Below are positions 1-64,000 of a stretch of 64,000 bases of DNA, in pieces; the stretch's first letter is position 1; every line of letters starts with the position of its first letter. Location: NCBI RefSeq assembly GCF_900100605.1, contig NZ_FNCN01000011.1:1-64000 (forward strand). Reading direction: 5' to 3'. The notes beneath the pieces are model-generated. The model was not told the DNA's origin. It was given only the letters and a program-made list of their open reading frames with translations, and ran no database searches. Origin of the DNA: Sinosporangium album (GTDB lineage: Bacteria; Actinomycetota; Actinomycetes; Streptosporangiales; Streptosporangiaceae). The position numbers and the translations under genes are program-made.

Positions 1-95
1 CCTTCACCAGAGCCCGCCGCGCCAGGCACTTGAACGCGATCCCCCGCTCCACACAGAAACCCCACACCACCTCCCGCACCCGATCGAAACCCTCC
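1..95 (-). pseudogene. Fragment of class III lanthionine synthetase (LanKC), running off the left edge
   Basis: Read on the minus strand this piece encodes residues matching LanKC N-terminal domains (EGFDRVREVVWGFCVERGIA, then FKCLARRALVK). It is base-for-base identical over about 94 bp to 6085-6178 on the plus strand. Identity stops abruptly at position 95. Upstream on the minus strand the frame stays open only to a TAA near 152 and offers no plausible start or leader residues, so this copy has lost its first 65-70 codons. Whether the kinase and cyclase domains continue beyond position 1 cannot be seen. It is either the 3' part of a split synthetase gene or a short relic. Confidence 0.7.
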
Positions 96-441
96 TCGGC
101 CGTCCGTTGTCCCGCCGGCGGGACCTTGCGCCCGGACCGGCGGCGTCTGGTTTATGAATGGCTTTTCGACGGTACGGCGGCGAGATAATCTACTGCCGCG
201 TCGCATGCACCGGACATCACCGCACGCACGCCCGCGACCGCGCTCCGCGGATAAGCGGCCGAGCCGGGTGAGGGCCTTTCCCACGACACACATACGCAGG
301 CGGCACAGGGTGAACAGCCTATTTAAGCAGGCATGAACATATCCCTCCCCCGGCCCTGTCCCGCCGACGGGACCTTGCACGTAGACCGGCGCACGCCTAG
401 CTTAAGGATCGTTTTTCAACGGCATGGAAAGGAGGGAATTC
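96..441. promoter_or_regulatory. Upstream region of precursor 1 with duplicated leader-like segment
   Basis: This 346-bp stretch has no convincing gene. It holds two related direct repeats, about 109-178 and 358-428. Each begins with a 16-bp inverted repeat (gtcccgccggcgggac at 109-124; one mismatch at 358-373), followed by a ccttgc...gaccggcg stretch and a ttttcraacggy-like stretch. The second copy leads directly into the ribosome-binding site of precursor 1. The first leads nowhere and may be the remnant of another precursor unit. The same 16-mer recurs at 4630-4645. A regulator-binding role is inference. Confidence 0.45.
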
Positions 442-540
442 ATGGCCGCATCCGACGTGCTGGCTCTCCAAGGAATCGAGATCCAGATCGAGCACGAGAC
501 TCTGGCCAACAGCGGCGTCAGCTACGCCACGTGTAGCTGA
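442..540 (+). CDS. Class III (labionin-type) lanthipeptide precursor 1
   Basis: A 32-residue peptide preceded by a strong ribosome-binding site (aaggaggg, 5 nt before ATG). The N-terminal half carries the VLALQ box (residues 6-10) followed by Gly-Ile-Glu, which resembles the ILxLQ leader helix of class III lanthipeptides that docks on LanKC. The C-terminal part is NSGVSYATCS. Ser24-x2-Ser27-x3-Cys31 is exactly the spacing that gives labionin in labyrinthopeptins. Thr30 is a further dehydration candidate. The peptide ends in Ser after the Cys, so C-terminal Cys decarboxylation to avionin is not directly possible. It is 53% identical by eye to the peptide at 3505. It stands before the GNAT gene. 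An in-frame ATG at 424 would add six residues but has no ribosome-binding site. Confidence 0.85.
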   Translation: MAASDVLALQGIEIQIEHETLANSGVSYATCS

Positions 541-549
541 GTCCGGCCT

Positions 550-579
550 GTGTAGGGGTCCGCCCTCGGGCTCCCACAC
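550..579 (+). terminator. Imperfect hairpin after precursor 1 (attenuator-like)
   Basis: The arms gtgtagggg (550-558) and ctcccacac (571-579) pair with one mismatch and one wobble. The hairpin lies between the precursor stop and the GNAT start, where RiPP operons often hold a partial terminator that keeps precursor mRNA above enzyme mRNA. The corresponding hairpin after precursor 2 is perfect. Confidence 0.45.
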
Positions 580-606
580 CCGGGGCACATATATGGAAGG
601 CGAGCC

Positions 607-1149
607 GTGATCTTCCCGTATACCGAGACGCACAAGGCGGCCCTGCGCCTCAGCCATTCCATGGACGGTCCGGCCGTCCATGAATTCCTGCAGAAAGAAG
701 AAATGTCCGGGCTGGACAGCCTCGATGTGTTCACCTCGACGTGGCCGCGGAGCCGCGACGAGGTGGCCGCGCAGTTCTCGGTCGAGGAACTCGGCACGGG
801 GAGGCTCGCCGGTTTCACCTCGCTGCACCGGCTCAGCCCGCACAGCCGCTATGTGCAGGGGTGCCTGGCCCTGCCCGGCGGCGACGCCGTCGCGGCCGAG
901 GCCGCCGCGCTGACCGTCAACTACGCCTTCGCCATGTGGAACATCAGGAAGGTGCATTTCTGGACGGTGGCGGAAGGGCTTCCCGGCCTCGCCGCCACGC
1001 CGGTGACCGTGCTGTGTGAGGCGACCCTGCCGGAGTACGTCTACGACCGCGGAACACTCCTCGACATCAACATCTTCGCGGTCTACCGCGACGAGTGGGA
1101 GCGCCACGGGGTGCCTTACGTCACCGCGCTCCTCCAGGAATCCGCATAG
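607..1149 (+). CDS. GNAT-family acyltransferase, unit 1
   Basis: A 180-residue protein of the RimJ/RimL-like GNAT fold starting at GTG after ggaaggcgag. It aligns with the protein at 5316-5873 through the C-terminal half (VNYAFA-W--RKV, then R--WD/LDI--FAV-R-EWER). The acyl-CoA-binding P-loop, normally R/Q-x-x-G-x-G/A, is degenerate here (GGDAVAAEA, about residues 97-105), so it may use another donor such as a carrier-bound acyl group or may be weakly active. GNAT enzymes in avionin clusters (GdvG of goadvionin) join an ACP-bound acyl chain to the peptide N-terminus; a similar role is inferred from its place between the precursor and glycosyltransferase genes. Direct acetylation is the alternative. 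Confidence 0.7.
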   Translation: MIFPYTETHKAALRLSHSMDGPAVHEFLQKEEMSGLDSLDVFTSTWPRSRDEVAAQFSVEELGTGRLAGFTSLHRLSPHSRYVQGCLALPGGDAVAAEAAALTVNYAFAMWNIRKVHFWTVAEGLPGLAATPVTVLCEATLPEYVYDRGTLLDINIFAVYRDEWERHGVPYVTALLQESA

Positions 1150-1158
1150 CCCGGAGGT

Positions 1159-2433
1159 ATGGCAGTGCGCGTGTTGATCGCCACGCAGGCGGAACGGACC
1201 CACTTCCTGGGCATGGTGCCGCTGGCCTGGGCGCTGCGCACGGCCGGCCACGACGTGGTGGTGGCGAGCCAGCCGGAGTTGACGGAGGTGGTCGGCGGCG
1301 CGGGGCTGACGTTCGTCCCGGTCGGCACGGACCACAGGTTCCGGCATGTGATCAAACGGGGGGCGGCGGCGCCGGAGCCCGATTTCGACATGACGGGTCT
1401 CCGGCCGGACCGGGTCACCTGGGAATACCTCCGCGACGGCTACCGCCAGATCGTGCCCTGGTGGTGGCGGATGGTGAACGAGCCGATGCTCGGCGACCTG
1501 ATCGCGTTGTGCCGCGGCTGGCGGCCCGATCTGGTGATCTGGGAGCCGACGACCTTCGCCGGCGCGATCGCGGCCGAGGCGTCGGGCGCCGTACACGCCC
1601 GGTTCCTGTGGAGCGTGGATCTCTTCGCCGGAATGCGCGGACACTACCTGAGGCTGATGCATGAGCAGCCCGCCGGACGGCGTGAGGACCCGCTGGCCGA
1701 CTGGATCGGCACGAGGGTGGCGGCGTTCGGCGGTGAGTTCTCGGAGACGCTGACGCGGGGACATTTCACGATCGACTACATGCCGGACTCACTCCGTCTG
1801 GATGTGCCGTTGCGGTACGCGGCGATGTGTTACGTGCCCTACAACGGGCGGGCCGTCGTGCCGGAGTGGCTGCGCCGCCCGTCGCAGCGGCCCCGGGTCT
1901 GCCTCACGCTCGGGACCACGGCACACGAGCGGTTCGGCAGATACGCGGTGTCGGTGCCGGACCTGATCGAGGCCGTGGGCGATGTCGACGCCGAGGTGGT
2001 GGTGACGCTGCCGCGTGCGCAGCAGGAGAGCCTGCCGCGTGTGCCGGACAACATCAGACTGGTGGACTTCGCCCCGCTCCACGCCGTGCTGCCGACGTGT
2101 GCGGCGATCGTCAACCAGGGCGGGCCGGGGACCGTCTTCACGACCTTGTCGTACGGCGTGCCGCAACTCATCCTGCCGAATCCGCACATGTTCGATGCTC
2201 CGCTTCTGGCCAGGCGGGTCGCGGAGCAGGGGGCCGGCCTCACCGTCGCCAGCGCCGACGTGACCCCCGAGGTGGTGCGGGAGGGGCTGCTCACGGTCCT
2301 CGCCGATCCGGGATTCCGGCGTCACACCAACCGGATCCGGGATGAGATGCGCGGACTGCCGACGCCGAACGCCTTGGTGCCCGAAATCGAAGGGCTCGCC
2401 GCGCATTACCGCCGGCCCGTGGTTACGCAATGA
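1159..2433 (+). CDS. GT1-family glycosyltransferase, activator-dependent type (DesVII/EryCIII-like)
   Basis: A 424-residue GT-B glycosyltransferase. The N-terminus (RVLIATQAERTHFLGMVPLA) is the hallmark of macrolide/anthracycline deoxysugar transferases, followed by W-ALR-AGH-V--ASQP. The C-terminal nucleotide-sugar site is visible as LHAVLPTCAAIVNQGGPGT (near residues 310-330) and PQLILPNPHMFD. The usual His of the H-GG-GT motif is Gln here (NQGGPGT), which could affect diphosphate binding. The gene begins 9 bp after the GNAT stop with a ggaggt-type ribosome-binding site, so the two are co-transcribed. Enzymes of this clade often need a haem-less P450-like partner (DesVIII), and none is nearby. 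Acceptor (peptide or acyl unit) is unknown. It is related to 6312-7640. Confidence 0.85.
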   Translation: MAVRVLIATQAERTHFLGMVPLAWALRTAGHDVVVASQPELTEVVGGAGLTFVPVGTDHRFRHVIKRGAAAPEPDFDMTGLRPDRVTWEYLRDGYRQIVPWWWRMVNEPMLGDLIALCRGWRPDLVIWEPTTFAGAIAAEASGAVHARFLWSVDLFAGMRGHYLRLMHEQPAGRREDPLADWIGTRVAAFGGEFSETLTRGHFTIDYMPDSLRLDVPLRYAAMCYVPYNGRAVVPEWLRRPSQRPRVCLTLGTTAHERFGRYAVSVPDLIEAVGDVDAEVVVTLPRAQQESLPRVPDNIRLVDFAPLHAVLPTCAAIVNQGGPGTVFTTLSYGVPQLILPNPHMFDAPLLARRVAEQGAGLTVASADVTPEVVREGLLTVLADPGFRRHTNRIRDEMRGLPTPNALVPEIEGLAAHYRRPVVTQ

Positions 2434-2448
2434 AATGGGGTGGGCCTC

Positions 2449-3234
2449 GTGTCAGAAGTCGCTCGGGACCTCTATCTCGACCTGATGAAGAAAGCAGTGG
2501 CGAACACGATCTACCAGGACCCCGATATCTGGTTCGGCGACTCGTGGGATGAGATGCGGTCGGGTGTCCGGGAGGATCGCGCGTTCGACGCGAAACGCAG
2601 GGAATACGGCATGGACGTGCCGAGGACCGCGCACACCATGGTCGGCCTGAAGCGCTTGGACAACATCCGTGAGTGCGTCACCGGCGTGCTGGAGGACGAC
2701 GTGCCCGGCGACCTTGTCGAGACCGGTGTCTGGCGCGGCGGCGCGAGCATTTTCATGCGCGCGATCCTCAAGGCGTATGAGGTGAAGGACAGGACCGTCT
2801 GGGTGGCCGACTCCTTCGAGGGCCTTCCGGTGGCGGACACGGAGAAGTATCCGGCCGACCGCTGGGCCCCGCTCCACCTCATGAACGACCTGCTCACCGC
2901 CTCCGCCGACACGGTGCGCGAGAACTTCAAGGCGTACGGCCTGCTCGACGGCCAGGTCCGGTTCCTGGAGGGCTGGTTCCGCGACACGCTGCCGGACGCG
3001 CCGATCGAGCGCCTTGCCGTACTCCGCATGGACGGGGACCTTTACGAGTCGACCATGGACGCCCTCACTCACCTCTATCCGAAGCTGTCGCCCGGCGGAT
3101 ACGTGATCGTCGACGATTACAGCGCCCTGGTGTCGTGCCGACTCGCCGTCACCCATTACCGGGAAAAGCACGGCATCGGCGATCCGATTCATACCGTCGA
3201 CCGCTCCGGCGTTTATTGGCAAAAGAGCGGCTGA
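2449..3234 (+). CDS. TylF/MycF-type SAM-dependent O-methyltransferase
   Basis: About 261 residues of the TylF (macrocin O-methyltransferase) family, which methylates hydroxyls of glycosyl residues on finished natural products in a Mg2+-dependent reaction. Family signatures are LKRLDNIRECVTGVLEDDVPG, GDLVETGVWRGGASIFMRA, VWVADSFEGLP, RMDGDLYESTMDAL and PGGYVIVDDY; the Asp pairs in the last two are the metal-binding positions. I chose GTG 2449 because the ggggtggg run lies 5 nt upstream; GTG 2440 is also possible. It follows the glycosyltransferase by 15 bp, which suggests methylation of the sugar that enzyme attaches. It is the last gene of the first unit. Confidence 0.88.
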   Translation: MSEVARDLYLDLMKKAVANTIYQDPDIWFGDSWDEMRSGVREDRAFDAKRREYGMDVPRTAHTMVGLKRLDNIRECVTGVLEDDVPGDLVETGVWRGGASIFMRAILKAYEVKDRTVWVADSFEGLPVADTEKYPADRWAPLHLMNDLLTASADTVRENFKAYGLLDGQVRFLEGWFRDTLPDAPIERLAVLRMDGDLYESTMDALTHLYPKLSPGGYVIVDDYSALVSCRLAVTHYREKHGIGDPIHTVDRSGVYWQKSG

Positions 3235-3504
3235 CCTGAGCGGCCTTTTGCAGCGGACCGCTCCGACGGCCCGCGGCAAACCATGCCCGGATATCGCCGG
3301 ATGGCCGTTTTAGGACATCAGGTTGCCCGCCTTCGGAACAGACATTTAGCGTGAATATCACCTGGTACGGACCGTCTGCGTATTCCAGAATCGCACTGCG
3401 GCTTCACAGGGAATTCATTGCCGACCGCAATGGAATCCCCGGCGGGGCCGCGAGGCCTGCCGAGGGTTTTATCGCCGCGACGACGGAAAGGAGAGGAGGT
3501 TCCC
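3235..3504 (+). promoter_or_regulatory. Intergenic region upstream of precursor 2
   Basis: This 270-bp stretch between the methyltransferase and precursor 2 has no supported gene. Its last 30 bases (acggaaaggagaggagg) carry a double Shine-Dalgarno for precursor 2 and resemble the leader of precursor 1. A promoter is likely here because the preceding gene is a different unit, but no clear -10/-35 pair was identified. Confidence 0.35.
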
Positions 3505-3603
3505 ATGGTTCTGTCCGACGTTCTCGCCCTGCAGGACATCGACGTTGCTCCCGAGCACGAGGTTCTGCCGCACAGCGGGCTCAGCATCGCGACGTGCAGC
3601 TAA
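3505..3603 (+). CDS. Class III (labionin-type) lanthipeptide precursor 2
   Basis: A 32-residue peptide, same length as precursor 1, with ribosome-binding site gaggagg upstream of ATG. The leader has VLALQDID (residues 6-13) and the conserved pair Glu-His-Glu (residues 17-19). The core HSGLSIATCS repeats the labionin spacing Ser24-x2-Ser27-x3-Cys31 and the terminal Ser. Conservation is strongest in the leader box and in SG-S-ATCS, with variation at ring-internal residues (Val/Leu, Tyr/Ile), as expected for paralogous RiPP precursors under selection. It is followed by a perfect hairpin at 3611-3640 and then by convergent genes, so it is probably a monocistronic transcript. A further in-frame upstream extension is open to about 3418 but lacks support. 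Confidence 0.85.
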   Translation: MVLSDVLALQDIDVAPEHEVLPHSGLSIATCS

Positions 3604-3610
3604 GCCCCAC

Positions 3611-3640
3611 GGTGTGGGGGCCCTTCCGGGCCCCCACACC
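3611..3640 (+). terminator. Perfect 13-bp hairpin after precursor 2
   Basis: The arms ggtgtgggggccc and gggcccccacacc flank a ttcc loop and are followed by cccttt. It starts 7 nt after the precursor stop and ends 25 nt before the convergent DUF4429 gene, so it can act as a terminator for precursor 2. Confidence 0.8.
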
Positions 3641-3665
3641 CTTTGTCCGCCATCCGGACCGCCCG

Positions 3666-4568
3666 CTACTCGGAACCGTCGGCCATGCGTCGCAGGAGAA
3701 CCTGCTTGGCGAGGGTGAATTCCTCGTCGGTGAGCGTCCCTTCGCGATGCAGTTCCCCCAGTTCGCGCAGACGCCGCAGCATCACGTCGGGATCGGCGCC
3801 GGCACCGCCAGGATTGACGGCACCGCCGGCACCGCCCGGGGTCAGCGCGGGCTGGGAGGGATTGAACGGATGCGGCAGACGGGCCGCCACCGCAGCCGCC
3901 ACGAGCACCGTTGTCCCACCTTCACGTTCGATGCCCCACTTGCTCCAACGCAGGCAGGCGAGCTCCTGATTCGAGGGAGCACCGACATGACCGCTTTTCA
4001 GAAGAAAGCAGAGCCTCCCGTCCTCACCTCCGGCGAGCGGCACCCATTCCACACCCGCCACGGCGCCCACGGGGATCCTCTGCGGACCGGCCGCCTTCTT
4101 GGGCTCGATCGCGGTCCAATTCCATTCGAAGTTGATCAGCTCTCCGTCGAACGACACCGTCCCGTCCCCCACCGAAGCGGAGGCGGGAACCTGGGGGCCC
4201 GGCAGGAGATAGCGGTCCGCAGGCCCTTCCGGGACCTGCTCGATCAGCAGCGCATGCCGTACTTCATCGACGAAGTATTCGGCCACCCCCGTGCGTTCGG
4301 GGTCGGGTGCCAACTGATAGGGGTCGGCGTCGCCCAACCGCCCGGCGGCCACCTGAAGCAGCGGGTCTGCGCCCTCACGCAGCCTCAGCCGCAGAGCACC
4401 GCCCTTGCGGCCCGGCTCGTAGGCGACGCCCGCGACAGCGGGCAGGGGAATCGACACCTCGCCCAGTGCCCTGCGCAGCTTGGGCACGTGCCTTTTGCGG
4501 TTGGGGACCACGCGAATGCGTTCGCCGTCGAAAGTCCAGATTCCATCTCGTCCGATCACCTCGGCCAT
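3666..4568 (-). CDS. DUF4429 domain protein with C-terminal SHOCT domain
   Basis: A 300-residue soluble protein with two DUF4429-type beta-rich repeats: one begins DGIWTFDGERIRVVPNRK near residue 8, the second DGTVSFDGELINFEWNW near residue 135. After a Gly/Pro/Ala linker comes a C-terminal SHOCT helix pair (LRELGELHREGTLTDEEF, then KQVLLRRM). The domains are reminiscent of PH-like folds and are common in Streptomyces with no defined reaction. It starts 9 bp after the stop of the LuxR gene, so the two form one minus-strand operon. A link to lanthipeptide production is only positional. Confidence 0.75.
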   Translation of the reverse strand: MAEVIGRDGIWTFDGERIRVVPNRKRHVPKLRRALGEVSIPLPAVAGVAYEPGRKGGALRLRLREGADPLLQVAAGRLGDADPYQLAPDPERTGVAEYFVDEVRHALLIEQVPEGPADRYLLPGPQVPASASVGDGTVSFDGELINFEWNWTAIEPKKAAGPQRIPVGAVAGVEWVPLAGGEDGRLCFLLKSGHVGAPSNQELACLRWSKWGIEREGGTTVLVAAAVAARLPHPFNPSQPALTPGGAGGAVNPGGAGADPDVMLRRLRELGELHREGTLTDEEFTLAKQVLLRRMADGSE

Positions 4569-4577
4569 GGCGTGAGT

Positions 4578-5246
4578 TTATTGGCGCGGCGCGCTCTCGG
4601 GGCACATGTCCTGATCGTGGTGGTGCCGGGTCCCGCCGGCGGGACAGGGAAGCCACCCGAGCTGGTGAGCACGCACGGCGAGTTCGAACCTGCTGGCGGC
4701 GCCGGCCGCCTGCATCAGCCCGCTGATCTGACGGCGGACCGTGCGCTCGGCGATGCTCAGCCGCGCCGCGATGGCCGCATCGGTCAGCCCCCCGGCCAGA
4801 AGGTGCAGGATCACCGGCCCACGCCCCTCGACCACCGGCGCCGGGCACGCCACATCCCACAGATGGTCCGCCATCGAGGCCAGCGTCGCCACGTGAGGGG
4901 CGTTCGCCGTCAGGAACACGCGAGTGCCGCCCTCTCCATACGGCAGGCGCACCACGGCCGCCCGCCCGTCCACGATGGCCGCCGACAGCGGCACCGCGCC
5001 CAGCACACGTACCTGCGGACCCGCCGCGACCTCGTTGTCGAACGGGGCGGGCGTTCGTACGATGCGCACCAAGCCGATGTGGGGCAGGTCCGCCAGAGAA
5101 TCGGCAACCGTACGGCCGAGCGGATCGTCGCCCAGAACGGCCACGAGTTCTTCGACGCCGCGTTCGGCGAGCAGGTGCACCACGGCCCGCAATCTGTTCT
5201 CCGGAATGGGCCGTTCGGGCTTCAAATGTGCCGCAACCTTGTGCAT
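4578..5246 (-). CDS. LuxR-family transcriptional regulator
   Basis: A 222-residue protein whose C-terminal third is a LuxR/NarL winged HTH (ILHLLAGGLTDAAIAARLSI, then AERTVRRQISGLM, about residues 145-180). The N-terminal part resembles the degenerate phospholipase-D-like sensor region of small actinomycete LuxR proteins; no receiver Asp or ATPase site is seen. The gene is divergent from the GNAT at 5316 with 69 bp between starts, and cotranscribed with DUF4429. The start ATG at 5246 has no evident Shine-Dalgarno, so it may be leaderless. A 16-bp palindrome also found upstream of precursor 1 lies inside its 3' end (4630-4645). It is the best candidate for a pathway-specific regulator of the lanthipeptide genes. 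Confidence 0.8.
   Translation of the reverse strand: MHKVAAHLKPERPIPENRLRAVVHLLAERGVEELVAVLGDDPLGRTVADSLADLPHIGLVRIVRTPAPFDNEVAAGPQVRVLGAVPLSAAIVDGRAAVVRLPYGEGGTRVFLTANAPHVATLASMADHLWDVACPAPVVEGRGPVILHLLAGGLTDAAIAARLSIAERTVRRQISGLMQAAGAASRFELAVRAHQLGWLPCPAGGTRHHHDQDMCPESAPRQ
4630..4645. repeat. 16-bp palindrome shared with the precursor 1 upstream region
   Basis: The sequence gtcccgccggcgggac is identical to 109-124 and differs by one base from 358-373. Here it is inside the LuxR coding sequence. It may be an operator or a chance GC-rich palindrome. Confidence 0.35.
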
Positions 5247-5315
5247 ATTCAGTCATATTGACATAGAAAAATATCTACGGAATCCCCGAGGGAACCTTTT
5301 TCGGGAAAGGCGGTA

Positions 5316-5873
5316 ATGGTGCTGATCGCTCACCTGGAGACGAGGCAAGTCGCATTGCAGCCGGCGGAGGCGGCCGACGGCCTTTCCTTCTATCAACTGC
5401 TATTGCGCCTCGGACTGCACAGTCTTCCGTCGATGGAATCGTTTCTCAAAAGCTTCGAAGAGCGGCCCGAGACGCTGGCCGCGGTCTTCGCCATCCGCCT
5501 GCGGGAGAACGGCGAACTCCTCGGATTCGGCTCGCTCCAGGAACGCGACCGCGCCGGCCACATTCAAGTGGGCCTGTTCATGGAAACAGAACGCGTCCGG
5601 CGGGGTGTGGGTGCCGAGGCGATGATGCTGCTGGTGAATTACGCGTTCGCGGTGTGGCCGGAGTTGCGGAAGGTGTATTTCCTGACGACGGACGCGAGTC
5701 TGCCGAGGTTCGGTTCGGCGTTGCTGGCGACGCCTCGGGAGGCGTCGCTTCCTGCGCATGTGTTCTTCCGGGGGCGGTTGTGGGATCTGCATTTCTATGC
5801 GGTGGGTCGTGGTGAGTGGGAGCGGGTGGGGGCTCGTCTTCTGGGGCGGCTTGCGGGGGTGGCGGGTGTTTGA
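5316..5873 (+). CDS. GNAT-family acyltransferase, unit 2
   Basis: A 185-residue RimJ/RimL-like GNAT protein. Unlike its paralogue at 607 it keeps a good pantetheine-binding loop (RVRRGVGAEAM, about residues 90-100), followed by the shared LLVNYAFAVW and RKVYF strands. Start ATG has gggaaagg upstream. The gene ends 4 bp before the LanKC start, so acyltransferase and synthetase were once co-translated, which ties this GNAT to peptide maturation. By analogy with GdvG it may acylate the N-terminus of a modified precursor; plain acetylation is the alternative. From about base 5595 the third-position bias turns strongly G-rich, as in the adjoining LanKC fragment. Confidence 0.78.
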   Translation: MVLIAHLETRQVALQPAEAADGLSFYQLLLRLGLHSLPSMESFLKSFEERPETLAAVFAIRLRENGELLGFGSLQERDRAGHIQVGLFMETERVRRGVGAEAMMLLVNYAFAVWPELRKVYFLTTDASLPRFGSALLATPREASLPAHVFFRGRLWDLHFYAVGRGEWERVGARLLGRLAGVAGV

Positions 5874-5877
5874 GCGG

Positions 5878-6213
5878 GTGGAGATGCACACGTTCGCCGA
5901 TCCGGTGTTCTTCGAGGATCCGGCGCGGTGGGTGTCGGGTCGGGGTTTCGTGGCGGACGGGGCGCGGGAGCCGGTGGTGCCGGCGGGGTGGCGGCGGGTG
6001 GTGCGGGGGATCTGGTGCGTGGTGGTGCCGGAGGGGGCGGTGCTGGCGGAGCAGGGGTGGAAGGTGCATGTGTCGTGCACGGTGGAGGGTTTCGATCGGG
6101 TGCGGGAGGTGGTGTGGGGTTTCTGTGTGGAGCGGGGGATCGCGTTCAAGTGCCTGGCGCGGCGGGCTCTGGTGAAGGTGGTGAATGCGAAGTACGCGCC
6201 TCGGGGGTCGAGT
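5878..6213 (+). pseudogene. 5' fragment of class III lanthionine synthetase (LanKC), truncated
   Basis: About 112 residues match the start of LanKC enzymes: TFADPVFFEDPARWV, VPAGWRRVVRGIW, AEQGWKVHVSCTVEGFDRV, the RGIAFKCLARRAL strand and the landmark NAKYAPRGSS. LanKC proteins are about 850-900 residues with lyase, kinase and cyclase domains; here homology stops at base 6213 within the lyase region. The frame runs on to 6579, antisense to the glycosyltransferase, without similarity. A short repeat (ctctgagcg..gttcccc, twice within 6215-6260) marks the break. The start (GTG 5878 or ATG 5884) is coupled to the GNAT stop. Bases 6085-6178 are repeated, inverted, at 1-94. It is not a working synthetase by itself. 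Confidence 0.85.
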
Positions 6214-6311
6214 GCTCTGAGCGTTCCCCGCACTCTGAGCGCGTTCCCCGGATCGCGAAGAAGGCCAGGAACCGCCCGCCCCCGGACGAGCGCGGGAGGC
6301 GGGCGGCCGGG

Positions 6312-7640
6312 TCAGGGCCGGTATTCGGCGACGAGCCGTTCGATCTCGGCGACGACGCCGTTCGGGGTGGGCATGGCCGCCATTTCCTCGCGGAGCTGCC
6401 CGGCGCCTTTGGCGTACGCGGGGTCGTCGAGGAGGCGCAGGAGGTTCTCGCGGACATGGTCGCCGGTGGCGTCGCGGCAGGGGAGGGCGAGGCCGGCGCC
6501 GAGGTCGGCGATGCGTTCGGCGGTCAGCGGCTCGTCGAACATCTGCGGGTGGGGGACGACGAGCTGCGGCACGCCGTAGCCCGCGGCGGTGAGGGCCGCG
6601 CCGGCGCCGCCGTGGTTGATCAGCGCGGAGCAGGTGGGCATGAGCGCGTGCAGGGGTGCCCCGTTCATGACGCGCACGTTGTCGGGCACGTGCCCGAGTT
6701 TCTCCTGCTCGGCGGGCGGCATGGAGGCGACGATCTCTAGGTCGAGGTCGGCGAGGGAGTCGAGGATCTCCCGCACCGGGACGGCGCTGCGGCCGAAGCG
6801 CTCGGTGAGGGTGGTCTCGACGGTGAGGCAGACGCGCCGCCGTTCGGCGTCGCCGCGGAGCCAGTGGGGGACGACGGCGCGCCCGCTGTAGGGGATGTGC
6901 CGTACGGGCACGTGGTGCAGGTCGGCCCCGGTGTCGATGCGCAGCGAGGCGGGGAACGGGTCGACGGTGAAGTGTCCCGTGGTCATCTCCTCGGAGAACG
7001 CGCCGCCGAGGGGGCGCATGCGCGCGTCGAGCCATTCGGCCAGGATGTCCTGGCGGCTGTCGGCGGGCCGCTGCGAAAGCAGGCGCAGGAAGCGTGCGCG
7101 CATCCGGCCCAGTAGGTCGTGGCTCCAGAGGAACCGGGCGTGGGCCGCGCCCACCGCCGCGGCGGCGATCGGCGCCGCGTAGGTGGTGGGTTCCCAGATG
7201 ACGAGGTCGGGCCTCCACTGCCGGCAGAGCGCGGTCAGGTCGTCGATCATCGGCTCGTTGACGACCTTCCACCACCACGGGACGAACTGGCTGTAGCCCG
7301 TGGTCAGGTAGTCCCAGGTGAAGCGTTCGAGGTCGCGTTCGGCGAGGTCGAACCCGGGTTCCGCTTCGAGTACGGCGGTGCCGTCCAGGGTGGTGCCGTC
7401 CAGGGTGGTGCCGTCCGGGGTGGTGCCGTCCGAGGTGGTGCCGTTCGGCGCCATGAGCCGCCCGAGCATGTGGTCTTTGCCGACGGGGACCACCGTGAGG
7501 CCGGTGTCGGCGATGACGTCGACGAGCGCGGGCTGGCTGGCCGCCCGCACCTCGTGGCCGCCGGTCCGCAGCGCCCACGCCAGCGGAACCATGCTGAGGA
7601 AGTGGTTCTTCTCCGCATAAGAAGCGAACAGAATGCGCAC
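6312..7640 (-). CDS. GT1-family glycosyltransferase, activator-dependent type, unit 2
   Basis: A 442-residue GT-B enzyme paralogous to 1159-2433. It shares RILFASYAEKNHFLSMVPLA at the N-terminus, VPWWWK-VNEPM, RPDLVIWEPTTYAAPIAAAA and the C-terminal donor site LMPTCSALINHGGAGA with an intact His and Gly-Gly. About residues 68-88 contain a Thr/Asp/Gly repeat (DGTTLDGTTLDGT) encoded by 15-bp tandem repeats, absent from the paralogue. The GTG start at 7640 has aaaggg 6 nt upstream. It is divergent from rmlA across a region with an operator-like inverted repeat (7696-7740), so it is probably co-regulated with the sugar genes. No P450-like activator gene is nearby. Confidence 0.85.
   Translation of the reverse strand: MRILFASYAEKNHFLSMVPLAWALRTGGHEVRAASQPALVDVIADTGLTVVPVGKDHMLGRLMAPNGTTSDGTTPDGTTLDGTTLDGTAVLEAEPGFDLAERDLERFTWDYLTTGYSQFVPWWWKVVNEPMIDDLTALCRQWRPDLVIWEPTTYAAPIAAAAVGAAHARFLWSHDLLGRMRARFLRLLSQRPADSRQDILAEWLDARMRPLGGAFSEEMTTGHFTVDPFPASLRIDTGADLHHVPVRHIPYSGRAVVPHWLRGDAERRRVCLTVETTLTERFGRSAVPVREILDSLADLDLEIVASMPPAEQEKLGHVPDNVRVMNGAPLHALMPTCSALINHGGAGAALTAAGYGVPQLVVPHPQMFDEPLTAERIADLGAGLALPCRDATGDHVRENLLRLLDDPAYAKGAGQLREEMAAMPTPNGVVAEIERLVAEYRP
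7381..7440. repeat. 15-bp tandem repeat inside glycosyltransferase gene
   Basis: Four consecutive copies of ccgtccagggtggtg-like units (copies 1 and 2 identical, 3 and 4 with one or two changes), in frame, encoding Asp-Gly-Thr-Thr-x repeats. The length is likely variable between strains by slippage without a frameshift. Confidence 0.9.
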
Positions 7641-7695
7641 GCCATGCCCTTTCTTGGAAGTGCGGACGGTTGGGAGGTTAACCAGCGCCGAAAGG

Positions 7696-7740
7696 ACTTC
7701 CAACCCCTACGCAGGGGTCGCTAGGGGTTGAAAGGGAAGT
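7696..7740. promoter_or_regulatory. Interrupted palindrome between divergent glycosyltransferase and rmlA
   Basis: The outer arms acttc (7696-7700) and gaagt (7736-7740) and inner arms caacccct (7701-7708) and aggggttg (7723-7730) form an inverted repeat around a centre that itself holds aggggt. It lies in the 154-bp divergent intergenic region, the usual place for an operator controlling both genes. The binding protein is unknown. Confidence 0.55.
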
Positions 7741-7794
7741 GCTTGCCGATCATACGATTCGCTTGGGAAAAAGCCGTTTAAGCGGGGAGTGATC

Positions 7795-8682
7795 GTGAAG
7801 GGAATCGTCCTGGCAGGGGGTAGCGGCACCCGATTGCACCCCATTACGCTGTCCACCTCGAAACAGCTTCTGCCGGTCTACGACAAGCCGATGATATATT
7901 ACCCGTTCGCCGTGCTCATGATGGCGGAGATCAGGGATGTCCTTATTATTTCCACGCCCGATGTCCTGCCCGCGATTCAAGCGCTTTTCGGTGACGGGTC
8001 GCAATTCGGCGTGAGCGTCGACTACGCCGCCCAGACCGAGCCGCGCGGAATAGCCGACGCCTTTCTGGTCGGCGAGAGGCATGTCCGGGGCCGGCCGTGC
8101 GCCCTCGTGCTCGGCGACAACATCTTCCACGGTCCCGGCTTCGGCGATCTGCTGACGACGGCGCGCAAGGAACTCGATGGATGCGCGCTGTTCGGCCGCA
8201 GGACCGATGAGCCGAGCCGGTTCGCGATCGCCGGACTCGACGCCGGGGGAACGCTGACCTCGATCGAGGAGAAACCGGCCGCGCCCCTTTCCGACTGGGC
8301 GGTGACCGGGCTCTACTTCTATGACGAGAACGTCGTGGAAATCGCCAAGTCGATCAGCCCGTCCGCCCGCGGAGAACTTGAGATAACCGACGTGAACAGG
8401 GTCTACCTCGGTGAGGGGACGGCCCGGATGGTGCGTTTGGACGAGCGCTTCGCCTGGCTCGACGCGGGCACCAGCGAATCACTGCTCGAAGCAGGCCGGT
8501 TCGTCAGGTCGGTCCACCGCGAACAGGGCGTGCGCATTGCCTGTCTGGAAGAGATAGCACTGCACATGGGATTCATCGACGCCGACCATTGCCACCGGCT
8601 GGGATTCGATATGCGGAATTCGGAGTACGGCCGCTACGTCATGGACGCGGCCCGGCGGTGGGACGACTCGCGACAAGGGTGA
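7795..8682 (+). CDS. rmlA: Glucose-1-phosphate thymidylyltransferase
   Basis: About 295 residues, the usual length of RmlA. It makes dTDP-glucose from glucose-1-phosphate and dTTP. The signature GIVLAGGSGTRLHPITL at the N-terminus with LLPVYDKPMIYYP directly after is diagnostic; further family blocks are LGDNIFHG, EEKPAAPLSDWAVTGLYFYD and GELEITDVNRVYL. GTG 7795 has gcggggag 6 nt upstream; GTG 7789 is an alternative. It starts the plus-strand operon that runs through the carrier protein gene at 17111, with rmlB 6 bp downstream. It supplies activated sugar for the two glycosyltransferases. Confidence 0.95.
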   Translation: MKGIVLAGGSGTRLHPITLSTSKQLLPVYDKPMIYYPFAVLMMAEIRDVLIISTPDVLPAIQALFGDGSQFGVSVDYAAQTEPRGIADAFLVGERHVRGRPCALVLGDNIFHGPGFGDLLTTARKELDGCALFGRRTDEPSRFAIAGLDAGGTLTSIEEKPAAPLSDWAVTGLYFYDENVVEIAKSISPSARGELEITDVNRVYLGEGTARMVRLDERFAWLDAGTSESLLEAGRFVRSVHREQGVRIACLEEIALHMGFIDADHCHRLGFDMRNSEYGRYVMDAARRWDDSRQG

Positions 8683-8688
8683 ACGCGG

Positions 8689-9711
8689 ATGCGCATGTTG
8701 GTCACCGGAGGTGCCGGGTTCATCGGCTCCAACCTCATCAGGCAGACGCTCGCCGGCGTCTACCCCTGGCTCGCCGACCACGAGATCGTGGTGCTCGACA
8801 AGCTGACCTACGCCGGCACCAGGGAGAGCCTGCTGCCGGTCGCGGGCGATCCTCGGCTGACGTTCGTCCACGGCGACATCTGCGACATCGACCTCGTGGC
8901 CGAGGTGATGACCGGCGTCTCCCTCGTCGTGCACTGCGCCGCCGAGAGCCACGTCGACCGTTCCATCGCCGGCGCCGACGACTTCGTCAGGACCAACATC
9001 ACGGGCACCCACGTCCTCATCGAGGCCGCCCGCCGGGCCGGGGTGGACAAGTTCGTGCTGGTCTCGACCGACGAGGTGTACGGCACGACCGACGAGGGCA
9101 CTTGGACCGAGGACGCCCCGCTCCGCCCGAACTCGCCGTATGCCGCGTCCAAGGCCGCGGCCGACCTCCTGGCCCGGGCGTTCCACCAGACCCACGGCTT
9201 CCCCGTCACGGTGACCCGGTGCTCCAACAACTACGGCCCCTACCAGTTTCCCGAGAAGCTGATCCCACTGTTCGCCACCAACCTGCTCGACGGTGAACCG
9301 GTGCCGCTGTACGGCGACGGCGGCCACGTGCGGGAATGGATCCACGTGGACGATCACTGCCGGGGCATCGCGCTGGTCGCCGACCGGGGAAGGCCGGGCG
9401 AGGTCTACCACTTCGGCGGCACGGACGGCCTGACCAACCTCACGGTGACCGAGGCCGTCTTGAAGGCGCTGGGCGCGGACTGGTCCATGGTGGACTTCGT
9501 CGCCGACCGCAAGGGGCACGACCGCCGCTATTCGGTCGACTGCGGCAAGGCGAGGACCGAGCTGGGCTTCCGGCCCACCATCGGCTTCTCCCAGGGCCTG
9601 ATCGACACCGTCAAGTGGTACGCCGACAACCGGGCCTGGTGGGAGCCCCTGAAGAAACGCGAGCGGTCCCGCCGGCGAGACAGCGCACAAGTGCCGACCT
9701 TGAGAGGTTAG
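8689..9711 (+). CDS. rmlB: dTDP-glucose 4,6-dehydratase
   Basis: A 340-residue extended-SDR enzyme converting dTDP-glucose to dTDP-4-keto-6-deoxyglucose. Visible are the NAD site GGAGFIGSN (residues 7-15), the catalytic Thr127-Asp128-Glu129 trio in VSTDEVYG, Tyr151-x3-Lys155 in YAASK, and NNYGPYQFPEKLIP. Length matches the family. The C-terminus has a short Arg-rich tail. No downstream epimerase, 4-ketoreductase or aminotransferase of the classical pathways is in this window apart from the aldo/keto reductase at 17483, so the final sugar is either simple or uses genes elsewhere. Confidence 0.95.
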   Translation: MRMLVTGGAGFIGSNLIRQTLAGVYPWLADHEIVVLDKLTYAGTRESLLPVAGDPRLTFVHGDICDIDLVAEVMTGVSLVVHCAAESHVDRSIAGADDFVRTNITGTHVLIEAARRAGVDKFVLVSTDEVYGTTDEGTWTEDAPLRPNSPYAASKAAADLLARAFHQTHGFPVTVTRCSNNYGPYQFPEKLIPLFATNLLDGEPVPLYGDGGHVREWIHVDDHCRGIALVADRGRPGEVYHFGGTDGLTNLTVTEAVLKALGADWSMVDFVADRKGHDRRYSVDCGKARTELGFRPTIGFSQGLIDTVKWYADNRAWWEPLKKRERSRRRDSAQVPTLRG

Positions 9712-9713
9712 CC

Positions 9714-10991
9714 GTGACCTTCACCGAACTCGATCCCGACGATCTACTCGCCTCCGGGCTGACCGCCCCGGAGCTCGCCGATCACCCCTGGTCGGTGCGC
9801 TGGGACCAGGCGGGCGGGCTGGACATCGGCGCGCTTCCGCCGTACCTCGACCTGCAGACGTCGGGCAGCACCGGCGCGCCGCGGCGGTGGCGGCGCACCA
9901 GGGAGCAGCTCTGGGCCGAGGCGGCCATGCTGGCCGGGCTGCTCGCCGACGAGCGCCCGGAGGCGGTGCTGACGTTCGCGCCGCCGCGCCACTTGTACGG
10001 CGCGCTGGTGAGCGTGCTTGTGCCCGCCTACATGCGGCTTCCCGTCTGGTACCACCCGCAGCGCGGCGGGCTGCCCCCCGCGGAGCTGGCCCGCCGCTGG
10101 GCGGTCATGGCCATCCCGATGGCCTTCCCGCTGCTGCTGCGCCGCGCCGCATGGGTGAGCGCCGCCGACCGGCTCGTGATCGTGCACAGTACGGCGACGC
10201 TGCCGTCGGCGGCGGCCGAGCTGCTGGACCTGGCGGGGGAGGGGCGCGCGACGATCACGGAGATCTTCGGCTCGACGGAGACCGGCGGCGTCGCCACCCG
10301 GACGTGGGAGCCCGGCAATCCGCCGTGGCGCCTGTTCGACGACGTGGAGTTCGCGGCCCGGGCCGCCGACTCGGCCGCCGACGCCGATAACGCCGACGCC
10401 GACGACTCCCACGGCGCCGACGACTCCCACGGCGCGGACGGGGCCGGCGGCGCGGACGGGGCCGGCGGCGCGGACGGGGCCGACGACACCGACGACGCAG
10501 ACGGGGCCGACGGCGCGGCCGACACGGACGAACGGCGAACGCCGGGCGAGGAGGTCCCGCTGACGATCACCAGCCCGAGGCTGGCCGCCCCGGAGGGCGG
10601 CCCGGCGCCCGCCGCGCGGCGGATGGACGACCACGTGACAATCCTGGACGGGCGCACCTTCGCGTTCGCGGGCCGCCGCCACCGCCTGGTCAAGGTGAAC
10701 GGCCGCCGCATCGACCTCGACGAGCTCGAACGCACCCTGCGCACCTTCGTCCCCGCGGCCGACCTGGCGTGTGTGCCGGTGGTCGACGCCGCGACCGGCG
10801 AACACTTCGACCTGCTTCTCGTCCCCCGGCCGGGAGCGTCCTCCGTACGGCTCGACCTGCGCGAGGTGATCGCCCGCATCGGGCTGCGCCCGCGCAGGGT
10901 GGGGCTGGTCGCGAGGATCGAACGGTCGGACACCGGCAAACTGCGCCGCCTCCAGCAGCCGTTCACCGCGGGCGTGGGAGCGGACGCGTGA
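9714..10991 (+). CDS. Stand-alone acid-adenylating enzyme of the ANL superfamily (aryl-polyene-type ligase)
   Basis: A 425-residue, short ANL protein. The ATP loop LQTSGSTGAPRRW is near residue 45, with Arg where most members have Lys. EIFGSTETGG, RHRLVKVNGRRIDLDELE and a near-C-terminal DTGKLRR (catalytic Lys) are present. Short ligases of this kind sit beside aromatic ammonia-lyases in aryl polyene clusters and load the cinnamate-type acid on a carrier. Here too the ammonia-lyase starts inside its stop codon (GTGA overlap at 10988). Between the A5 and A8 motifs is an Ala/Asp/Gly-rich low-complexity insert of about 50 residues (bases 10362-10520). Substrate is inferred from the neighbour, probably a cinnamic or coumaric acid. 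Confidence 0.75.
   Translation: MTFTELDPDDLLASGLTAPELADHPWSVRWDQAGGLDIGALPPYLDLQTSGSTGAPRRWRRTREQLWAEAAMLAGLLADERPEAVLTFAPPRHLYGALVSVLVPAYMRLPVWYHPQRGGLPPAELARRWAVMAIPMAFPLLLRRAAWVSAADRLVIVHSTATLPSAAAELLDLAGEGRATITEIFGSTETGGVATRTWEPGNPPWRLFDDVEFAARAADSAADADNADADDSHGADDSHGADGAGGADGAGGADGADDTDDADGADGAADTDERRTPGEEVPLTITSPRLAAPEGGPAPAARRMDDHVTILDGRTFAFAGRRHRLVKVNGRRIDLDELERTLRTFVPAADLACVPVVDAATGEHFDLLLVPRPGASSVRLDLREVIARIGLRPRRVGLVARIERSDTGKLRRLQQPFTAGVGADA
10362..10520. repeat. Low-complexity Ala/Asp/Gly-coding insert with short tandem repeats
   Basis: Degenerate GC-rich repeats, including two copies each of gacgactcccacggcgc and gcggacggggccggcg, insert a run of ADGAGGADGAGGADGADDTD-type residues into the ligase. 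They lie between catalytic motifs, so the fold should tolerate them as a loop. The run could vary in length by slippage. Confidence 0.85.
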
Positions 10992-12526
10992 CCGCCCTGA
11001 CCGAACGGCAGGAGCTCCAGCGCCTCGCCGACCTCGTGCGCGCCGCCGCGTTCGGGGCCGTCCTGCGGCCCTGCGGCCCCGAGGAGGCCGCGGCCATGCG
11101 CGTGAGCGCCGCCGGTCTCGCCGAGGCGCTCGCCGCCAAGGACCCCGTGTACGGGGTCACCCAGGGGTTCGGCCCGCTGGTCGTGTACGAGGCCGCCGAC
11201 TCCCCGGTGGAGCAGGGCGGCGGCCTCATCTCCCACCTCGGCTCCGGCCAGGGGCGGCCGCTGCCTCCCGAGGCGTCCAGGCTGGCCGTGTGGCTGAGGC
11301 TGAACAGCATGCGCCTCGGCTACTCGGCCGTGTCGCCGGAGTTCTGGCAGGGGCTGGCCGACCTGTGGAACCGGGGCTTCACCCCCGTCATCCCGCGCGA
11401 CGGCACCGTCAGCGCCAGCGGCGACCTGCAGCCGCTCGCGCACGCCGCCCTCTCCCACGCGGGCACGGGCGAGGCGTGGACACGCGACCGGGCCGGCCGG
11501 TGGGGCCGCGTCCCCGCGGCGGAGGCGCTCGCGGCGATCGGCGCGAGCCCCGTCGAATGGTCGGCGCGGGAGGCGCTGGCCTTCGTGAACGGCACCAGCG
11601 TAGGCCTGGCCGTCAGCGTGCTCAACCATCAGGAGGTGCTGCGCCTGGCCCGCGCAGTGGCGATGCTCACCGGCCGCGTCGTGCGCCTGCTCGGAGCCAG
11701 CCCCGAGGCCTACCACACGGGGGTGGCGCGGGCGCGCGGCCAGGCCGGGCAGTTCACCGCGGCCCGATGGGTGCGCGACGAGCTGCCCGCCGGCCATGCG
11801 CGGGAACCGTCCCGCCCCCTCCAGGAGCCCTACAGCCTGCGCTGCGTCCCCCAGGTGGTGGGCGCCGTGCTCGACCAGCTCGCCGCCGCCGAGGCCATCC
11901 TGCTGACCGAGGCGGCCGGCTGCACCGACAACCCCGTGTACGTCGACGGGAAGATCCTGCACGGCGGCAACTTCCACGCCATGCCGGTCGGGCTCTGCTC
12001 CGACCAGCTCGGGCTCTGCCTGCAGCAGCTCGCCTACCTGGCGGACCGGCAGCTCGCGCTGATCTGCGCACCGTCCGGTAACGGCGGCCTGCCCCCCATG
12101 CTGACGCCCAGGCCCGGCGGCGGCAGCGGCCTGGCGGGCGTGCAGATCAGCTCGACCTCGTTCGTGTCGCGCATCAGGCAGCTCGTCTACCCTTCCTCGC
12201 TCACCGCGCTGCCCACCAACGGCGGCAACCAGGACCACGTGCCGATGGCGCTGAACGGCGCCAACGCCGTCGCCGACGCGCTGGAGCCGGCCTGGCTCGT
12301 CGTGGGCTCCCTCGCCGTCGGCGTCGCCCAGCTCACCGCGCTGTCGGCCGACCGCCCTCGGCCGGAGCCCGGCGGCGTGTGGGCCGACCTGGCCGAGATC
12401 TCCCCGCCCCTTGAGGCCGACCGTCCGCTCGCGCCCGAGGTGCGGGCGGCGAGCGCGCTGTGCGCGCGCGCCGCGGCGGACCTCCTCGGCGAGGAGGACG
12501 GCTCGCCGGGGGGAGGCGGCCGGTGA
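10988..12526 (+). CDS. Aromatic amino acid ammonia-lyase (MIO type; HAL/TAL/PAL family)
   Basis: A 512-residue enzyme with the self-cyclising Ala143-Ser144-Gly145 triad (GTVSASGDLQPLAH) that forms the MIO electrophile. YGVTQGFGPL near residue 55, the REALAFVNGTS block and NPVYVDGKILHGGNFHA are also conserved. At the position that selects substrate, the LISHLGSGQG loop offers His-Leu, the pair seen in bacterial tyrosine ammonia-lyases, so p-coumarate is the favoured product; an aminomutase is possible and histidine less likely. It overlaps the ligase upstream and the methyltransferase downstream (GTGA at 12523), giving a tightly coupled three-gene set for making, activating and methylating an arylpropenoic acid. 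Confidence 0.88.
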   Translation: MTALTERQELQRLADLVRAAAFGAVLRPCGPEEAAAMRVSAAGLAEALAAKDPVYGVTQGFGPLVVYEAADSPVEQGGGLISHLGSGQGRPLPPEASRLAVWLRLNSMRLGYSAVSPEFWQGLADLWNRGFTPVIPRDGTVSASGDLQPLAHAALSHAGTGEAWTRDRAGRWGRVPAAEALAAIGASPVEWSAREALAFVNGTSVGLAVSVLNHQEVLRLARAVAMLTGRVVRLLGASPEAYHTGVARARGQAGQFTAARWVRDELPAGHAREPSRPLQEPYSLRCVPQVVGAVLDQLAAAEAILLTEAAGCTDNPVYVDGKILHGGNFHAMPVGLCSDQLGLCLQQLAYLADRQLALICAPSGNGGLPPMLTPRPGGGSGLAGVQISSTSFVSRIRQLVYPSSLTALPTNGGNQDHVPMALNGANAVADALEPAWLVVGSLAVGVAQLTALSADRPRPEPGGVWADLAEISPPLEADRPLAPEVRAASALCARAAADLLGEEDGSPGGGGR

Positions 12527-13365
12527 GGTACGACGACATCGACAGCGAGGCCGTCTGGAACCGGCTCGGCGACGACCATCCGGTGCTCGGCCCGGTGTCG
12601 GAGGACTCCGTCGACCGCCTACTGCGCCGCGCCCGGCTCAAGCCGGGCGCGCGGGTGCTGGACCTCGGCTGCGGGCTCGGCGCGTGGGTGCTGCGCGCCC
12701 TTGAGCTGCACCCCGACGCCGTCGGCCACGGCGTGGACGTGTCCGCGCCGCACATCGCGGAAGCCCAGGACCGGGCCAAGGATCGCGGGCTCGACGCCAG
12801 GGCCGCGTTCCAGGCGGCCGACGCCCGCGCGTTCACCTCGCGGCAGCCGTACGACCTGGTGATGTGCGTCGGCCTGTCCGACGCGTTCGGCGGGCTGCGC
12901 CGCAACCTCGACCATCTGCGTCCGCTCGTCGCCCCCGGCGGCGTGGCCCTGGTCGGCGAGCCGTTCTGGGAACGCGAACCGGACGAGCGGGCGCTCGCGG
13001 CGCTCGGCGTGGAGGCGTCCACGCACACCGGCCTGGCCGGGACGGTGGACCGGTTCGCCGCGGCCGGGTGGGCGCCCGTCCACGCGCACATCAGCAGCGC
13101 CGCCGAGTGGGACGACTTCCAGTGGGCGTGCGTGGGCGCCCTCGCCCGCTGGGGCCTGGACGCCGCCGCGCCCTCCGCACCGGCCGGGGTCGGCAGCCGC
13201 GACATCCTGCGGACCGCCCGCGACGGGCAGGAGATCTTGCGCTATATGGCCGACTACCGCGACACGTGGCTGCGCGCGTGGCGCGGGACCCTCGGCTTCG
13301 CGACGTTCCTGCTCCGCCCGGTCCCGCCGTGGGCGGCCTTCCTGCGCCTGCCCCGGCAGGTGTAG
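12523..13365 (+). CDS. Class I SAM-dependent methyltransferase
   Basis: A 280-residue methyltransferase with the SAM motif I VLDLGCGLGAWVLRAL (about residues 44-59), acidic GHGVDVS at motif II and QAADARAF plus YDLVMCVGLSDAFGG at motifs III/IV. It resembles UbiE/SmtA-type small-molecule methyltransferases acting on O, N or C. Start GTG overlaps the ammonia-lyase stop, so it probably acts on the product of that pathway or its carrier-bound form, but the atom methylated cannot be predicted. Confidence 0.8.
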   Translation: MRYDDIDSEAVWNRLGDDHPVLGPVSEDSVDRLLRRARLKPGARVLDLGCGLGAWVLRALELHPDAVGHGVDVSAPHIAEAQDRAKDRGLDARAAFQAADARAFTSRQPYDLVMCVGLSDAFGGLRRNLDHLRPLVAPGGVALVGEPFWEREPDERALAALGVEASTHTGLAGTVDRFAAAGWAPVHAHISSAAEWDDFQWACVGALARWGLDAAAPSAPAGVGSRDILRTARDGQEILRYMADYRDTWLRAWRGTLGFATFLLRPVPPWAAFLRLPRQV

Positions 13366-13367
13366 GC

Positions 13368-13409
13368 GGCCACGTGCGGCCACGTGCGGCCACGTGCGGC
13401 CACGTGCGG
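13368..13409. repeat. Four tandem 10-bp repeats with CACGTG core
   Basis: The unit cggccacgtg repeats four times directly after the methyltransferase stop. Each contains the perfect hexamer palindrome CACGTG. It lies in the 110-bp gap before the KASIII-like gene, so it could be a regulator-binding array or a slippage product. Confidence 0.8.
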
Positions 13410-13475
13410 GCGCGGTGCGGGCGCCGCGCACGACTGTCACATCCGGATCGGCACCAGAGGGGAGAGCTCACACCT

Positions 13476-14501
13476 GTGCGTACTCCAGATCTCTTCATCG
13501 GCGGCCTCGGCGTCCACCTCCCGGAGGTGGTGAGCGTGCGGTCGGCGATCGAGCAGGGGCTCTGCACCCCCGAACAGGCGGCGGTGCACGGCATGACCTC
13601 GGCGGCGGTGGCGGGGGACCTCCCCGCGCCGGAGATGGCGCTGCGGGCCGCCCGGGACGCGGTCGAGCAGTGCCCGGCCGACCTCGGCCTGCTGCTGTAC
13701 GCCGACACCTGGCACCAGGGGCCCGAGGCGTGGTTCCCGCACTACTACCTGCAGCGCCACCTGGTGGGCGACGTGTTGGCGGCGGAGGTACGGCAGGGCT
13801 GCAACGGCCTGTTCTGCTCCCTGGAGCTGGCCGCCGCCTACCTGCGCGCGACACCGTCCACGTCGGCCGCCATGCTGGCCGCCGCCGACAACTACGGCAC
13901 CCCGCACATCGACCGGTGGCGTTCCGGCCCGTTCATCCTGGGGGACGGCGCCTGCGCGATGGTGCTCACCAAGGACACCGGGTTCGCCCAGGTGCTGTCG
14001 GTCGGGTCGGCCGCCATCCCCGAGCTGGAGGAGCAGCACCGCTGCGGCGAGCCGCTCTTCCCGCCCGGCGCCACGACCGGGGCCATGGTGGACTTCACCG
14101 CCCGGGACGAGGCGTTCGTGCGCCTGTCCGCCGAGCGGAGCGACCTGCGGCTCGCCTGGATCGTCGCGCACAAGAAGATGATGCAGCTGGTGAGCCGGGT
14201 TCTGGCGGAGGCGGGCATCACCGCGGCCGACCTGACCAGGGCCGCCTTCACCAACCTCGCCCCCGAGTCCATCGAGCACCGCTGGATGGAGGTGCTGAGG
14301 ATGCCGATGGACAGATCCACCTGGGACTACGGCAAGACGGTCGGACACACCGGCGCCGGCGACCCGTTCATCGCCCTGCACCACCTGCTCGCGACCGGCG
14401 AACTCAAGGCCGGAGACCACGTGATCATGGGCGGCGTCGGCTCCGGGCTCACCGTGTCCTGCGCCGTAGTGAAGATCCTCGAACGGCCTGACTGGGACTG
14501 A
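13476..14501 (+). CDS. KASIII-like acyltransferase (CloN2/CerJ-type)
   Basis: A 341-residue thiolase-fold protein with the nucleophile Cys109 (RQGCNGLFCSLELAAAYL). The normal KASIII His and Asn are absent: the His position reads FTNLAP (Asn260), and the Asn-loop reads GKTVGHTGAGDPF, offering His291 and Asp296 instead. This pattern fits KASIII homologues that move acyl groups rather than condense malonyl units (CerJ in cervimycin, CloN2 in clorobiocin). It lies immediately 5' of the pyrrole-forming genes, in the same order as CloN2-N3-N4-N5. I infer that it transfers the pyrrole-2-carbonyl group to a second carrier, sugar or peptide. GTG 13476 has ggggagag upstream. Confidence 0.78.
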   Translation: MRTPDLFIGGLGVHLPEVVSVRSAIEQGLCTPEQAAVHGMTSAAVAGDLPAPEMALRAARDAVEQCPADLGLLLYADTWHQGPEAWFPHYYLQRHLVGDVLAAEVRQGCNGLFCSLELAAAYLRATPSTSAAMLAAADNYGTPHIDRWRSGPFILGDGACAMVLTKDTGFAQVLSVGSAAIPELEEQHRCGEPLFPPGATTGAMVDFTARDEAFVRLSAERSDLRLAWIVAHKKMMQLVSRVLAEAGITAADLTRAAFTNLAPESIEHRWMEVLRMPMDRSTWDYGKTVGHTGAGDPFIALHHLLATGELKAGDHVIMGGVGSGLTVSCAVVKILERPDWD

Positions 14502-14502
14502 T

Positions 14503-15657
14503 ATGGACTTCGAACCGACACCGGAGCAGCGCAAGCGCATCGCCGAGATGCGTGAGAGGGCGAGCGAGCGTTTCGCCGTACCCGCCGCAGGCCGGGCCTC
14601 CTGGACGGCCGCCGCCGAGCTCGGCGTCACCGGCCTGTGCCTGCCGCCTGAGCACGGCGGCGGCGGACTCGGCGCGCTGGACACCGCGCTCTGCCTGGAG
14701 GCGTTCGGGTACGGCTGCGCCTCCGCCGGCCACGCCTTCGCCTTCGCCGCCCACCTGCTCGCCTGCGGGGTGACGATCCGCGACCACGCCCAGCCGGAGG
14801 CCAGGGACGGCCTGCTGACCGGTCTCGCCTCGGCGGAGCTGATCGCGGCCAACGCGATGACGGAGGACGGCGCGGGCTCCGACGTGAGCAGACCCGCCGC
14901 CACCGCGGTCCGCGACGGAGACCACTACGTGCTCGACGGGGTGAAGTCCTTCGTCAGCAACGCCCCCCAGGCCGACATCTTCGTGACGTACGCGACCACG
15001 GACCCGGCGGCCGGCTACCTCGGCGTGACCGCGTTCGCCGTACCGAGGGACACACCGGGCCTGACGGTCGGCGAGCCGATGGCGAAGATGGGCCTCGACG
15101 GCTGCCAGGCGGCCCGCGTCGAGTTCGCCGGATGCCGGGTGCCGGCCGGGCTGCGGCTCGGCCAGGAGGGGCGCGGCGGCGCGATCTTCCGCGAGTCCAT
15201 GGCCTGGGAGCGGGCCTGCCTGCCCGCCCTCTACCTCGGCCGGATGGACCGGCAGCTGCGCCTGTGCGTGGAGCACGCCAGGGAACGCCGCCAGTTCGGC
15301 CGGCCCATCGGCGACTTCCAGGCGGTCTCGCACCGGCTGGCCGAGATGGCGCAGCGTCTGGAGGCGGCGCGGCTGCTCCTCTACCGGGCCTGCGCGAAGC
15401 TGGACGGCGGCACCGGCATCGGCACCGGCACCGGCGACCAGGCGGCGGCCGTCGCGATGGCCATCGCGATGAGCAAGACCGCCGTCTCGGAGGCGGCGGT
15501 CGCCAACGGCCTGGCCGCGGTCCAGATCTTCGGTGGCAGCGGTTATCTGACCGTCACCGGCATCGAGGCGGGCGTCCGCGACGCGGTCGGGAGCACGATC
15601 TTCTCCGGCACCACCGAGATCCAGAAGGAGATCGTGGCGAGAGGGCTCGGCCTGTGA
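14503..15657 (+). CDS. Acyl-CoA-dehydrogenase-like enzyme, probable prolyl-carrier-protein oxidase
   Basis: A 384-residue FAD enzyme of the acyl-CoA dehydrogenase fold: ANAMTEDGAGSDVS binds the flavin/substrate region, RRQFGRPIGDFQAVSHRLAEM and IFSGTTEIQKEIVARGLGL close the FAD site. Sitting between a KASIII-like acyltransferase and a proline-type adenylation/carrier pair, it matches PltE/RedW/CloN3, which oxidise prolyl-S-carrier to pyrrolyl-2-carbonyl-S-carrier. Its start is 1 bp after the KASIII stop and its stop overlaps the adenylation gene start (GTGA). A general acyl-CoA dehydrogenase role is possible but less consistent with the context. Confidence 0.85.
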   Translation: MDFEPTPEQRKRIAEMRERASERFAVPAAGRASWTAAAELGVTGLCLPPEHGGGGLGALDTALCLEAFGYGCASAGHAFAFAAHLLACGVTIRDHAQPEARDGLLTGLASAELIAANAMTEDGAGSDVSRPAATAVRDGDHYVLDGVKSFVSNAPQADIFVTYATTDPAAGYLGVTAFAVPRDTPGLTVGEPMAKMGLDGCQAARVEFAGCRVPAGLRLGQEGRGGAIFRESMAWERACLPALYLGRMDRQLRLCVEHARERRQFGRPIGDFQAVSHRLAEMAQRLEAARLLLYRACAKLDGGTGIGTGTGDQAAAVAMAIAMSKTAVSEAAVANGLAAVQIFGGSGYLTVTGIEAGVRDAVGSTIFSGTTEIQKEIVARGLGL

Positions 15658-17114
15658 GCCTGCACGACTACGTCGTCGAGACGGCCGCCCGCCATCCCGA
15701 GCGGCCCGCCGTACGCTGGGTCGGCGGCGTGCTGCGGTACGGCGAGCTGAACGCCCGGGCCGACGCCCTGGCCCGCGCGCTCGCCGCCCACGGGGTGGGC
15801 CGCGGCGACCGCGTGCCGATCTGGAGCGCCAAGTCGCCGCGCACGGTGGTCGCCATGCAGGCCGTGCTCCGGCTCGGAGCGGTCTACGTGCCCGTCGCCT
15901 CCACCACCCCCGCCGCCCGGCTCGCCGTCGTCGCCGCCGACTGCGGCGCCGCGGCCGTGTGCACGACCCCGTCCGGAGTCGAACGGCTCGCCGGGATCCT
16001 GGCCCCCGGCACCGCGCTCGTCGACATGGGACAGGACCTCCGCCCCGCCGAGCCCGTGTACACGGCCGTCGCCCCCGGCGAACCGGCCTACATCCTCTAC
16101 ACCTCCGGCTCCACCGGGAGGCCGAAGGGCGTGTGCGTCGGCCACGGCAACGCCCGCGCCTTCGTCGACTGGGCCGTCGCCGAACTCGCGGTGACCCCGC
16201 GGGACCGGCTCGCCAACCACGCCCCGCTCACGTTCGACCTGTCGGTGCTGGACCTCTACGCGGCCTTCGCCGCCGGCGCGAGTGTCCACCTGGTGCCGCC
16301 GGAGCTGGCCTATACCCCGGTACGGCTGGCGCGGCTCGTCCGGGACGAGGGCATCACCATCTGGTACTCCGTACCGTCGGCGCTCACCCTCATGATCCGC
16401 GACGGCGGCCTGCTCGACGAGCCCGCGCCTCCTGCGCTGCGCGCCGTGCTGTTCGCCGGGGAGCCGTTCGCCGTCGAGCACGTACGGCGGCTCGCGGCCT
16501 GGACCGGCGCCCGGCTGCTCAACCTGTACGGCCCGACCGAGACCAACGTCTGCACCTTCCACGAGGTGCGGCCCGAGGACCTGCGGCGCGACCAGCCCGT
16601 CCCCATCGGCCGCGCGAGCTGCGGCGACACCGTGTGGGCCGTCCGCCGCGACGGCGGCGTGGCCGCCCCCGGCGACGAAGGCGTGCTGCACGTGGACGGT
16701 CCCACGGTGATGCTCGGCTACTGGGGCCGCGAACCGCAGACCGGCCCCTACCGGACGGGCGACGTGGTCAGGGTGCGGGACGACGGCGCGTTCGACTTCC
16801 TCGGCCGCGACGACGACCTCGTGAAGGTGCGCGGCCACCGGGTCGAACCCGCGGAGGTCGAGGCGGTGCTCACCGCCCACCCGGACGTCGGCGAGGCGGC
16901 GGTGGTGGTCAGGGGAGAGGGAGCGGACGCGGCCCTCGTCGCCTTCGTCGTCGCCGGCCCCGGCGGGCCGCCCGGGGTGCTGGCGCTCAAACGGCACACG
17001 GCCGAGCGGCTCCCGCCGTACATGATCCCCGAACAGATCCGATTCACGACCGTCCTGCCGCGGACCGCCAACGGCAAGACCGACCGGGCAGGGCTGAAGG
17101 AGAGAGCGCAATGA
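15654..17114 (+). CDS. Stand-alone adenylation domain, proline-carrier-protein ligase (PltF/RedM/CloN4-like)
   Basis: A 486-residue NRPS-type A domain with AYILYTSGSTGRPKGV (A3, about residues 143-158), HAPLTFDLSVLDLYAAF (A4), LLNLYGPTETNVCTFHEV (A5), GRDDDLVKVRGHRVEP (A8) and LPRTANGKTDR (A10 Lys). The TETNVCTF context of A5 is characteristic of L-proline-activating PltF-like enzymes. It would load proline on the carrier encoded next (ATGA overlap at 17111), after which the flavoenzyme upstream aromatises it. Confidence in proline rests on motif plus gene context; a decoded specificity pocket was not computed. Confidence 0.86.
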   Translation: MSLHDYVVETAARHPERPAVRWVGGVLRYGELNARADALARALAAHGVGRGDRVPIWSAKSPRTVVAMQAVLRLGAVYVPVASTTPAARLAVVAADCGAAAVCTTPSGVERLAGILAPGTALVDMGQDLRPAEPVYTAVAPGEPAYILYTSGSTGRPKGVCVGHGNARAFVDWAVAELAVTPRDRLANHAPLTFDLSVLDLYAAFAAGASVHLVPPELAYTPVRLARLVRDEGITIWYSVPSALTLMIRDGGLLDEPAPPALRAVLFAGEPFAVEHVRRLAAWTGARLLNLYGPTETNVCTFHEVRPEDLRRDQPVPIGRASCGDTVWAVRRDGGVAAPGDEGVLHVDGPTVMLGYWGREPQTGPYRTGDVVRVRDDGAFDFLGRDDDLVKVRGHRVEPAEVEAVLTAHPDVGEAAVVVRGEGADAALVAFVVAGPGGPPGVLALKRHTAERLPPYMIPEQIRFTTVLPRTANGKTDRAGLKERAQ

Positions 17115-17383
17115 GCAAAGACCTGTCGCAGGAGAAGGTCGTCGAGGGGCTCACCGGGTTCGTCCGGGAGAGGTTCCTGTCGGGCGACGGGACCGGCTTC
17201 GACGAGCACACCCCTCTCCTCGCCTGGGGGATCCTCACCTCGCTCAACTCGGCGATCCTGCTCAACCACATCGCGCGGGAGTACGGCGTCGCCGTGCCCA
17301 TGGAGCGGGTCGACGAGGTGTCCTTCAGGGACGTCCGCAGCATCGCCGCCATGATCTGCGAATCGGCGGAGACGACCGCCTGA
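17111..17383 (+). CDS. Peptidyl carrier protein (PltL/CloN5-like)
   Basis: A 90-residue carrier protein. The segment TPLLAWGILTSLNSAILLNH places the phosphopantetheine Ser at residue 44 (T-S-L) and has the WGIL-S-N pattern of prolyl carrier proteins. An aaggagagag ribosome-binding site precedes ATG, inside the end of the ligase gene. It carries proline and then pyrrole-2-carboxylate as thioesters. No second carrier protein (CloN1-like) or dedicated phosphopantetheinyl transferase is seen in the window. Confidence 0.88.
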   Translation: MSKDLSQEKVVEGLTGFVRERFLSGDGTGFDEHTPLLAWGILTSLNSAILLNHIAREYGVAVPMERVDEVSFRDVRSIAAMICESAETTA

Positions 17384-17482
17384 CCCGAGGCCCCCTGAAC
17401 CCGGCCCTGACCCGCGACCCGGCCCCCGGCCCTGAACCCGGCCCTGACCCGCGGCCCCCTGAACCCGGTCCCGGCCCGCGCC
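17384..17482. repeat. GC-rich imperfect repeats between convergent genes
   Basis: The 99-bp gap between the carrier-protein gene and the convergent aldo/keto reductase is made of degenerate copies of ctgaacccggccctgacccg (starting near 17395, 17432 and 17459). No obvious terminator stem stands out; the repeats may serve that role or be slippage products. Confidence 0.6.
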
Positions 17483-18469
17483 CTACCAGGCCCACGCCTC
17501 GGGCGCGGGCCCGCCGTTGCCGACCGGCGGGAACATCTTGTCCAGCTCGCGCAGCACCTCCTCGCCCGGTTCCGTGCCGAGTGCCCTCACCGCCCCCGCA
17601 AGGTGCTCCGGCAGCCGCGGCCCGATCACCACCGACGTCACCCCCGGCCGCCGCAGCACCCATGCGAGCGCCAGCTCCGCCGGGTCGAACCCCTGGTCGC
17701 GGCAGAACTTCTCGTAGCGCACGATGGTCTCCCGGTGCGAGTCGAGCGCCGCCATCGCCCGCCCCTCGGCCGACTTCACCGCCACCCTCTCGTCGAGCTT
17801 GCGCAACGCGCCGCCGAGCAGGCCGCCGTGCAGCGGCGACCACGCCAGCACACCGATCCCCAGCTCCACGGCGGCCGGTATCAACTCAAGCTCCACATAG
17901 CGGGTCACCAGGTTGTAGACACACTGCTCCGACACCAGCCCCAGGAAGTGGCGCCGGTCCGCCGCCGCCTGCGCCATAGCCAGATGCCACCCGGCGAAGT
18001 TGGACGAGCCGACATAACGCACCTTCCCCTGCCGCACGAGGGACTCCATGGCCTGCCACACCTCCTCCCACGGCGCCGCCCTGTCCACGTGGTGCATCTG
18101 GAAGAGGTCGATCCAGTCGGTGCGCAGCCGCCGCAAGGAGTCCTCACAGGAGGCGATGATGTGCCTGGCCGACAGCCCGCGGTCGTTCGGCCAGTCGCTC
18201 ATCGGATTGAACACCTTGGTCGCCAGCACCACCTTCTCGCGGCGACCCCCGCCTTTCGCGAACCACTGGCCGATGATTTCCTCGGTCAGTCCGCGGTGCA
18301 CCTGCCAGCCGTAATGATTGGCCGTGTCGAAGAAGTTGACGCCATGCGCCAGGGATTCATCCATGAGATGGAACGCCTCGTCCAGCGTCGTCCTGACCCT
18401 GAAATTCAGGGTGCCGAGGCAGAGCCGGCTGACTTCCAGCGCCGTACGGCCGAGCCGTGTGTATTCCAT
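17483..18469 (-). CDS. Aldo/keto reductase (NDP-hexose 2,3-enoylreductase-like group)
   Basis: A 328-residue TIM-barrel NADPH reductase. It begins EYTRLGRTALEVSRLCLGTL, contains the catalytic-region FFDTANHYG, LATKVFNP and DLFQMHHVDRAAPWEE, YVGSSNFAGWH, and ends PAPEAWAW. That C-terminus and overall pattern are shared with TylCII/EryBII-like enzymes of deoxysugar pathways and many general aldo/keto reductases. The ATG at 18469 has gtgagg upstream; a longer upstream frame is antisense noise. In this cluster it could reduce the keto-sugar made by RmlB, but without a 2,3-dehydratase gene the tylosin-type route is incomplete, so the link is tentative. Confidence 0.82.
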   Translation of the reverse strand: MEYTRLGRTALEVSRLCLGTLNFRVRTTLDEAFHLMDESLAHGVNFFDTANHYGWQVHRGLTEEIIGQWFAKGGGRREKVVLATKVFNPMSDWPNDRGLSARHIIASCEDSLRRLRTDWIDLFQMHHVDRAAPWEEVWQAMESLVRQGKVRYVGSSNFAGWHLAMAQAAADRRHFLGLVSEQCVYNLVTRYVELELIPAAVELGIGVLAWSPLHGGLLGGALRKLDERVAVKSAEGRAMAALDSHRETIVRYEKFCRDQGFDPAELALAWVLRRPGVTSVVIGPRLPEHLAGAVRALGTEPGEEVLRELDKMFPPVGNGGPAPEAWAW

Positions 18470-18582
18470 TTCCTCACCCCTGTCTGCAGAACAACCGTTC
18501 CCAGATTCCGGTCCGTTTCGGATCCCCGCCCCGAGAATGCGGCGGAATGCGATTTCCCGCATACGATCAGCAGAGTGCCCGG

Positions 18583-19131
18583 CTACGGCAGGGCGGGGCC
18601 GAGCAGCAGCATCGCGTAGGCCGCGATCGAGCTCGAGTCGGTGACCTGCTCGCCGCGGACCATCGCCTCGAACTCGGCGCGCGACACCCGGCTCTGGCGC
18701 ATGTCCTGCTCGGTGTGCTCGCGCGCGGACTCGCCCGCGGTCAGGTCCGTGGCCAGGAAGACGTGCAGGCGCTGCGTGCTCGTGCCGTGCGCGTCGTCGA
18801 TCAGCCCGAGCGGCCGCACGCGGCCGGCCCGCAGCCCGGTCTCCTCGGCGAGCTCCCGGCGCGCCTCGGCCTCGCGCGTCGCCTCGGGGGCCGACCCCTG
18901 CGGAAAACTCCACGAGCGGCGGCCCAAGGGATATCTGAACTCCTCCACCAGATGGAAATGCGTGCCGTCCCACGGCACCACGAGAACGCTGTCGGGCCGG
19001 TGCACCACCCCGTATATTCCGCGAGATCCGTCGGGCCGTTCGATCTCGTCCTCGCGCACGGTCATCCAAGGATTCTCGTAGACGATCGTACTGGAAATCC
19101 GGAGAATCACGGACTTTTGAATCCCGGTCAT
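18583..19131 (-). CDS. Nudix hydrolase (ADP-sugar pyrophosphatase-like)
   Basis: A 182-residue Nudix protein. The Nudix box is recognisable as GSAPEATREAEARRELAEET with the catalytic REL-EE core at about residues 91-96, and VVPWDGTHFHLVEEFRYPLG upstream is typical of ADP-ribose pyrophosphatases (NudF group). It hydrolyses nucleoside diphosphate-linked compounds to clear or recycle them. It is divergent from the FabG-like reductase with 57 bp between starts and is separated from the aldo/keto reductase by 113 bp. Role in the cluster is unclear: turnover of NDP-sugars or housekeeping. Confidence 0.82.
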   Translation of the reverse strand: MTGIQKSVILRISSTIVYENPWMTVREDEIERPDGSRGIYGVVHRPDSVLVVPWDGTHFHLVEEFRYPLGRRSWSFPQGSAPEATREAEARRELAEETGLRAGRVRPLGLIDDAHGTSTQRLHVFLATDLTAGESAREHTEQDMRQSRVSRAEFEAMVRGEQVTDSSSIAAYAMLLLGPALP

Positions 19132-19188
19132 TTCTCATATCCTCCTTGAAAGCGAGACTATAGGCAATGCGGCTGAGGAGGACAGGGC

Positions 19189-19917
19189 GTGACCGCTGTG
19201 GTGACCGGAGCTTCCCGCGGAATCGGCCGCGCCGTCGCGGTGAAACTCGCCGCGGAGGGATACAACGTGGCGGGCTGCTACACCGCCGAAAGCCGGGCGG
19301 CGCGCGAGGCCCGCGACGAGGTGGCCGCCCACGGCGTCGCCGCCCACTTCGCCGCCGCCGACGTCCGCGACCCGGCCGCGGTGGCGGCCTTCGTGCGCGA
19401 CGCCGAGGCGCAGCTCGGCCCGATCACCGCCCTCGTCACCTGCGCCGGCCTCACCGCCCACCGCCCCGCCGTCCTGACCTCGACGGACGACTGGCAGGCC
19501 ATGCTCGACGCCAACCTCACCGGCACGTGGAACGCCTGCCGGGCCGTCGCCGTACGCCTGGCCAGACGGCACGCGGGCGGCATCGTCACCCTGTCCTCCC
19601 TCGCCGGCCTGTACGGCGCCGCCGGCCAGGCCGGCTACGCCGCCGCCAAGGCCGGGGTCATCGGCCTCACCAAGACCCTGGCCAAGGAGCTGGCCGCCTT
19701 CGGCATCCGGGTCAACGCGGTGGCGCCCGGCTTCGTGGAGACCGACATGACGGCGGGCATGACGGACGGCGACCGGTCCGAAGTGATCGGGCGTATACCG
19801 CTCCGCCGTTTCGCCACGCCCGGCGAGGTCGCCGAGTCGGTCGCGTTCCTGCTGTCGGAGCGCTCCGCCTACCTCACCGGGCAGGTGCTGCGGGTGGACG
19901 GGGGACTGTCACTCTGA
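19189..19917 (+). CDS. SDR family 3-oxoacyl-carrier-protein reductase (FabG-like)
   Basis: A 242-residue short-chain dehydrogenase: VVTGASRGIGRAVAVKLA binds NADP(H), CAGLTAH is the NNAG-equivalent, Ser in TLSSLAGLYG, Tyr and Lys in YAAAKAGVIGLTK are catalytic, and the C-terminus LTGQVLRVDGGLSL is typical of FabG. The GTG start has aggaggacag upstream. FabG-type reductases in metabolite clusters reduce beta-keto thioesters or keto-sugars. With no malonyl-condensing enzyme evident, the substrate here is open. Confidence 0.85.
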   Translation: MTAVVTGASRGIGRAVAVKLAAEGYNVAGCYTAESRAAREARDEVAAHGVAAHFAAADVRDPAAVAAFVRDAEAQLGPITALVTCAGLTAHRPAVLTSTDDWQAMLDANLTGTWNACRAVAVRLARRHAGGIVTLSSLAGLYGAAGQAGYAAAKAGVIGLTKTLAKELAAFGIRVNAVAPGFVETDMTAGMTDGDRSEVIGRIPLRRFATPGEVAESVAFLLSERSAYLTGQVLRVDGGLSL

Positions 19918-19927
19918 CGCGGCCCCG

Positions 19928-19946
19928 CCGGCGCTCCGGGCGCCGG
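19928..19946. terminator. Short GC hairpin between convergent genes
   Basis: Arms ccggcgc and gcgccgg around tccgg, between the FabG-like stop and the end of the convergent membrane protein gene. It could stop transcription from the left. Confidence 0.45.
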
Positions 19947-19947
19947 G

Positions 19948-20274
19948 TCAGCCGAGCAGGACAGTGAGCGAGATCGTCGTCGTCGCCGCGGCGAGCGCCG
20001 CGCCGGCCGCGATCCGCCGCCCGAGGGACCCGGCGGGCCGGAGATAGGTGAGCAGGCCCATCAGCAGCCACGCCCCCGTCCCGAGCCCGAAGATCTCGCG
20101 CACGGTCGGCCAGAGCGGAGCCGCATCGTCGGCGCGTCCGTTGGTGAAGTGCACGGCGAGCGGCTCTGGACACCGCTCCTGAAACGCGAACGGGACGGCG
20201 ACGCCGGCGGCGAGCAGACCGAAAGGGACGGCGAGAGTGACCAGCAGAGAGCGTCGACTGGACCGTACGTGCAC
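19948..20274 (-). CDS. Small membrane protein, DUF1648-like
   Basis: A 108-residue protein with an N-terminal hydrophobic helix (LLVTLAVPFGLLAAGVAVPF), a central segment FTNGRADDA preceded by LAVH, and two further hydrophobic stretches. The layout resembles the DUF1648 domain of SdpI/YtrA-associated membrane proteins. The GTG start is 49 bp downstream of the GntR gene on the same strand, which is the usual arrangement for a YtrA-type regulator and its membrane partner. No enzymatic function is suggested. Confidence 0.65.
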   Translation of the reverse strand: MHVRSSRRSLLVTLAVPFGLLAAGVAVPFAFQERCPEPLAVHFTNGRADDAAPLWPTVREIFGLGTGAWLLMGLLTYLRPAGSLGRRIAAGAALAAATTTISLTVLLG

Positions 20275-20323
20275 CGCCTTGACCGCTTACGCCCCCGACG
20301 GACGCGCAGCGGGCTGCGGTCAC

Positions 20324-20677
20324 CTAGTCACAAATCCTGCCATAGCCCACAAGCTGGTCGGCCGTCAGCCCCACGCGCCTGGCCTCCGCCACGACGGCGT
20401 TGACGGCGCGGGTCAGACGCGGGTCGTCGCCGACCCGGGGCCGGAAGACGACCACCGTGCCCCGGCCGCGGCGCACCTCCACTACGCCCTCGTCGCGGAG
20501 GAGCGCATAAGCGCGCAGCACCGTGTGGAGATTGACGCCGAGACTGGCGGCCAGGTCGCGCGCGGGCGGCAGGTGGTCGCCGGGCTGCAAGGTGCCGAGA
20601 GAGAGCTCACGCCGCAGCCCTTCGGCGATCTGGTCGAAGAGCGGCAGGGGGGAACTGAGGTCGATGCTCAGGCGCAT
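20324..20677 (-). CDS. GntR-family transcriptional regulator (YtrA-like)
   Basis: A 117-residue short GntR regulator. Its N-terminal winged HTH is complete (PLPLFDQIAEGLRRELSLGT, LPPARDLAASLGVNLHTV, RAYALLRDEGVVEVRRGRGT), and only about 45 helical residues follow, as in the YtrA subfamily. I chose ATG 20677 because aggtgga precedes it by 8 nt; a start at 20722 would add 15 residues. YtrA regulators usually control their own operon, here with the membrane protein downstream. A 12-bp palindrome at 20755-20766 is a plausible operator. Confidence 0.85.
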   Translation of the reverse strand: MRLSIDLSSPLPLFDQIAEGLRRELSLGTLQPGDHLPPARDLAASLGVNLHTVLRAYALLRDEGVVEVRRGRGTVVVFRPRVGDDPRLTRAVNAVVAEARRVGLTADQLVGYGRICD

Positions 20678-21034
20678 GGGCGGCTCCACCTCTGGGCCGG
20701 TGGCGGCCTGCCTTGGGGTCACGATCGGAGCGTGGTGACCAGCTCTTTACACATAATTCTAGAATTTTTAGCATAAGGCTGAATGCCTGGACACACTCAG
20801 CGGCGCCGTACACACCCGCAACCCGGCGCCCGACCCCGTCCTCTGCGGACCGCTCGCGCTGTCCCGGCAGAAACCGCTGCCGTGGGCTGGGCCCGTGCGG
20901 CGCCGCGGCCGTCCATGCCCGTCTCCGCGGTGCGCGTGGACATCGCGTGCTAGCCCGGCTCGGCACGAAGACGCGCGCTGTCGCCGAGGTCAGCCCGTGG
21001 ACCAACGTGTACGGCCTGCCACTGGTGGGCGGCG
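20678..21034. promoter_or_regulatory. Intergenic region with AT-rich promoter and 12-bp palindrome
   Basis: The 357-bp gap between the GntR gene and the small plus-strand gene holds an unusually AT-rich patch (about 20742-20782). It includes the perfect palindrome aattctagaatt at 20755-20766, 78 bp upstream of the GntR start. I see nothing else certain; the rest is GC-rich with open frames on both strands but no ribosome-binding site or similarity. Confidence 0.5.
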
Positions 21035-21331
21035 GTGAGCTTCCAGGCCTCCGCCACCGCGCTCGACGGCGGCGACCAGATCGCCGCCGTGATCACGCTG
21101 CTGCTCCTGCCCGTCGCCCTCTCGATGGGACTGGTGAGCTTCGCACTGGTGATGTTCGGCTGCCTGGTGCTGCACCTGCGGCCGTCGGACCACCCCGTCA
21201 CCCTCAGGATCAAGGAACTTTCCATGGCCAGCCCACACCCCCCGGCCCTCCGCGGCCCCGGCCGACCCGGCAGAACACGCAAAGCGGTCATCCGCAGCCT
21301 GGTCGTGAAACGCGGGAGGGAACAACTATGA
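21035..21331 (+). CDS. Small hypothetical membrane protein
   Basis: A 98-residue open frame from GTG with a hydrophobic core of about 40 residues (IAAVITLLLLPVALSMGLVS, then FALVMFGCLVLHL), two possible membrane helices, and a basic Pro/Arg-rich tail. The stop TGA overlaps the ATG of the LmbU-type gene, suggesting translational coupling. The start has only a weak ggtgggcgg ribosome-binding site. No family recognised; it may be a real small membrane protein or a leader frame for the regulator. Confidence 0.4.
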   Translation: MSFQASATALDGGDQIAAVITLLLLPVALSMGLVSFALVMFGCLVLHLRPSDHPVTLRIKELSMASPHPPALRGPGRPGRTRKAVIRSLVVKRGREQL

Positions 21332-22095
21332 CCGAACAAGCGTGCATGGAGGACGAGCTCACCCTCGGCGGCGCCACGCCCGACGCCGGGCACGACCACC
21401 GGCCCGGACTCGACCGCGCCGTCGTGCCGCGCCGCACCGGCCTCCAGTTCCCCAGACAGATCCCCCTCACAAGCTGGGAGCGCATCGGCAGACAACTCTC
21501 CCTCATCGCCGACTCCTCCGCCTGGTGGCTCGGCGACTGGCTCGTCTACGGCCAGGACCACTACACCGACCGCTACCGCACGGCCATCGAAAGGACAGCC
21601 CTCGACTACCAGACCCTGCGCAACTACGCCTGGGTCGCCCGCCGCTTCAGCCTCCCCAGGCGCCGCGACAAACTCAGCTTCGCCCACCACGCCGAAGTCG
21701 CCGCCCTGAGCGAAGCCGACCAGGACCTCTGGCTGGAGCGCGCCGACCGGCACCGCTGGTCGCGCAACCGCCTGCGCCGCGAACTCCGGCAGGCCCAGAC
21801 CGAGGCGAAAGCCGTACGGCGACAGCCCGCCGCGGCCCCCGCCGACCTCAACCTCCGGCCCAGCCGCGAACAACTCGAACGGTGGGAACTCGCCGCCCGC
21901 ATCCAAGACTGCGATCTGACCCACTGGATGGTCCAAGGGCTCGAAACCCTCGCCGAGGAGGTCATCAACCGCAACGCCGCCCGCAGCACCCCACCGGCCT
22001 TCCCCCCGTCCCGCCCCTCCGGCAGCGGCGTCATCCTCTACCAGATCGCCCGCCAGGAGCCCGAAACCGCACCACTGAGCAGAGAAAGCGCCTGA
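21328..22095 (+). CDS. LmbU-family transcriptional regulator
   Basis: A 255-residue protein with the LmbU signature running from GLQFPRQIPLTSWERIGRQL through SSAWWLGDWLVYGQDHY and LRNYAWVARRFSLPRRRDKL to RWSRNRLRRELRQA (about residues 37-165). LmbU/NovE-like proteins are DNA-binding activators of antibiotic clusters (lincomycin, novobiocin). Start ATG has gggaggg 8 nt upstream. The C-terminal part is charged and less conserved. It follows the acyl/sugar biosynthetic genes and precedes a catabolic island behind a strong terminator, so it is likely the right-hand regulator of the metabolite cluster. Confidence 0.9.
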   Translation: MTEQACMEDELTLGGATPDAGHDHRPGLDRAVVPRRTGLQFPRQIPLTSWERIGRQLSLIADSSAWWLGDWLVYGQDHYTDRYRTAIERTALDYQTLRNYAWVARRFSLPRRRDKLSFAHHAEVAALSEADQDLWLERADRHRWSRNRLRRELRQAQTEAKAVRRQPAAAPADLNLRPSREQLERWELAARIQDCDLTHWMVQGLETLAEEVINRNAARSTPPAFPPSRPSGSGVILYQIARQEPETAPLSRESA

Positions 22096-22163
22096 CCCAC
22101 CGGTATCCGGGCGACCCGTCCCACGCCGCCCACATGCCGGCACCACCCCGGGCCTCCGCCGCG

Positions 22164-22209
22164 CGTCGTCGTGGTGCGGGAGGCCCGGGCCTCCCGCACC
22201 ACGACGACG
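22164..22209. terminator. Perfect 46-nt palindrome, bidirectional terminator
   Basis: Two 23-base arms with no loop insert (left arm starts cgtcgtcgtggtgcggg, right arm ends accacgacgacg) between the LmbU-type gene and the convergent dehydratase gene. No U-tract follows, as is common for actinomycete terminators. It marks the boundary between the two halves of the window. Confidence 0.85.
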
Positions 22210-22236
22210 TATGAACCGGCGGCCCTTGAACAGATG

Positions 22237-23205
22237 TCAGGCGCCGATGAGCTCGGAGAACCTCTGGGCGTCGATGTTGCCGCCGGACGCGATGACGCCG
22301 ATCCGGCGCGGCGGATCGGCGACGCGCCCGGCCATGAGGGCGGCCAGGGCGGTCGCTCCGCTGGGTTCGAGGACGAGTTTCAGCCGTTCGAAGGCGAACC
22401 GCATGGCGTGAACGATCTCGTCGTCGCCGACGAGGGCGACGGCGTCGACGAGGCGACGGTTGACCGCGAAGGTGATCTCGCCCGGAGTGGGCAGGGCCTG
22501 GCCGTCGGCGATGGTGTGCGGCACGGGAATGGTGACGCGTTCGCCGCTTTCCAGGGAGCGCTTGGTGTCGTCGCCGTTCTCCGGTTCGACGCCGATGACC
22601 CGGATCGCGGGGTGGAGCGCTTTGGCGGCGATGGCGCTGCCGGCCATGAGGCCGCCGCCTCCGACGGGCACGACGACGGCGCCGAGTTCCCCCGTCTCCT
22701 CAAGGAGTTCGAGGGCGGCGGTGCCCTGCCCGGCGATGACGTGGGGGTGGTCGTACGGCGGGATGAGGGCCAGGCCGCGATCGTCGGCGAGGGCCTGCCC
22801 GAGCCCTGTGCGGTCCTGGGTGTAGCGGTCGTAGGTGACGACTTCCGCGCCGTATCCGGCGGTGGCCTCCACCTTGGAGCGGGGGGCGTCCTCGGGCATC
22901 AGGACGACGGCGCCGGTGCCGAGCGTGCGTGCCGCCAGGGCGGCGGCCTGGGCGTGGTTGCCGGACGAGTAGGTGGCGATGCCTTTGGCCAGCTGCTCGG
23001 GGGAGAGCCGCGCCGCGGCGTTGTAGGCGCCGCGGAACTTGAAGGCGCCGACACGCTGCAAGTTCTCGCACTTGATGAACACTTCGGCGCCGACGAGGGC
23101 GTTCAAGGTGCGGGACGTGACGACGGGCGTGCGGTGGACGACACCGTGGAGGCGTGCGGCGGCCTCACGGATGTCGTCGAAGGATACGGGCAGAACGGTG
23201 GTCAT
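22237..23205 (-). CDS. PLP-dependent threonine/serine dehydratase-like enzyme
   Basis: A 322-residue fold-type II PLP enzyme. Lys56 in FKFRGAYNAA binds PLP, SSGNHAQAAALAART recognises the substrate carboxylate and VPVGGGGLMAGSA is the PLP-phosphate loop. There is no C-terminal ACT regulatory domain, so it is of the catabolic threonine dehydratase/serine racemase/3-hydroxyaspartate ammonia-lyase group; substrate is not resolved. It lies 22 bp downstream of the MFS carrier on the same strand, suggesting uptake and deamination of an amino acid. A degenerate copy of its residues 44-57 is found at 26065-26117. Confidence 0.88.
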   Translation of the reverse strand: MTTVLPVSFDDIREAAARLHGVVHRTPVVTSRTLNALVGAEVFIKCENLQRVGAFKFRGAYNAAARLSPEQLAKGIATYSSGNHAQAAALAARTLGTGAVVLMPEDAPRSKVEATAGYGAEVVTYDRYTQDRTGLGQALADDRGLALIPPYDHPHVIAGQGTAALELLEETGELGAVVVPVGGGGLMAGSAIAAKALHPAIRVIGVEPENGDDTKRSLESGERVTIPVPHTIADGQALPTPGEITFAVNRRLVDAVALVGDDEIVHAMRFAFERLKLVLEPSGATALAALMAGRVADPPRRIGVIASGGNIDAQRFSELIGA

Positions 23206-23227
23206 TCGCCATCACCTTGGATAGTTG

Positions 23228-24679
23228 TCACTTGGAGCCGAGCAGCGGCGTGAAGCGGTGGCTTCGGGCGAGGACGAGCGCCACTACCACGGAGACAAGG
23301 AACGCACCGATTCCGATGGCGATGTAGCTGTTCACACCCACGGCCGAGTTCTTCTCCACTCCGTTGACCGTCACCTGGGTGGCCGTGAGCACAGCCGCGC
23401 CCACCACGTTCAGCAGCACCGAGCCGACCGCGAGCATGACCTGGATCAGGCCGGTCGTGACGCCGTGTGATTCAGCGGATGCCACGTTCGCCGCCATATT
23501 GAAGCCGGATGTCACGATCACTCCGGCTGTGAAACCCAGCAGGCCGAAGAAGACGAGCGCGGGATAGAAGTGGGAGGTCGACATGAACAGCCCGATGGCC
23601 GCTCCCGTGCCGATCAGCACACCGCCGGCCAGTGTCCACGCGGGTCCGATGCGGGTCGCCAGAGCACCCGCCAGTGGGCCTCCCAGGATGATGCCGATCG
23701 ACGGCACGGCGAACAGCAGTCCCATCGATCCCGCGGCGTCGAGTCCGTATCCGAGCTGCTCGTCCGGCGAGATTCGGGCGATGAGGCCGATGAGTTGAAG
23801 CATGCTCTGGTATGCGCCGGTCGAAAGAACGACTACGGCCATGGTGAGTAGCAGTGGCTTGGTGAGATTGCCGATGGGGATGACGGGTTCGGGAATCCGC
23901 CGCGTCCGTATGCCCCACGCGATCATTAGCGCGATGCCGCCGACGATTATGCTGAGCGGGCCGACGCCGATCCATCCGAGCTCCGGAATGAGGCTGATGT
24001 AGCCGAGCGCCGCCGCCAGACCTCCACCGAGAAGCAGAGCTCCGAGGACGTCGAGTTTGCCCCCGGCCTTGATGGGGGACTCCGGAATGAGCAGGCGCAC
24101 GAAGATCGCCGCTACGGCCGCGAGTGCCCCGGACACGACGAACACGCTCTGGAAGCCGTACTCGTCGGCCAGGTACTCGAACAGGAACGCGTCGAAAATG
24201 CCGATGACGGCCGTGCCGGCCGTCAGGAGGCCCACGACGGCCATGCCGAGGCGGGGTGCGCAGATCTGCCGGATGAGCGCGACCGTGAGGAAGAGGGCGG
24301 CCAGGGCCGCGCCTTGTATCATGCGCCCCGCGATGAACACCCAGACGTTGGGGGCGAACAGGCAAACGAGGGCGCCCAGGCAGCCGATGAGCAATGTCAC
24401 CAGCAGCACTTTGCGCTTCCCGTAAATGTCGGCGCTCTTTCCGAGCAGCGGCGCCCACATGGCTCCGGCCAGCATCGCGCCGGCGTTGAGCCACGCCGCC
24501 TGATCGGTATCGAAATGTTCGAGCATCTGGGGAAGGACGATGATCGGCGAACTGACGACCGTGTCCACCATGACGTTGGCGGCGATCAGGACGAGTACCT
24601 GGCGGACCAGCCGCCCGCTCCAACCCGTGTGTAGTTCGCCGCTCAGTGATTCTCTATCGCTCGCGCTGCTGGTTGGCAT
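23228..24679 (-). CDS. MFS transporter, drug:H+ antiporter-like (DHA2 type)
   Basis: A 483-residue integral membrane protein with about 14 predicted hydrophobic segments, the motif-A-like LLGKSADIYGKRKVLL between helices 2 and 3, and a motif-C-like GPLAGALATRIGPAWTLAGG. The first helix follows a basic RLVRQVLVLIAANVMVDT. The DHA2 group usually exports drugs or small organic molecules by proton exchange. Pairing with the dehydratase and with the divergent Lrp-type regulator at 25001 suggests that its substrate is an amino acid or derivative. Confidence 0.88.
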   Translation of the reverse strand: MPTSSASDRESLSGELHTGWSGRLVRQVLVLIAANVMVDTVVSSPIIVLPQMLEHFDTDQAAWLNAGAMLAGAMWAPLLGKSADIYGKRKVLLVTLLIGCLGALVCLFAPNVWVFIAGRMIQGAALAALFLTVALIRQICAPRLGMAVVGLLTAGTAVIGIFDAFLFEYLADEYGFQSVFVVSGALAAVAAIFVRLLIPESPIKAGGKLDVLGALLLGGGLAAALGYISLIPELGWIGVGPLSIIVGGIALMIAWGIRTRRIPEPVIPIGNLTKPLLLTMAVVVLSTGAYQSMLQLIGLIARISPDEQLGYGLDAAGSMGLLFAVPSIGIILGGPLAGALATRIGPAWTLAGGVLIGTGAAIGLFMSTSHFYPALVFFGLLGFTAGVIVTSGFNMAANVASAESHGVTTGLIQVMLAVGSVLLNVVGAAVLTATQVTVNGVEKNSAVGVNSYIAIGIGAFLVSVVVALVLARSHRFTPLLGSK

Positions 24680-25000
24680 ATCGCACCGTGGTCTTTCTGT
24701 GCAGCGAGGGGGGGTGTAGGCGCATCAGGAGGCGGGTGTTGACGTGAGTCCTTGCGCGCGGCGGACGCGATCGCCATGTGCGATCGGTACGGGGCCACGT
24801 GGTCGAGGACGTCGGCGAGTTGGACGTCGTGCGCCAGAGGAGCCGCCTTGTTCTTGATTTCCAACGCGGCGTCTCCCCGGTTCAGGGGTTGATCTCGCTA
24901 TGGCTGTTGCTAAATTATGTTGGCCTGGTGGATGGACTTATAGATTGCATGTTTCCATCGCTCATAGCGGTTTCACTGCACAGAAGGGGCCATCAGGCGC
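24680..25000. promoter_or_regulatory. Divergent intergenic region between MFS and Lrp-type genes
   Basis: A 321-bp gap without a supported gene. It contains an AT-rich patch (about 24895-24965, including gttgctaaattatgttgg) near the Lrp-type start, the likely site of promoters for both genes and of Lrp self-regulation. No clean palindrome was found. Confidence 0.45.
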
Positions 25001-26050
25001 ATGGCGCTCTCGGACTTCGACGAACTCGACATCGCCATCGTGGACGCCGTGCGATCTGCTCCGCGCGGGAGCTGGCGGGAGCTTGCACCCGTCCTGGGGG
25101 TGGACCCGGCGACCATCAGCCGGCGCTGGTCGCGCATGCAGTCGGAAAGGGTCGCCTGGGTCGCCGCCCATCTGTCGGGCGGTGCGATGCCTTCGTGCGC
25201 CTATGTGGAGATCGACTGCACACCGGGGCGATCGGGCGAGGTGGCGGACATCCTCGCTGCCGACATGGAGGCGGCCAGCATCAAGTTGACATCCGGTGCG
25301 AGGGATGTGCTGGTGCTGGCGCAGGCCCCCGATCTGAACACACTCTCCGACTACCTTCTGGGCCGTATAGGGCGCGTCCCGCACATCACACGTGTGCGCA
25401 GTCACCTCGTGACGCGGTCGGCTCTTGAGGGGAGTCGATGGCGTGAGGGCGCACTGAATCCGGAGCAGCGCCGGCGCCTGCGCGCCGAGGCCGAGGCCCG
25501 CCCGCACACCCCTGCCGTCCTCCAGGCCCCCGACTACCGCATCGTCCGCGCGCTGAACATCGACGGGCGGATGTCGTTCGAGCGGCTCGCCGAACACGTC
25601 GGTCTCGGCCCCGTCGCCGTGCGGCGACGGTTGACACGTCTGGAGGAGGCAGGGCTCGTCACCATGCGCTGCGACGCCTCGCGCCGGCTCTCGGGGCGTG
25701 CCGTCGCCGCCGTCTACTTCGGCTCACTCGACGCCCATGAGATGAAGAGCGCCGAAGGGCGGATCCGTACGCTGCCGGGGGTCCGGGCCTGCAGTCTTGT
25801 GGCGGGGCCGTACAACGTCATTGTCGACGCATGGCTGCGGTCGACGGGGGAGGCGCACGACCTTGAACGGAAGATGAGCGAGGTACTGCCCGCGTTGCGG
25901 ATTCAGGATCGCTCGGTGGTCCTGCGCGCAGTGAAGTTGCTCGGCCACTTGCTCGATGCCGAGGGAAGGTCGGTAGGCTACGTGCCGCTCCTGGCTGAGG
26001 ACCCCGTACTCGACGGCGGCGACGCCACGTCGGTTGAATTGGTCGGTTAA
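25001..26050 (+). CDS. Double-domain Lrp/AsnC-family regulator
   Basis: A 349-residue protein made of two Lrp-like halves. The first has an HTH (WRELAPVLGVDPATISRRWS, about residues 24-43) and a RAM-like ligand domain (CAYVEIDCTPGRSGEVADIL). The second has DYRIVRALNIDGRMSFERLA, HVGLGPVAVRRRLTRLEEAG and a second RAM-like domain. Ordinary Lrp proteins are about 150 residues, so this is a tandem fusion of the type seen in actinomycetes. It is divergent from the MFS/dehydratase operon and probably senses the amino acid handled there. Confidence 0.88.
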   Translation: MALSDFDELDIAIVDAVRSAPRGSWRELAPVLGVDPATISRRWSRMQSERVAWVAAHLSGGAMPSCAYVEIDCTPGRSGEVADILAADMEAASIKLTSGARDVLVLAQAPDLNTLSDYLLGRIGRVPHITRVRSHLVTRSALEGSRWREGALNPEQRRRLRAEAEARPHTPAVLQAPDYRIVRALNIDGRMSFERLAEHVGLGPVAVRRRLTRLEEAGLVTMRCDASRRLSGRAVAAVYFGSLDAHEMKSAEGRIRTLPGVRACSLVAGPYNVIVDAWLRSTGEAHDLERKMSEVLPALRIQDRSVVLRAVKLLGHLLDAEGRSVGYVPLLAEDPVLDGGDATSVELVG

Positions 26051-26064
26051 TCAGTCGCTCGAAC

Positions 26065-26117
26065 GCGTCACCATGTGAAGGTGCCGACGCGCTGGAAGTC
26101 CTCGCACTTGATCACTC
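26065..26117 (-). pseudogene. Remnant of a threonine dehydratase-like gene
   Basis: Read on the minus strand, this stretch encodes VIKCEDFQRVGTFTW followed by a stop, closely matching residues 43-57 (FIKCENLQRVGAFKF) of the dehydratase at 22237-23205, where the PLP Lys would be the next position. The active Lys is changed. At DNA level the match covers about 45 bp (near 23037-23082). It is far too short to function and looks like the trace of a past duplication or a lost paralogue. Confidence 0.6.
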
Positions 26118-26121
26118 TCGG

Positions 26122-27306
26122 TCATGGTGACGTCATGCCCCAGGCCGGATCGTGCAGCACCTCGTCGTGGCTGGCGTCCAGCTGCTCGCCGGTCCAGCGG
26201 ATCGCGCCGGGCGTACGGCCGAACCGGGGCACAACGGCCGGCATGCGCATCGGCCCGTAGTCCGGATCCTCCACCGCTTCGATCGTGCCCCTGGCACGGT
26301 AGTGCGCGTCCGCAAAGATGTCTGCGATGTCGTACTCGATGCAGTAGGCGACGTCGTTCTCGTCGCAGATCTTCGTGAGCTCCTCCGCCGAGTGCCGCGC
26401 GACCCATCCGCCGAGGATCTCGTCGAGCTCCGCACGGTGCTTCACGCGAGCCGAGTTGGTGGCGAACCGGGGATCCGCGGGGAGCTCGGGCCCACCCACG
26501 GTTTCGAGGAGGCGTTCGGCGACGGGCTGAGTGCTGGCCGTCAGTGAGAACCACTTTCCGTCGGTGGTCTGCCAGGTGCCGACCGGTGCGACGTACGTGT
26601 TCGACGTACCCTCCCGGCCGATGACCGTGCCCTCCTGGTCGTAGGTGGCCGTCATGAGCTCCATGACCCGGAAGCACGCCTCATACAACGCGAGGTCGAT
26701 CTCCTGTCCCTCTCCCGACCGCTGGCGCTCCGCGAACGCGGCGAGGACGGCGGCAGTGCCGGTCAGGGCGCCGAAGTAGTCGCCCACGGGAATGCCGGGA
26801 TGGACGGGTGGGCGGTCGGGAAAGCCGTTGATCGAGGAGAATCCGCTAAAGGACTGGGCTATACGACCGAATGCCCTATTGCCCCGGTTAGGGCCGGTTT
26901 GCCCGAAGCCGCTGACGCGCAACATGATGAGGCTGGGGTTCTCGGCCCGCAGCGAGGCATAGTCGAGGCCCCAACGCTCCATCGTGCCCGGCGTGAAGTT
27001 CTCGATGAGAATGTCGGCCGCCTTGACGAGACGGCGCAGGATGTCGCGGCCACCGTCGACGCGCAGATCGAGGGCGACCGAGCGCTTCCCGCGGCCATTG
27101 ACCTTCCACCACAGGGGCGCTCCGGAGTGCGATCCCAGCTTGCGGATCGGGTCGCCGATGCCGGGCTGCTCGACCTTCACGACGTCGGCGCCCCAGTCGG
27201 CAAGCAAAGTACCGATCATCGGTCCGGCGACAAGCTGTCCGATGTCGAGAACCCGAATTCCCACGAGCGGCCCCTGTGGCGTGGGCCGCTGATTTTTCGT
27301 CGTCAT
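26122..27306 (-). CDS. CaiB/BaiF family (class III) CoA transferase
   Basis: A 394-residue enzyme moving CoA between carboxylic acids. Visible are the N-terminal GIRVLDIGQLVAGPMIGTLL and DWGADVVKVEQPGIGDPIRK, FTPGTMERWGLDYASLRAEN, and the catalytic-Asp region GIPVGDYFGALTGTAAVLAA. ATG 27306 has ttggagg upstream; a longer start has no support. It would activate the island's substrate as a CoA thioester without ATP. It is divergent from the Ltp/DUF35 pair at 27458. Confidence 0.92.
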   Translation of the reverse strand: MTTKNQRPTPQGPLVGIRVLDIGQLVAGPMIGTLLADWGADVVKVEQPGIGDPIRKLGSHSGAPLWWKVNGRGKRSVALDLRVDGGRDILRRLVKAADILIENFTPGTMERWGLDYASLRAENPSLIMLRVSGFGQTGPNRGNRAFGRIAQSFSGFSSINGFPDRPPVHPGIPVGDYFGALTGTAAVLAAFAERQRSGEGQEIDLALYEACFRVMELMTATYDQEGTVIGREGTSNTYVAPVGTWQTTDGKWFSLTASTQPVAERLLETVGGPELPADPRFATNSARVKHRAELDEILGGWVARHSAEELTKICDENDVAYCIEYDIADIFADAHYRARGTIEAVEDPDYGPMRMPAVVPRFGRTPGAIRWTGEQLDASHDEVLHDPAWGMTSP

Positions 27307-27457
27307 GCATCCTCCAAGGTCACGTCCCCTGACGATAGCGATGGGTCTTACCGAAAAAATGGTGGTGTTTGCACCAGTCAAGATAGATCTTGAATTGCGG
27401 GTATTCGGAACACTAGTTAAGGGCGCACTACGCTGCTTCTTGGCTGCGGCGGTTAAC

Positions 27458-28645
27458 GTGATCGCCGTGGGCGAAATAGATATCGGTAATACTCAGCGCG
27501 ACGCCGCGGCGATAGCGGGCGTCGGTCACACCGAGTACTCCAAGAATTCGGGCGTCACGACGCTCACATTGGCGATTCGCGCTGTCCAGGCCGCGCTCGC
27601 CGACGCCGGCTTGTCACAGCATGACGTGGACGGCGTCGCCTGCCACCGCGTGGGCGACTCCGTCGATCCCGCGTTGGTCGCTCAAGCGCTCGGTGTTCGA
27701 GATCTGAGATTCGTGCGGGACGTGTTCGGGGGCGGCAGTTCCTGCATAGCGCCGTTGGACGCGGCGGCGACCGCGGTCGCGACCGGGCAGGCCCGCTGTG
27801 TCGTCGTATGGCGGGCCCTCAACGGCCGCTCGGGTGTGCAGATGGCCGGGGCGGCTTCGAATCCGGCGCTGTCCGCGGACGCGCAGTACTGGCTGCCGTA
27901 CCTCCACGCATCGGCGCCGCAGCAGTTCGCCATGTTCGCCCGCATGTACATGCACAAGCATGGTCTGACCGCCGAGGACCTGGGGCGGGTGGCGATCGCG
28001 CAGCGAGCCCACGCCGCGCTCAACCCCCGAGCGATGATGCGGCGGCCGATCACGATGGACGACTACCTCGGGTCCCGGTGGATCGCGGAACCTCTTCGAC
28101 TGCTCGACTGCTGTCAGCAGAACGACGCGGCCGTCGCGTTGGTCGTGACATCGACGGCCCGGGCCCGAGACCTCAGGCGGACACCTGTCACCATCACGGC
28201 GACGGCCTTCGGCGGGGGCGGCCAGCTGGCTTCCAACCATCGCTCGGATCCCACCGTCTCGGGGGCCCACGCCATGGCCCCGCGGCTTTACGCCGCAGCC
28301 GGGCTCGGCCCCGATGAGATCGATCTCGCCGAGCTCTACGACGCGTTCACACCGCTGGTACCGCTGCAGTTGGAGGCCTATGGGTTCTGCAAACGGGGCG
28401 AGGCCGGCCACATGATCAGAGAGGGGGCCGTTCGCCTCGGCGGCGTCTTGCCGATCAACACCCATGGCGGTCATCTTTCGGAGGGTTACGTGCACGGACT
28501 GAACCATGTAGCCGAAGCGGTGCTTCAGCTACGCCACGATTGCGGCGAACGCCAGGTGCCGGGCGCCGAAGTCGCGCTGTCGACAGCGCAACCCGGCGTG
28601 AACAGCGGCCTCACCGGCGCCGTGATCCTCAAGCGGGCCGCATGA
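27458..28645 (+). CDS. Thiolase-fold lipid-transfer-like protein (Ltp/SCP-x type)
   Basis: About 395 residues of the thiolase superfamily, starting with AAIAGVGHTEYSKNSGVTTL. The conserved FGGGSSCIAPLDAAATAVAT segment holds a Cys at the nucleophile position; PINTHGGHLSEGYVHGLNHV is the C-terminal active-site loop, where the usual GHP is GGH. Start is uncertain: GTG 27458, GTG 27467 and ATG 27341 are all in frame without a good ribosome-binding site. Its stop overlaps the start of a DUF35 protein. Such Ltp plus DUF35 pairs include retro-aldolases that cleave CoA side chains in steroid breakdown (Ltp2-ChsH2), which I propose here. Confidence 0.8.
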   Translation: MIAVGEIDIGNTQRDAAAIAGVGHTEYSKNSGVTTLTLAIRAVQAALADAGLSQHDVDGVACHRVGDSVDPALVAQALGVRDLRFVRDVFGGGSSCIAPLDAAATAVATGQARCVVVWRALNGRSGVQMAGAASNPALSADAQYWLPYLHASAPQQFAMFARMYMHKHGLTAEDLGRVAIAQRAHAALNPRAMMRRPITMDDYLGSRWIAEPLRLLDCCQQNDAAVALVVTSTARARDLRRTPVTITATAFGGGGQLASNHRSDPTVSGAHAMAPRLYAAAGLGPDEIDLAELYDAFTPLVPLQLEAYGFCKRGEAGHMIREGAVRLGGVLPINTHGGHLSEGYVHGLNHVAEAVLQLRHDCGERQVPGAEVALSTAQPGVNSGLTGAVILKRAA

Positions 28646-29094
28646 GCACGCGGCCGTATCCGGTGACCGATCTGGACTCCTCTCCATGGTGGGAGGCGCT
28701 GCAGCGCCGTGAGTTCGTGCTTCAGTCCTGCGCGCCCTGCCGGCGCCTGCGCTGGCCGGCCAGGGCGATGTGCAATGACTGCGGTTCGGACGAGTGGACA
28801 TGGGTGTCGGCCTCGGGGGTCGGCGCCGTCGCCTCCTGGACGGTGACGCATCGCCCCGGGCCGGCAGGCGGCGAGACCTTCGTCGTCGTCCTGGTGAGAC
28901 TCGACGATCAGGACGACATTCTGGTACCGGGCTACTTCGACGGGCCTCCGGACGGTGCCGGACTCACCATCGGGCTGCCGGTCGAGGTCGGCTTCGACGA
29001 GGTCGAGGCCGGCGACGACGGTCGGCGTCTCACGGTGCTTCGTTGGCGCCGGGCGGCCCTCCGCGGTGGAGGACCGGGGTCAGTCCGCGAGTAG
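28642..29094 (+). CDS. Zn-ribbon/OB-fold protein (DUF35)
   Basis: A 150-residue protein with an N-terminal zinc ribbon of four Cys (Cys-x2-Cys in SCAPCRRLRWPARAMCNDCG), then an OB fold (GVGAVASWTVTHRP, DILVPGYFDG). DUF35 proteins bind thiolase-fold partners and, as ChsH2 does with Ltp2, complete the active complex. The ATGA overlap with the thiolase gene supports a stoichiometric complex. The 3' end overlaps the convergent XRE-type gene by 15 bp. Confidence 0.9.
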   Translation: MSTRPYPVTDLDSSPWWEALQRREFVLQSCAPCRRLRWPARAMCNDCGSDEWTWVSASGVGAVASWTVTHRPGPAGGETFVVVLVRLDDQDDILVPGYFDGPPDGAGLTIGLPVEVGFDEVEAGDDGRRLTVLRWRRAALRGGGPGSVRE

Positions 29095-29934
29095 CCTGGA
29101 CATGCGGTCCCGTGAATCCTGGTCCTCGAGCATGTGCACCATGACCAGCAGGTTGGGCTGGTCGAGCGGTCGGAGCTGGACGAGCCGGGCCTGGACGGTG
29201 CCGATGTCGGGGTGTCTGATCCTCTCGATGTGGCCGTCGAAGCCCTGTACCTCGTGGCGCTGCCAGGTTTTCCGGAAGAAGGGGCTGTCCTCGTTGAGCT
29301 GGTCGATCACTTGCGTGAACCGCACGTTTCCTGGGTATTTCGCCGCCTCGGCCCGGAACCGCGCGATGGCGAACTCCGTCTCCGCCTCCCAGCCGACGAG
29401 GCGTTCTCTCAGCTCGGGGCACATGACTTGGATCCACAATCCATTGCGGTGCTCCTCGTCCAATGTGGATGGATCGACGAACAGGCGGGCGTACGCGCGG
29501 TTCCAGGTGACCAGGTCGGTGACCGGATGCATCAGGTGCGCCGGATGCGGCAGCAGGCTGTCGACCAGCGAGACCAGGCTCTCGCCGACCTCCGGCCGGC
29601 CGTACTCGAGGCTCTTGGGAGCTATCCCGGCGAGGCGGCGCAGATAGCGGTGCCCGTTGTCGTCGAGTCTCAGCGCACGGGCCAGCGCCTCGACGACCTG
29701 GGGCGTTGTACGGATGTCGCGCCCTTGTTCCAGCCACGTGTACCACGTGACACTCACCGCGGCGGTGTCGGCCACCTCGTGCCGCCGGAGGCCTTTCACC
29801 CGTCGACGGCCGCGGCGTGGGATTCCGAGGTCCTCCGGCTGCAGGGACTCGCGCCGCGTCCGGAGGAAAGCCGCGAGTTCATCGCGGCGGGCCCGTTCTT
29901 CGATGATCCGGGACGATCGAATTAGATCATTCAT
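29080..29934 (-). CDS. XRE-family regulator with MmyB-like ligand domain
   Basis: A 284-residue protein: HTH in the first third (RGRRRVKGLRRHEVADTAAV, then SVTWYTWLEQGRD, about residues 41-73), followed by the MmyB-like PAS-related domain with DLVTWNRAYARLFVDPSTL, RNGLWIQVM and the conserved end LVQLRPLDQPNLLVMVHMLE. Proteins of this group are widespread single-gene regulators in actinomycetes, often beside dehydrogenases. The target is unknown; it faces the TetR gene across a 310-bp region. Confidence 0.88.
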   Translation of the reverse strand: MNDLIRSSRIIEERARRDELAAFLRTRRESLQPEDLGIPRRGRRRVKGLRRHEVADTAAVSVTWYTWLEQGRDIRTTPQVVEALARALRLDDNGHRYLRRLAGIAPKSLEYGRPEVGESLVSLVDSLLPHPAHLMHPVTDLVTWNRAYARLFVDPSTLDEEHRNGLWIQVMCPELRERLVGWEAETEFAIARFRAEAAKYPGNVRFTQVIDQLNEDSPFFRKTWQRHEVQGFDGHIERIRHPDIGTVQARLVQLRPLDQPNLLVMVHMLEDQDSRDRMSRLLAD

Positions 29935-30244
29935 GCTGGTTCCACTGTTCTTCGCACCTCAGCTTTTCGCCCGGGTGGTGCGCACGCCCGCGCTTGGCGG
30001 GGAGTGCAGCACTGCGGAAACGAGAAGTAGTGCCGCTCGCTGTGACGTGGTGGGGGTTCGTCGGGGTGGAAGTCGAGGCGGCTCACGGGGTGAGCCGTAT
30101 GAGCGTCTCGTGGGCCGTTCGGTTGATGCGGTCGACGACTGTAGCGTCGACCTCGGGGTATGCCCCGCGTAGCGGTCGAGCATCGGTGATACTACACTGC
30201 ACCGAGTAGTGCAATTTAGCAAGACTCTGGCGGAAGGACGTGGG
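29935..30244. promoter_or_regulatory. Divergent region between XRE-type and TetR-type genes with an operator-like repeat
   Basis: This 310-bp gap holds no supported gene. At 30196-30215 an imperfect inverted repeat, actgcac-cgagta-gtgcaat, lies 30 bp before the TetR start; a TetR dimer site with this spacing is plausible and would give autoregulation. Nothing else definite is visible. Confidence 0.5.
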
Positions 30245-30862
30245 ATGACAGCCGTCGAACAGTCGCGTAGGCGAGGGCGTTCGGAGCAGAAGCACACGGC
30301 TGTGCTCGACGCGGCGCAAGCCCTGTTCCTCGCGGACGGCTACGAGCGGACGAGCGTCGACGCCATCGCGGCCCGTGCGGAGGTGTCGAAGAGGACGGTG
30401 TACGACCACTTCGGTGACAAGGAGCGGATCTACGGCGCGGTGATGGACCGGGTGTCGGAGAGGCTCCTGGTCACCGTCAAGGCGGCGATCGAGGAGGAGC
30501 TGCCGGAAGGCTGCGATCTGCGGTCGGGGCTGCTCTCGTTCGCGCGTCGTGTCGCCACGGATACGTTCTCGTCATCCGACTTCACGCTGTTTCGGAGACT
30601 CCTCGGCATGAGCATAGGCAAGCGCCGCATCACCGGCTCCGTGCGGAACGCGCCGAAAGAGCTCTTCGTGGGGCGCATGGCTTCCTTCTTCAAGGCCGGC
30701 GCCATCATCACGGAGAACCCTTGGCGCGCCGCGGAGCATTTCATCGCGCTCACGTTCCTGCTCGCCCTCGACACGCTCGACCCCGCCGTGGAGGGCGCGT
30801 GGAATGAGGTGGACGAGGTCCTCGTCGACGGTGTGGACACGTTCCTCCGCGCCTACACCTGA
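30245..30862 (+). CDS. TetR-family transcriptional regulator
   Basis: A 205-residue repressor-type protein. The HTH is textbook: LDAAQALFLADGYERTSVDA then IAARAEVSKRTVYDHFGDKE (about residues 21-60). ATG 30245 has ggaagga 7 nt upstream; an earlier in-frame ATG at 30209 lies inside the putative operator and is unlikely. The C-terminal ligand domain resembles the AefR/TetR_C-33 type. It faces the SDR gene convergently and may control the SDR-ferredoxin-thiolase genes or the pathway as a whole through a CoA-ester ligand. Confidence 0.88.
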   Translation: MTAVEQSRRRGRSEQKHTAVLDAAQALFLADGYERTSVDAIAARAEVSKRTVYDHFGDKERIYGAVMDRVSERLLVTVKAAIEEELPEGCDLRSGLLSFARRVATDTFSSSDFTLFRRLLGMSIGKRRITGSVRNAPKELFVGRMASFFKAGAIITENPWRAAEHFIALTFLLALDTLDPAVEGAWNEVDEVLVDGVDTFLRAYT

Positions 30863-30865
30863 GTA

Positions 30866-30937
30866 CGGCTCGGCGCCGGCGCCACGCCCGCGTCACTGCA
30901 GTGCGGTTCGGCGCCAGCGCCACGCCCGCGTCACTGC
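30866..30937. repeat. 34-bp direct repeat spanning the SDR stop
   Basis: Two copies of a 34-bp sequence (30866-30899 and 30904-30937, two mismatches, period 38 bp) lie between the convergent TetR and SDR genes. The second copy contains the SDR stop codon, so a piece of the gene end has been tandemly duplicated. Both copies contain the short inverted repeat ggcgcc. Confidence 0.85.
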
Positions 30938-31695
30938 GGGGCCATGCGGATTCCACCGTCGAGCCGGATCGTCTCCCCGTTGATCATCGGGTTCTCCAGC
31001 ACGTGTACGGCCAGCGCCGCATACTCGTCGGGTGCCCCGAGCCTGCTGGGATGCGGCACCATCCGCCCGAGGGAATCGCGCACGTTCTGGGGGAGCCGTG
31101 CCAGGAGCGGGGTGTCGAAGATGCCTGGAGCGATCGTCGCGACACGGATCAGCTTCGACGCGAGATCACGCGCCGCGACCAGCGTCATCCCGACGACCCC
31201 CGCCTTCGCCGACGCGTACGGGATCTGGCCGATCTGGCCTTCCCACGCCGCCACGGAAGCGGTCAGCACGATCGCTCCACGCTCCCCACCGACCGGGTCG
31301 GTGGCGGCCATCCGGGCCGCCGCCAGCCGTAGAACGTTGAATGAGCCGACCAGATTCAGGTTGACGATCGCGGCGTAGTCTTCAAGGGAACCCGCGCTGC
31401 CGTCCTTGCGAAGGATCCGCATGGCGTGCCCGCGGCCCGCGCAATGCACGACGGCGCGCAGCGGGCCGAGTTCCTCGGCCGCGTCGAGCGCGGGAGCGAC
31501 CCCCTCCTCCGTCGTCACATCACCGGGCACGAAGACGGCGCCATCGCCGATCTCCGCTGCCGCGGAGGCCCCCCCGGATGCCTCCAGGTCGAGCAGCACC
31601 ACCCGGGCGCCCGCATGGACGAGACGGCGCGCCGTCGCGAGGCCGAGCCCCGACCCGCCGCCCGTCACGACAGCCGAGATCCCTGAAATATCCAC
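30931..31695 (-). CDS. SDR family 3-hydroxyacyl-CoA dehydrogenase-like (HSD17B10 type)
   Basis: A 254-residue [23 protein letters not shown] binds [13 protein letters not shown] has the NAD-selecting Asp, and Ser-Tyr-Lys are in [10 protein letters not shown] and [11 protein letters not shown]. The insertion [19 protein letters not shown] before helix 4 and the end [13 protein letters not shown] match type-2 hydroxyacyl-CoA dehydrogenases. GTG 31695 has an ideal aaggag 6 nt upstream, better than the ATG at 31710. It would oxidise 3-hydroxyacyl-CoA to 3-ketoacyl-CoA ahead of the thiolase at 32147. Confidence 0.88.
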
Positions 31696-31840
31696 TGCGT
31701 CTCCTTGCATAGTGTCGTGAACGTGCGGCGCGGCCCGAGGCGGTGATGTTTCAGCCGGGCATCGGGCGAAGCTCGCGTACCCCGTCGGACTCGCTGATCA
31801 GCGCGATCGGGGGCGAGCCCACCGCGCCGCCGAAAAGGGG

Positions 31841-32032
31841 CTAGTCCTCGATGCTGATCGCGCCCTTCGGGCAGGCCCGGAGGGCGTCCTCGACCTGGGG
31901 CCATACGGCTTGCGCCGGGGACTCGTCCAGCACGTAGAGGAAATTGTCGTCACGCACTTCGAACACCTCCGGCGCGATCTCCATGCACAGGGCATTGCTC
32001 TCGCAGAGGTCGTAGTCCACGGAAATCTTCAT
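31841..32032 (-). CDS. [3Fe-4S]-type ferredoxin
   Basis: A 63-residue ferredoxin with the Cys ligands of the 3Fe-4S class: YDLCESNALC (Cys-x5-Cys) near residues 9-15 and a later Cys-Pro in ALRACPKGAI. Short ferredoxins of this kind pass electrons to actinomycete P450s. The only P450 in the window is at 49771, 18 kb away, so partnership is possible but not shown by linkage. Length is typical. ATG 32032 is preceded by tgagg. Confidence 0.9.
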   Translation of the reverse strand: MKISVDYDLCESNALCMEIAPEVFEVRDDNFLYVLDESPAQAVWPQVEDALRACPKGAISIED

Positions 32033-32146
32033 GGCCTCATGGTGCACCGGTCGCCGTGCGTCAGCGTGACCGAACGAGTAGGAGCACCGCCACCACCACC
32101 TCAGGACGGCGGTCACGGCTCCCCGGTGGGCCGTCGTCTCAGCCGG

Positions 32147-33313
32147 TCACAGAAGTTCGACGACGGTGGCGTTCGCAGTGCCGCCGCCCTCGCACATGGT
32201 CTGCAGGCCGTAGTGAATGCCCCTGTCCCGCATGTGATGCAGCATCCGGGTCATCAGGATGGTGCCGGACGCGCCGAGAGGGTGGCCGACGGCGATCGCC
32301 CCGCCGAGCGGATTGAGGACCTCGTCGTCCACCCCGAATTCGGCCTGCCAGACCAGCGGGACCGGGGCGAAGGCCTCGTTGACCTCGAAGACCCCGATGT
32401 CCGAGACCGAAAGTCCGGCCTTCTTCAGCACCTTCCGGGTGGCCGGGAGCGGTCCGGTGAGCATCAACAGCGGGTCCGCGCCGGAGACCGCGCCGGCGTG
32501 GTAGCGGGCGATCGGGGTGAGCCCGAGTTCCTTCGCCTTCTCCGGGGTGGTGATCAGGATGGCCGAGGCGCCATCGGAGATCTGCGAGGCGTTGCCCGCA
32601 TGGATCAGTCCGTCGTCGCGGAAGGAGGGTTTGAGCTTTGCCAGCGTCTCGGCCGTGGTCCCGCGCCGGAGGCCCTCGTCCGCGGTGAACTCCGGCTTGC
32701 CCGGCACCGGGACGAGCTGCCCGTCGAAGGCGCCCGCGTCGATCGCGGCGGCCGCGAGCTCGTGGGAGCGCGCGGCGTACTCGTCGAGCCGCCGCCGGGA
32801 GAGGCCCCACCGCTGGGCGATCCGCTCGGCCCCGACGCCCTGGTTGAAATCCTCGTGGGGGAACTCGCCGCTGGTCAGGTCCGCTTCGTACCGGGCACGG
32901 GCCAGCGGTCCGTAGGGCCGGCCGAGGTCGCGGCCCGCGCCCAGCGGCACCCTGGTCATCGTTTCGACACCGCCCGCGACGACGACGTCGTACTGGCCGG
33001 CCATCACCATCCCGGCGGCGAAGTCGAAGGTCGACTGGCTCGACCCGCACGCGCGGTTCACCGTGACACCAGGGACGGTCTCCGGCCAGCCCGCGGCCAG
33101 AACGGCGTACCGGCCGATCTGCGCGGCCTGGTCGCCGACCTGGTTGACGCAGCCCCACAGGACGTCGTCGATCACCTCGGGGTCGATCCCGGTGCGCTCT
33201 CGCAGCGCCCGGAGCACATACGCGGACAGGTCGGCGGCGTGAACGTCGGCGAGAGATCCGTTGCGCTTTCCAATGGGGGTACGGACGGCGTCCACAATGA
33301 CGGCTTCAGGCAT
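32147..33313 (-). CDS. Acetyl-CoA C-acyltransferase (thiolase)
   Basis: A 388-residue degradative thiolase. It starts AVIVDAVRTPIGKRNGSLAD; nucleophile Cys in VNRACGSSQSTFDFAA (about residue 90); EVNEAFAPVPLVW; His in NPLGGAIAVGHPLGASG; second Cys in MCEGGGTANATVVEL near the C-terminus. All catalytic residues are present. It cleaves 3-ketoacyl-CoA with CoA in the last step of beta-oxidation. It lies in a minus-strand block with the ferredoxin and SDR, and is divergent from the enoyl-CoA hydratase gene across 229 bp. Confidence 0.94.
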   Translation of the reverse strand: MPEAVIVDAVRTPIGKRNGSLADVHAADLSAYVLRALRERTGIDPEVIDDVLWGCVNQVGDQAAQIGRYAVLAAGWPETVPGVTVNRACGSSQSTFDFAAGMVMAGQYDVVVAGGVETMTRVPLGAGRDLGRPYGPLARARYEADLTSGEFPHEDFNQGVGAERIAQRWGLSRRRLDEYAARSHELAAAAIDAGAFDGQLVPVPGKPEFTADEGLRRGTTAETLAKLKPSFRDDGLIHAGNASQISDGASAILITTPEKAKELGLTPIARYHAGAVSGADPLLMLTGPLPATRKVLKKAGLSVSDIGVFEVNEAFAPVPLVWQAEFGVDDEVLNPLGGAIAVGHPLGASGTILMTRMLHHMRDRGIHYGLQTMCEGGGTANATVVELL

Positions 33314-33542
33314 GGTTCCTCGAAATGCAGTCGGGGTGATTTGAGCAAAGGTACGACAACGCGCGACCATCGTCGCGATCGGGGGAGGAAGTTCACTTCG
33401 ATTAATGAGGGTCGGGCACCGGAACCCTTGGAATGCGCCCGGGCTACAGGGTGGCAGTACGGCTGATGGCATGGGCCGACTCTGTTTGGAAACGGCTCAC
33501 GTGCTGATACTCGGATCAGTTCCAACGGAGGTTCTGGTGAGG

Positions 33543-34352
33543 ATGAACGGCGGTAAACCAGATGTGCTGCTCGTTGAAGGCGACGGTCCGGTACGAACGG
33601 TAACGATGAATCGCCCCGCGCAACGCAATGCCGTCAACGAAGAGTTGCACGCCGCGCTGGCGGGAATATGGGGCCGGTTACGCGACGACGAGGAAGTCCG
33701 TGCGGTGGTCTTCACCGGGGCGGGAAAGGCATTTGCCGCCGGGGGCGACCTGGAGTACCTCGTCCGTGTCTCCAACGACCCGCAGTACCGCTATCGCACG
33801 ATGGCGGAGGCTCGGCGCATCGTGACCGAGATGCTGGCCTTCCCCAAGCCGATCATCGCCGCCGTGAACGGCCCGGCCGTCGGCTTGGGGTGCAGCCTGG
33901 CCGTGATGTCGGACGTCGTCTTCATGAGCGATCAGGCTTTTATGGCCGATCCGCACGTGAGCCTGGGTGTCGTCGCGGCCGACGGCGGCGTGCTGGCCTG
34001 GCCCCTCATGATGAGCCTGCTTCGCGCGAAGGAGTACCTCTTCACCGGCGACCGCATCGACGCCGTCACAGCCGAACGCATCGGGCTGGCGAACCACGTC
34101 GTGCCACATGACCAGGTCCTGCCTCGGGCGTACGAACTGGCCGAGCGGCTGGCGCGGCAGCCGCAGCAGGCACTGTGGGACACCAAACGCGCTCTCAACA
34201 TCCACATGGGCAAAGCGATCAGCAGCGTGATCGACTTCGCGTTCGCGTCCGAGAGCGAGACGTTCGCGCTCCCGGAGTTCGGGGCCTCGCTCAGGGCCTA
34301 CACCGCCCGGCAGGGCATCAGCGCCCCTGCCGCGGCGTCATCCACGTCGTGA
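33543..34352 (+). CDS. Enoyl-CoA hydratase/isomerase family protein
   Basis: About 269 residues of the crotonase fold: VRTVTMNRPAQRNAVNEELH at the start, oxyanion-hole segments AGGDLEYLV and NGPAVGLGCSLAVMSD, then LGVVAADGGVLAWPLMMSLL. The residue at the usual second Glu is in a variant context (VSLGVVAADGG), so hydration, isomerisation or another crotonase reaction are all possible. The start may be ATG 33543 or GTG 33537; cggagg lies upstream of both. It opens the long plus-strand operon ending at 41305. Confidence 0.88.
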   Translation: MNGGKPDVLLVEGDGPVRTVTMNRPAQRNAVNEELHAALAGIWGRLRDDEEVRAVVFTGAGKAFAAGGDLEYLVRVSNDPQYRYRTMAEARRIVTEMLAFPKPIIAAVNGPAVGLGCSLAVMSDVVFMSDQAFMADPHVSLGVVAADGGVLAWPLMMSLLRAKEYLFTGDRIDAVTAERIGLANHVVPHDQVLPRAYELAERLARQPQQALWDTKRALNIHMGKAISSVIDFAFASESETFALPEFGASLRAYTARQGISAPAAASSTS

Positions 34353-34387
34353 CGAAAGTCGTGACGAAACAAGAGGAGAGACGAATC

Positions 34388-35605
34388 ATGGATATTTCGC
34401 TCGACTGGCTGGTCTCGGTCGACGACCACGTGCTTGAGCCGCCGCATGTCTGGCAGGACCGGCTGCCGGCCGCGTTCCGGGAGGCCGGCCCGCGGATGGT
34501 GCGGGACGACCAGGGCGAAGCGTGGGTCTTCGAGGGCAAGCGGATGCCGACCACCGGACTCTCCGCCGCCGCAGGTAAGAAGAGGGAGGAGTTCAGCCCG
34601 CTCCCGGTGACCTATGACGACATGCGGCCGGGGTGTTATGACCCGGCCGCGCGTATCGAGGACATGAACCGCGCCGGGGTGCTGGCCTCGCTGTCGTTCC
34701 CGTCCTTTCCGAGGTTCTGCGGCCAGACGTTCACCGAGGCCAGTGACCGCGAGCTCGGACTGCTCTGCGTCAAGGCCTACAACGACTGGATGATCGAGGA
34801 GTGGTGCGGCACGGCGCCGGACCGCCTGGTCCCGATGATCATCCTTCCGCTGTGGGACCCGCATCTCGCCGCCCAGGAGATCGAGCGCACCGCGGCGATG
34901 GGCGCCAAGGCGATCGCCTTCAGTGAGAATCCGTACCAGCTGGGCCTGCCGTCCATCCACGACCGGAGCGGCTACTGGGAGCCGATGATCGCCGCGGCGG
35001 CCGAGACGGAGATGCCGATCTGCATGCACCTCGGCTCCTCCTCGAAGCTGCCCGCCACATCGCCCGAGATGCCGATGGCCGGTGTCATCGCGCTGACGCC
35101 CGTCGCCAGTACGGCTGCCGCATGCATCGACTGGCTCTTCAGCCCCTGGCTTTCGCGCTACCCCAACATCAAGCTGTGCCTGTCCGAAGGCGGCATCGGA
35201 TGGATCCCCTACGTGCTTGAGCGCTGCGACCACGTGGTCCAGGTGCACCGGGGCTGGGCCGCCAAGGGGGACTTCAGCGGAGATCTCACCACCGGCGCCG
35301 TCGACGACAGTGACCTCGGTGGCCTTGACATGTCCGTGATGCCGTCGGAACTGTTCCGGAAGCACATCTTCGGGTGCTTCATCGAGGACCCGTTCGGCGT
35401 CAGCGCCATCGAGAAGATCGGCGTGGACAACGTGATGATCGAGACCGATTACCCGCACACCGACTCGACCTGGCCGAACTCCATCGAAGTGGCCCACAAG
35501 CAGCTTGAGGGTCTTTCGGACGACGTGAAGCGCAAGGTTCTGCAGACCAATGCCGCGCGGGTGTTCCGCTTGGATCTGCCCGAGCCGCCCGCGACGCGCC
35601 AGTGA
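34388..35605 (+). CDS. Amidohydrolase-2 family protein (metal-dependent hydrolase/decarboxylase), copy 1
   Basis: A 405-residue TIM-barrel protein of the amidohydrolase-2 (ACMSD/gamma-resorcylate decarboxylase) group. The first metal motif is VSVDDHVLEPP (residues 10-20, Asp-x-His variant), later ligands are ICMHLGSS and the Asp in ETDYPHTDSTWP. VKAYNDWMIEEWCG and LFSPWLSRYPNIKLCLSEGG are family blocks. Related proteins are encoded at 43177 and 53673. Ring hydrolysis or decarboxylation of a CoA-free acid is plausible. Start ATG has gaggaga upstream; the stop overlaps the next gene (GTGA). Confidence 0.85.
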   Translation: MDISLDWLVSVDDHVLEPPHVWQDRLPAAFREAGPRMVRDDQGEAWVFEGKRMPTTGLSAAAGKKREEFSPLPVTYDDMRPGCYDPAARIEDMNRAGVLASLSFPSFPRFCGQTFTEASDRELGLLCVKAYNDWMIEEWCGTAPDRLVPMIILPLWDPHLAAQEIERTAAMGAKAIAFSENPYQLGLPSIHDRSGYWEPMIAAAAETEMPICMHLGSSSKLPATSPEMPMAGVIALTPVASTAAACIDWLFSPWLSRYPNIKLCLSEGGIGWIPYVLERCDHVVQVHRGWAAKGDFSGDLTTGAVDDSDLGGLDMSVMPSELFRKHIFGCFIEDPFGVSAIEKIGVDNVMIETDYPHTDSTWPNSIEVAHKQLEGLSDDVKRKVLQTNAARVFRLDLPEPPATRQ

Positions 35606-36504
35606 CCTTGGCCGCTCGTACGAACATGAAGGTCTGGCTTTCGCTGCCCTTCCTGCCCGCGGACGGTCTCCTGCGTCTGTCGGTCGCAGCCGAGGATGCC
35701 GGTGTCACCGGCGTCGCACTCTCGGACCACGTCTGTGTGCCGATCGACTTCTCGTCGCCGTATCCCTACGGCGGCGGGAAGCCGGTCGCCTTGCCGCCCG
35801 AGGCGGAGCTTCCCGATCCGCTTGTCGCCGCCGCCGGACTCGCCTCCGCGACGACGGGCCTCCGATTCATGACCGCGGTCCTCATCGCGCCGCTGCGGCA
35901 CCCGGTGCTGCTGGCGAAGCAGGTGGCCACGGTGTCGGCGATGAGCGGCGGGCGCTTCGACCTCGGCGTGGGCGTCGGCTGGCTCCGAGAGGAGTACGAG
36001 GCCTTGGGGCAGTCGAACTTCGATGACCGGGGGCGCGTCTTGAACGAGATGCTGCCGCTTCTGCGGCGGCTCTGGACCGGCGAGCCGGTCGCTCACGACG
36101 GCGACCACTTCTCCTTCGAAGCCGTCGCCGTGAATCCGGCCCCACAGGCGGACGTCCCGATCTTCGTCGGCGGAACGTCGAACGCCGCGCTCCGGCGCTG
36201 CGCGGCGTTCGCGGACGGCTGGGTGGGAGCGAACCATTCGGTCGAGGAGCTGGCCGGGATCGTCGGCAGGCTCGCCAAGGCACGCGCCGAAGCGGGCACC
36301 GAGGACCGCCCCTTCGAGATTCGGACCGGTATCCGGGGCACGGTGACGCGGGACCGATTGGACGCCCTCCGCGAGCTCGGTGTCGACTCCTTCCTGCTCG
36401 CGCCGTGGCAGATCGGAGAGCGGCGTGAGTCGATCTACGACCTTCCCGTGAACGTTATCGTCGACGCGCTTCCCGAGCTCGTCGAGTTGATCCGGACGGC
36501 GTAG
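35602..36504 (+). CDS. LLM-class F420-dependent oxidoreductase
   Basis: A 300-residue luciferase-like TIM barrel. It starts with KVWLSLPFLPADGLLRLSVA, then GVTGVALSDHVCVPIDFSSP, TTGLRFMTAVLIAPLRHPVL, and the phosphate-binding SGGRFDLGVGVGWLREEYEA. The pattern is that of F420-dependent actinomycete members rather than FMN luciferases. It could reduce or oxidise a ring or alcohol of the island's substrate. Translational coupling to the amidohydrolase (GTGA) implies consecutive function. Confidence 0.86.
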   Translation: MTLAARTNMKVWLSLPFLPADGLLRLSVAAEDAGVTGVALSDHVCVPIDFSSPYPYGGGKPVALPPEAELPDPLVAAAGLASATTGLRFMTAVLIAPLRHPVLLAKQVATVSAMSGGRFDLGVGVGWLREEYEALGQSNFDDRGRVLNEMLPLLRRLWTGEPVAHDGDHFSFEAVAVNPAPQADVPIFVGGTSNAALRRCAAFADGWVGANHSVEELAGIVGRLAKARAEAGTEDRPFEIRTGIRGTVTRDRLDALRELGVDSFLLAPWQIGERRESIYDLPVNVIVDALPELVELIRTA

Positions 36505-36518
36505 GAGCCACTTACCCG

Positions 36519-37673
36519 ATGGAACGAACAATTTTCGACGACGACCACGAACTCTTCCGGAAGTCGGTCCGATCCTTCATCTCGCGGGAGATCACGCCGC
36601 ACTTCGAGCGGTGGGAGCGCTCCGGCATCATCGACAAGGCCCTGTTCCGCAAGGCCGGGGATGCGGGAATTCTGGCGCTCGGCGTGCCTGGAGAGCTCGG
36701 AGGAGCGGGCCGGCTGGATTTCCGGTTCAACGCCGTCGTTCTGGAAGAGGTGTGCCGAGCCGGCGTGATGAACGCCGGTCTCGGCATCTCCACACACGCC
36801 GACGTCGTCGTGCCGTACTTCGTCCAGTACGGCACGCGGGAACAACAGGAACGCTGGTTGCCCGGCCTGAGTTCGGGAGAACTCGTCGGCGCCATCGCGA
36901 TGACCGAGCCGGACACCGGGTCGGATCTGGCGGCGATCTCCACGCGGGCCGTACGGGACGGCGACAGCTACGTCATCCGGGGCAGCAAGATCTTCATCTC
37001 GAACGGCATCAACAGCGATCTGGTGATCCTCGTGTGCCGCACCGGGTACAACGAGGCGGCTCAGCGGAACCTCAGCCTCGTCGTCGTGGAGACCGACCGG
37101 CAGGGATTCAGCCGGGGACGCAATCTCGACAAGGTCGGTCAGCACTCGGCCGACACGGCCGAGATGTTTCTGGACGATGTGGTGGTCCCGGTGGAGAACC
37201 TCCTTGGCGAGGAGGACCGCGGGTTCTACCACCTGGTGTCGATGCTCCCTCAGGAGCGCCTGTCGATCGCGGTGATGGCGTTGGCGCATGCGCAGGTCGC
37301 CTTCGAACAGACCCTCGCCTACTGCAAAGAGCGCCGCGCCTTCGGGCAGCCCATCGGCTCCTTCCAGAACTCCCGCTTCCAGCTCGCCACGATGCGTACC
37401 GAACTGGACATCGCCCAGGCCTTCGTTGACAAGCAACTCGCGGCTCACGTCGCGGGTGAGCTCTCCGCGGAGGAGGCGGCGCAGGCCAAGTGGTGGTGTG
37501 CCGAGCTCAATTCCCGCGTGTTGACGTCGTGCGTTCAGTTGCACGGCGCGTACGGATACATGGAGGAGTGCGCGGTCGCACGCGCCTGGCGGGACGGGCG
37601 TGCGATGTCGATCTACGGCGGCACCAACGAGATCATGAAGGAAATCATCGGACGCCGAATGCTGGGGGTCTGA
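36519..37673 (+). CDS. Acyl-CoA dehydrogenase
   Basis: A 384-residue FAD enzyme with IAMTEPDTGSDLAAISTRAV, KIFISNGINSDLVILVC, ERRAFGQPIGSFQNSRFQLA and YGGTNEIMKEIIGRRMLGV. At the classic catalytic Glu site (YEGT) it has Gly, as in long-chain and branched-chain members whose Glu comes from another helix. It introduces the alpha,beta double bond in a CoA thioester. Stop and the next start overlap (TGATG), coupling it to the enoyl-CoA hydratase. Confidence 0.93.
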   Translation: MERTIFDDDHELFRKSVRSFISREITPHFERWERSGIIDKALFRKAGDAGILALGVPGELGGAGRLDFRFNAVVLEEVCRAGVMNAGLGISTHADVVVPYFVQYGTREQQERWLPGLSSGELVGAIAMTEPDTGSDLAAISTRAVRDGDSYVIRGSKIFISNGINSDLVILVCRTGYNEAAQRNLSLVVVETDRQGFSRGRNLDKVGQHSADTAEMFLDDVVVPVENLLGEEDRGFYHLVSMLPQERLSIAVMALAHAQVAFEQTLAYCKERRAFGQPIGSFQNSRFQLATMRTELDIAQAFVDKQLAAHVAGELSAEEAAQAKWWCAELNSRVLTSCVQLHGAYGYMEECAVARAWRDGRAMSIYGGTNEIMKEIIGRRMLGV

Positions 37674-38506
37674 TGGACCTCGGTACGCCGAACCTCCGAT
37701 TCGAGCGGCGCGGCCCGATCGCCTGGTGCACGGTCGACAACCCCACGCAACGCAACGCCTTGTCGACGGCGATGTACCGGGGCCTCGGCCGGGCGGTCCA
37801 AGGTGTCGCGCGTGATCCCCGGCTTGAGGCACTGGTCATCACGGGCGTCGACGACGTGTTCATCGTCGGTGGCGACCCCGCCTCGCATGGCTCCGATGAC
37901 GCGCCGCCGGGCGACGGAGACCTGCCGTTCTCGCTGCTCCACCAGGGCGACGTCCCGGTCGTCGTCGCGATCAACGGCCATTGCCAGGCGAGCGGTCTCT
38001 GGCTCGCCGTACTCGCCGACGTGGCGGTCGTCAGCGAGCGGGCCCGCTTCCGGCTTCCGGAACTGCGGCTCGGTGTGGCAGCGCCCTGGAGCGCGGCATT
38101 GCTGCCTCCGGTGATCGGGCTCGCCAGAACGAAGGAGCTGGCGTTGACCTCCCGGTCGTTCAGCGCCGCCGAGGCGTACGCCATGGGCCTCGTCGCCAGG
38201 GTCGTCCCGCATGACGACCTCCACGATGAGGCCGAACGCACCGCGTACGAGCTCCTTGAGGCCGCCCCGGGAGCACGCGCGGCGTGGAAGCGGGCGGTAC
38301 ACACGCACATCGAACCGGTCGACGAACGATCTGTCGCGGCGTCGATCAGCACGACCGAGGCGGAGGAAGGGTTCGCTGCCTTCGCCGAGCGGCGGCCTCC
38401 GTCGTGGTCGCGGGGCGTCGGACGAGAGAAGGACAGGAGGGGCAGCAATGGAAGGTTGGGGGAGCACCTCGACGGAGGGGCTGACGGCCGTCGGACTCCT
38501 GCGTGA
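37673..38506 (+). CDS. Enoyl-CoA hydratase/isomerase family protein
   Basis: A 277-residue crotonase-like protein: IAWCTVDNPTQRNALSTAMY, FIVGGDPASHG and NGHCQASGLWLAVLADVAVV form the oxyanion hole, LPELRLGVAAPWSAALLPPV the substrate side. The Gly-Gly of typical hydratases is Ala-Ser-Gly here, so the activity may differ. The last 59 bp overlap the CoA ligase gene, giving a non-conserved basic Gly-rich tail. It belongs to the ACAD-crotonase-ligase set. Confidence 0.85.
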   Translation: MDLGTPNLRFERRGPIAWCTVDNPTQRNALSTAMYRGLGRAVQGVARDPRLEALVITGVDDVFIVGGDPASHGSDDAPPGDGDLPFSLLHQGDVPVVVAINGHCQASGLWLAVLADVAVVSERARFRLPELRLGVAAPWSAALLPPVIGLARTKELALTSRSFSAAEAYAMGLVARVVPHDDLHDEAERTAYELLEAAPGARAAWKRAVHTHIEPVDERSVAASISTTEAEEGFAAFAERRPPSWSRGVGREKDRRGSNGRLGEHLDGGADGRRTPA

Positions 38507-40070
38507 ATGCGCGGAGGAGGCCGGCGACCAGCCGTTCCTGGATTTCGGCGGGGAGCCGTACACCTACCGTCAGATGTGGCGGCGAGCGACCTCGTACGCC
38601 GCAGGGCTGGGCAAGACGGGACTCCAACCGGATCAGACCGTTGTCACGATGCTCGACAACAACGCGGACGCGGTCTCCCTCTGGTTCGCGACGAACCTTC
38701 TCGGCGGCATCTGGGTGCCTGTCAATACAGCCTTGAAAGGGAGTTTCCTCTCGCACGTCGTCGCGGACGCCGGCGCGCGCGTCGTGGTGTGCGAGGCCGA
38801 TTTCCTCGACCGGCTCCGAGCGGAGATCGGTCATCTGCCGAATGTCGAGCGCATCCTCGTACGCGGGCTCCACGCGCCGAGCCGGATCGGCGACGTCGCC
38901 GTGGAACCGCTTGAGGACTACCTCGTCGACGGCGGTGAGCAGATCGGGGTCGAGCGCGGCTCCGACGACACGGCTTTGATCATCTACACCGGTGGAACCA
39001 CCGGCCCGTCCAAGGGCTGCGCCATCTCCAACGGTTACGTGTTCAGCTCCGCTCGGGGATTCCTGGTCCAGAGCGGACGCACGAAGGACGAGCTGAACTG
39101 GAGCCCCCTGCCGATCTACCACTTCAACCTCGTGAGCGGGACCATCCTCGGCACCATGCTGCTGCGCGGCTCGGCGTCGATCGCCTCCCGCTTCTCGGTG
39201 TCGGGGTTCTGGCCCGACGTCGAGCGGACCGGCGCCACGATGGTCAATCTGCTCGGCTCCATGGGTTCGCTGATCGCACAGATGGACGAGACGCCGGAGA
39301 TGACCCGCTGCCACGGGCAGATCCGCGTCGTTCACGGCGCGCCGTTCCCGCCGGAGCTGCAGGAGCTGTGGCGCACCCGGTTCGGCGTGCGGCGGGTGGG
39401 CGGCAACACCTACGGGCTCACGGAGTGCTTCCCTCTCACGACCCTTGAGGTCGGAGCCTCGTCTCCTCCGGGCAGCTCCGGAAAGGCGAACTCGGAGGAC
39501 TTCGACGTCAGGATCTTCGATGACAACGACCGTGAGGTAGCGGTGGGCGAGGTCGGCGAGGTCGTGTGCCGGCCTCGACGGCCGGGCGTGATGTTCCAGG
39601 GGTACTGGCGGCGCCCGGAGGCCTTCGCCGCGGTCACTCGCAACCTGTGGTTCCACACCGGAGATCTCGGCCGCTTCGATGACGACGGGTTCTTCTATTT
39701 CGTTGACCGGAAGAAGGACTATCTCAGGCGCCGCGGCGAGAACATCTCCAGCCACGAGGTGGAGCAGGCGATGCTCACCCACCCGGCGCTGGCCGAGGTG
39801 GCCGTCCACGCGGTGCCGTCCGAACTCACCGAGGACGATCTCAAGGTCACCGCCGTCCTGTCACCGGACGCGGAGCTCTCAGAGCGCGAGCTCTTCGAAT
39901 GGGCCAAGGACCGCCTCCCGTACTTCGCTCTGCCGCGGTACATCGAGTTCCGAGACGCACTGCCCACCAGCCCCCTCGGCCGGGTGCACAAGTACAAGCT
40001 GCGCGACGAGGGCTGTACTCCGGCCACATGGGATCGGGAGAAGGCCGGTGTCGAGTGGGACCGGCGGTAG
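38448..40070 (+). CDS. Acyl-CoA synthetase (AMP-forming, CaiC/FadD-like)
   Basis: A 540-residue ANL enzyme: LIIYTGGTTGPSKGCAISNG (ATP loop, near residue 180), NTYGLTECFPL, TGDLGRFDDDGFFYFVDRKK, DYLRRRGENISSHEVEQ, and the C-terminal catalytic Lys in PLGRVHKYKLRDEG. It makes the CoA thioester of a carboxylic acid with ATP, complementing the CaiB-type transferase. ATG 38448 has ggacaggagg upstream, inside the preceding gene. Substrate unknown. Confidence 0.9.
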   Translation: MEGWGSTSTEGLTAVGLLRECAEEAGDQPFLDFGGEPYTYRQMWRRATSYAAGLGKTGLQPDQTVVTMLDNNADAVSLWFATNLLGGIWVPVNTALKGSFLSHVVADAGARVVVCEADFLDRLRAEIGHLPNVERILVRGLHAPSRIGDVAVEPLEDYLVDGGEQIGVERGSDDTALIIYTGGTTGPSKGCAISNGYVFSSARGFLVQSGRTKDELNWSPLPIYHFNLVSGTILGTMLLRGSASIASRFSVSGFWPDVERTGATMVNLLGSMGSLIAQMDETPEMTRCHGQIRVVHGAPFPPELQELWRTRFGVRRVGGNTYGLTECFPLTTLEVGASSPPGSSGKANSEDFDVRIFDDNDREVAVGEVGEVVCRPRRPGVMFQGYWRRPEAFAAVTRNLWFHTGDLGRFDDDGFFYFVDRKKDYLRRRGENISSHEVEQAMLTHPALAEVAVHAVPSELTEDDLKVTAVLSPDAELSERELFEWAKDRLPYFALPRYIEFRDALPTSPLGRVHKYKLRDEGCTPATWDREKAGVEWDRR

Positions 40071-40111
40071 CCCGTAGCCGGGCGGTATCCATAGATCGGT
40101 GAAGGAGGACC

Positions 40112-41305
40112 GTGACGTATCGATCGTTCGTCGTCGGCGTTGGAATGACCAAGTTCGAGAAGCCGGGGTCACGTCCCGGCTGGGACTACCCCGATATCGG
40201 ACGGGAAGCGGCCGTGAACGCGCTCGCCGACTCGGGTATCCCGTACCAGGACGTCGACCACGCATTCCTCGCTTATTGCTACGGCGATTCGACATCAGGG
40301 CAGCGGGCGCTATACGAAGTGGGGCTGACCGGCATTCCGATGGTGAATGTCAACAACAACTGCTCCACGGGCTCCTCGGCGCTATACCTTGCCAATCAGT
40401 ACGTGCGGGCGGGGCTCGCCGAATGTGTGCTGGCGCTCGGCTTCGAGAAAATGGAGCGGGGGAGCCTCCGGGAATACTGGAGCGATCGCGCCGCGCCGAC
40501 CGGCCGGCACATCGAGGCGATGGCCGAGCTGCGCGGTCGCTCGGAGGCTCCGCTCGCGGCGCAGCTCTTCGGCAACGCAGGCCGCGAATACATGGAGCGC
40601 TACGGCGTCAGCCGAGAGACCATCGCCAAGATCGCGGAGAAGAACCACCGCCACTCGGTGAACAACCCATACGCGCAGTTTCAAAAGGAGTTCTCGCTTT
40701 CCGAGATCCTCGATTCGCCCGCGGTGCATGATCCGCTCACCAAGCTTCAGTGCTGTCCGACCTCGGACGGAGGCGCGGCCGCCGTGGTGGCGAGCGAGTC
40801 CTTCGTCGAGCGCCACGGCCTCTGGGGCCAGGCCGTCGAGATCGTCGGACAGGCGCTCACGACCGATACCGAGTCCACATTCGACGGCACTGACGCCGGT
40901 CTCGTCGGGTACCACATGAGCAGGAGTGCCGCTCAAGCGGTGTACGAACAGTCGGGCTTGGGTCCTGAGGACGTACAGGTGATCGAGCTCCACGACTGCT
41001 TCAGCACGAACGAACTCATCACCTATGAGGCCCTGGGTCTGTGCCGGGTCGGCGGGGCCGGCGACCTGATCAACGAAGGAGCCGTCGACTACGGCGGGAC
41101 GTGGGTGGTGAACCCGTCCGGCGGCCTCATCTCGAAAGGGCACCCGCTGGGCGCGACCGGCCTGGCGCAGTGCGCCGAGCTCAACTGGCAACTCCGCGGC
41201 GAGGCGGGAGCCCGGCAGGTCGATGGTGCGAGCGCCGCGCTGCAGCACAACATCGGCATCGGCGGCGCGGCGGTCGTCACGATGTACCGCACGCCGGCAC
41301 GATGA
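40112..41305 (+). CDS. SCP-x type thiolase (lipid-transfer protein)
   Basis: A 397-residue thiolase-like protein with nucleophile Cys in [20 protein letters not shown] (about residue 80), [20 protein letters not shown], and the active-site loop [20 protein letters not shown]. These are the sterol-carrier-protein X thiolase signatures. It cleaves 3-ketoacyl-CoA with branched chains. GTG start has aaggagga upstream. No DUF35 partner is adjacent, unlike the enzyme at 27458, which supports thiolytic rather than aldolytic function. It ends the operon before a terminator. Confidence 0.9.
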
Positions 41306-41311
41306 CCGGCG

Positions 41312-41338
41312 ACCGGCTCCGGGCAATGCCCGGAGCCG
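41312..41338. terminator. 12-bp perfect hairpin between convergent genes
   Basis: Arms ccggctccgggc and gcccggagccgg around aat, 6 bp after the thiolase stop. It is 69 bp from the end of the convergent ThDP-enzyme gene and can serve both. Confidence 0.85.
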
Positions 41339-41406
41339 GGTGCTGTCAGGGGCTCGTCTCGAACCTGTCGTGTCGAACGTGTCGCCGCGGAGAGCTCGGT
41401 GAGGGA

Positions 41407-43038
41407 TCAGTGGGGGATGGGTGTCCGCGGATCGGTCCTTACGTCGATGACGAGAGGACCACGGCGCTTCTCGATCGCCTCCGCGATGAGCGGCAGGTCG
41501 TCCGGGCGCGTGATGGTCAGACCCGACGCTCCCATCCCCCGCGCGATGGCGGCGAAGTTGGTGGCGTGCAGCCTGGAGATGTCGTGTGCCCTTCCGAGCA
41601 GGTCGGTGATGGACACCTCCGCCCCGTAGGCGCTGTCGTTGTACACCACGAGCACCAGGTCGAGACCGTACCTGACGGCGGTGAGCAGCTCCGGCAGCTC
41701 CATGGCGAGTCCGCCGTCGCCCGCGGTGAGCAGGACGGGCCGGTCGGGTCTTCCCATCGCCGCACCGATCGCCGCCCCGAGTCCGAGCCCGATGGAGCCG
41801 AAGTCCACCGTCTCGATGAAGGCGGAGGGTTCGGTCACATGCAGCCAGGCGTATCCCGGAAGCATGAACCGGCCGGAGTCAGAGACGTACGTTCGCTCCT
41901 GGGGGAACACCCGGTCGAGGAGAAGCGTCAGCTCACGGCTGTCAACGGAACCGCTGTCATAAGGTGCGAACTCCGATCGCGGGTCGAACTCGGCGAGGCG
42001 GGTCCGGAGCTCCTCCGTGCACAGCGTGCTCGCGTGCCGGAGGTTGAGCTCCCCAAGCCACTCGATCAAGGTGCCGGCGGCACGCTCGGCGTCGGCCTGG
42101 ACGGCCACCGTGACCTCCGTGTGCCGGCCGAGGTGGGCGGGATCCAGGTCGATGTGGACGATTCGCTTCCCGGCGACGAACGACCCGTCCGCCGTGGTAT
42201 CCGAATTGAGGCCGGCGCCGAAGACCACGAGGCAGTCGGCGGCAAGGATCGTCTCGACGGCCGGGCCGTGCGACAGCGTGCCGCAGATCCCAAGATCGAA
42301 CGGCTCCCCGCGAAACAGATCCTTGGCGCGGAGGGTGGTGGCAACGGGAGCGCCGATCTGGTTGGCGAGGGCGAGAATGGACTTTCGAGCACCGGACAGA
42401 GCGGCGCCGCGGCCGGCGACGATGACGGGGCGCCGCGCCGCGGCGATCACCCCGGCGGCTCGGTCGAGCGCCTCGACGTCCGGCGCGACCGCTTGAGGCG
42501 GGGGGAGGTTCACCCTCGCCGGCGAGTAGGCGACTGCGCCCTGCTGAACGTCGACCGGCGCGTTGAGTACGATCGGGCGCCGTTCCGCCCGTGCCCGGCC
42601 GACCGCCCGCGCGACGTCGTCCACGGCCGTGGCCGGTGAGGTGATCGGCTGGAAGCCTGCTCCGGTCGGCGCGACCAGGGCCGCTTGGTCGATCCGCTGG
42701 CGACCGTGGGGAAGTGCGGCGTCTGTGTCGCCGGCGAGCAGCACGACCGGCAGGCCGCTCCGGGCGGCCTGGGTGAGCGCGGTGGTGGTGTTGGTCAGGC
42801 CTGGGCCGTGTGTCACGGTCGCGAAGCCCACCTCGCCCGTCACCGAGGCATAGCCGCTCGCCATGAGAACAGCACCGTCTTCACGGGCCGCTTTCACATA
42901 GCGAATTCTGTGGTCTTCGACGAGGTCGGCGATCATGTGGATGTTGCCTTCGCCCACGACCCCGAAAAGGGTTGTCATGCCCTGCTCGGTGAGAGCCTTG
43001 GCGATCGCTGCGTGAACTGAGATTTCAGAACTGGACAT
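41407..43038 (-). CDS. Thiamine-diphosphate-dependent enzyme (acetolactate synthase-like)
   Basis: A 543-residue ThDP enzyme with three domains. The catalytic Glu is in VKAAREDGAVLMASGYASVT, the middle domain has RPVIVAGRGAALSGARKS, and the ThDP/Mg site is TAGDGGLAMELPELL with YNDSAYG (GDG-x(n)-N motif). It resembles the decarboxylase/ligase clade, not housekeeping IlvB. It could decarboxylate or cleave a 2-keto acid or acyl-CoA (oxalyl-CoA- or 2-hydroxyacyl-CoA-lyase-like). ATG 43038 begins MSSSEISVH. It is a single minus-strand gene between two plus-strand operons and divergent from the amidohydrolase at 43177. Confidence 0.85.
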   Translation of the reverse strand: MSSSEISVHAAIAKALTEQGMTTLFGVVGEGNIHMIADLVEDHRIRYVKAAREDGAVLMASGYASVTGEVGFATVTHGPGLTNTTTALTQAARSGLPVVLLAGDTDAALPHGRQRIDQAALVAPTGAGFQPITSPATAVDDVARAVGRARAERRPIVLNAPVDVQQGAVAYSPARVNLPPPQAVAPDVEALDRAAGVIAAARRPVIVAGRGAALSGARKSILALANQIGAPVATTLRAKDLFRGEPFDLGICGTLSHGPAVETILAADCLVVFGAGLNSDTTADGSFVAGKRIVHIDLDPAHLGRHTEVTVAVQADAERAAGTLIEWLGELNLRHASTLCTEELRTRLAEFDPRSEFAPYDSGSVDSRELTLLLDRVFPQERTYVSDSGRFMLPGYAWLHVTEPSAFIETVDFGSIGLGLGAAIGAAMGRPDRPVLLTAGDGGLAMELPELLTAVRYGLDLVLVVYNDSAYGAEVSITDLLGRAHDISRLHATNFAAIARGMGASGLTITRPDDLPLIAEAIEKRRGPLVIDVRTDPRTPIPH

Positions 43039-43176
43039 CGTGCGCATTGAATCACGCTTGCGCGCCTATTCGGAGTTTCGCGGGTGGTTGAAAAAGTAAC
43101 AGCATGAGAGGTCCCTTGTGCCCGTCTGCGGAGTGGTGGACCATCGCCTAACGAACATGCAGAGTAGGAGGAATCC

Positions 43177-44361
43177 GTGACCGTAACCTTGGATGTCGAC
43201 AGCCATGAGATGGCGCCGCTGGAGCTCTGGGGTGAGGTGTTCGGCGAGGAGATCGCCCGGCGCGTGAACGAGGTCGGCTTCGCAATCCATAAGCGAGCCC
43301 GGGCGAACCCGCTGTCGGTCCCCGGTCTGGTCGCCGACACCACGCCCATCACCCAGGAGACGGTATGGCAGCTGAAAGGGGCGAGCGCCCCATCCGCCAT
43401 CGATCTCCGCAGGCGTCCGGAAGTCCTTGACGAAATGGGCATCGCCCGTCAATTGGTTTTCCCGACATTCGGGCTATTCGCCCTCATTCTTGTAAATGAC
43501 CCGAACGCGCATGCCTGGCTTGGATTCGACCCGGGCCGGGTCGACGGTCAGCAGCTCGGTCGCATGGCGGTCGCCGCGCACAACGACTGGGCGGCCGACA
43601 TCACGAGATCGACCTCGGATCGGGTCCGTCCGGTCGGAATCGTGCTCACCGACACCTCGGTGGAGTCGATGGTGGAGCAGGCCCGCACCGCCGTCGAACG
43701 CGGTATCCGGGCCCTGATGATCCCGGCGAACGTCCCCCCGGCCGGAACGTCGCCGGCGAACCCGGAACTCGATCCGTTCTGGGAGTTCGTGGCAGAGGCC
43801 GATGTTCCCGTCACGATCCACCTCGGGACTGATTTCGGCTTCCTCGCCTCGTCGGCGTGGTCCACGGGAGTGGAGGTGTTCCACCCCTCGGACAAGTCCA
43901 CCATCGAGCTGCCCATCGAGCCCTATCGGGCGACGACCATCCATTTCTGCGCCGAGAACCTGATCTCCACGATGGTGCTCGGCGGAGTCTTCGAGCGTCA
44001 TCCGGGGCTTCGGTTCGGTGCCATCGAGCTCGCCGCGGGCTGGATCGGCCCGCTGGCCGAACGGCTCGACTGGTGGGCGGAGACCCAGTTCCGCTCAAGG
44101 CTGGCCGGCACGCTGAGCATGCGGCCCTCCGAATACATCGCGCGCAACGTCCGCGTGACGCCCTTCTACTTCGAGCCGGTCGCGCGCTACTACGAGCGCC
44201 ACCCCGACCTGTGGCCGGTGTACTGCTACGCCACCGACTACCCGCATGTGGAAGGGGGCAAGGACTCGCGAGCCGTCCTGTCGGCCGCGCTCGCGTCAGT
44301 GCCGGACGCCGCCCGCGAGCAGTTCTTCGCCGGCAACGGAGAGCTGCTGCTGCCTGCGTGA
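43177..44361 (+). CDS. Amidohydrolase-2 family protein, copy 2
   Basis: A 394-residue member of the same metal-dependent family as 34388 and 53673, more distant from both. Metal ligands: DVDSHEMAP at the N-terminus, TIHLGTDFG in the middle, and YATDYPHVEGG near residue 350. RRPEVLDEMGIARQLVFPTF and AVAAHNDWAADITR match the family. The GTG start has aggaggaatcc, a strong ribosome-binding site. It starts the operon that continues with the cupin and ABC importer genes, so it may act on the imported compound or its first product. Confidence 0.85.
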   Translation: MTVTLDVDSHEMAPLELWGEVFGEEIARRVNEVGFAIHKRARANPLSVPGLVADTTPITQETVWQLKGASAPSAIDLRRRPEVLDEMGIARQLVFPTFGLFALILVNDPNAHAWLGFDPGRVDGQQLGRMAVAAHNDWAADITRSTSDRVRPVGIVLTDTSVESMVEQARTAVERGIRALMIPANVPPAGTSPANPELDPFWEFVAEADVPVTIHLGTDFGFLASSAWSTGVEVFHPSDKSTIELPIEPYRATTIHFCAENLISTMVLGGVFERHPGLRFGAIELAAGWIGPLAERLDWWAETQFRSRLAGTLSMRPSEYIARNVRVTPFYFEPVARYYERHPDLWPVYCYATDYPHVEGGKDSRAVLSAALASVPDAAREQFFAGNGELLLPA

Positions 44362-44467
44362 TCCACGAGGGATGGGCGGGCCGCGGGCCGTACCACCTGT
44401 CGGCACGGGCCGCCTTCCCCGGGGACAGTGTGCCCCTGTTCCGACGGCAAGTGAGATCGAGGTTCCA

Positions 44468-44956
44468 ATGCCGCAGTATTTCCGTATCGACGACCCTGGC
44501 TACTTCGACGCCATAACTCCACCCGAGAAGAGATGGGCCGGGGCGACGACCCGCGAGGTCATGCCCGGGTGGGATCTCGGAAGCGTGTTCATGGGCGACG
44601 ACCTGAGCGACCCGGCAGTCCCGGTCGCGTCGATGCTGAAGATCGCCCCCGGGGACACACTGCCCCGGCACGCCCACGACTGCTTCCGGGTCGAGGTCGT
44701 CGTGCGGGGCTCTATCACGGTGCCCGACGGGCAAACGCTGGTCCCCGGCGACATGATGCTGTCACGGCCGGGCGAGTTCTACGGGCCGCACGTCGCCGGG
44801 CCCGAAGGATGCCTGTCGGTCGAGATCTTCTCGGCGGCCCGCGGCGTCTACCCGATCAGCGACCCGGACGCGGCGCCGGATGAGCGTTCGGCCGCCGTCA
44901 CGCGGCAGGTCAACGAGGCGATCGTACGGCGGCAGGCCGACCAGGCCGGGCAATGA
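44468..44956 (+). CDS. Cupin-domain protein
   Basis: A 162-residue single-domain cupin. Motif 1 is visible as LPRHAHDCFRVEVVVRG (two His and a Glu-type ligand set) and motif 2 as PGDMMLSRPGEFYGPHVAG. Such proteins are metal-dependent isomerases or dioxygenases, or act as small-ligand sensors. ATG has gatcgagg upstream. It lies between the amidohydrolase and the ABC importer. Reaction is unknown. Confidence 0.82.
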   Translation: MPQYFRIDDPGYFDAITPPEKRWAGATTREVMPGWDLGSVFMGDDLSDPAVPVASMLKIAPGDTLPRHAHDCFRVEVVVRGSITVPDGQTLVPGDMMLSRPGEFYGPHVAGPEGCLSVEIFSAARGVYPISDPDAAPDERSAAVTRQVNEAIVRRQADQAGQ

Positions 44957-44985
44957 CCCCGCTCGGCCACCCCCAGGAGGTTGCT

Positions 44986-45861
44986 GTGCGCAGACCTGCC
45001 GACCCTGGCGGCAACAAAGGACCCGGCACCGGGGGCGGGGCCGACATCCGGTTCACCGGAGTCGGCCAGTCCTTCGTGATGTCGGACGGGGTGGTCGACG
45101 CGGTGGTCGGTGTCGATCTCGCGATCGCGGCCGGCGAGTTCGTCGCACTCGTCGGTCCTTCCGGTTGCGGCAAGACGACGCTGCTCAACATGGTCGCCGG
45201 CCTTACCCGGCCGACGGAGGGAACCGTGACGCTCGGCGGCCACCCGGTCGCCGGTCCGTCGCGCGACGTCGCGTACATGCCGGCGAGGGACGCGCTCTTT
45301 CCATGGCGCACGGCCGTCGAGAACGTCGAGCTGGGGCTGGAGGTGCGGGGCGTCCGCAAGAGCGAGCGGCGTGCCCTGGCCTTGGAATGGTTGGGCCGGG
45401 TCCACCTCACGGGATTTGAGAACGCACAGGTCACGCAGCTCTCACAGGGCATGCGCCAGCGGGTGGCGATCGCCCGCACCCTGGCACTCTCACCACGGTG
45501 CGTGCTCATGGACGAGCCGTTCGCCGCTTTGGACGCGCAGACCAGGTTGCTCGTTCAGCAGGAGTTCCTCTCTCTGTGGGAACGTTCCAGGGCGACGGTC
45601 CTGTTCGTCACACATGACCTCAGCGAGGCGATCTCCCTCAGCGATCGGGTCGTGCTGCTGGGCTCCCGACCGGGCCGCCTGCTCCGGGACATCCGCATCG
45701 GTCTTCCGCGCCCGCGCGACGTCGACCGGCTCGGGGTGAACCCGGCCTGGCACCGGCTGTACGACGAGTTGCAGGACGCGCTGCGCGCTGAAGTTCCCGA
45801 CCCTCGGACGACAGACGCGGGCACGGAGCTCGCGGAGCGTATCGCGGCAGAGCCGCAGTGA
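44986..45861 (+). CDS. ABC transporter ATP-binding protein (nitrate/sulfonate/taurine type)
   Basis: About 291 residues. Walker A LVGPSGCGKTTLLNMVAGL, Q-loop region YMPARDALFPWRT, signature LSQGMRQRVAIARTL and Walker B CVLMDEPFAALD, with the switch His in LFVTHDLSEA, are intact. It is of the SsuB/TauB type and partners with the permease and binding protein downstream. GTG 44986 has aggagg 5 nt upstream; ATG 44953, overlapping the cupin stop, is also possible. The Q-loop Gln is replaced in the MPARDAL segment, a deviation worth noting. Confidence 0.92.
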   Translation: MRRPADPGGNKGPGTGGGADIRFTGVGQSFVMSDGVVDAVVGVDLAIAAGEFVALVGPSGCGKTTLLNMVAGLTRPTEGTVTLGGHPVAGPSRDVAYMPARDALFPWRTAVENVELGLEVRGVRKSERRALALEWLGRVHLTGFENAQVTQLSQGMRQRVAIARTLALSPRCVLMDEPFAALDAQTRLLVQQEFLSLWERSRATVLFVTHDLSEAISLSDRVVLLGSRPGRLLRDIRIGLPRPRDVDRLGVNPAWHRLYDELQDALRAEVPDPRTTDAGTELAERIAAEPQ

Positions 45862-46715
45862 GCGCCCCACCCGCGGATCGGCATTCAGCCGATCACGACC
45901 GCGCCGCCGTCCACGAGCGACTGCGGACAAACCACCGTCGAGCCCGCACCGCCAGGACGGCGGCCATGTGGAGCATGCGTCTGGGGGGCATCGCGGCGTT
46001 CTTACTCGTCTGGTATCTCGCGGGGGCTCTGGAATGGATGAACCCCGTGTTCATCAGCCATCCAGCGAGCGTGGCCGAGAGCCTCGTCGCCCTGGTCGTG
46101 GACGGCGGCATCTGGGGCGACGGGTGGGCGACGCTGTCCGCCGCGCTGACGGGCCTGGTGATCGGCGCTACCACCGGGGTGGCGAGCGGGCTGCTGCTGG
46201 GTGAGTTCGCCCTGTTCAGGCGTGCTGTGCAGCCGATCGTCACGCTCGCCAACGCGCTGCCGCGCCCCGCTCTCGCGCCGATCTTCCTCGTCTGGTTCGG
46301 TCTGGGAGCCGGTGCGAAGGTCGCGGTGTCGGTGAGTGTCGTCTACTTCCTGCTCCTGATCAACACGCTGGCCGGGGTGGACGGCATGGACGCCGACCGC
46401 GCCACGCTCGCCCGCACGCTCGGCATGTCGCGGCTGCAGCGGTTCCGTCTGCTGCAGCTGCCGTCGGCGGGGCCCGCCATCCTCGCCGGGCTTCGCCTGG
46501 GGTCGGTCTACGCCGTGCTCGGCGTCGTGGTCGCCGAGATGGTGGCGTCCACGGAGGGGCTGGGCCTTCGACTGGTGCAGGCCACGAACCAGTTCGACAT
46601 CGCCGGCTCGTTCGCCATCCTTTTTCTTCTCGCGTTGCTGGCGTTCGTGCTGGATTGGGCGGTCGGGCACCTCCAGAAGCGCCTCTCGTGGGGGACCTCC
46701 TCGGCGACCTCGTGA
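45858..46715 (+). CDS. ABC transporter permease (SsuC/TauC-like)
   Basis: A 285-residue membrane protein with six or so helices. The first is GGIAAFLLVWYLAGALEWM. The EAA-like loop is LARTLGMSRLQRFRLLQLPS (near residue 180), which contacts the ATPase. LPRPALAPIFLVWFGLGAGA is typical of nitrate/sulfonate/taurine permeases. GTG start overlaps the ATPase stop. It works in the cytoplasmic membrane with the lipoprotein encoded at 46770. Confidence 0.92.
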   Translation: MSAPPADRHSADHDRAAVHERLRTNHRRARTARTAAMWSMRLGGIAAFLLVWYLAGALEWMNPVFISHPASVAESLVALVVDGGIWGDGWATLSAALTGLVIGATTGVASGLLLGEFALFRRAVQPIVTLANALPRPALAPIFLVWFGLGAGAKVAVSVSVVYFLLLINTLAGVDGMDADRATLARTLGMSRLQRFRLLQLPSAGPAILAGLRLGSVYAVLGVVVAEMVASTEGLGLRLVQATNQFDIAGSFAILFLLALLAFVLDWAVGHLQKRLSWGTSSATS

Positions 46716-46769
46716 GCCGCTGTTTCGCCGACATCCCCCGTCACGTCCGATGAATGGAGTGCACCACCT

Positions 46770-47807
46770 ATGCGCAGTCGACTCTCCCGCTCCCTGGTAG
46801 CCGTGACGGCGGCCGCGGTGATGGCCGCTGTGCCCGCCTGCGGCGGAGCCACCGATGCGCCCACCGGTGGATCGGACACGATCCCCCTGACCTTGCAGAC
46901 GTTCCCCGGCGCCCTGCTGTACATCAGTGATGTCATCGCGCAGCAGGAGGGAATCTTCAAGCGCAACGGCCTCGACGTCACTTTCGTCAACCCGGGCGAC
47001 GGAGCGACGGCCATGCGGCTGCTCGCCAATGGCGACGCCCAGGGCCTGCTGGCGGATGTGGCCTCCGGGATCTCGGCCGCCTCGAAGGGCCAGCCGATCG
47101 GGGTGACCGGAAGCGTCATCAACAAGAGCCTGTTCCAGGTATCCGCGAGGGGCGATCTGCTCGGCGTCAAGGGCGACTGGAAGGCCAAGGTGCAGGCGCT
47201 GCGCGGCAAGAAGGTCGGTGTGCCCGGGATCGGGAGCAGCGGGGACATCGTGATGCGCGGACTGCTGCGCGAGGCGGGTCTCACCCCGGACAAGGACGTC
47301 ACCTTGATCTCGATCACCACCGGTCAGGCCGCCATCGCGCAGTTCCAGCAGAAGGCGCTGGACGCTTTCATCAATGTCGCCCCCACCGCCCACCTGATCG
47401 AGAAGGCCGGAGTCGGCGGACTCTATGTGGATATCGCGAACGAGGCGCCGCCGAAATTCTCGGATTCGGTCATCGGCATGATGACGAACCGGTCGTTCGC
47501 CAAACAGAATCCCGAAGCCCTCCGTCGGTGGATGGCGTCGGAGCAGCAGGCCATTGAGTTCATCGGTAAGCCCGCCAACCGGGACAAAATTATTGGATAC
47601 ATCGCCAAGAACGTCACGTCGAACGATGTCCCCTTGGCCGAGAAGCTGGTGGATTATCTGAACAACACCGCCTACTCGGCGACCAAGCCGGGGCTGGAAG
47701 TTCCGACGCAGGCTCTGAACAACCAGATCGAGTTGCTCACCGCCGGCGGTATTGCGGCCGACTCGCTGAACGCCTCCGACTTCGTCGTCACCCCGAATCG
47801 GAAATGA
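46770..47807 (+). CDS. ABC transporter substrate-binding lipoprotein (NMT1/SsuA-like)
   Basis: A 345-residue secreted lipoprotein. The signal peptide has basic MRSRLSRS, a hydrophobic core and lipobox V-P-A-Cys24. The mature part shows LYISDVIAQQEGIFKRNGLD, GDGATAMRLLANGDAQGLLA and GKKVGVPGIGSSGDIVMRGL, the NMT1/SsuA fold that binds sulfonates, nitrate, pyrimidines or aromatic acids. The substrate is likely the compound degraded by this island. Confidence 0.92.
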   Translation: MRSRLSRSLVAVTAAAVMAAVPACGGATDAPTGGSDTIPLTLQTFPGALLYISDVIAQQEGIFKRNGLDVTFVNPGDGATAMRLLANGDAQGLLADVASGISAASKGQPIGVTGSVINKSLFQVSARGDLLGVKGDWKAKVQALRGKKVGVPGIGSSGDIVMRGLLREAGLTPDKDVTLISITTGQAAIAQFQQKALDAFINVAPTAHLIEKAGVGGLYVDIANEAPPKFSDSVIGMMTNRSFAKQNPEALRRWMASEQQAIEFIGKPANRDKIIGYIAKNVTSNDVPLAEKLVDYLNNTAYSATKPGLEVPTQALNNQIELLTAGGIAADSLNASDFVVTPNRK

Positions 47808-47818
47808 AAGGGACCGGG

Positions 47819-48364
47819 ATGGATGAAATCGACTCCGCGCTGCTTGTACTGCGTCTGGTCATCGGCGGGGTCGTGGTAGTACACGGGCTCAATCACGCGT
47901 TCGGCGGAGGCCGACTGCCCGGTGCGGCCCGCTGGTTCGAGAGCCTCGGCCTGAGGTACGGGATGGCGCAGGCGGCGGCGAGCGTGATCGTGGAGCTCGC
48001 GGCCGGCGCCGGCCTCGCCCTCGGGCTGCTCACCCCCTTCGCAGCAGCCGGCGTCATCGGCGTCATGGTGGTCGCGGGCTTCGCCGCGCATCGCCGCCAC
48101 GGCTTCTTCGTGTTCAAAGACGGTTACGAGTACGTGCTGGTGCTTGGACTCGGCGCCCTGGTCATCGCCATCGCGGGCCCGGGAACCGCGTCGCTCGACG
48201 CCGTGCTGGGCATAGCGGTCGCCGGGGCATGGCCGGCGCTGATCGCCGGGGGACTGGGGGTCGCCGGCGCCGCCGTACTGCTCGGGGCCACGTACCGGCC
48301 GCGGTCGGTCGGGCAGGCCGCCGCGGCCAACGGAAGTCCCACCGGGGGAGACGGCGACCAATGA
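47819..48364 (+). CDS. DoxX-family membrane protein
   Basis: A 181-residue membrane protein with four hydrophobic segments: LLVLRLVIGGVVVVHGLNHA, ASVIVELAAGAGLALGLLTP, AAAGVIGVMVVAGFAAHRR and a C-terminal pair. ARWFESLGLRYG between helices 1 and 2 is typical of DoxX proteins, which take part in thiosulfate oxidation or redox balance or have unknown roles. ATG 47819 has aaaggga upstream; ATG 47804 overlaps the preceding stop. It is cotranscribed with the importer. Confidence 0.85.
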   Translation: MDEIDSALLVLRLVIGGVVVVHGLNHAFGGGRLPGAARWFESLGLRYGMAQAAASVIVELAAGAGLALGLLTPFAAAGVIGVMVVAGFAAHRRHGFFVFKDGYEYVLVLGLGALVIAIAGPGTASLDAVLGIAVAGAWPALIAGGLGVAGAAVLLGATYRPRSVGQAAAANGSPTGGDGDQ

Positions 48365-48424
48365 TCTGTCGATAAGCAACCGCTCAACACCTATGGCAAA
48401 CACCGGATAAGCACGTGGAGCGCT

Positions 48425-49609
48425 ATGACGAAGGACATCCTCACTCAGCTCGACCCTGATCAGCGCGCCCTGCGCGAGATGGTCGAGAAGCTGGCCGCCG
48501 AACGATTCGCCCCGCACGCGCGGGAATGGGACCGCAGCCGTACACCGCTACCGACATCGGAGCGGAAGAAGCTCGCCGAACTCGGTCTGCTGGGCATCAC
48601 CATGCCGAAGCAGTACGGGGGTGAGGAACGGCCGCTGCTGGACGCGCTCATCGTGCTGGAAGAGCTGGCCAAGGCGTCGCCCGTCGCAGCCTGGCCGGTG
48701 TTCGAGGCGTGCACCGGCCCGGCCCGGGTGATCGAGCTGTTCGGCACCGAGGAGCAGAAAGACCGCCTGCTACCGCCGATCGTGGCGGGGGAGAAGACAC
48801 TCGCGGTGTCGATCTCGGAGCCCGACGCCGGCACAGCCGCGACCGACATGTCCACACGAGGGCGTGTCGACGGGAACGAGATCGTGATCAACGGCGTCAA
48901 GCGGTGGTGTTCCGGCGCGGGACACTCTGAGCAGTACCTGGTCTATCTGCGGCTGGACGACCGGCCGGGCGCGAAGGGAATCGGTGCCGTCGTCGTCGAC
49001 GGCGACACCCCTGGCCTGACCTTCGGCCCGCAGGAGCAGCTCATGGGCTTTCGAGGGGTCTGCTCGGCCGACATCTTCCTCACCGACGTACGAGTGCCGC
49101 TCGACAACCTGATCGTCCCGGCCGGCGGGTTCTCGAAGCTGTTCACCGCGTTCTCGATCGAGCGGTTGGGCAACGCGACGATGTCGCTCGCCGTCGGCCA
49201 GTCCGCATTGGACCGTGCGGCCCGGCACGTTGGTGAGCGCGAGCAGTTCGGCCGTCGGATCGCGGACTTCCAGCTCGTCCAGGGGGCGATCGCCGACATG
49301 GTGATGCGGGTCGAGGGGGCCCGGCTGCTGATCTACGCTGCGGCGGAGCAAGCGGGCCGCGGAGCTCCCGGCCCGCTGGCCGCATCCATCGCGAAGTGCA
49401 CCGCGAACGAGATGGCCAAGGTGGTCTCCGATCTTTCGATCCAGGTGCACGGGGGCTACGGCTACTCAGAGGAATACGAGGTGGAACGGCTGCATCGTGA
49501 CGCGCACGGCTGGGCGCTCGCCGGGGGCACGCCCAATATCCAGCGTGTGCGAATCGCGTCGGAGTATCTCGGGCTGCGGTTCGACCAACGCGCCGGTGGA
49601 GGGGCGTGA
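48425..49609 (+). CDS. Acyl-CoA dehydrogenase
   Basis: A 394-residue FAD enzyme with AVSISEPDAGTAATDMSTRG, RWCSGAGHSEQYLVYLRLDD, REQFGRRIADFQLVQGAIAD and QVHGGYGYSEEYEVERLHRD. The catalytic Glu position of YEGT is Gly (LAGGTPNIQR), so the base may lie elsewhere, as in some short/branched-chain members. It stands between the importer block and the P450 gene. Substrate unknown. Confidence 0.9.
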   Translation: MTKDILTQLDPDQRALREMVEKLAAERFAPHAREWDRSRTPLPTSERKKLAELGLLGITMPKQYGGEERPLLDALIVLEELAKASPVAAWPVFEACTGPARVIELFGTEEQKDRLLPPIVAGEKTLAVSISEPDAGTAATDMSTRGRVDGNEIVINGVKRWCSGAGHSEQYLVYLRLDDRPGAKGIGAVVVDGDTPGLTFGPQEQLMGFRGVCSADIFLTDVRVPLDNLIVPAGGFSKLFTAFSIERLGNATMSLAVGQSALDRAARHVGEREQFGRRIADFQLVQGAIADMVMRVEGARLLIYAAAEQAGRGAPGPLAASIAKCTANEMAKVVSDLSIQVHGGYGYSEEYEVERLHRDAHGWALAGGTPNIQRVRIASEYLGLRFDQRAGGGA

Positions 49610-49770
49610 GCGCCGAAGACAAAGCGCGCGGCGAGGGCGGGCGGCGACTATTGAAACATCTCATGAGATTTATCTACTGCTGTTCACTGTAACGATCCTC
49701 CCGGTGCGGAAGCGGGCACTGATGCCACCACCCATGGCGCCTTGACGCTTTTACCGCTCATAGGGAGGCT

Positions 49771-51030
49771 GTGCGCAATCGACTGACACAGGTCAGGGGT
49801 ACCACATTGAAAGACAAGGCCGACACGGAAATTCGCGGCGGTACGGAAGCCGATCGCCTCGCCGTCGACTTCGACCACCACGACGCAGCACTCAATAATG
49901 AGGTTTTGAACGGGGTTTACAGCCGCCTTCTCGCGGGCTGCCCGGTCGCGAAGACCTCGGCGCACAACGGTTTCGCGCTCGTCACGCGGCATGCCGATGT
50001 CGTCGAAGTCGAAAAGGACGGCAAGAGGTTCTCCTCTGCCGAGGGTGTTATGCACCCGGCTCATGCCGGTCGGGCTCCCAGTATTCCCATCGAGTTCGAC
50101 GGCGCCGTTCACACCGCGTACCGCAAGCTGTTCCTGGAAGTGCTCAGCGCACCTCGGGTCCGCGGCATCGAGCCGTATCTGCGTGACCTGACCGAGCGCG
50201 TCCTCGACGCATTCGCGGAGGGCGCCGACATCGACTTCGTCGAGCGTGTCGCCGTGCAGATCCCGGTCCGCGCCGTGGGCCACCTGCTGGGGCTCGGGGA
50301 GTCCGCGAACGAGCAGCTGCAGGCATTCGCGAGGGTGGTTCTTGAACACGCCGGGACACCGGCGATGATCGAGGCGATGAAGGAGCTCGATGCTCTCGCG
50401 AAGACGCACCTCGACGAGCGCCGGGCCCAGCCTCGCGACGACTACCTCAGCACCCTGGTCCAGCTGGACTTCGACGGCCGGCCGCTCGCCGAGGACGAAC
50501 TGCTCAACATCATTCGGAGCTTCGTCTTCGCGGGATTCGAGACGACGGCACGGAGCATCGCGAGCCTCGTCCACCACCTGGTGACACATCCCGAGCTCCA
50601 GACCCGGATGCGGTCGGACTCCGCCTCGATCGAGGGGTTCGTGGAGGAGGGGCTGCGCCTGTTCCCGCCGGTGCACACCATGTTCCGGACCGTGACGACG
50701 CCGACGACGCTCCACGACACCCCGTTGGAGGAAGGGGAGCGGTTGGTGCTGCTGTACGGCGCCGCCAACCGCGACCCCGAGCAGTTCGCGGATGCCGAGA
50801 CCTTCAACCCGGACCGGGCGAACGCCCGGCAGCACCTCGCGTTCGGCATCGGCGCCCACTACTGCGTCGGAGCCACTCTGGCGCGCGCTGAGATCCGGAT
50901 CCTCCTTGAGGCCCTGGCCGCGCGCCCGCCCCTGGAGCTGGTGGGAGCCCCACGGCACCTGCCCCGCCTGATGATGGGCCAGATGATGGGTGTCGATTAC
51001 CTGCCCCTTCGATTTAACGGAGACCACTGA
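49771..51030 (+). CDS. Cytochrome P450
   Basis: A 419-residue class I bacterial P450. The I-helix oxygen-activation motif is FAGFETTARSIA (about residue 250), the Glu-x-x-Arg is EEGLRLFPP, and the haem-binding loop AFGIGAHYCVGATLARAEIR carries the Cys ligand. All key residues are present, so it is a working monooxygenase and not an activator-type pseudo-P450. It needs ferredoxin and reductase; a [3Fe-4S] ferredoxin gene is at 31841. It is followed at 1-bp spacing by an alcohol dehydrogenase and an aldehyde dehydrogenase, implying hydroxylation of a methyl or methylene and oxidation to the acid. Confidence 0.95.
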   Translation: MRNRLTQVRGTTLKDKADTEIRGGTEADRLAVDFDHHDAALNNEVLNGVYSRLLAGCPVAKTSAHNGFALVTRHADVVEVEKDGKRFSSAEGVMHPAHAGRAPSIPIEFDGAVHTAYRKLFLEVLSAPRVRGIEPYLRDLTERVLDAFAEGADIDFVERVAVQIPVRAVGHLLGLGESANEQLQAFARVVLEHAGTPAMIEAMKELDALAKTHLDERRAQPRDDYLSTLVQLDFDGRPLAEDELLNIIRSFVFAGFETTARSIASLVHHLVTHPELQTRMRSDSASIEGFVEEGLRLFPPVHTMFRTVTTPTTLHDTPLEEGERLVLLYGAANRDPEQFADAETFNPDRANARQHLAFGIGAHYCVGATLARAEIRILLEALAARPPLELVGAPRHLPRLMMGQMMGVDYLPLRFNGDH

Positions 51031-51031
51031 C

Positions 51032-52120
51032 ATGCGTTCCGCCGTGCTCGTGGGGTTCGGGCAGGACCTCGCGGTCGAATCGCTTGAGCCGCTGCCCCCC
51101 GGTCCGCGTGACGTCGTCGTCTCCGTGGGGGCGAGCGGCATCTGCCACACCGATCTCTCGGTTCGCAACGGCCTGTTCGCCGGCATGGTCTCGGGGCCGA
51201 TGATCGGCGGCCACGAGGGCGCTGGAACGGTCCTTGAGGTCGGGAGCCAGGTGACCCGGGTAGCCGTCGGCGACCGGGTGATCGCGTCCTTCCGCCCGGC
51301 ATGTGGCACTTGTTCGTACTGCGTGAGTGATCGCTCTCATCTGTGCGACGCGCTCGGCGCATTCCTGCAGGCGCCACGTGCGACCCGGCAGGACGGTTCG
51401 AGTGCCATCGCCATGAGCGGGATCGGCACGTTCAGCGACATCTTGACGTGCGATGAGGCATCGGTGGTCCGCGTCGACTCGGATCTTCCCGATGCCCACC
51501 TGGCCCTGCTCGGCTGCGGTATGACCACAGGCGTCGGCGCCGCACTGTTCACCGCGCGTGTGCAACCCGGTTCGACCGTCGCCGTGGTCGGATGTGGGGG
51601 CGTCGGCCAATCGGTCATCCAGGGTGCCGCCGTCGCGGGTGCCGCTCGGATCATCGCGGTCGATCCGGTCGAGTCCAAGCGACAGATCGCCCGCAGGCAC
51701 GGGGCCACGGATGTCGTCGATCCGACCACCGCGCCCGCGGAAGAGCAGGTGAAGGAGCTGCTCCGCGGCAAGGGTGTCGACTACGCGTTCGACGTCGTCG
51801 GCACACCGGAGATCGTCTCCTCCACATTCCGCATGATCAACAAGGGCGGGATGCTGGTGCTCGTCGGTTACGGACCGATGGACGGCGAGTTCCGTGTTCC
51901 CGCGTTCGACCTGCAGGCGAACGAGAAGATCGTGAAGGGCTGTGTAGCCGGTTCGGCTCAGATCCGGCGCCATTTCCAGCTCTTCATCGACATGATCGAG
52001 AGCGGCCGCCTCGACACCGGGGGGCTCGTTTCTCAGCAGGTCCGTCTGGACGAGATCAACGTCGCCATGAAGGCGATGCTTTCTGGTGAGGTCATCCGAA
52101 GTGTCATCACGACGTTCTGA
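51032..52120 (+). CDS. Zinc-dependent alcohol dehydrogenase
   Basis: A 362-residue MDR enzyme: catalytic-zinc ligands in SGICHTDLSVRNG and GGHEGAGTVLEVG, four structural-zinc Cys in ACGTCSYCVSDRSHLC, and the NAD loop VAVVGCGGVGQSVIQG. It resembles the class of NAD/mycothiol-dependent and aryl-alcohol dehydrogenases. ATG 51032 lies 1 bp after the P450 stop. It oxidises the primary or benzylic alcohol made by the P450; the overlapping ALDH gene would take the aldehyde. Confidence 0.93.
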   Translation: MRSAVLVGFGQDLAVESLEPLPPGPRDVVVSVGASGICHTDLSVRNGLFAGMVSGPMIGGHEGAGTVLEVGSQVTRVAVGDRVIASFRPACGTCSYCVSDRSHLCDALGAFLQAPRATRQDGSSAIAMSGIGTFSDILTCDEASVVRVDSDLPDAHLALLGCGMTTGVGAALFTARVQPGSTVAVVGCGGVGQSVIQGAAVAGAARIIAVDPVESKRQIARRHGATDVVDPTTAPAEEQVKELLRGKGVDYAFDVVGTPEIVSSTFRMINKGGMLVLVGYGPMDGEFRVPAFDLQANEKIVKGCVAGSAQIRRHFQLFIDMIESGRLDTGGLVSQQVRLDEINVAMKAMLSGEVIRSVITTF

Positions 52121-53558
52121 ATCCGGAGATCGCCGGCGCGAGGCGGTCTACATCGACGGCGAGTGGGTCAAGTCCACAGGGCCTCTGCGCGATGTCGTGT
52201 CCCCGGCGTCCTTGCAGCCCATCGGGTGCGCCCCGGACGGCACCGCCGCCGACATGGATCGTGCCGTGGCGGCGGCCCGCCGTACCTTCGACGAGGGGGC
52301 CTGGTCCGGTCTTCCGGTCGCCGAGCGGATCCGCTACCTGGAGCGGGCGAGCGAGCTCTATGCGGCGCGCGCCGCAGAGCTCGCCGACCTCATCACCGCG
52401 GAGATGGGGAGTCCGATCACCTTCTCCCAGAAGGCCCAGGGCCCCATCGCGCAGCACGTCCTCACGTATTTCATCCAGCTCGGGAAGCAATTCGAGGTCG
52501 AACAGGCACGCAAGGGGCTCAGCCTGCCCGCTCTGGTGGTCCACGACCCGTCGGGCGTCGTCGCCGCCATCGCGCCGTGGAACTACCCGCAGGCCCTCCT
52601 GCTGATGAAGATCGCTCCGGCACTTGTCGCCGGCTGCACCGTCGTGGCGAAGCCATCGCCCGAGACGGCGATCGACGGACTGGTCCTGGCGGAGATCTTC
52701 GACGAAGCCGGCCTTCCGCCCGGGGTGCTCAACGTGGTTCCCGCCGACCGCGAGGCGGGCGAGCACCTCGTCAGCCACCCCGGCGTCGACCGGGTGGCGT
52801 TCACCGGCTCGACCCAGGCGGGCCGCCGGATCGCGGAGATCTGCGGCCGAGACCTGCGACGCTGCACACTGGAGCTGGGCGGCAAATCGGCTGCGCTCAT
52901 TCTGGACGACGCGGATGTCGAGCTCACCATGGAAGGCCTCCGCGACTACGCCTTCCGGAACAGCGGACAGACCTGCACCAACCAGACACGGATTCTTGTG
53001 CCGCGGTCGCGGCGGCAAGAGTTCACCGACGCCCTGTGCGACATGGTGTCGTCGATGAAGGTGGGCGACCCGACCGACTCGACGACCGAGATCGGCCCGA
53101 TGGTGTCCGAGCGCCAGAGGGAAAGAGTGGAAGGCTATATCGGCATCGGGCGAAGCGAGGGAGCGAGGATCGCCGTCGGCGGTGGACGCCCGGCCGGCCT
53201 GGACACGGGATGGTACGTCGAGCCGACCGTCTTCGTCGACGTCGACAACTCGATGCGCATCGCCCGGGAGGAGATCTTCGGTCCGGTCGTCGGGGTCATC
53301 CCCTACGACGATGACGCCGCCGCCATCGCCATCGCCAACGACTCCGACTACGGACTCGCCGCGGGCGTGTGGAGCAGCGACTCCGAGCGGGCGGTCGGCG
53401 TGGCGAAGCAGCTGAAGGCCGGCCTGCTGCTCGTCAACGGACAGGGCGGCAGCTTCGACGCGCCCTTCGGCGGTTTCCGGCAGAGCGGCATCGGACGTGA
53501 ATGCGGGATCGAAGGGCTCCTCGCCTACACCGAGACGAAGCAACTGCCGCTCCTGTGA
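52086..53558 (+). CDS. Aldehyde dehydrogenase
   Basis: A 490-residue NAD(P)-dependent aldehyde dehydrogenase. IAPWNYPQALLLMKIAPAL and FTGSTQAGRRIAEICG bind cofactor; Glu is in TLELGGKSAALIL; the nucleophile Cys is in FRNSGQTCTNQTRILVP (about residue 300); EIFGPVVGVIPYDDDA is the C-terminal block. It overlaps the alcohol dehydrogenase gene by 35 bp. GTG 52086 and GTG 52101 are both possible starts. It yields the acid for CoA activation. Confidence 0.93.
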   Translation: MRSSEVSSRRSESGDRRREAVYIDGEWVKSTGPLRDVVSPASLQPIGCAPDGTAADMDRAVAAARRTFDEGAWSGLPVAERIRYLERASELYAARAAELADLITAEMGSPITFSQKAQGPIAQHVLTYFIQLGKQFEVEQARKGLSLPALVVHDPSGVVAAIAPWNYPQALLLMKIAPALVAGCTVVAKPSPETAIDGLVLAEIFDEAGLPPGVLNVVPADREAGEHLVSHPGVDRVAFTGSTQAGRRIAEICGRDLRRCTLELGGKSAALILDDADVELTMEGLRDYAFRNSGQTCTNQTRILVPRSRRQEFTDALCDMVSSMKVGDPTDSTTEIGPMVSERQRERVEGYIGIGRSEGARIAVGGGRPAGLDTGWYVEPTVFVDVDNSMRIAREEIFGPVVGVIPYDDDAAAIAIANDSDYGLAAGVWSSDSERAVGVAKQLKAGLLLVNGQGGSFDAPFGGFRQSGIGRECGIEGLLAYTETKQLPLL

Positions 53559-53672
53559 GCGATCCGAACACCCGGGCATCCGCTGGTTCCCACGTGCCGA
53601 TCCGGCGATCGGCGCACCCCCACGAGGTTCACCCAGAGGCTGCATCGCGGCATAAGGTACGGAGGTCAAACG

Positions 53673-54935
53673 ATGCCAAGCGATATTGATTCCCTCTCAG
53701 AATCCGATGTCTTCAGAATCGGGGCCGATCACGAGCTGACGTTCCTACCCGAGCCGGAGCCGCGCGAGGTCTGGTGCCCGGTGATCTCGGTCGACGACCA
53801 CGCGTTCGAGCCCCCGACCCTGTTCGACCGGGTGCCGGCCAAGCTGCGCGACAACGCGCCGAAGCTGGTCGAGATCGACGGCCGGCCGGCATGGCTGATC
53901 GGCGACAAGCGCTTCTTCTTCACCGGCATGGACGGCGCCGCGAACCGGCCCATCAGCGAGTGGCGGTCGACGAGGATGCGCAGGGAGGACTACCGGCGAT
54001 CGGTGTACGACACCGATGCCAGGGTCAAGGACATGGACCTGGTCGGGGTGTGGGCCTCGCTCTGCTTCCCCTCGATCACCTGGGGGTTCGCCGGCACGTC
54101 GCTGTCGCGCATTCCCGACCAGGAGACGGCGTACGCCTGCGTGCAGGCCTACAACGACTGGGTGGTGGAGGAATGGGCCGGCTCGCATCCCGATCGGCTC
54201 ATCCCCTGCCAGCTCACCTACCTCGCGGACCCTGAACTGGCCGCAAAGGAGATCTACCGCAACGCCAAGCGGAGCGTGCACGCGGTGAGCTTCACGGAGA
54301 ACCCCGCAGCCCTGGGGTATCCGAGTGTCCACTCCGACCATTGGGAACCGTTCTGGCGCGCCTGCGCGGAGACCGAAACGTCGATCAACCTCCACATCGG
54401 TTCGTCGGGCCGGATCAGCTGCCCGTCGCCCGACTCGCCCGTGCCGGCGCAGGTGGCGCTGTTCCCGCTCAACGGGATCGAGACGGTCGTCGACTGGATC
54501 TTCTCCGGCATAGCGCAGCGGTACCCCGACATCCGCATCGTGCTGTCGGAGGCCGGGATCTCATGGGTGCCGATGGTGGTCGAGCGCCTCCACAGGGCGT
54601 ACCGCCAGCGGGAGGCGGAGCCGGACTTCTGGGCCGGTGTGAAGACGCACCCCGTCGACGTCCTGCACCGGAACTTCTGGTTCACCTCGATCGAGGATCC
54701 GTCGGCGTTCCGCCGACTGGACATCATCAGCGAGGACCGCATGATGCTGGAGGTCGACTTCCCGCACACGGACAGCTCGTGGCCCGACAGCCAGGCGCTC
54801 TTCCGCTCGGAACTGGAGGCCCTCCCGACCGAGACCATCAAGAAGATCTGCTACGGGAACGCCGCGGCCCTCTACCACCATCCGGAGCCCCCGGCCTCGA
54901 TGCGGGCTGCGTCGACGCTGCTGGGAGCCGCCTGA
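53673..54935 (+). CDS. Amidohydrolase-2 family protein, copy 3
   Basis: A 420-residue paralogue of 34388, aligned along its length: ISVDDHAFEPPTLFDRVPAK (first metal motif), VQAYNDWVVEEWAGSHPDRL, INLHIGSSGR, IFSGIAQRYPDIRIVLSEAG and EVDFPHTDSSWPD. The Asp-His set is preserved. The Thr before Asp-Tyr-Pro-His in copy 1 is Val here with Phe for Tyr. It has an N-terminal extension of about 30 residues. ATG has aggtacggagg upstream. Two hairpins follow it, ending the operon. Confidence 0.85.
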   Translation: MPSDIDSLSESDVFRIGADHELTFLPEPEPREVWCPVISVDDHAFEPPTLFDRVPAKLRDNAPKLVEIDGRPAWLIGDKRFFFTGMDGAANRPISEWRSTRMRREDYRRSVYDTDARVKDMDLVGVWASLCFPSITWGFAGTSLSRIPDQETAYACVQAYNDWVVEEWAGSHPDRLIPCQLTYLADPELAAKEIYRNAKRSVHAVSFTENPAALGYPSVHSDHWEPFWRACAETETSINLHIGSSGRISCPSPDSPVPAQVALFPLNGIETVVDWIFSGIAQRYPDIRIVLSEAGISWVPMVVERLHRAYRQREAEPDFWAGVKTHPVDVLHRNFWFTSIEDPSAFRRLDIISEDRMMLEVDFPHTDSSWPDSQALFRSELEALPTETIKKICYGNAAALYHHPEPPASMRAASTLLGAA

Positions 54936-54939
54936 GACC

Positions 54940-54973
54940 GAGGGGATGCCGGGTCCGCAGCCGGCATCCCCTC
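54940..54973 (+). terminator. 13-bp perfect hairpin after amidohydrolase copy 3
   Basis: Arms gaggggatgccgg and ccggcatcccctc, followed by acctttg. It starts 5 bp after the stop. Confidence 0.88.
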
Positions 54974-55019
54974 ACCTTTGATCCTCACCTGCGGGTGGTA
55001 CTCGCCCTCTCGACAGGCG

Positions 55020-55056
55020 ATGGCCCCGGCGCGATGACACACAGCGCCGGGGCCAT
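55020..55056. terminator. Second 13-bp perfect hairpin before the convergent VOC gene
   Basis: Arms atggccccggcgc and gcgccggggccat, loop gatgacacaca. With the hairpin at 54940 it makes a double terminator in the 251-bp gap between convergent genes. It could also stop the minus-strand VOC transcript. Nothing else is seen in the gap. Confidence 0.85.
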
Positions 55057-55186
55057 TGGCGACTCGCGAGCGAGGACACCTCCGCATGCCTCCGGCCTGG
55101 CTGCGAGAGGCGAAACGCGCTGCTCGCGGCCAGGCCGGGATCGGTGCCCCTACCGCTTCTGGGGCTCGTCGGGGTACGGCACCGCG

Positions 55187-55618
55187 TCAGGTGGCGAAGA
55201 CCTGGGAGTCGTCGGTGAACGCCTTGAACTCCAGGGCGTTGCCCGCCGGGTCGAGCAGGAACATCGTCCACTGCTCGCCAGGCTTCCCGGGGAAGCGCAC
55301 GTAGGGCTCGATGACGAATGCCGTACCCGCCGCACGCAGCCTGTCGGCCAGTGCCTGGAACTGCGGGACCGTGAGGATGAGGCCGAAGTGCGGCACCGGC
55401 ACGTCATGGCCGTCGACCGGGTTGTGAATCCGCTGCGAGGAGGCCGGTGACAGGTGCGTGACGAACTGGTGGCCATGCAGGTTCCAGTCCACCCAGGTGT
55501 CCGCACTGCGGCCTTGTTCCAGGCCGAGCACCTCCCCGTAGAAGTGGCGCGCTGCGGGGATGTCGTCGACCGGCATGGCCAGGTGGAACCGGGGCATGGG
55601 GGAGTCGGGCGTGGTCAT
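55187..55618 (-). CDS. VOC-superfamily protein (glyoxalase/extradiol-dioxygenase-like)
   Basis: A 143-residue vicinal-oxygen-chelate protein with paired beta-alpha-beta modules. Metal ligands fit His in RFHLAMPVDDIPAARHFY, His in VPHFGLIL and Glu in DPAGNALEFKAF, the 2-His-1-Glu set. The length is that of small glyoxalase-like lyases and dioxygenases. It is on the same strand as the flavin hydroxylase at 55759, suggesting action on a hydroxylated aromatic product. Confidence 0.85.
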   Translation of the reverse strand: MTTPDSPMPRFHLAMPVDDIPAARHFYGEVLGLEQGRSADTWVDWNLHGHQFVTHLSPASSQRIHNPVDGHDVPVPHFGLILTVPQFQALADRLRAAGTAFVIEPYVRFPGKPGEQWTMFLLDPAGNALEFKAFTDDSQVFAT

Positions 55619-55758
55619 GGTCGTTCGGTCGCCCTTCTGGAGACCGCCCGGCGCGCGGCCGGGCGGTGGAGTTGGTGAAGAGGCACTCCCTGGAGTCGGG
55701 AGTCGGGTGGTGGAGACCGCAGGGGCCGCGGAGACCTGAGATGTCGTAGGCGGCGGCC

Positions 55759-57333
55759 CTAGTAGGGCCTGACCTGATTGCCGATCGACCGGAACGGGGC
55801 CAAATGGTTGATGATATCCATTTCCTGACCGGCGGAAGCGCGGGCGATGATATGGCCGTCTGTCCTGATCAGGATGATCTCGCCGGGGTAGGGCTGGTAG
55901 ATCCGCTTGAACTCGCCCTTGGCGTCGAAGATTTTACTGTCCGGAGTGGACCCGATGCGGTGCACATGCATATGGGTGGGTTTGGCGTTATCGAAGATGA
56001 CGGGGTCGGTGTGGTCGTAGGCGACCAGGGACCAGTGCGGGCCCCGCAGCAGGTCGAACAGGTCGCCGCTGAAGCCCGCGCCTTCCAGCCCGCCCGCGTT
56101 CGGCGCCCTGTCGCCGGCCACGGGGCCGGAAACGGTCTCCTCGCCGCGGTGGTAGACCATGGGACTGTCCCGGTAGCGGATTCCCAGTCCGCTGTTCAGC
56201 GAACCCTCGCCGATGTTCTTGAGTGCCGGGCCCAGCCCCTGTTCGCTGCCGCTGCCCGCCTGCTCGAGGGCCTTGTTCATCTTGTCCGAGCTCATTTCCA
56301 GGACGGTGCGGGCGACCGGGACGCGTTCGGTGCCGTAGGTGTCCAGCAGGCTCATGTAGGCGCCCGAGAGGACACTGTCGAGTTTCCAACCGAGATTGTA
56401 GGCGTCCTGAATGCCGGTGTTCATGCCCTGGCCCCCGGCGGCGGAGTGCACGTGGGCGGCGTCCCCGGCGAGGAGGACGCGGCCCTTGCGGTACTCCTGC
56501 GCCATCCGGGCCTGGATCTGGTACACCGACAGCCACGAGGCGCTGGTCAGCACCACCTTGGCCGCGCCGGCGCGTTCGTCGAACAGCCGCTGGTAGAACG
56601 CCGGCGACGGGGTTTCCGGCTCGTCGTCGGGAAGGATCGGACTCTGGAACTGCCACAGTTCATCGCCGAGCGGGGTGAGGCCGAGGAATCCTCGTTCGGA
56701 CGGCCAGATGTGCATGTAGGCGCGGTCGAGGTCCGGCACGGTGACGTCGCCGAGATACCAGCGCTGCCACCCGTAGGTCTCGCCGACCAGGGGAAGCCCG
56801 ATGAGCTTCCGGGTGGTGCTCTTGCCGCCGTCCGCTCCCACGACGAAGCGGGCGCGCACGGTCTGCTCGCCCTCCTGCGTCAGCAGGGTGACGGTGACGC
56901 CGGCGTCATCCTGCTCGATGCCCACCACCTCGGTGCCGAACTCGACCTTTCCCCCGAGTTCGCCGTGTCGATGCCGCAACGCGTGCTCGATCTCGAACTG
57001 GCCGATCCACAAGGGGTCGGGGTACGGCGTATGGTACGAGTCGTTCGCTCGGACCGAGATCGACGGCCGGTCTACGATTGCGCCGTCGGCTTCGTGGAAT
57101 CTCATGTCGAGGTACGCGACGCCGCGCTGCAGGACGTGGTCGACGGCGCCGAGGTCGTCGAGCACTTCGAGAGAACGGGGCTGGATGGTCTTGGCCCTGG
57201 TGGCGCGGTTCGGCGCCGGATCGCGCTCGACGACGCGGTGGTCGATACCGCGGCGGGCGATGTCGCAGGCCAGCGTCAGGCCGGTGGGCCCGGCTCCGAC
57301 AATGAGGACATCAGTATCGAATTCTTCAGTCAT
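55759..57333 (-). CDS. FAD-dependent aromatic hydroxylase (PheA/TfdB family)
   Basis: A 524-residue class A flavoprotein monooxygenase. The FAD loop is VLIVGAGPTGLTLACDIARR, the NAD(P)H/FAD DG motif is VVGADGGKSTTRKLIG, and the GD motif is VLLAGDAAHVHSAAGGQGMN. The C-terminal 170 residues form the thioredoxin-like domain of phenol hydroxylase-type enzymes. It hydroxylates phenols or polyketide-like aromatics with NAD(P)H and O2. It is cotranscribed on the minus strand with the VOC protein and the amidohydrolase at 57415. Confidence 0.92.
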   Translation of the reverse strand: MTEEFDTDVLIVGAGPTGLTLACDIARRGIDHRVVERDPAPNRATRAKTIQPRSLEVLDDLGAVDHVLQRGVAYLDMRFHEADGAIVDRPSISVRANDSYHTPYPDPLWIGQFEIEHALRHRHGELGGKVEFGTEVVGIEQDDAGVTVTLLTQEGEQTVRARFVVGADGGKSTTRKLIGLPLVGETYGWQRWYLGDVTVPDLDRAYMHIWPSERGFLGLTPLGDELWQFQSPILPDDEPETPSPAFYQRLFDERAGAAKVVLTSASWLSVYQIQARMAQEYRKGRVLLAGDAAHVHSAAGGQGMNTGIQDAYNLGWKLDSVLSGAYMSLLDTYGTERVPVARTVLEMSSDKMNKALEQAGSGSEQGLGPALKNIGEGSLNSGLGIRYRDSPMVYHRGEETVSGPVAGDRAPNAGGLEGAGFSGDLFDLLRGPHWSLVAYDHTDPVIFDNAKPTHMHVHRIGSTPDSKIFDAKGEFKRIYQPYPGEIILIRTDGHIIARASAGQEMDIINHLAPFRSIGNQVRPY

Positions 57334-57414
57334 GGGGTCCTTCCCAAGGGCGGTGCACGATAGCGAGAAGTGCGTGTCGGCTGATGGCGGGAAAGCTGTG
57401 GGGGTGCGGGGCGG

Positions 57415-58680
57415 TCATCGCGGAGCGCCGGTGCCGGGTGCTGGGAGCAGTGACTTGCGGATGACCCCCTGCTGTGCGACCAGGACGATGTTCTCCGGTG
57501 CCGACAGGACGTCGATGTCCCGCAGCGGGTCGCCCGCGCAGATGACGAGGTCGGCGAGCATGCCCGGGCGGAGAGTGCCCAGCCGGTCGTCCACGCCCAT
57601 CAGGCGCGCGCTGTTCACCGTCGCGGCCTTGATCGCCTCCATCGGGCTCATGCCCAGTTCCACGAGGTAGGACAACTCAGCGAGATTCTGTCCGTGGGCG
57701 GAGATGCCGGCGTCGGTGCCCGCGGCGATGTTCACCTTCCGTTCGATGGCGGCGGCGATGTTCTCCTTGGTGCGTTCATTCCAGCGCATCTTCTTCTCGT
57801 AACGCCATGGCGGAGTCTTGGCCGGGTCCAGCGGCATGAAGATGGCCGACAGGGTCGGCACGAGGAACGCGCCGCGCTCGCCGAGCAGATCGCATCCCTC
57901 CTGGTCGATGCCGAAGCCGTGTTCGACCGAGCGGACTCCGCCGCGGATCGCGGCGAGGACACCGGCTCGGCCCTGGGCGTGTGCGGCTACCCAGCGCCCG
58001 CGGTGCCGGCGTGCTTCGTCGACGACCGCGGCGATCTCCTCGTCGAGCAGGTCTTCATCGTCGGGGTCGTCCCCCGCGCTGGTCATCCCGCCGGATGTGC
58101 AGATTTTGACGAGGTCGGCACCCGCGCGCAGCATCCGGCGTGCCGCCTTGCGCACCTCGCGCACGTCGTCGGCGAGTTCGCAGAAGTCGAAGCCGAGGTG
58201 CATGCCGCCGGGCACCGTGGTGTCGGCGTGTCCGCCGGTGTGGCTGATGATGCCGACGGAGACCTGCAGTCGCGGGCCTGTGATGAGTCCGGCGCGGACG
58301 GCGTCGCGGAATCCCGCCGGCAGCGCTCCCAGATCACGTGCGGAGGTGATGCCGGATTCGAGGGTTCGTTTCAGTCGCTCGGTCGAGTGGAACATGCGCA
58401 TGACGGGATTCGTCATGAGCGCCTCTTCCACCACCGACCGGTTGGAAGGCATTCCGAGGTGCACGTGGCAGTCGAAGAACCCCGGCAGGAGGGTTCCGCC
58501 CCTGCCATCGATGGTGTGGACGCCGTGCGGTGCCGGAGGTGCGTCGCTTGCCGGGCCGGCGTAGGTGATCCGGCCGCCTGCGTCCGCCTCCAGTACGGCG
58601 TCGGCCACGGCTGTCGGGTTGACACCGTCGATGAGCTTGACGTTGTGTACCCGCAGAGCTGCCGCGCTCTCGATCTCCAT
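57415..58680 (-). CDS. Amidohydrolase (imidazolonepropionase/prolidase-like)
   Basis: A 421-residue metal-dependent hydrolase of the amidohydrolase-1 type, different from the three amidohydrolase-2 proteins. The metal motif is LLPGFFDCHVHLG (His-x-His), a likely carbamylated Lys is in ADLVKICTSGG, later His are in VAAHAQGRAG and VEHGFG, and Asp is in AAGTDAGI. ATG 58680 was chosen at MEIESA; a longer frame lacks a start signal. Family members hydrolyse cyclic amides, imidazolones or dipeptides. It lies at the start of the minus-strand block ending with the VOC gene. Confidence 0.88.
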   Translation of the reverse strand: MEIESAAALRVHNVKLIDGVNPTAVADAVLEADAGGRITYAGPASDAPPAPHGVHTIDGRGGTLLPGFFDCHVHLGMPSNRSVVEEALMTNPVMRMFHSTERLKRTLESGITSARDLGALPAGFRDAVRAGLITGPRLQVSVGIISHTGGHADTTVPGGMHLGFDFCELADDVREVRKAARRMLRAGADLVKICTSGGMTSAGDDPDDEDLLDEEIAAVVDEARRHRGRWVAAHAQGRAGVLAAIRGGVRSVEHGFGIDQEGCDLLGERGAFLVPTLSAIFMPLDPAKTPPWRYEKKMRWNERTKENIAAAIERKVNIAAGTDAGISAHGQNLAELSYLVELGMSPMEAIKAATVNSARLMGVDDRLGTLRPGMLADLVICAGDPLRDIDVLSAPENIVLVAQQGVIRKSLLPAPGTGAPR

Positions 58681-59221
58681 GGAATTCCTGTTCCCCGACG
58701 GTCTTGTTCTGACTGTTGTCACGGTAGGGCGATCCTGCATATGGGCTGAGATATTGCACGTTCCCTTCAACGACCAGGCCTTCGATGCACGAGAGGGTCC
58801 ATCTCGCCGGAGGATTCGCCCCTCGATGAACTCGACCTCCTGAAGCGGGCCAGGCGTTTGCGGGTAGCGGCGCCACTAGCAGTAAGGGTCCCGTTGAACT
58901 CGTTCTCCTGCCGAGACACAATTCAGAGAGCGGCTCAGGCGTTCCGAAACGGGTCTGACGTATCCGGGGAAAGTATTTTCCCCTGCCGGGATCTCGATAC
59001 CGAGCCGGGCGTATCCACAATGGCTCCGCCATTGGCCGGGACAGCCGAGTCGCTTTCACTATCCAGGTAGAAGGAGGAAAGCGACGGATGTGCCTCGATG
59101 TCGCTTCGGCAATGCGCATGGCCGGTGAGCCGGGCAGCGCCACGCATGTGAGGTCTGAAAGACTCGATCGCCCAGGTCGTCACACGCCGGATCGTCGCAC
59201 GGACGTGCGAGTGAGCATCCG
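58681..59221. other. Gene-free divergent region
   Basis: This 541-bp gap separates the minus-strand amidohydrolase from the plus-strand crotonase gene. Short frames exist on both strands (up to 82 codons), but none has a good ribosome-binding site, codon bias or recognisable sequence. It should contain promoters for both directions. No strong palindrome was found. Confidence 0.5.
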
Positions 59222-59977
59222 ATGACGGACGCGGTGCTGGCCGAGGTGCTGGACGAGAACATCCTTGTGATCACGCTCAATCGGCCTAGCGTAAAAAACG
59301 CCATCAATTCAGATATCTCGCTGGGGCTGCGTGCCGTCTTCGAGGACCTGGACAAAGACGATGCGCTCCGGGTCGGAGTGCTCACCGGAGCCGGTGGGGC
59401 GTTCTGCTCGGGCATGGACCTCAAGGAATTCGCCCGAGTCGGAAAGCCGCAGGGCGCGCAAGTGCTCCTCCGGGAAGGAACCAAGAAGCCGCTGGTCGCC
59501 GCCATCGAAGGTGTCGCGCTCGGAGGCGGCCTTGAATTGGCTCTCGTCGCCGACCTTCTGATCGCGGCCTCCGACGCCCGTTTGGGCCTGCCGGAAACCC
59601 GGGTCGGCCTGTTCCCCAGCGGTGGTGCGCTGTACCGGCTACCGGGCATACTGCCCAAGCCGCTGATCGCTGAGCTGGCATTCACGGGGGAGCCCATCAG
59701 TGCCGAGCGGGCTCACCACTTCGGCCTCATCTCGCGGGTGACCCCTCCCGGGGCCGCCTTGGACGAGGCGCTCAAGATGGCAAGGCTGATCGCGCGCTGC
59801 GCCCCGCTCGGAGTGGCCGCGAGCAAGGACCTGCTCCGCGGCTCCCAGTGCGCGACGGCCGACGACTTCTGGCTGCGCCAGCGAGAGCTGGTCCAGACCG
59901 TTTTCTGGTCAGGGGACGCGGCCGAAGGCGCGCGAGCCTTCGCCGAGCGCCGAGAACCGCTCTGGCGCCACCGCTAA
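59222..59977 (+). CDS. Enoyl-CoA hydratase
   Basis: A 251-residue crotonase with the full hydratase pattern: VITLNRPSVKNAINSDISLG, oxyanion segments FCSGMDLKEF and VALGGGLELALVADLLIA, catalytic-side LGLPETRVGLFPSGGALYRL with Glu, and FGLISRVTPPG. It hydrates the CoA ester made by an acyl-CoA dehydrogenase. It begins the operon that continues with the ACAD pair and CoA-transferase-like gene. Confidence 0.92.
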   Translation: MTDAVLAEVLDENILVITLNRPSVKNAINSDISLGLRAVFEDLDKDDALRVGVLTGAGGAFCSGMDLKEFARVGKPQGAQVLLREGTKKPLVAAIEGVALGGGLELALVADLLIAASDARLGLPETRVGLFPSGGALYRLPGILPKPLIAELAFTGEPISAERAHHFGLISRVTPPGAALDEALKMARLIARCAPLGVAASKDLLRGSQCATADDFWLRQRELVQTVFWSGDAAEGARAFAERREPLWRHR

Positions 59978-60095
59978 GCGAGCCTCGCGTGATCGCTCGG
60001 CCCCCTGCGGCCCGGCGTGACCGCGGCCCGGCACACCGGGCAGCGCCGGCGTCTTCCTGATCTTGCGTGTAGCTGAAATATAGGGAGGTGCCACG

Positions 60096-61328
60096 ATGGA
60101 TCTGGACTATCCGCCGCAGGTCCAGGAATTCCGGGCCGAAGTGAGAGCCGTGCTGGCGGAGGAGTTGCCTGACGGCTGGGAGGGGACGGGTGCCATTCCC
60201 TCCGCTGATGAAACCCGGGCTTTCGTCCGTGCGTGGCGCCGAACGATGTACCGCCGCGGCCTGCTCGGAGTGGCCTGGCCCGCGGAGTACGGAGGACGTG
60301 GCCTGACCATGATCCACCAGGTGGCGTTGGTCGAGGAGCTTACCAAGGCCGGCCTTCCCTTCGGGGAGCAGCCCGCGGACGCGACGGGCGTGAAGATGCT
60401 CGGCAATACGCTCCTGCGCTTCGGCACGGAAGAGCAGAAGCGCACGATCCTGCCCGCACTGCTATCCGGCGAGCAACGCTGGTGCCAGGGTTTCTCGGAG
60501 CCCGGCGCGGGGTCCGACCTGGCGTCGGTGAACACACGGGCGCGCCTGGAGGGGGAGGAGTGGGTCGTCGACGGACAGAAGACCTGGACATCTGGAGCGC
60601 ACACGGCCACCGGGATCTTCACGCTGGTCCGCACCGACTCGGCGGCGCGCAAGCACAGCGGCCTGTCCTTCCTGTTGATTCCACTGGACCAGCCGGGCGT
60701 CGACGTCCGCCCGATCCGGCACGCCACCGGCGGCACGGACTTCTGCGAGGTGTTCTTCGACGGCGCCCGCACCCCGGCCGACATGATCGTCGGCAAGCCG
60801 GGTGACGGATGGAAGGTCGCCTCGATGCTGCTCACCTTCGAGCGCGGAGAGGAGGCCGCGACCAACCCGATCTACTTCCGGGCGGAGCTGGACCGCCTCT
60901 TCGAGCTCGCCCGCCGTACGGGCAGGGACCAGGACCCGGTGATCCGGCAGCGGCTCGGACGGGCCCGCGCACGAGTGGAGGTGATGCGGTATCTGGGCTT
61001 TCGCATCCTGTCGGACGTGATGGCCGGCGGCGAGCTGGGACACGCCTCCTCGATCTCCAAGCTGTACTGGAGCGAGTACCACCGCGAAGTCACCGATCTG
61101 GCCCTGGACATCCAGGGGCTCGACGGTCTGGCACCGACGGGGAAGGCGGCCACGCGCCCACTGCGAACGGACGACCCCGGTGCGGACCCGTCCTCGTCAC
61201 GGAGCTGGTGGACAGTCTCGCTGAACGCGCGAGCCGGGACGATCTACGCGGGGACGTCGGAGATCCAGCGCAACATCCTGGCCGAACGCGTCCTAGGCCT
61301 TCCCCGAGAGCCGCAACCGGGCAGGTGA
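60096..61328 (+). CDS. Acyl-CoA dehydrogenase, FadE-type, pair subunit 1
   Basis: A 410-residue protein with GVAWPAEYGGRGLTMIHQVA, QGFSEPGAGSDLASVNTRAR and the C-terminal AGTIYAGTSEIQRNILAERV. The layout with the second ACAD gene 67 bp downstream fits actinomycete FadE heterotetramers (ChsE1-ChsE2 type), in which one subunit carries the active base and FAD contacts and the other is degenerate. This one has the intact FAD-binding end. Substrates of such pairs are ring- or side-chain CoA esters of polycyclic acids. Confidence 0.9.
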   Translation: MDLDYPPQVQEFRAEVRAVLAEELPDGWEGTGAIPSADETRAFVRAWRRTMYRRGLLGVAWPAEYGGRGLTMIHQVALVEELTKAGLPFGEQPADATGVKMLGNTLLRFGTEEQKRTILPALLSGEQRWCQGFSEPGAGSDLASVNTRARLEGEEWVVDGQKTWTSGAHTATGIFTLVRTDSAARKHSGLSFLLIPLDQPGVDVRPIRHATGGTDFCEVFFDGARTPADMIVGKPGDGWKVASMLLTFERGEEAATNPIYFRAELDRLFELARRTGRDQDPVIRQRLGRARARVEVMRYLGFRILSDVMAGGELGHASSISKLYWSEYHREVTDLALDIQGLDGLAPTGKAATRPLRTDDPGADPSSSRSWWTVSLNARAGTIYAGTSEIQRNILAERVLGLPREPQPGR

Positions 61329-61395
61329 GCCGGTTCCGAGAATCCCGCCGCCGCGCGAATCCCGACCCGATGACACCTTCGAGAGGCAGGCCGTA

Positions 61396-62517
61396 ATGCG
61401 GTTCAGCTACGAGCCCGAGCACGAAGACCTACGCGAGAGCGTGCGTGCCTTCCTCGCCGACGTCGCCTCCGAGGATGCGGTACGGCAGGACATGGAGACC
61501 GACCGCGGATGGTCGCCGCACGCGTGGAGCCGGCTCTGCGGAGAGCTCGAGCTCCCCGCACTGGCAGTGCCCGAGGCGTACGGCGGTGCCGACGCCGGCC
61601 TGGTCGAGCTCGGCGTCGTCCTCCAAGAGGCGGGCCGCAGCCTGCTCTGCGCGCCGCTGCTGTCGACCACCCTCGCGACGCAGGCACTGCTCCTGACATC
61701 GCCAGGCGACGAGGTCGCCGAGCTGGCGACCGGCCGGCGCACCGGAACGCTCGCACTTCGAGAGCCGGGGCGCGGCTGGGACGCGGTGCCGTACACCCGG
61801 GCAGCGGCCGACTCGAACGGCTGGCGGCTCACCGGCACGAAGAACTGGGTGCTGGACGGGCACTCCGCGGACCTGTTCGTGGCGAGCGCGATCACGCCGG
61901 CCGGAACCTCGCTGTTCCTCGTTGAATCCGGAGGCGGCGGTGTCAAGGCCGAGGCGGTCGAGACCGTCGACCCCACTCGCCGGGTCGCTCAGGTGACGTT
62001 CGACGCCGCCCCCGCCACCCTGCTCGGGCTTGACGGGGCGGCCCCGATCCCGTCGCTTCTCGACACCGCGGTGATCCTGCTCGCGGCCGAACAGGTCGGC
62101 GTCGCTGAGCGCTGTCTCGACATGGCCGCGGAGTATGCCCGCCAACGAACCCAGTTCGGCCGTTCCATCGGTTCATTCCAAGCGGTCAAGCACAAGTTGG
62201 CCGATGCCCTCCTTGAGGTGGAAGCGGCCCGGTCGGCCGCACTCTACGCCGCGTACGCGGCCGACCGCTCCCTGGACGAAGAGCGCGCCGAGGCCGCGGC
62301 CATCGCCGGCATCATCTGCTCGGAGGCCGCGCTACGCGCGGCGGGCGATAACGTCCAGGTGCATGGCGGCATCGGGATGACATGGGAGCATCCCGCTCAT
62401 CTCTTCCTGAAGCGGGCCACAGTCAGCCGCATGCTGCTGCGGCACCCGGACGACCACGTCGAGCGCCTGCTGGAGCTGGCCGGACTGCCCGCGGCGGCCG
62501 GGGAGCACAGACCATGA
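61396..62517 (+). CDS. Acyl-CoA dehydrogenase, FadE-type, pair subunit 2
   Basis: A 373-residue ACAD-like protein. ERTQFGRSIG-like RQRTQFGRSIGSFQAVKHK and NVQVHGGIGMTWEHPAHLFL are present. The C-terminal Y-G-T motif is missing and replaced by KRATVSRMLLRHPDD, as in the partner subunit of heteromeric FadE enzymes. It follows 60096-61328 and overlaps the next gene (ATGA at 62514), so it probably forms an alpha2beta2 complex with it. Confidence 0.88.
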   Translation: MRFSYEPEHEDLRESVRAFLADVASEDAVRQDMETDRGWSPHAWSRLCGELELPALAVPEAYGGADAGLVELGVVLQEAGRSLLCAPLLSTTLATQALLLTSPGDEVAELATGRRTGTLALREPGRGWDAVPYTRAAADSNGWRLTGTKNWVLDGHSADLFVASAITPAGTSLFLVESGGGGVKAEAVETVDPTRRVAQVTFDAAPATLLGLDGAAPIPSLLDTAVILLAAEQVGVAERCLDMAAEYARQRTQFGRSIGSFQAVKHKLADALLEVEAARSAALYAAYAADRSLDEERAEAAAIAGIICSEAALRAAGDNVQVHGGIGMTWEHPAHLFLKRATVSRMLLRHPDDHVERLLELAGLPAAAGEHRP

Positions 62518-63689
62518 CGGCCGACTTCGACGACCGATTGGCCCGCCTCGTGAAGCCCGGGGCACGGATCGCACTCGCGGACGGCTTGGGGACCCCGCGT
62601 GTGCTGCACGGTCCGCTGAGCCGCGCCGCAGAGGGCAGGGCGGTACGGCTGGTGCTCGGCTGGCTGCCTATGCCCGCCCCCGACCTGGACGCGAGCGCGT
62701 TCGCCGACGTGCGCATCGTCGTAGGAGGCCCCGGCACGCGCGCGATGGTGGAGGCGGGCCAAGCGCACGCCGTACCCGCCCGTATCTCCGCCGTGCCCGC
62801 GCTCCTGAGCGGGCCGCTCCGCCCGGACCTGCTGATCGCGACCGTTGTCCAGCGGCCGGACGGACTGCATTTCGGCACGGAGGTCGGCTATCTGCGCGGC
62901 CTCGTAGACGCCGGTGTGCCGGTGGGGGCCGTCGTCTCCTCCGGCTCGCCCTGCGCTGACGCCGGCCGCGCACTGCCCGACGAACTGGTCACCGTCATCG
63001 GTGAGACCGGCGACACGCCGGGAGAAGTGGGCACCCCGGCGCCGACCGACGCGGACGTGGCGATCGCCACGCGGGTCGCCCGGCTCGTGCCGGAGTACAG
63101 CCGGGTGCAGATCGGCCCGGGGCGGCTCGCGCAGGCGATGGTGTCGGCACTCGAGGTGCCGGTACGGATCGACTCCGGTCTGCTGCCGGACCCCGTCGTC
63201 GACCTCGACGAGAAGGGCCTTCTCGTGGGCGAGCCCGTCGCCGCCTACCTGAGCGGCACGCGTCGGCTCTACGAATGGGCCGACACGCGGCCGATCCTGC
63301 ATCCCGTCGAGACGATCCACGACACAAGCCGGCTCTCGTCACCCGACCTTCCGCCGTTGATCGCGCTCAACTCCGCGCTCGAAATCGATGTGGAGGGGCA
63401 GGTGAACGTCGAAGGCGTGGGCCCCGCGGCGGTCGGCATGATCGGCGGCCACCCCGACTTCGCCGTCGCCGGAGTGCGGGGCCGCGGCCTGTCGTTGATC
63501 GCCATCGCCTCTGCGCACAACGGCCGCTCCACGTTGGTGAACCGTCTGTCGCGACCGGTGACAACAGGCTCCCACGACGTCGACATCGTCGTCACCGACC
63601 GGGGAATCGCCGACCTGCGGGGACTCGACCGGCCCGAACGGAGGCGGGCGCTGCTCGACCTCTGGGACGGCGAGGTCGCCGAGCGATGA
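62514..63689 (+). CDS. Acetyl-CoA hydrolase/transferase family protein
   Basis: A 391-residue member of the class I CoA-transferase-like family (4-hydroxybutyrate CoA-transferase/acetyl-CoA hydrolase). ALNSALEIDVEGQVNVEGVG carries the catalytic Glu, GMIGGHPDFAVAGVRGRGLS and STLVNRLSRPVTTGSHDVD precede the terminal VVTDRGIADLRG. It moves CoA between acids or releases it. The N-terminal domain is shorter than in standard 430-residue members. It overlaps the ACAD before it and a small frame after it. Confidence 0.9.
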   Translation: MTADFDDRLARLVKPGARIALADGLGTPRVLHGPLSRAAEGRAVRLVLGWLPMPAPDLDASAFADVRIVVGGPGTRAMVEAGQAHAVPARISAVPALLSGPLRPDLLIATVVQRPDGLHFGTEVGYLRGLVDAGVPVGAVVSSGSPCADAGRALPDELVTVIGETGDTPGEVGTPAPTDADVAIATRVARLVPEYSRVQIGPGRLAQAMVSALEVPVRIDSGLLPDPVVDLDEKGLLVGEPVAAYLSGTRRLYEWADTRPILHPVETIHDTSRLSSPDLPPLIALNSALEIDVEGQVNVEGVGPAAVGMIGGHPDFAVAGVRGRGLSLIAIASAHNGRSTLVNRLSRPVTTGSHDVDIVVTDRGIADLRGLDRPERRRALLDLWDGEVAER

Positions 63690-63913
63690 CCGACGACGGG
63701 CCGAGATCGGATATCACCTCTCCCGCCGGTGACGGCGTCCCACAGACTGTTCGTGTTTCGTCTGGACGGCGCTTGCGGCGCAATCGCTCTCGCGTATTCC
63801 CGGACTCGACCCGCTCGGCGCCGGGGCCTCCCGACGCCGTCTTTGTCGTCCTCTCGACCCCGATTCGCTGGGCGGCGCAGCCGTGGCCCTGTGCACGAGG
63901 AGTGTTCAGATGA
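63686..63913 (+). CDS. Small hypothetical open frame, coupled at both ends
   Basis: A 75-codon frame whose ATG overlaps the previous stop and whose TGA overlaps the next ATG (both ATGA). The peptide is basic and Arg/Ser/Pro-rich in the first half, then has the hydrophobic VFVVLSTPIRWAA. No family is recognised. The double overlap could be chance in GC-rich DNA; composition does not look like a typical protein. Confidence 0.25.
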   Translation: MTDDGPRSDITSPAGDGVPQTVRVSSGRRLRRNRSRVFPDSTRSAPGPPDAVFVVLSTPIRWAAQPWPCARGVFR

Positions 63914-64000
63914 TCGAAATGGAGCCGGTGAACGCCGACGTTCGTCTGCTCAAGCAGGCCTTCGGATGCTTCCCGTCCGGAGTGACCGCCATTTGCGGCT
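63910..64000 (+). CDS. Flavin reductase-like protein (5' end only)
   Basis: Thirty codons before the window ends. The segment LLKQAFGCFPSGVTAICG matches the first helix and strand of flavin reductase/HpaC-like FMN-binding split-barrel proteins (FR-ALG-FPTGV-VV). ATG has gaggag 7 nt upstream. Such reductases supply reduced flavin to two-component monooxygenases, so an oxygenase gene may follow beyond the right edge. Confidence 0.7.
   Translation, partial: MIEMEPVNADVRLLKQAFGCFPSGVTAICG

Follow-up and report, generated by a model that had tools for sequence, protein, structure and literature searches.

At the left edge of a 64,000-nucleotide stretch of the Sinosporangium album genome (contig NZ_FNCN01000011.1, positions 1 to 64,000; hereafter the window), the gene of a class III lanthipeptide synthetase (LanKC) looks as if an inversion of some 6 kb had cut it in two. 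The explanation that we consider likely is more prosaic: a single LanKC gene was broken by a gap in the assembly, and a second copy of about 130 bp of this gene allowed the 6-kb piece to be attached either way. In the cell, LanKC is probably in one piece, and the cluster to which it belongs is probably whole, split in the draft over two contigs, C59, from which the window is taken, and C16. The matter is of some consequence. A literal reading of the draft would point to a peptide pathway that is dead or can be switched; a real inversion would amount to a novel mode of control over RiPP maturation. The case also illustrates how an assembly branch may be recognized from the length of a repeat that sits at a contig end.

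A synthetase gene in two parts

Profile search and alignment with homologues place the 5′ part of LanKC at 5878–6213, on the plus strand. Its 112 codons specify the beginning of the RamC_N domain, and its homology to LanKC ends at 6213–6222; over 5878–6216, the encoded LanKC N-terminus matches Pfam RamC_N at E 2.7e-25. Immediately upstream lies an acetyltransferase-family gene that we term GNAT2 (5316–5873, plus strand, profile search), in the order seen in seven relatives. An earlier note on this DNA had described the LanKC 5′ end as joined to its GNAT gene, which is correct, and had expected LanKC to go on outside the window, which is also what we found. A search of the genome with the LanKC of a relative (G054) recovered the remaining 727 residues as a stop-free frame on the minus strand of C16 (76,018 bp) that is cut off by the right end of this contig; this is the strand on which one reads on from positions 95–1 of C59. 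The two parts complement each other within one domain, with RamC_N model positions 6–88 on C59 and 117–186 on C16, and the C16 part aligns over nearly its full length with seven LanKC homologues, at 46–48%. Its match to LANC_like is weak (7.1e-10), C16 is absent from the search of the genome for LANC_like, and no kinase family is among the matches listed. A search for LanKC in contigs of named genomes gave three loci, all of them distant (32–44% identity). That the stump might be a relic of the other class III LanKC of this genome, on contig C44, was considered and rejected, the latter being a 929-aa open frame only 44% identical to the stump.

What separates the two parts can be estimated from the homologues, all seven of which have 28–30 residues there (counted, for G230, onward from residue 99, the end of its alignment to the LanKC 5′ part). 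The last 3000 bases of C16 have no 20-base word in common with the window, and 84–90 bases of sequence are therefore missing. Composition adds a further clue: in the 100 kb checked, made of the 64-kb window and 36 kb of C16, absolute GC skew reaches at least 0.40 in 5 of 1644 intervals of 480 bp, and all five are located at the two broken ends. This G-rich patch, which spans both ends and has no match elsewhere in those 100 kb, would explain a loss of coverage at the gap. Because both broken ends fall within one G-rich patch, it shows that the two parts of LanKC were once joined, and no more than that.

The inverted repeat and the end of the contig

The appearance of an inversion stems from two arms, 1–95 and 6084–6178, 95 nt long, 100% complementary and 5988 nt apart, which were found by a repeat search and rechecked base by base. 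The second arm is inside the LanKC 5′ part. The minus strand of the first, identical to 6084–6178 at 95 of 95 bases, is a copy of codons 70–100 or thereabouts, in the same reading frame and without a start codon, so that the earlier description of two inverted identical copies, the left one headless, was accurate. Were the assembled orientation true, the 3′ part of LanKC would be fused to this left end, where no in-frame start codon occurs between the last stop and the repeat. The bases that flank the two arms on the outside differ, A in one case and T in the other. Chance cannot explain 95 identical bases; no third copy was found in the genome, a search with positions 1–300 of the window returning two copies only.

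Position 1 of the window is the first base of C59 (245,765 bp, in a draft of 97 contigs), and the left copy of the repeat is for this reason the contig end itself. The comparison drew on 40 contigs with both of their ends, on C79 with its left end and on C16 with its right end, 82 ends in all; six short contigs reading as N accounted for 12 of these, which were set aside, and 70 readable ends were left. Nineteen pairs of these have at least 25 bases in common. Exactly 95 bases, terminal in both contigs, are common to the right end of C59 and the left end of C2, and likewise to the ends of C19 and C77, over their first 95 bases; three further pairs have 93–94 bases in common, in a stretch that is terminal in one contig only for two of them. 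The other 14 pairs share at least 190 bases, with no pair between 95 and 190. The left arm thus behaves as an overlap of the assembly graph in two respects: it runs exactly to the terminus of the contig, and repeats of like length recur at other ends. A sharing of 95 bases is what one would expect from the K−1 overlap of a graph assembler working at K=96, and unipaths built at K=96 are mentioned for ALLPATHS-LG (PMC5905499). The likeness to the K−1 overlaps of such de Bruijn graph assemblies lies in a terminal identity of exactly 95 bases; by contrast with them, the overlap falls here on a probable two-copy segment within a gene. The segment that is doubled would extend beyond the arm. From the limit of LanKC homology, it probably covers 6084–6213 (plus strand), about 130 bp in all, of which the first 95 bases alone are doubled in the assembly.

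How the gap may have arisen

The following scenario would account for these features. The LanKC segment from 6084 to about 6213 would be present twice, in inverted orientation and 6 kb apart, and would be longer than the 96-base word of the assembler. The G-rich stretch beyond it would have been uncrossable, leaving out the 84–90 missing bases, and C16, the true continuation of LanKC, would thus have been left as a separate contig. In the graph, the repeat would have had two ways in, one from GNAT2 and LanKC and the other from the promoter side of the first precursor gene, which are the two ends of the 6-kb piece; there would have been a single way out, towards the glycosyltransferase gene GT2, since the G-rich gap had removed the path to C16. 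The 6-kb piece would then have been attached by its LanKC end, the unused end becoming a contig end with its 95-base overlap. In the cell one would find GNAT2, the LanKC 5′ part (5878–6213), the missing 90 bases or so and then C16, forming one gene of about 870 codons, while the other copy would be a 130-bp remnant between the promoter of precursor 1 and GT2. The anatomy of the region fits this mechanism exactly; the same anatomy is expected if the assembled path is true. The contig end, the rule of 95 bases, the two complementary gene parts, their common G-rich patch and the relatives are observations; how far the second copy reaches, how it came about and which way the piece truly lies are inferred.

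What the relatives tell

Of 341 genomes of the family, 25, the present one among them, have a homologue of GNAT2 with E no higher than 1e-20. In seven of the 24 others (G001, G200, G204, G205, G223, G230 and G238), GNAT2 and LanKC share a strand, with LanKC downstream at a spacing of 78–120 bp in five and of 0.7–0.8 kb in G001 and G238. LanKC forms one open frame in G001, G054, G200, G204, G205, G230 and G238; in G223 it straddles the border of two fetched stretches and is known as adjacent matches only, and in G054 it is located some 14 kb away from GNAT2. The comparison with related genomes that the earlier note had called for is therefore favourable to a single LanKC unit, with GNAT2 upstream of it in seven genomes and the gene unbroken in the seven checked. 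Against the intact form, it must be said that, for 17 of the 24 genomes, LanKC was not found in the 1.5-kb flank of the GNAT2 loci covered, from which a few weaker second matches to GNAT were left out.

In G205, the order is ABC, LanKC(−), GNAT2(−), precursor(+), GNAT1(+), GT1(+), GT(−), rfbA(+), rfbB(+), AMP-ligase, PAL, KAS and ACAD; it is much the same, or mirrored, in G200, G223 and G230, while the G204 stretch ends within it. Here, the end of C16 carries ABC genes and the 3′ part of LanKC, and C59 the remainder, so that one cluster seems to be halved between the two contigs. Let us call S the block made of the LanKC 5′ part, GNAT2, the LuxR-type regulator and the DUF4429 protein, and P the one that runs from precursor 1 to precursor 2. 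S precedes P in the G205-type order; the form with an intact LanKC is S then P reversed, and the assembled form is P then S reversed. One inversion, that of P, would lead from the G205-type order to the intact form, together with a separate event creating the second copy of about 130 bp. There is a further difficulty: the orientation that restores LanKC puts GNAT1 and rfbA on opposite strands, whereas the assembly keeps them on one strand, as they are in all eight genomes where both were found (G054, G056, G200, G205, G223, G230, G256 and G276, among 11 mapped). Synteny backs the GNAT2–LanKC unit, yet it also backs the assembled orientation of GNAT1 and rfbA, and the orientation is thus left unsettled. 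In preferring the intact gene, we infer the orientation, giving a whole LanKC more weight than the strand rule of GNAT1 and rfbA.

Inversion, switch or chimera

The main rival reading is possible, if rather unlikely: a true, recent inversion that happened once only, through staggered breaks in LanKC, leaving a stump of 112 codons and a 3′ part without its head, the cluster being silent in this strain. An inversion with staggered breaks carries one and the same short inverted copy at each of its ends, a situation whose terms are used in the Drosophila literature, and a staggered break in an intact ancestor would have produced the second copy at once. The resemblance lies in the short inverted copies at both ends; for this genome, such an inversion is a possible structure. 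This reading keeps GNAT1 on the strand of rfbA, as in the eight relatives, and it follows the path chosen by the assembler. However, that choice weighs little, since no other exit from the repeat was available. Moreover, it would take at least two inversions to arrive at this form from the G205-type order, where the intact form takes one, and the event would have destroyed an otherwise intact enzyme of the cluster, its 3′ part having no start and the gene being dead.

Much further down comes a reversible switch, with both orientations present in the population, flipped by homologous recombination at the copies of about 130 bp or by a recombinase, and turning peptide maturation on and off. We find this very improbable, and we would be equally surprised if the 6-kb segment inverted in growing cultures by recombination between these copies, with only a fraction of the cells maturing the peptide. 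Perfect inverted repeats of at least 95 bases do surround a segment with the LanKC 5′ part, and the assembly is compatible with either orientation. As for a programmed invertible switch, flanking inverted repeats are present (one arm being the contig end), but a site-specific recombinase was not found nearby: the genome has 2 matches to Resolvase and 13 to Phage_integrase, the two families searched, and all of them lie outside C59 and C16. The repeat is ordinary LanKC coding sequence, moreover, and LanKC is a single open frame in the seven relatives checked. Short repeats flip rarely without a recombinase. We found no paper in the open literature joining lanthipeptides, phase variation and DNA inversion. 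The least probable account, that chimeric library molecules made the promoter–LanKC join at 95/96 and that there is no second genomic copy, might invoke the strong palindrome (109–124) 13 bases from this join, but the joins at 95/96 and near 6213 would both have to be chimeric within the same 130 bases, with the true join between promoter and GT2 missing.

These considerations bear on what the earlier note had proposed. That the two repeats bound a segment whose orientation matters stands. Of the inversion said to split LanKC, the once-only variant is possible, while nothing positive speaks for reversible control. The evidence leads away from a control device and towards an unresolved assembly branch, with a repeat placed at a contig end and 95 bases long, as is the overlap at other ends. 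As to the repeat being an assembly artefact, an eventuality foreseen in the note, the contig end has the typical 95-base overlap, on a segment of about 130 bp that is probably present twice.

The cluster and its kin

From left to right, the arm at 1–95 is followed by the region upstream of precursor 1 (96–441, plus strand), where a motif scan shows two copies (109–124 and 358–373) of the palindrome GTCCCGCCGrCGGGAC, which has four matches at no more than two mismatches in the window, against 0.39 expected. Precursor peptide 1 (442–540, plus strand) combines a leader containing VLALQ with the core SGVSYATCS, of SxxSxxxC pattern. Then come, on the same strand, the acyltransferase-like GNAT1 (607–1149), which has no Pfam match of its own but is 34% identical to GNAT2, the EryCIII-like glycosyltransferase GT1 (1159–2433, E 9.7e-59), a TylF-like O-methyltransferase (2440–3234, E 8.5e-104) and precursor peptide 2 (3505–3603), with the core SGLSIATCS; both precursors were recognized from their sequence. 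A DUF4429/SHOCT protein (3666–4568, profile search) and a LuxR-type regulator (4578–5246, GerE E 2.5e-6) are encoded on the minus strand, before GNAT2 and the LanKC 5′ part. The truncated LanKC is joined to the 3′ flank of the GT2 gene (6214–6311), and GT2 itself, another EryCIII-like glycosyltransferase (6312–7703, minus strand, E 6.7e-56), is convergent with it; translation of GT2 probably starts about 20 codons into this frame.

The RamC_N lyase domain and the two precursors with SxxSxxxC cores in the window place this LanKC in class III. Peptides made by class III synthetases include the lipolanthines, as presented in PMC10435860, and NAI-112, described in PMC8624038 as glycosylated and containing labionin. 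In the open literature, we found no paper combining a class III lanthipeptide, glycosylation and a phenylalanine ammonia lyase. Precursor-like peptides were also detected in the relatives, by a motif scan of open frames, the exact SxxSxxxC spacing not being kept in all. The likeness to the synthetases of the RamC/LabKC type extends to RamC_N, the full-length LanKC alignment, the SxxSxxxC precursors and the many glycosyltransferases; to what class III clusters contain, the present one adds PAL, an AMP-ligase, KAS-like and acyl-CoA dehydrogenase-like proteins and the paired GNAT genes.

Cluster content and a candidate operator

A large class III lanthipeptide cluster spans positions 1-16000 of the window and 40000-76018 of C16, another contig of the S. 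album draft, and its gene set comprises many EryCIII-like glycosyltransferase genes with paired GNAT genes and with PAL, AMP-ligase, KAS-like and ACAD-like genes. Comparable clusters are present in further genera of the same family. A 16-bp palindrome, GTCCCGCCGrCGGGAC, is found at three sites in the window. Two of these (109-124 and 358-373) are both upstream of the gene for precursor 1 (442-540, + strand); the third (4630-4645) is upstream of the DUF4429 gene (3666-4568, - strand), within the end of the LuxR frame (4578-5246, - strand). It recurs in the related clusters of six relatives (G054, G056, G200, G204, G205 and G230), where some copies adjoin GNAT2 or a precursor gene, and is absent from the examined stretches of G001, G223, G238, G256, G276 and C16. 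The palindrome is perhaps an operator for the cluster's regulator.

A duplicated promoter-like stretch, a skewed patch and further genes

A promoter-like sequence is present in two copies, 108-172 and 357-422, at 77% identity. Downstream of the first no precursor was recognised; this copy may mark a precursor gene since lost. In one relative (G223, contig C1, 2751565-2752660), five consecutive precursor-like genes, their cores Cys-rich, precede GNAT1.

Within GNAT2-LanKC lies a G-rich patch with abrupt edges, covering 5600-6213 and about 490 bp at the end of C16, the strongest skew anywhere in the 100 kb examined. It is possibly a recent gene-conversion tract. The genome carries a second class III LanKC elsewhere (contig C44, 175437-178034), an open frame of 929 aa free of internal stops.
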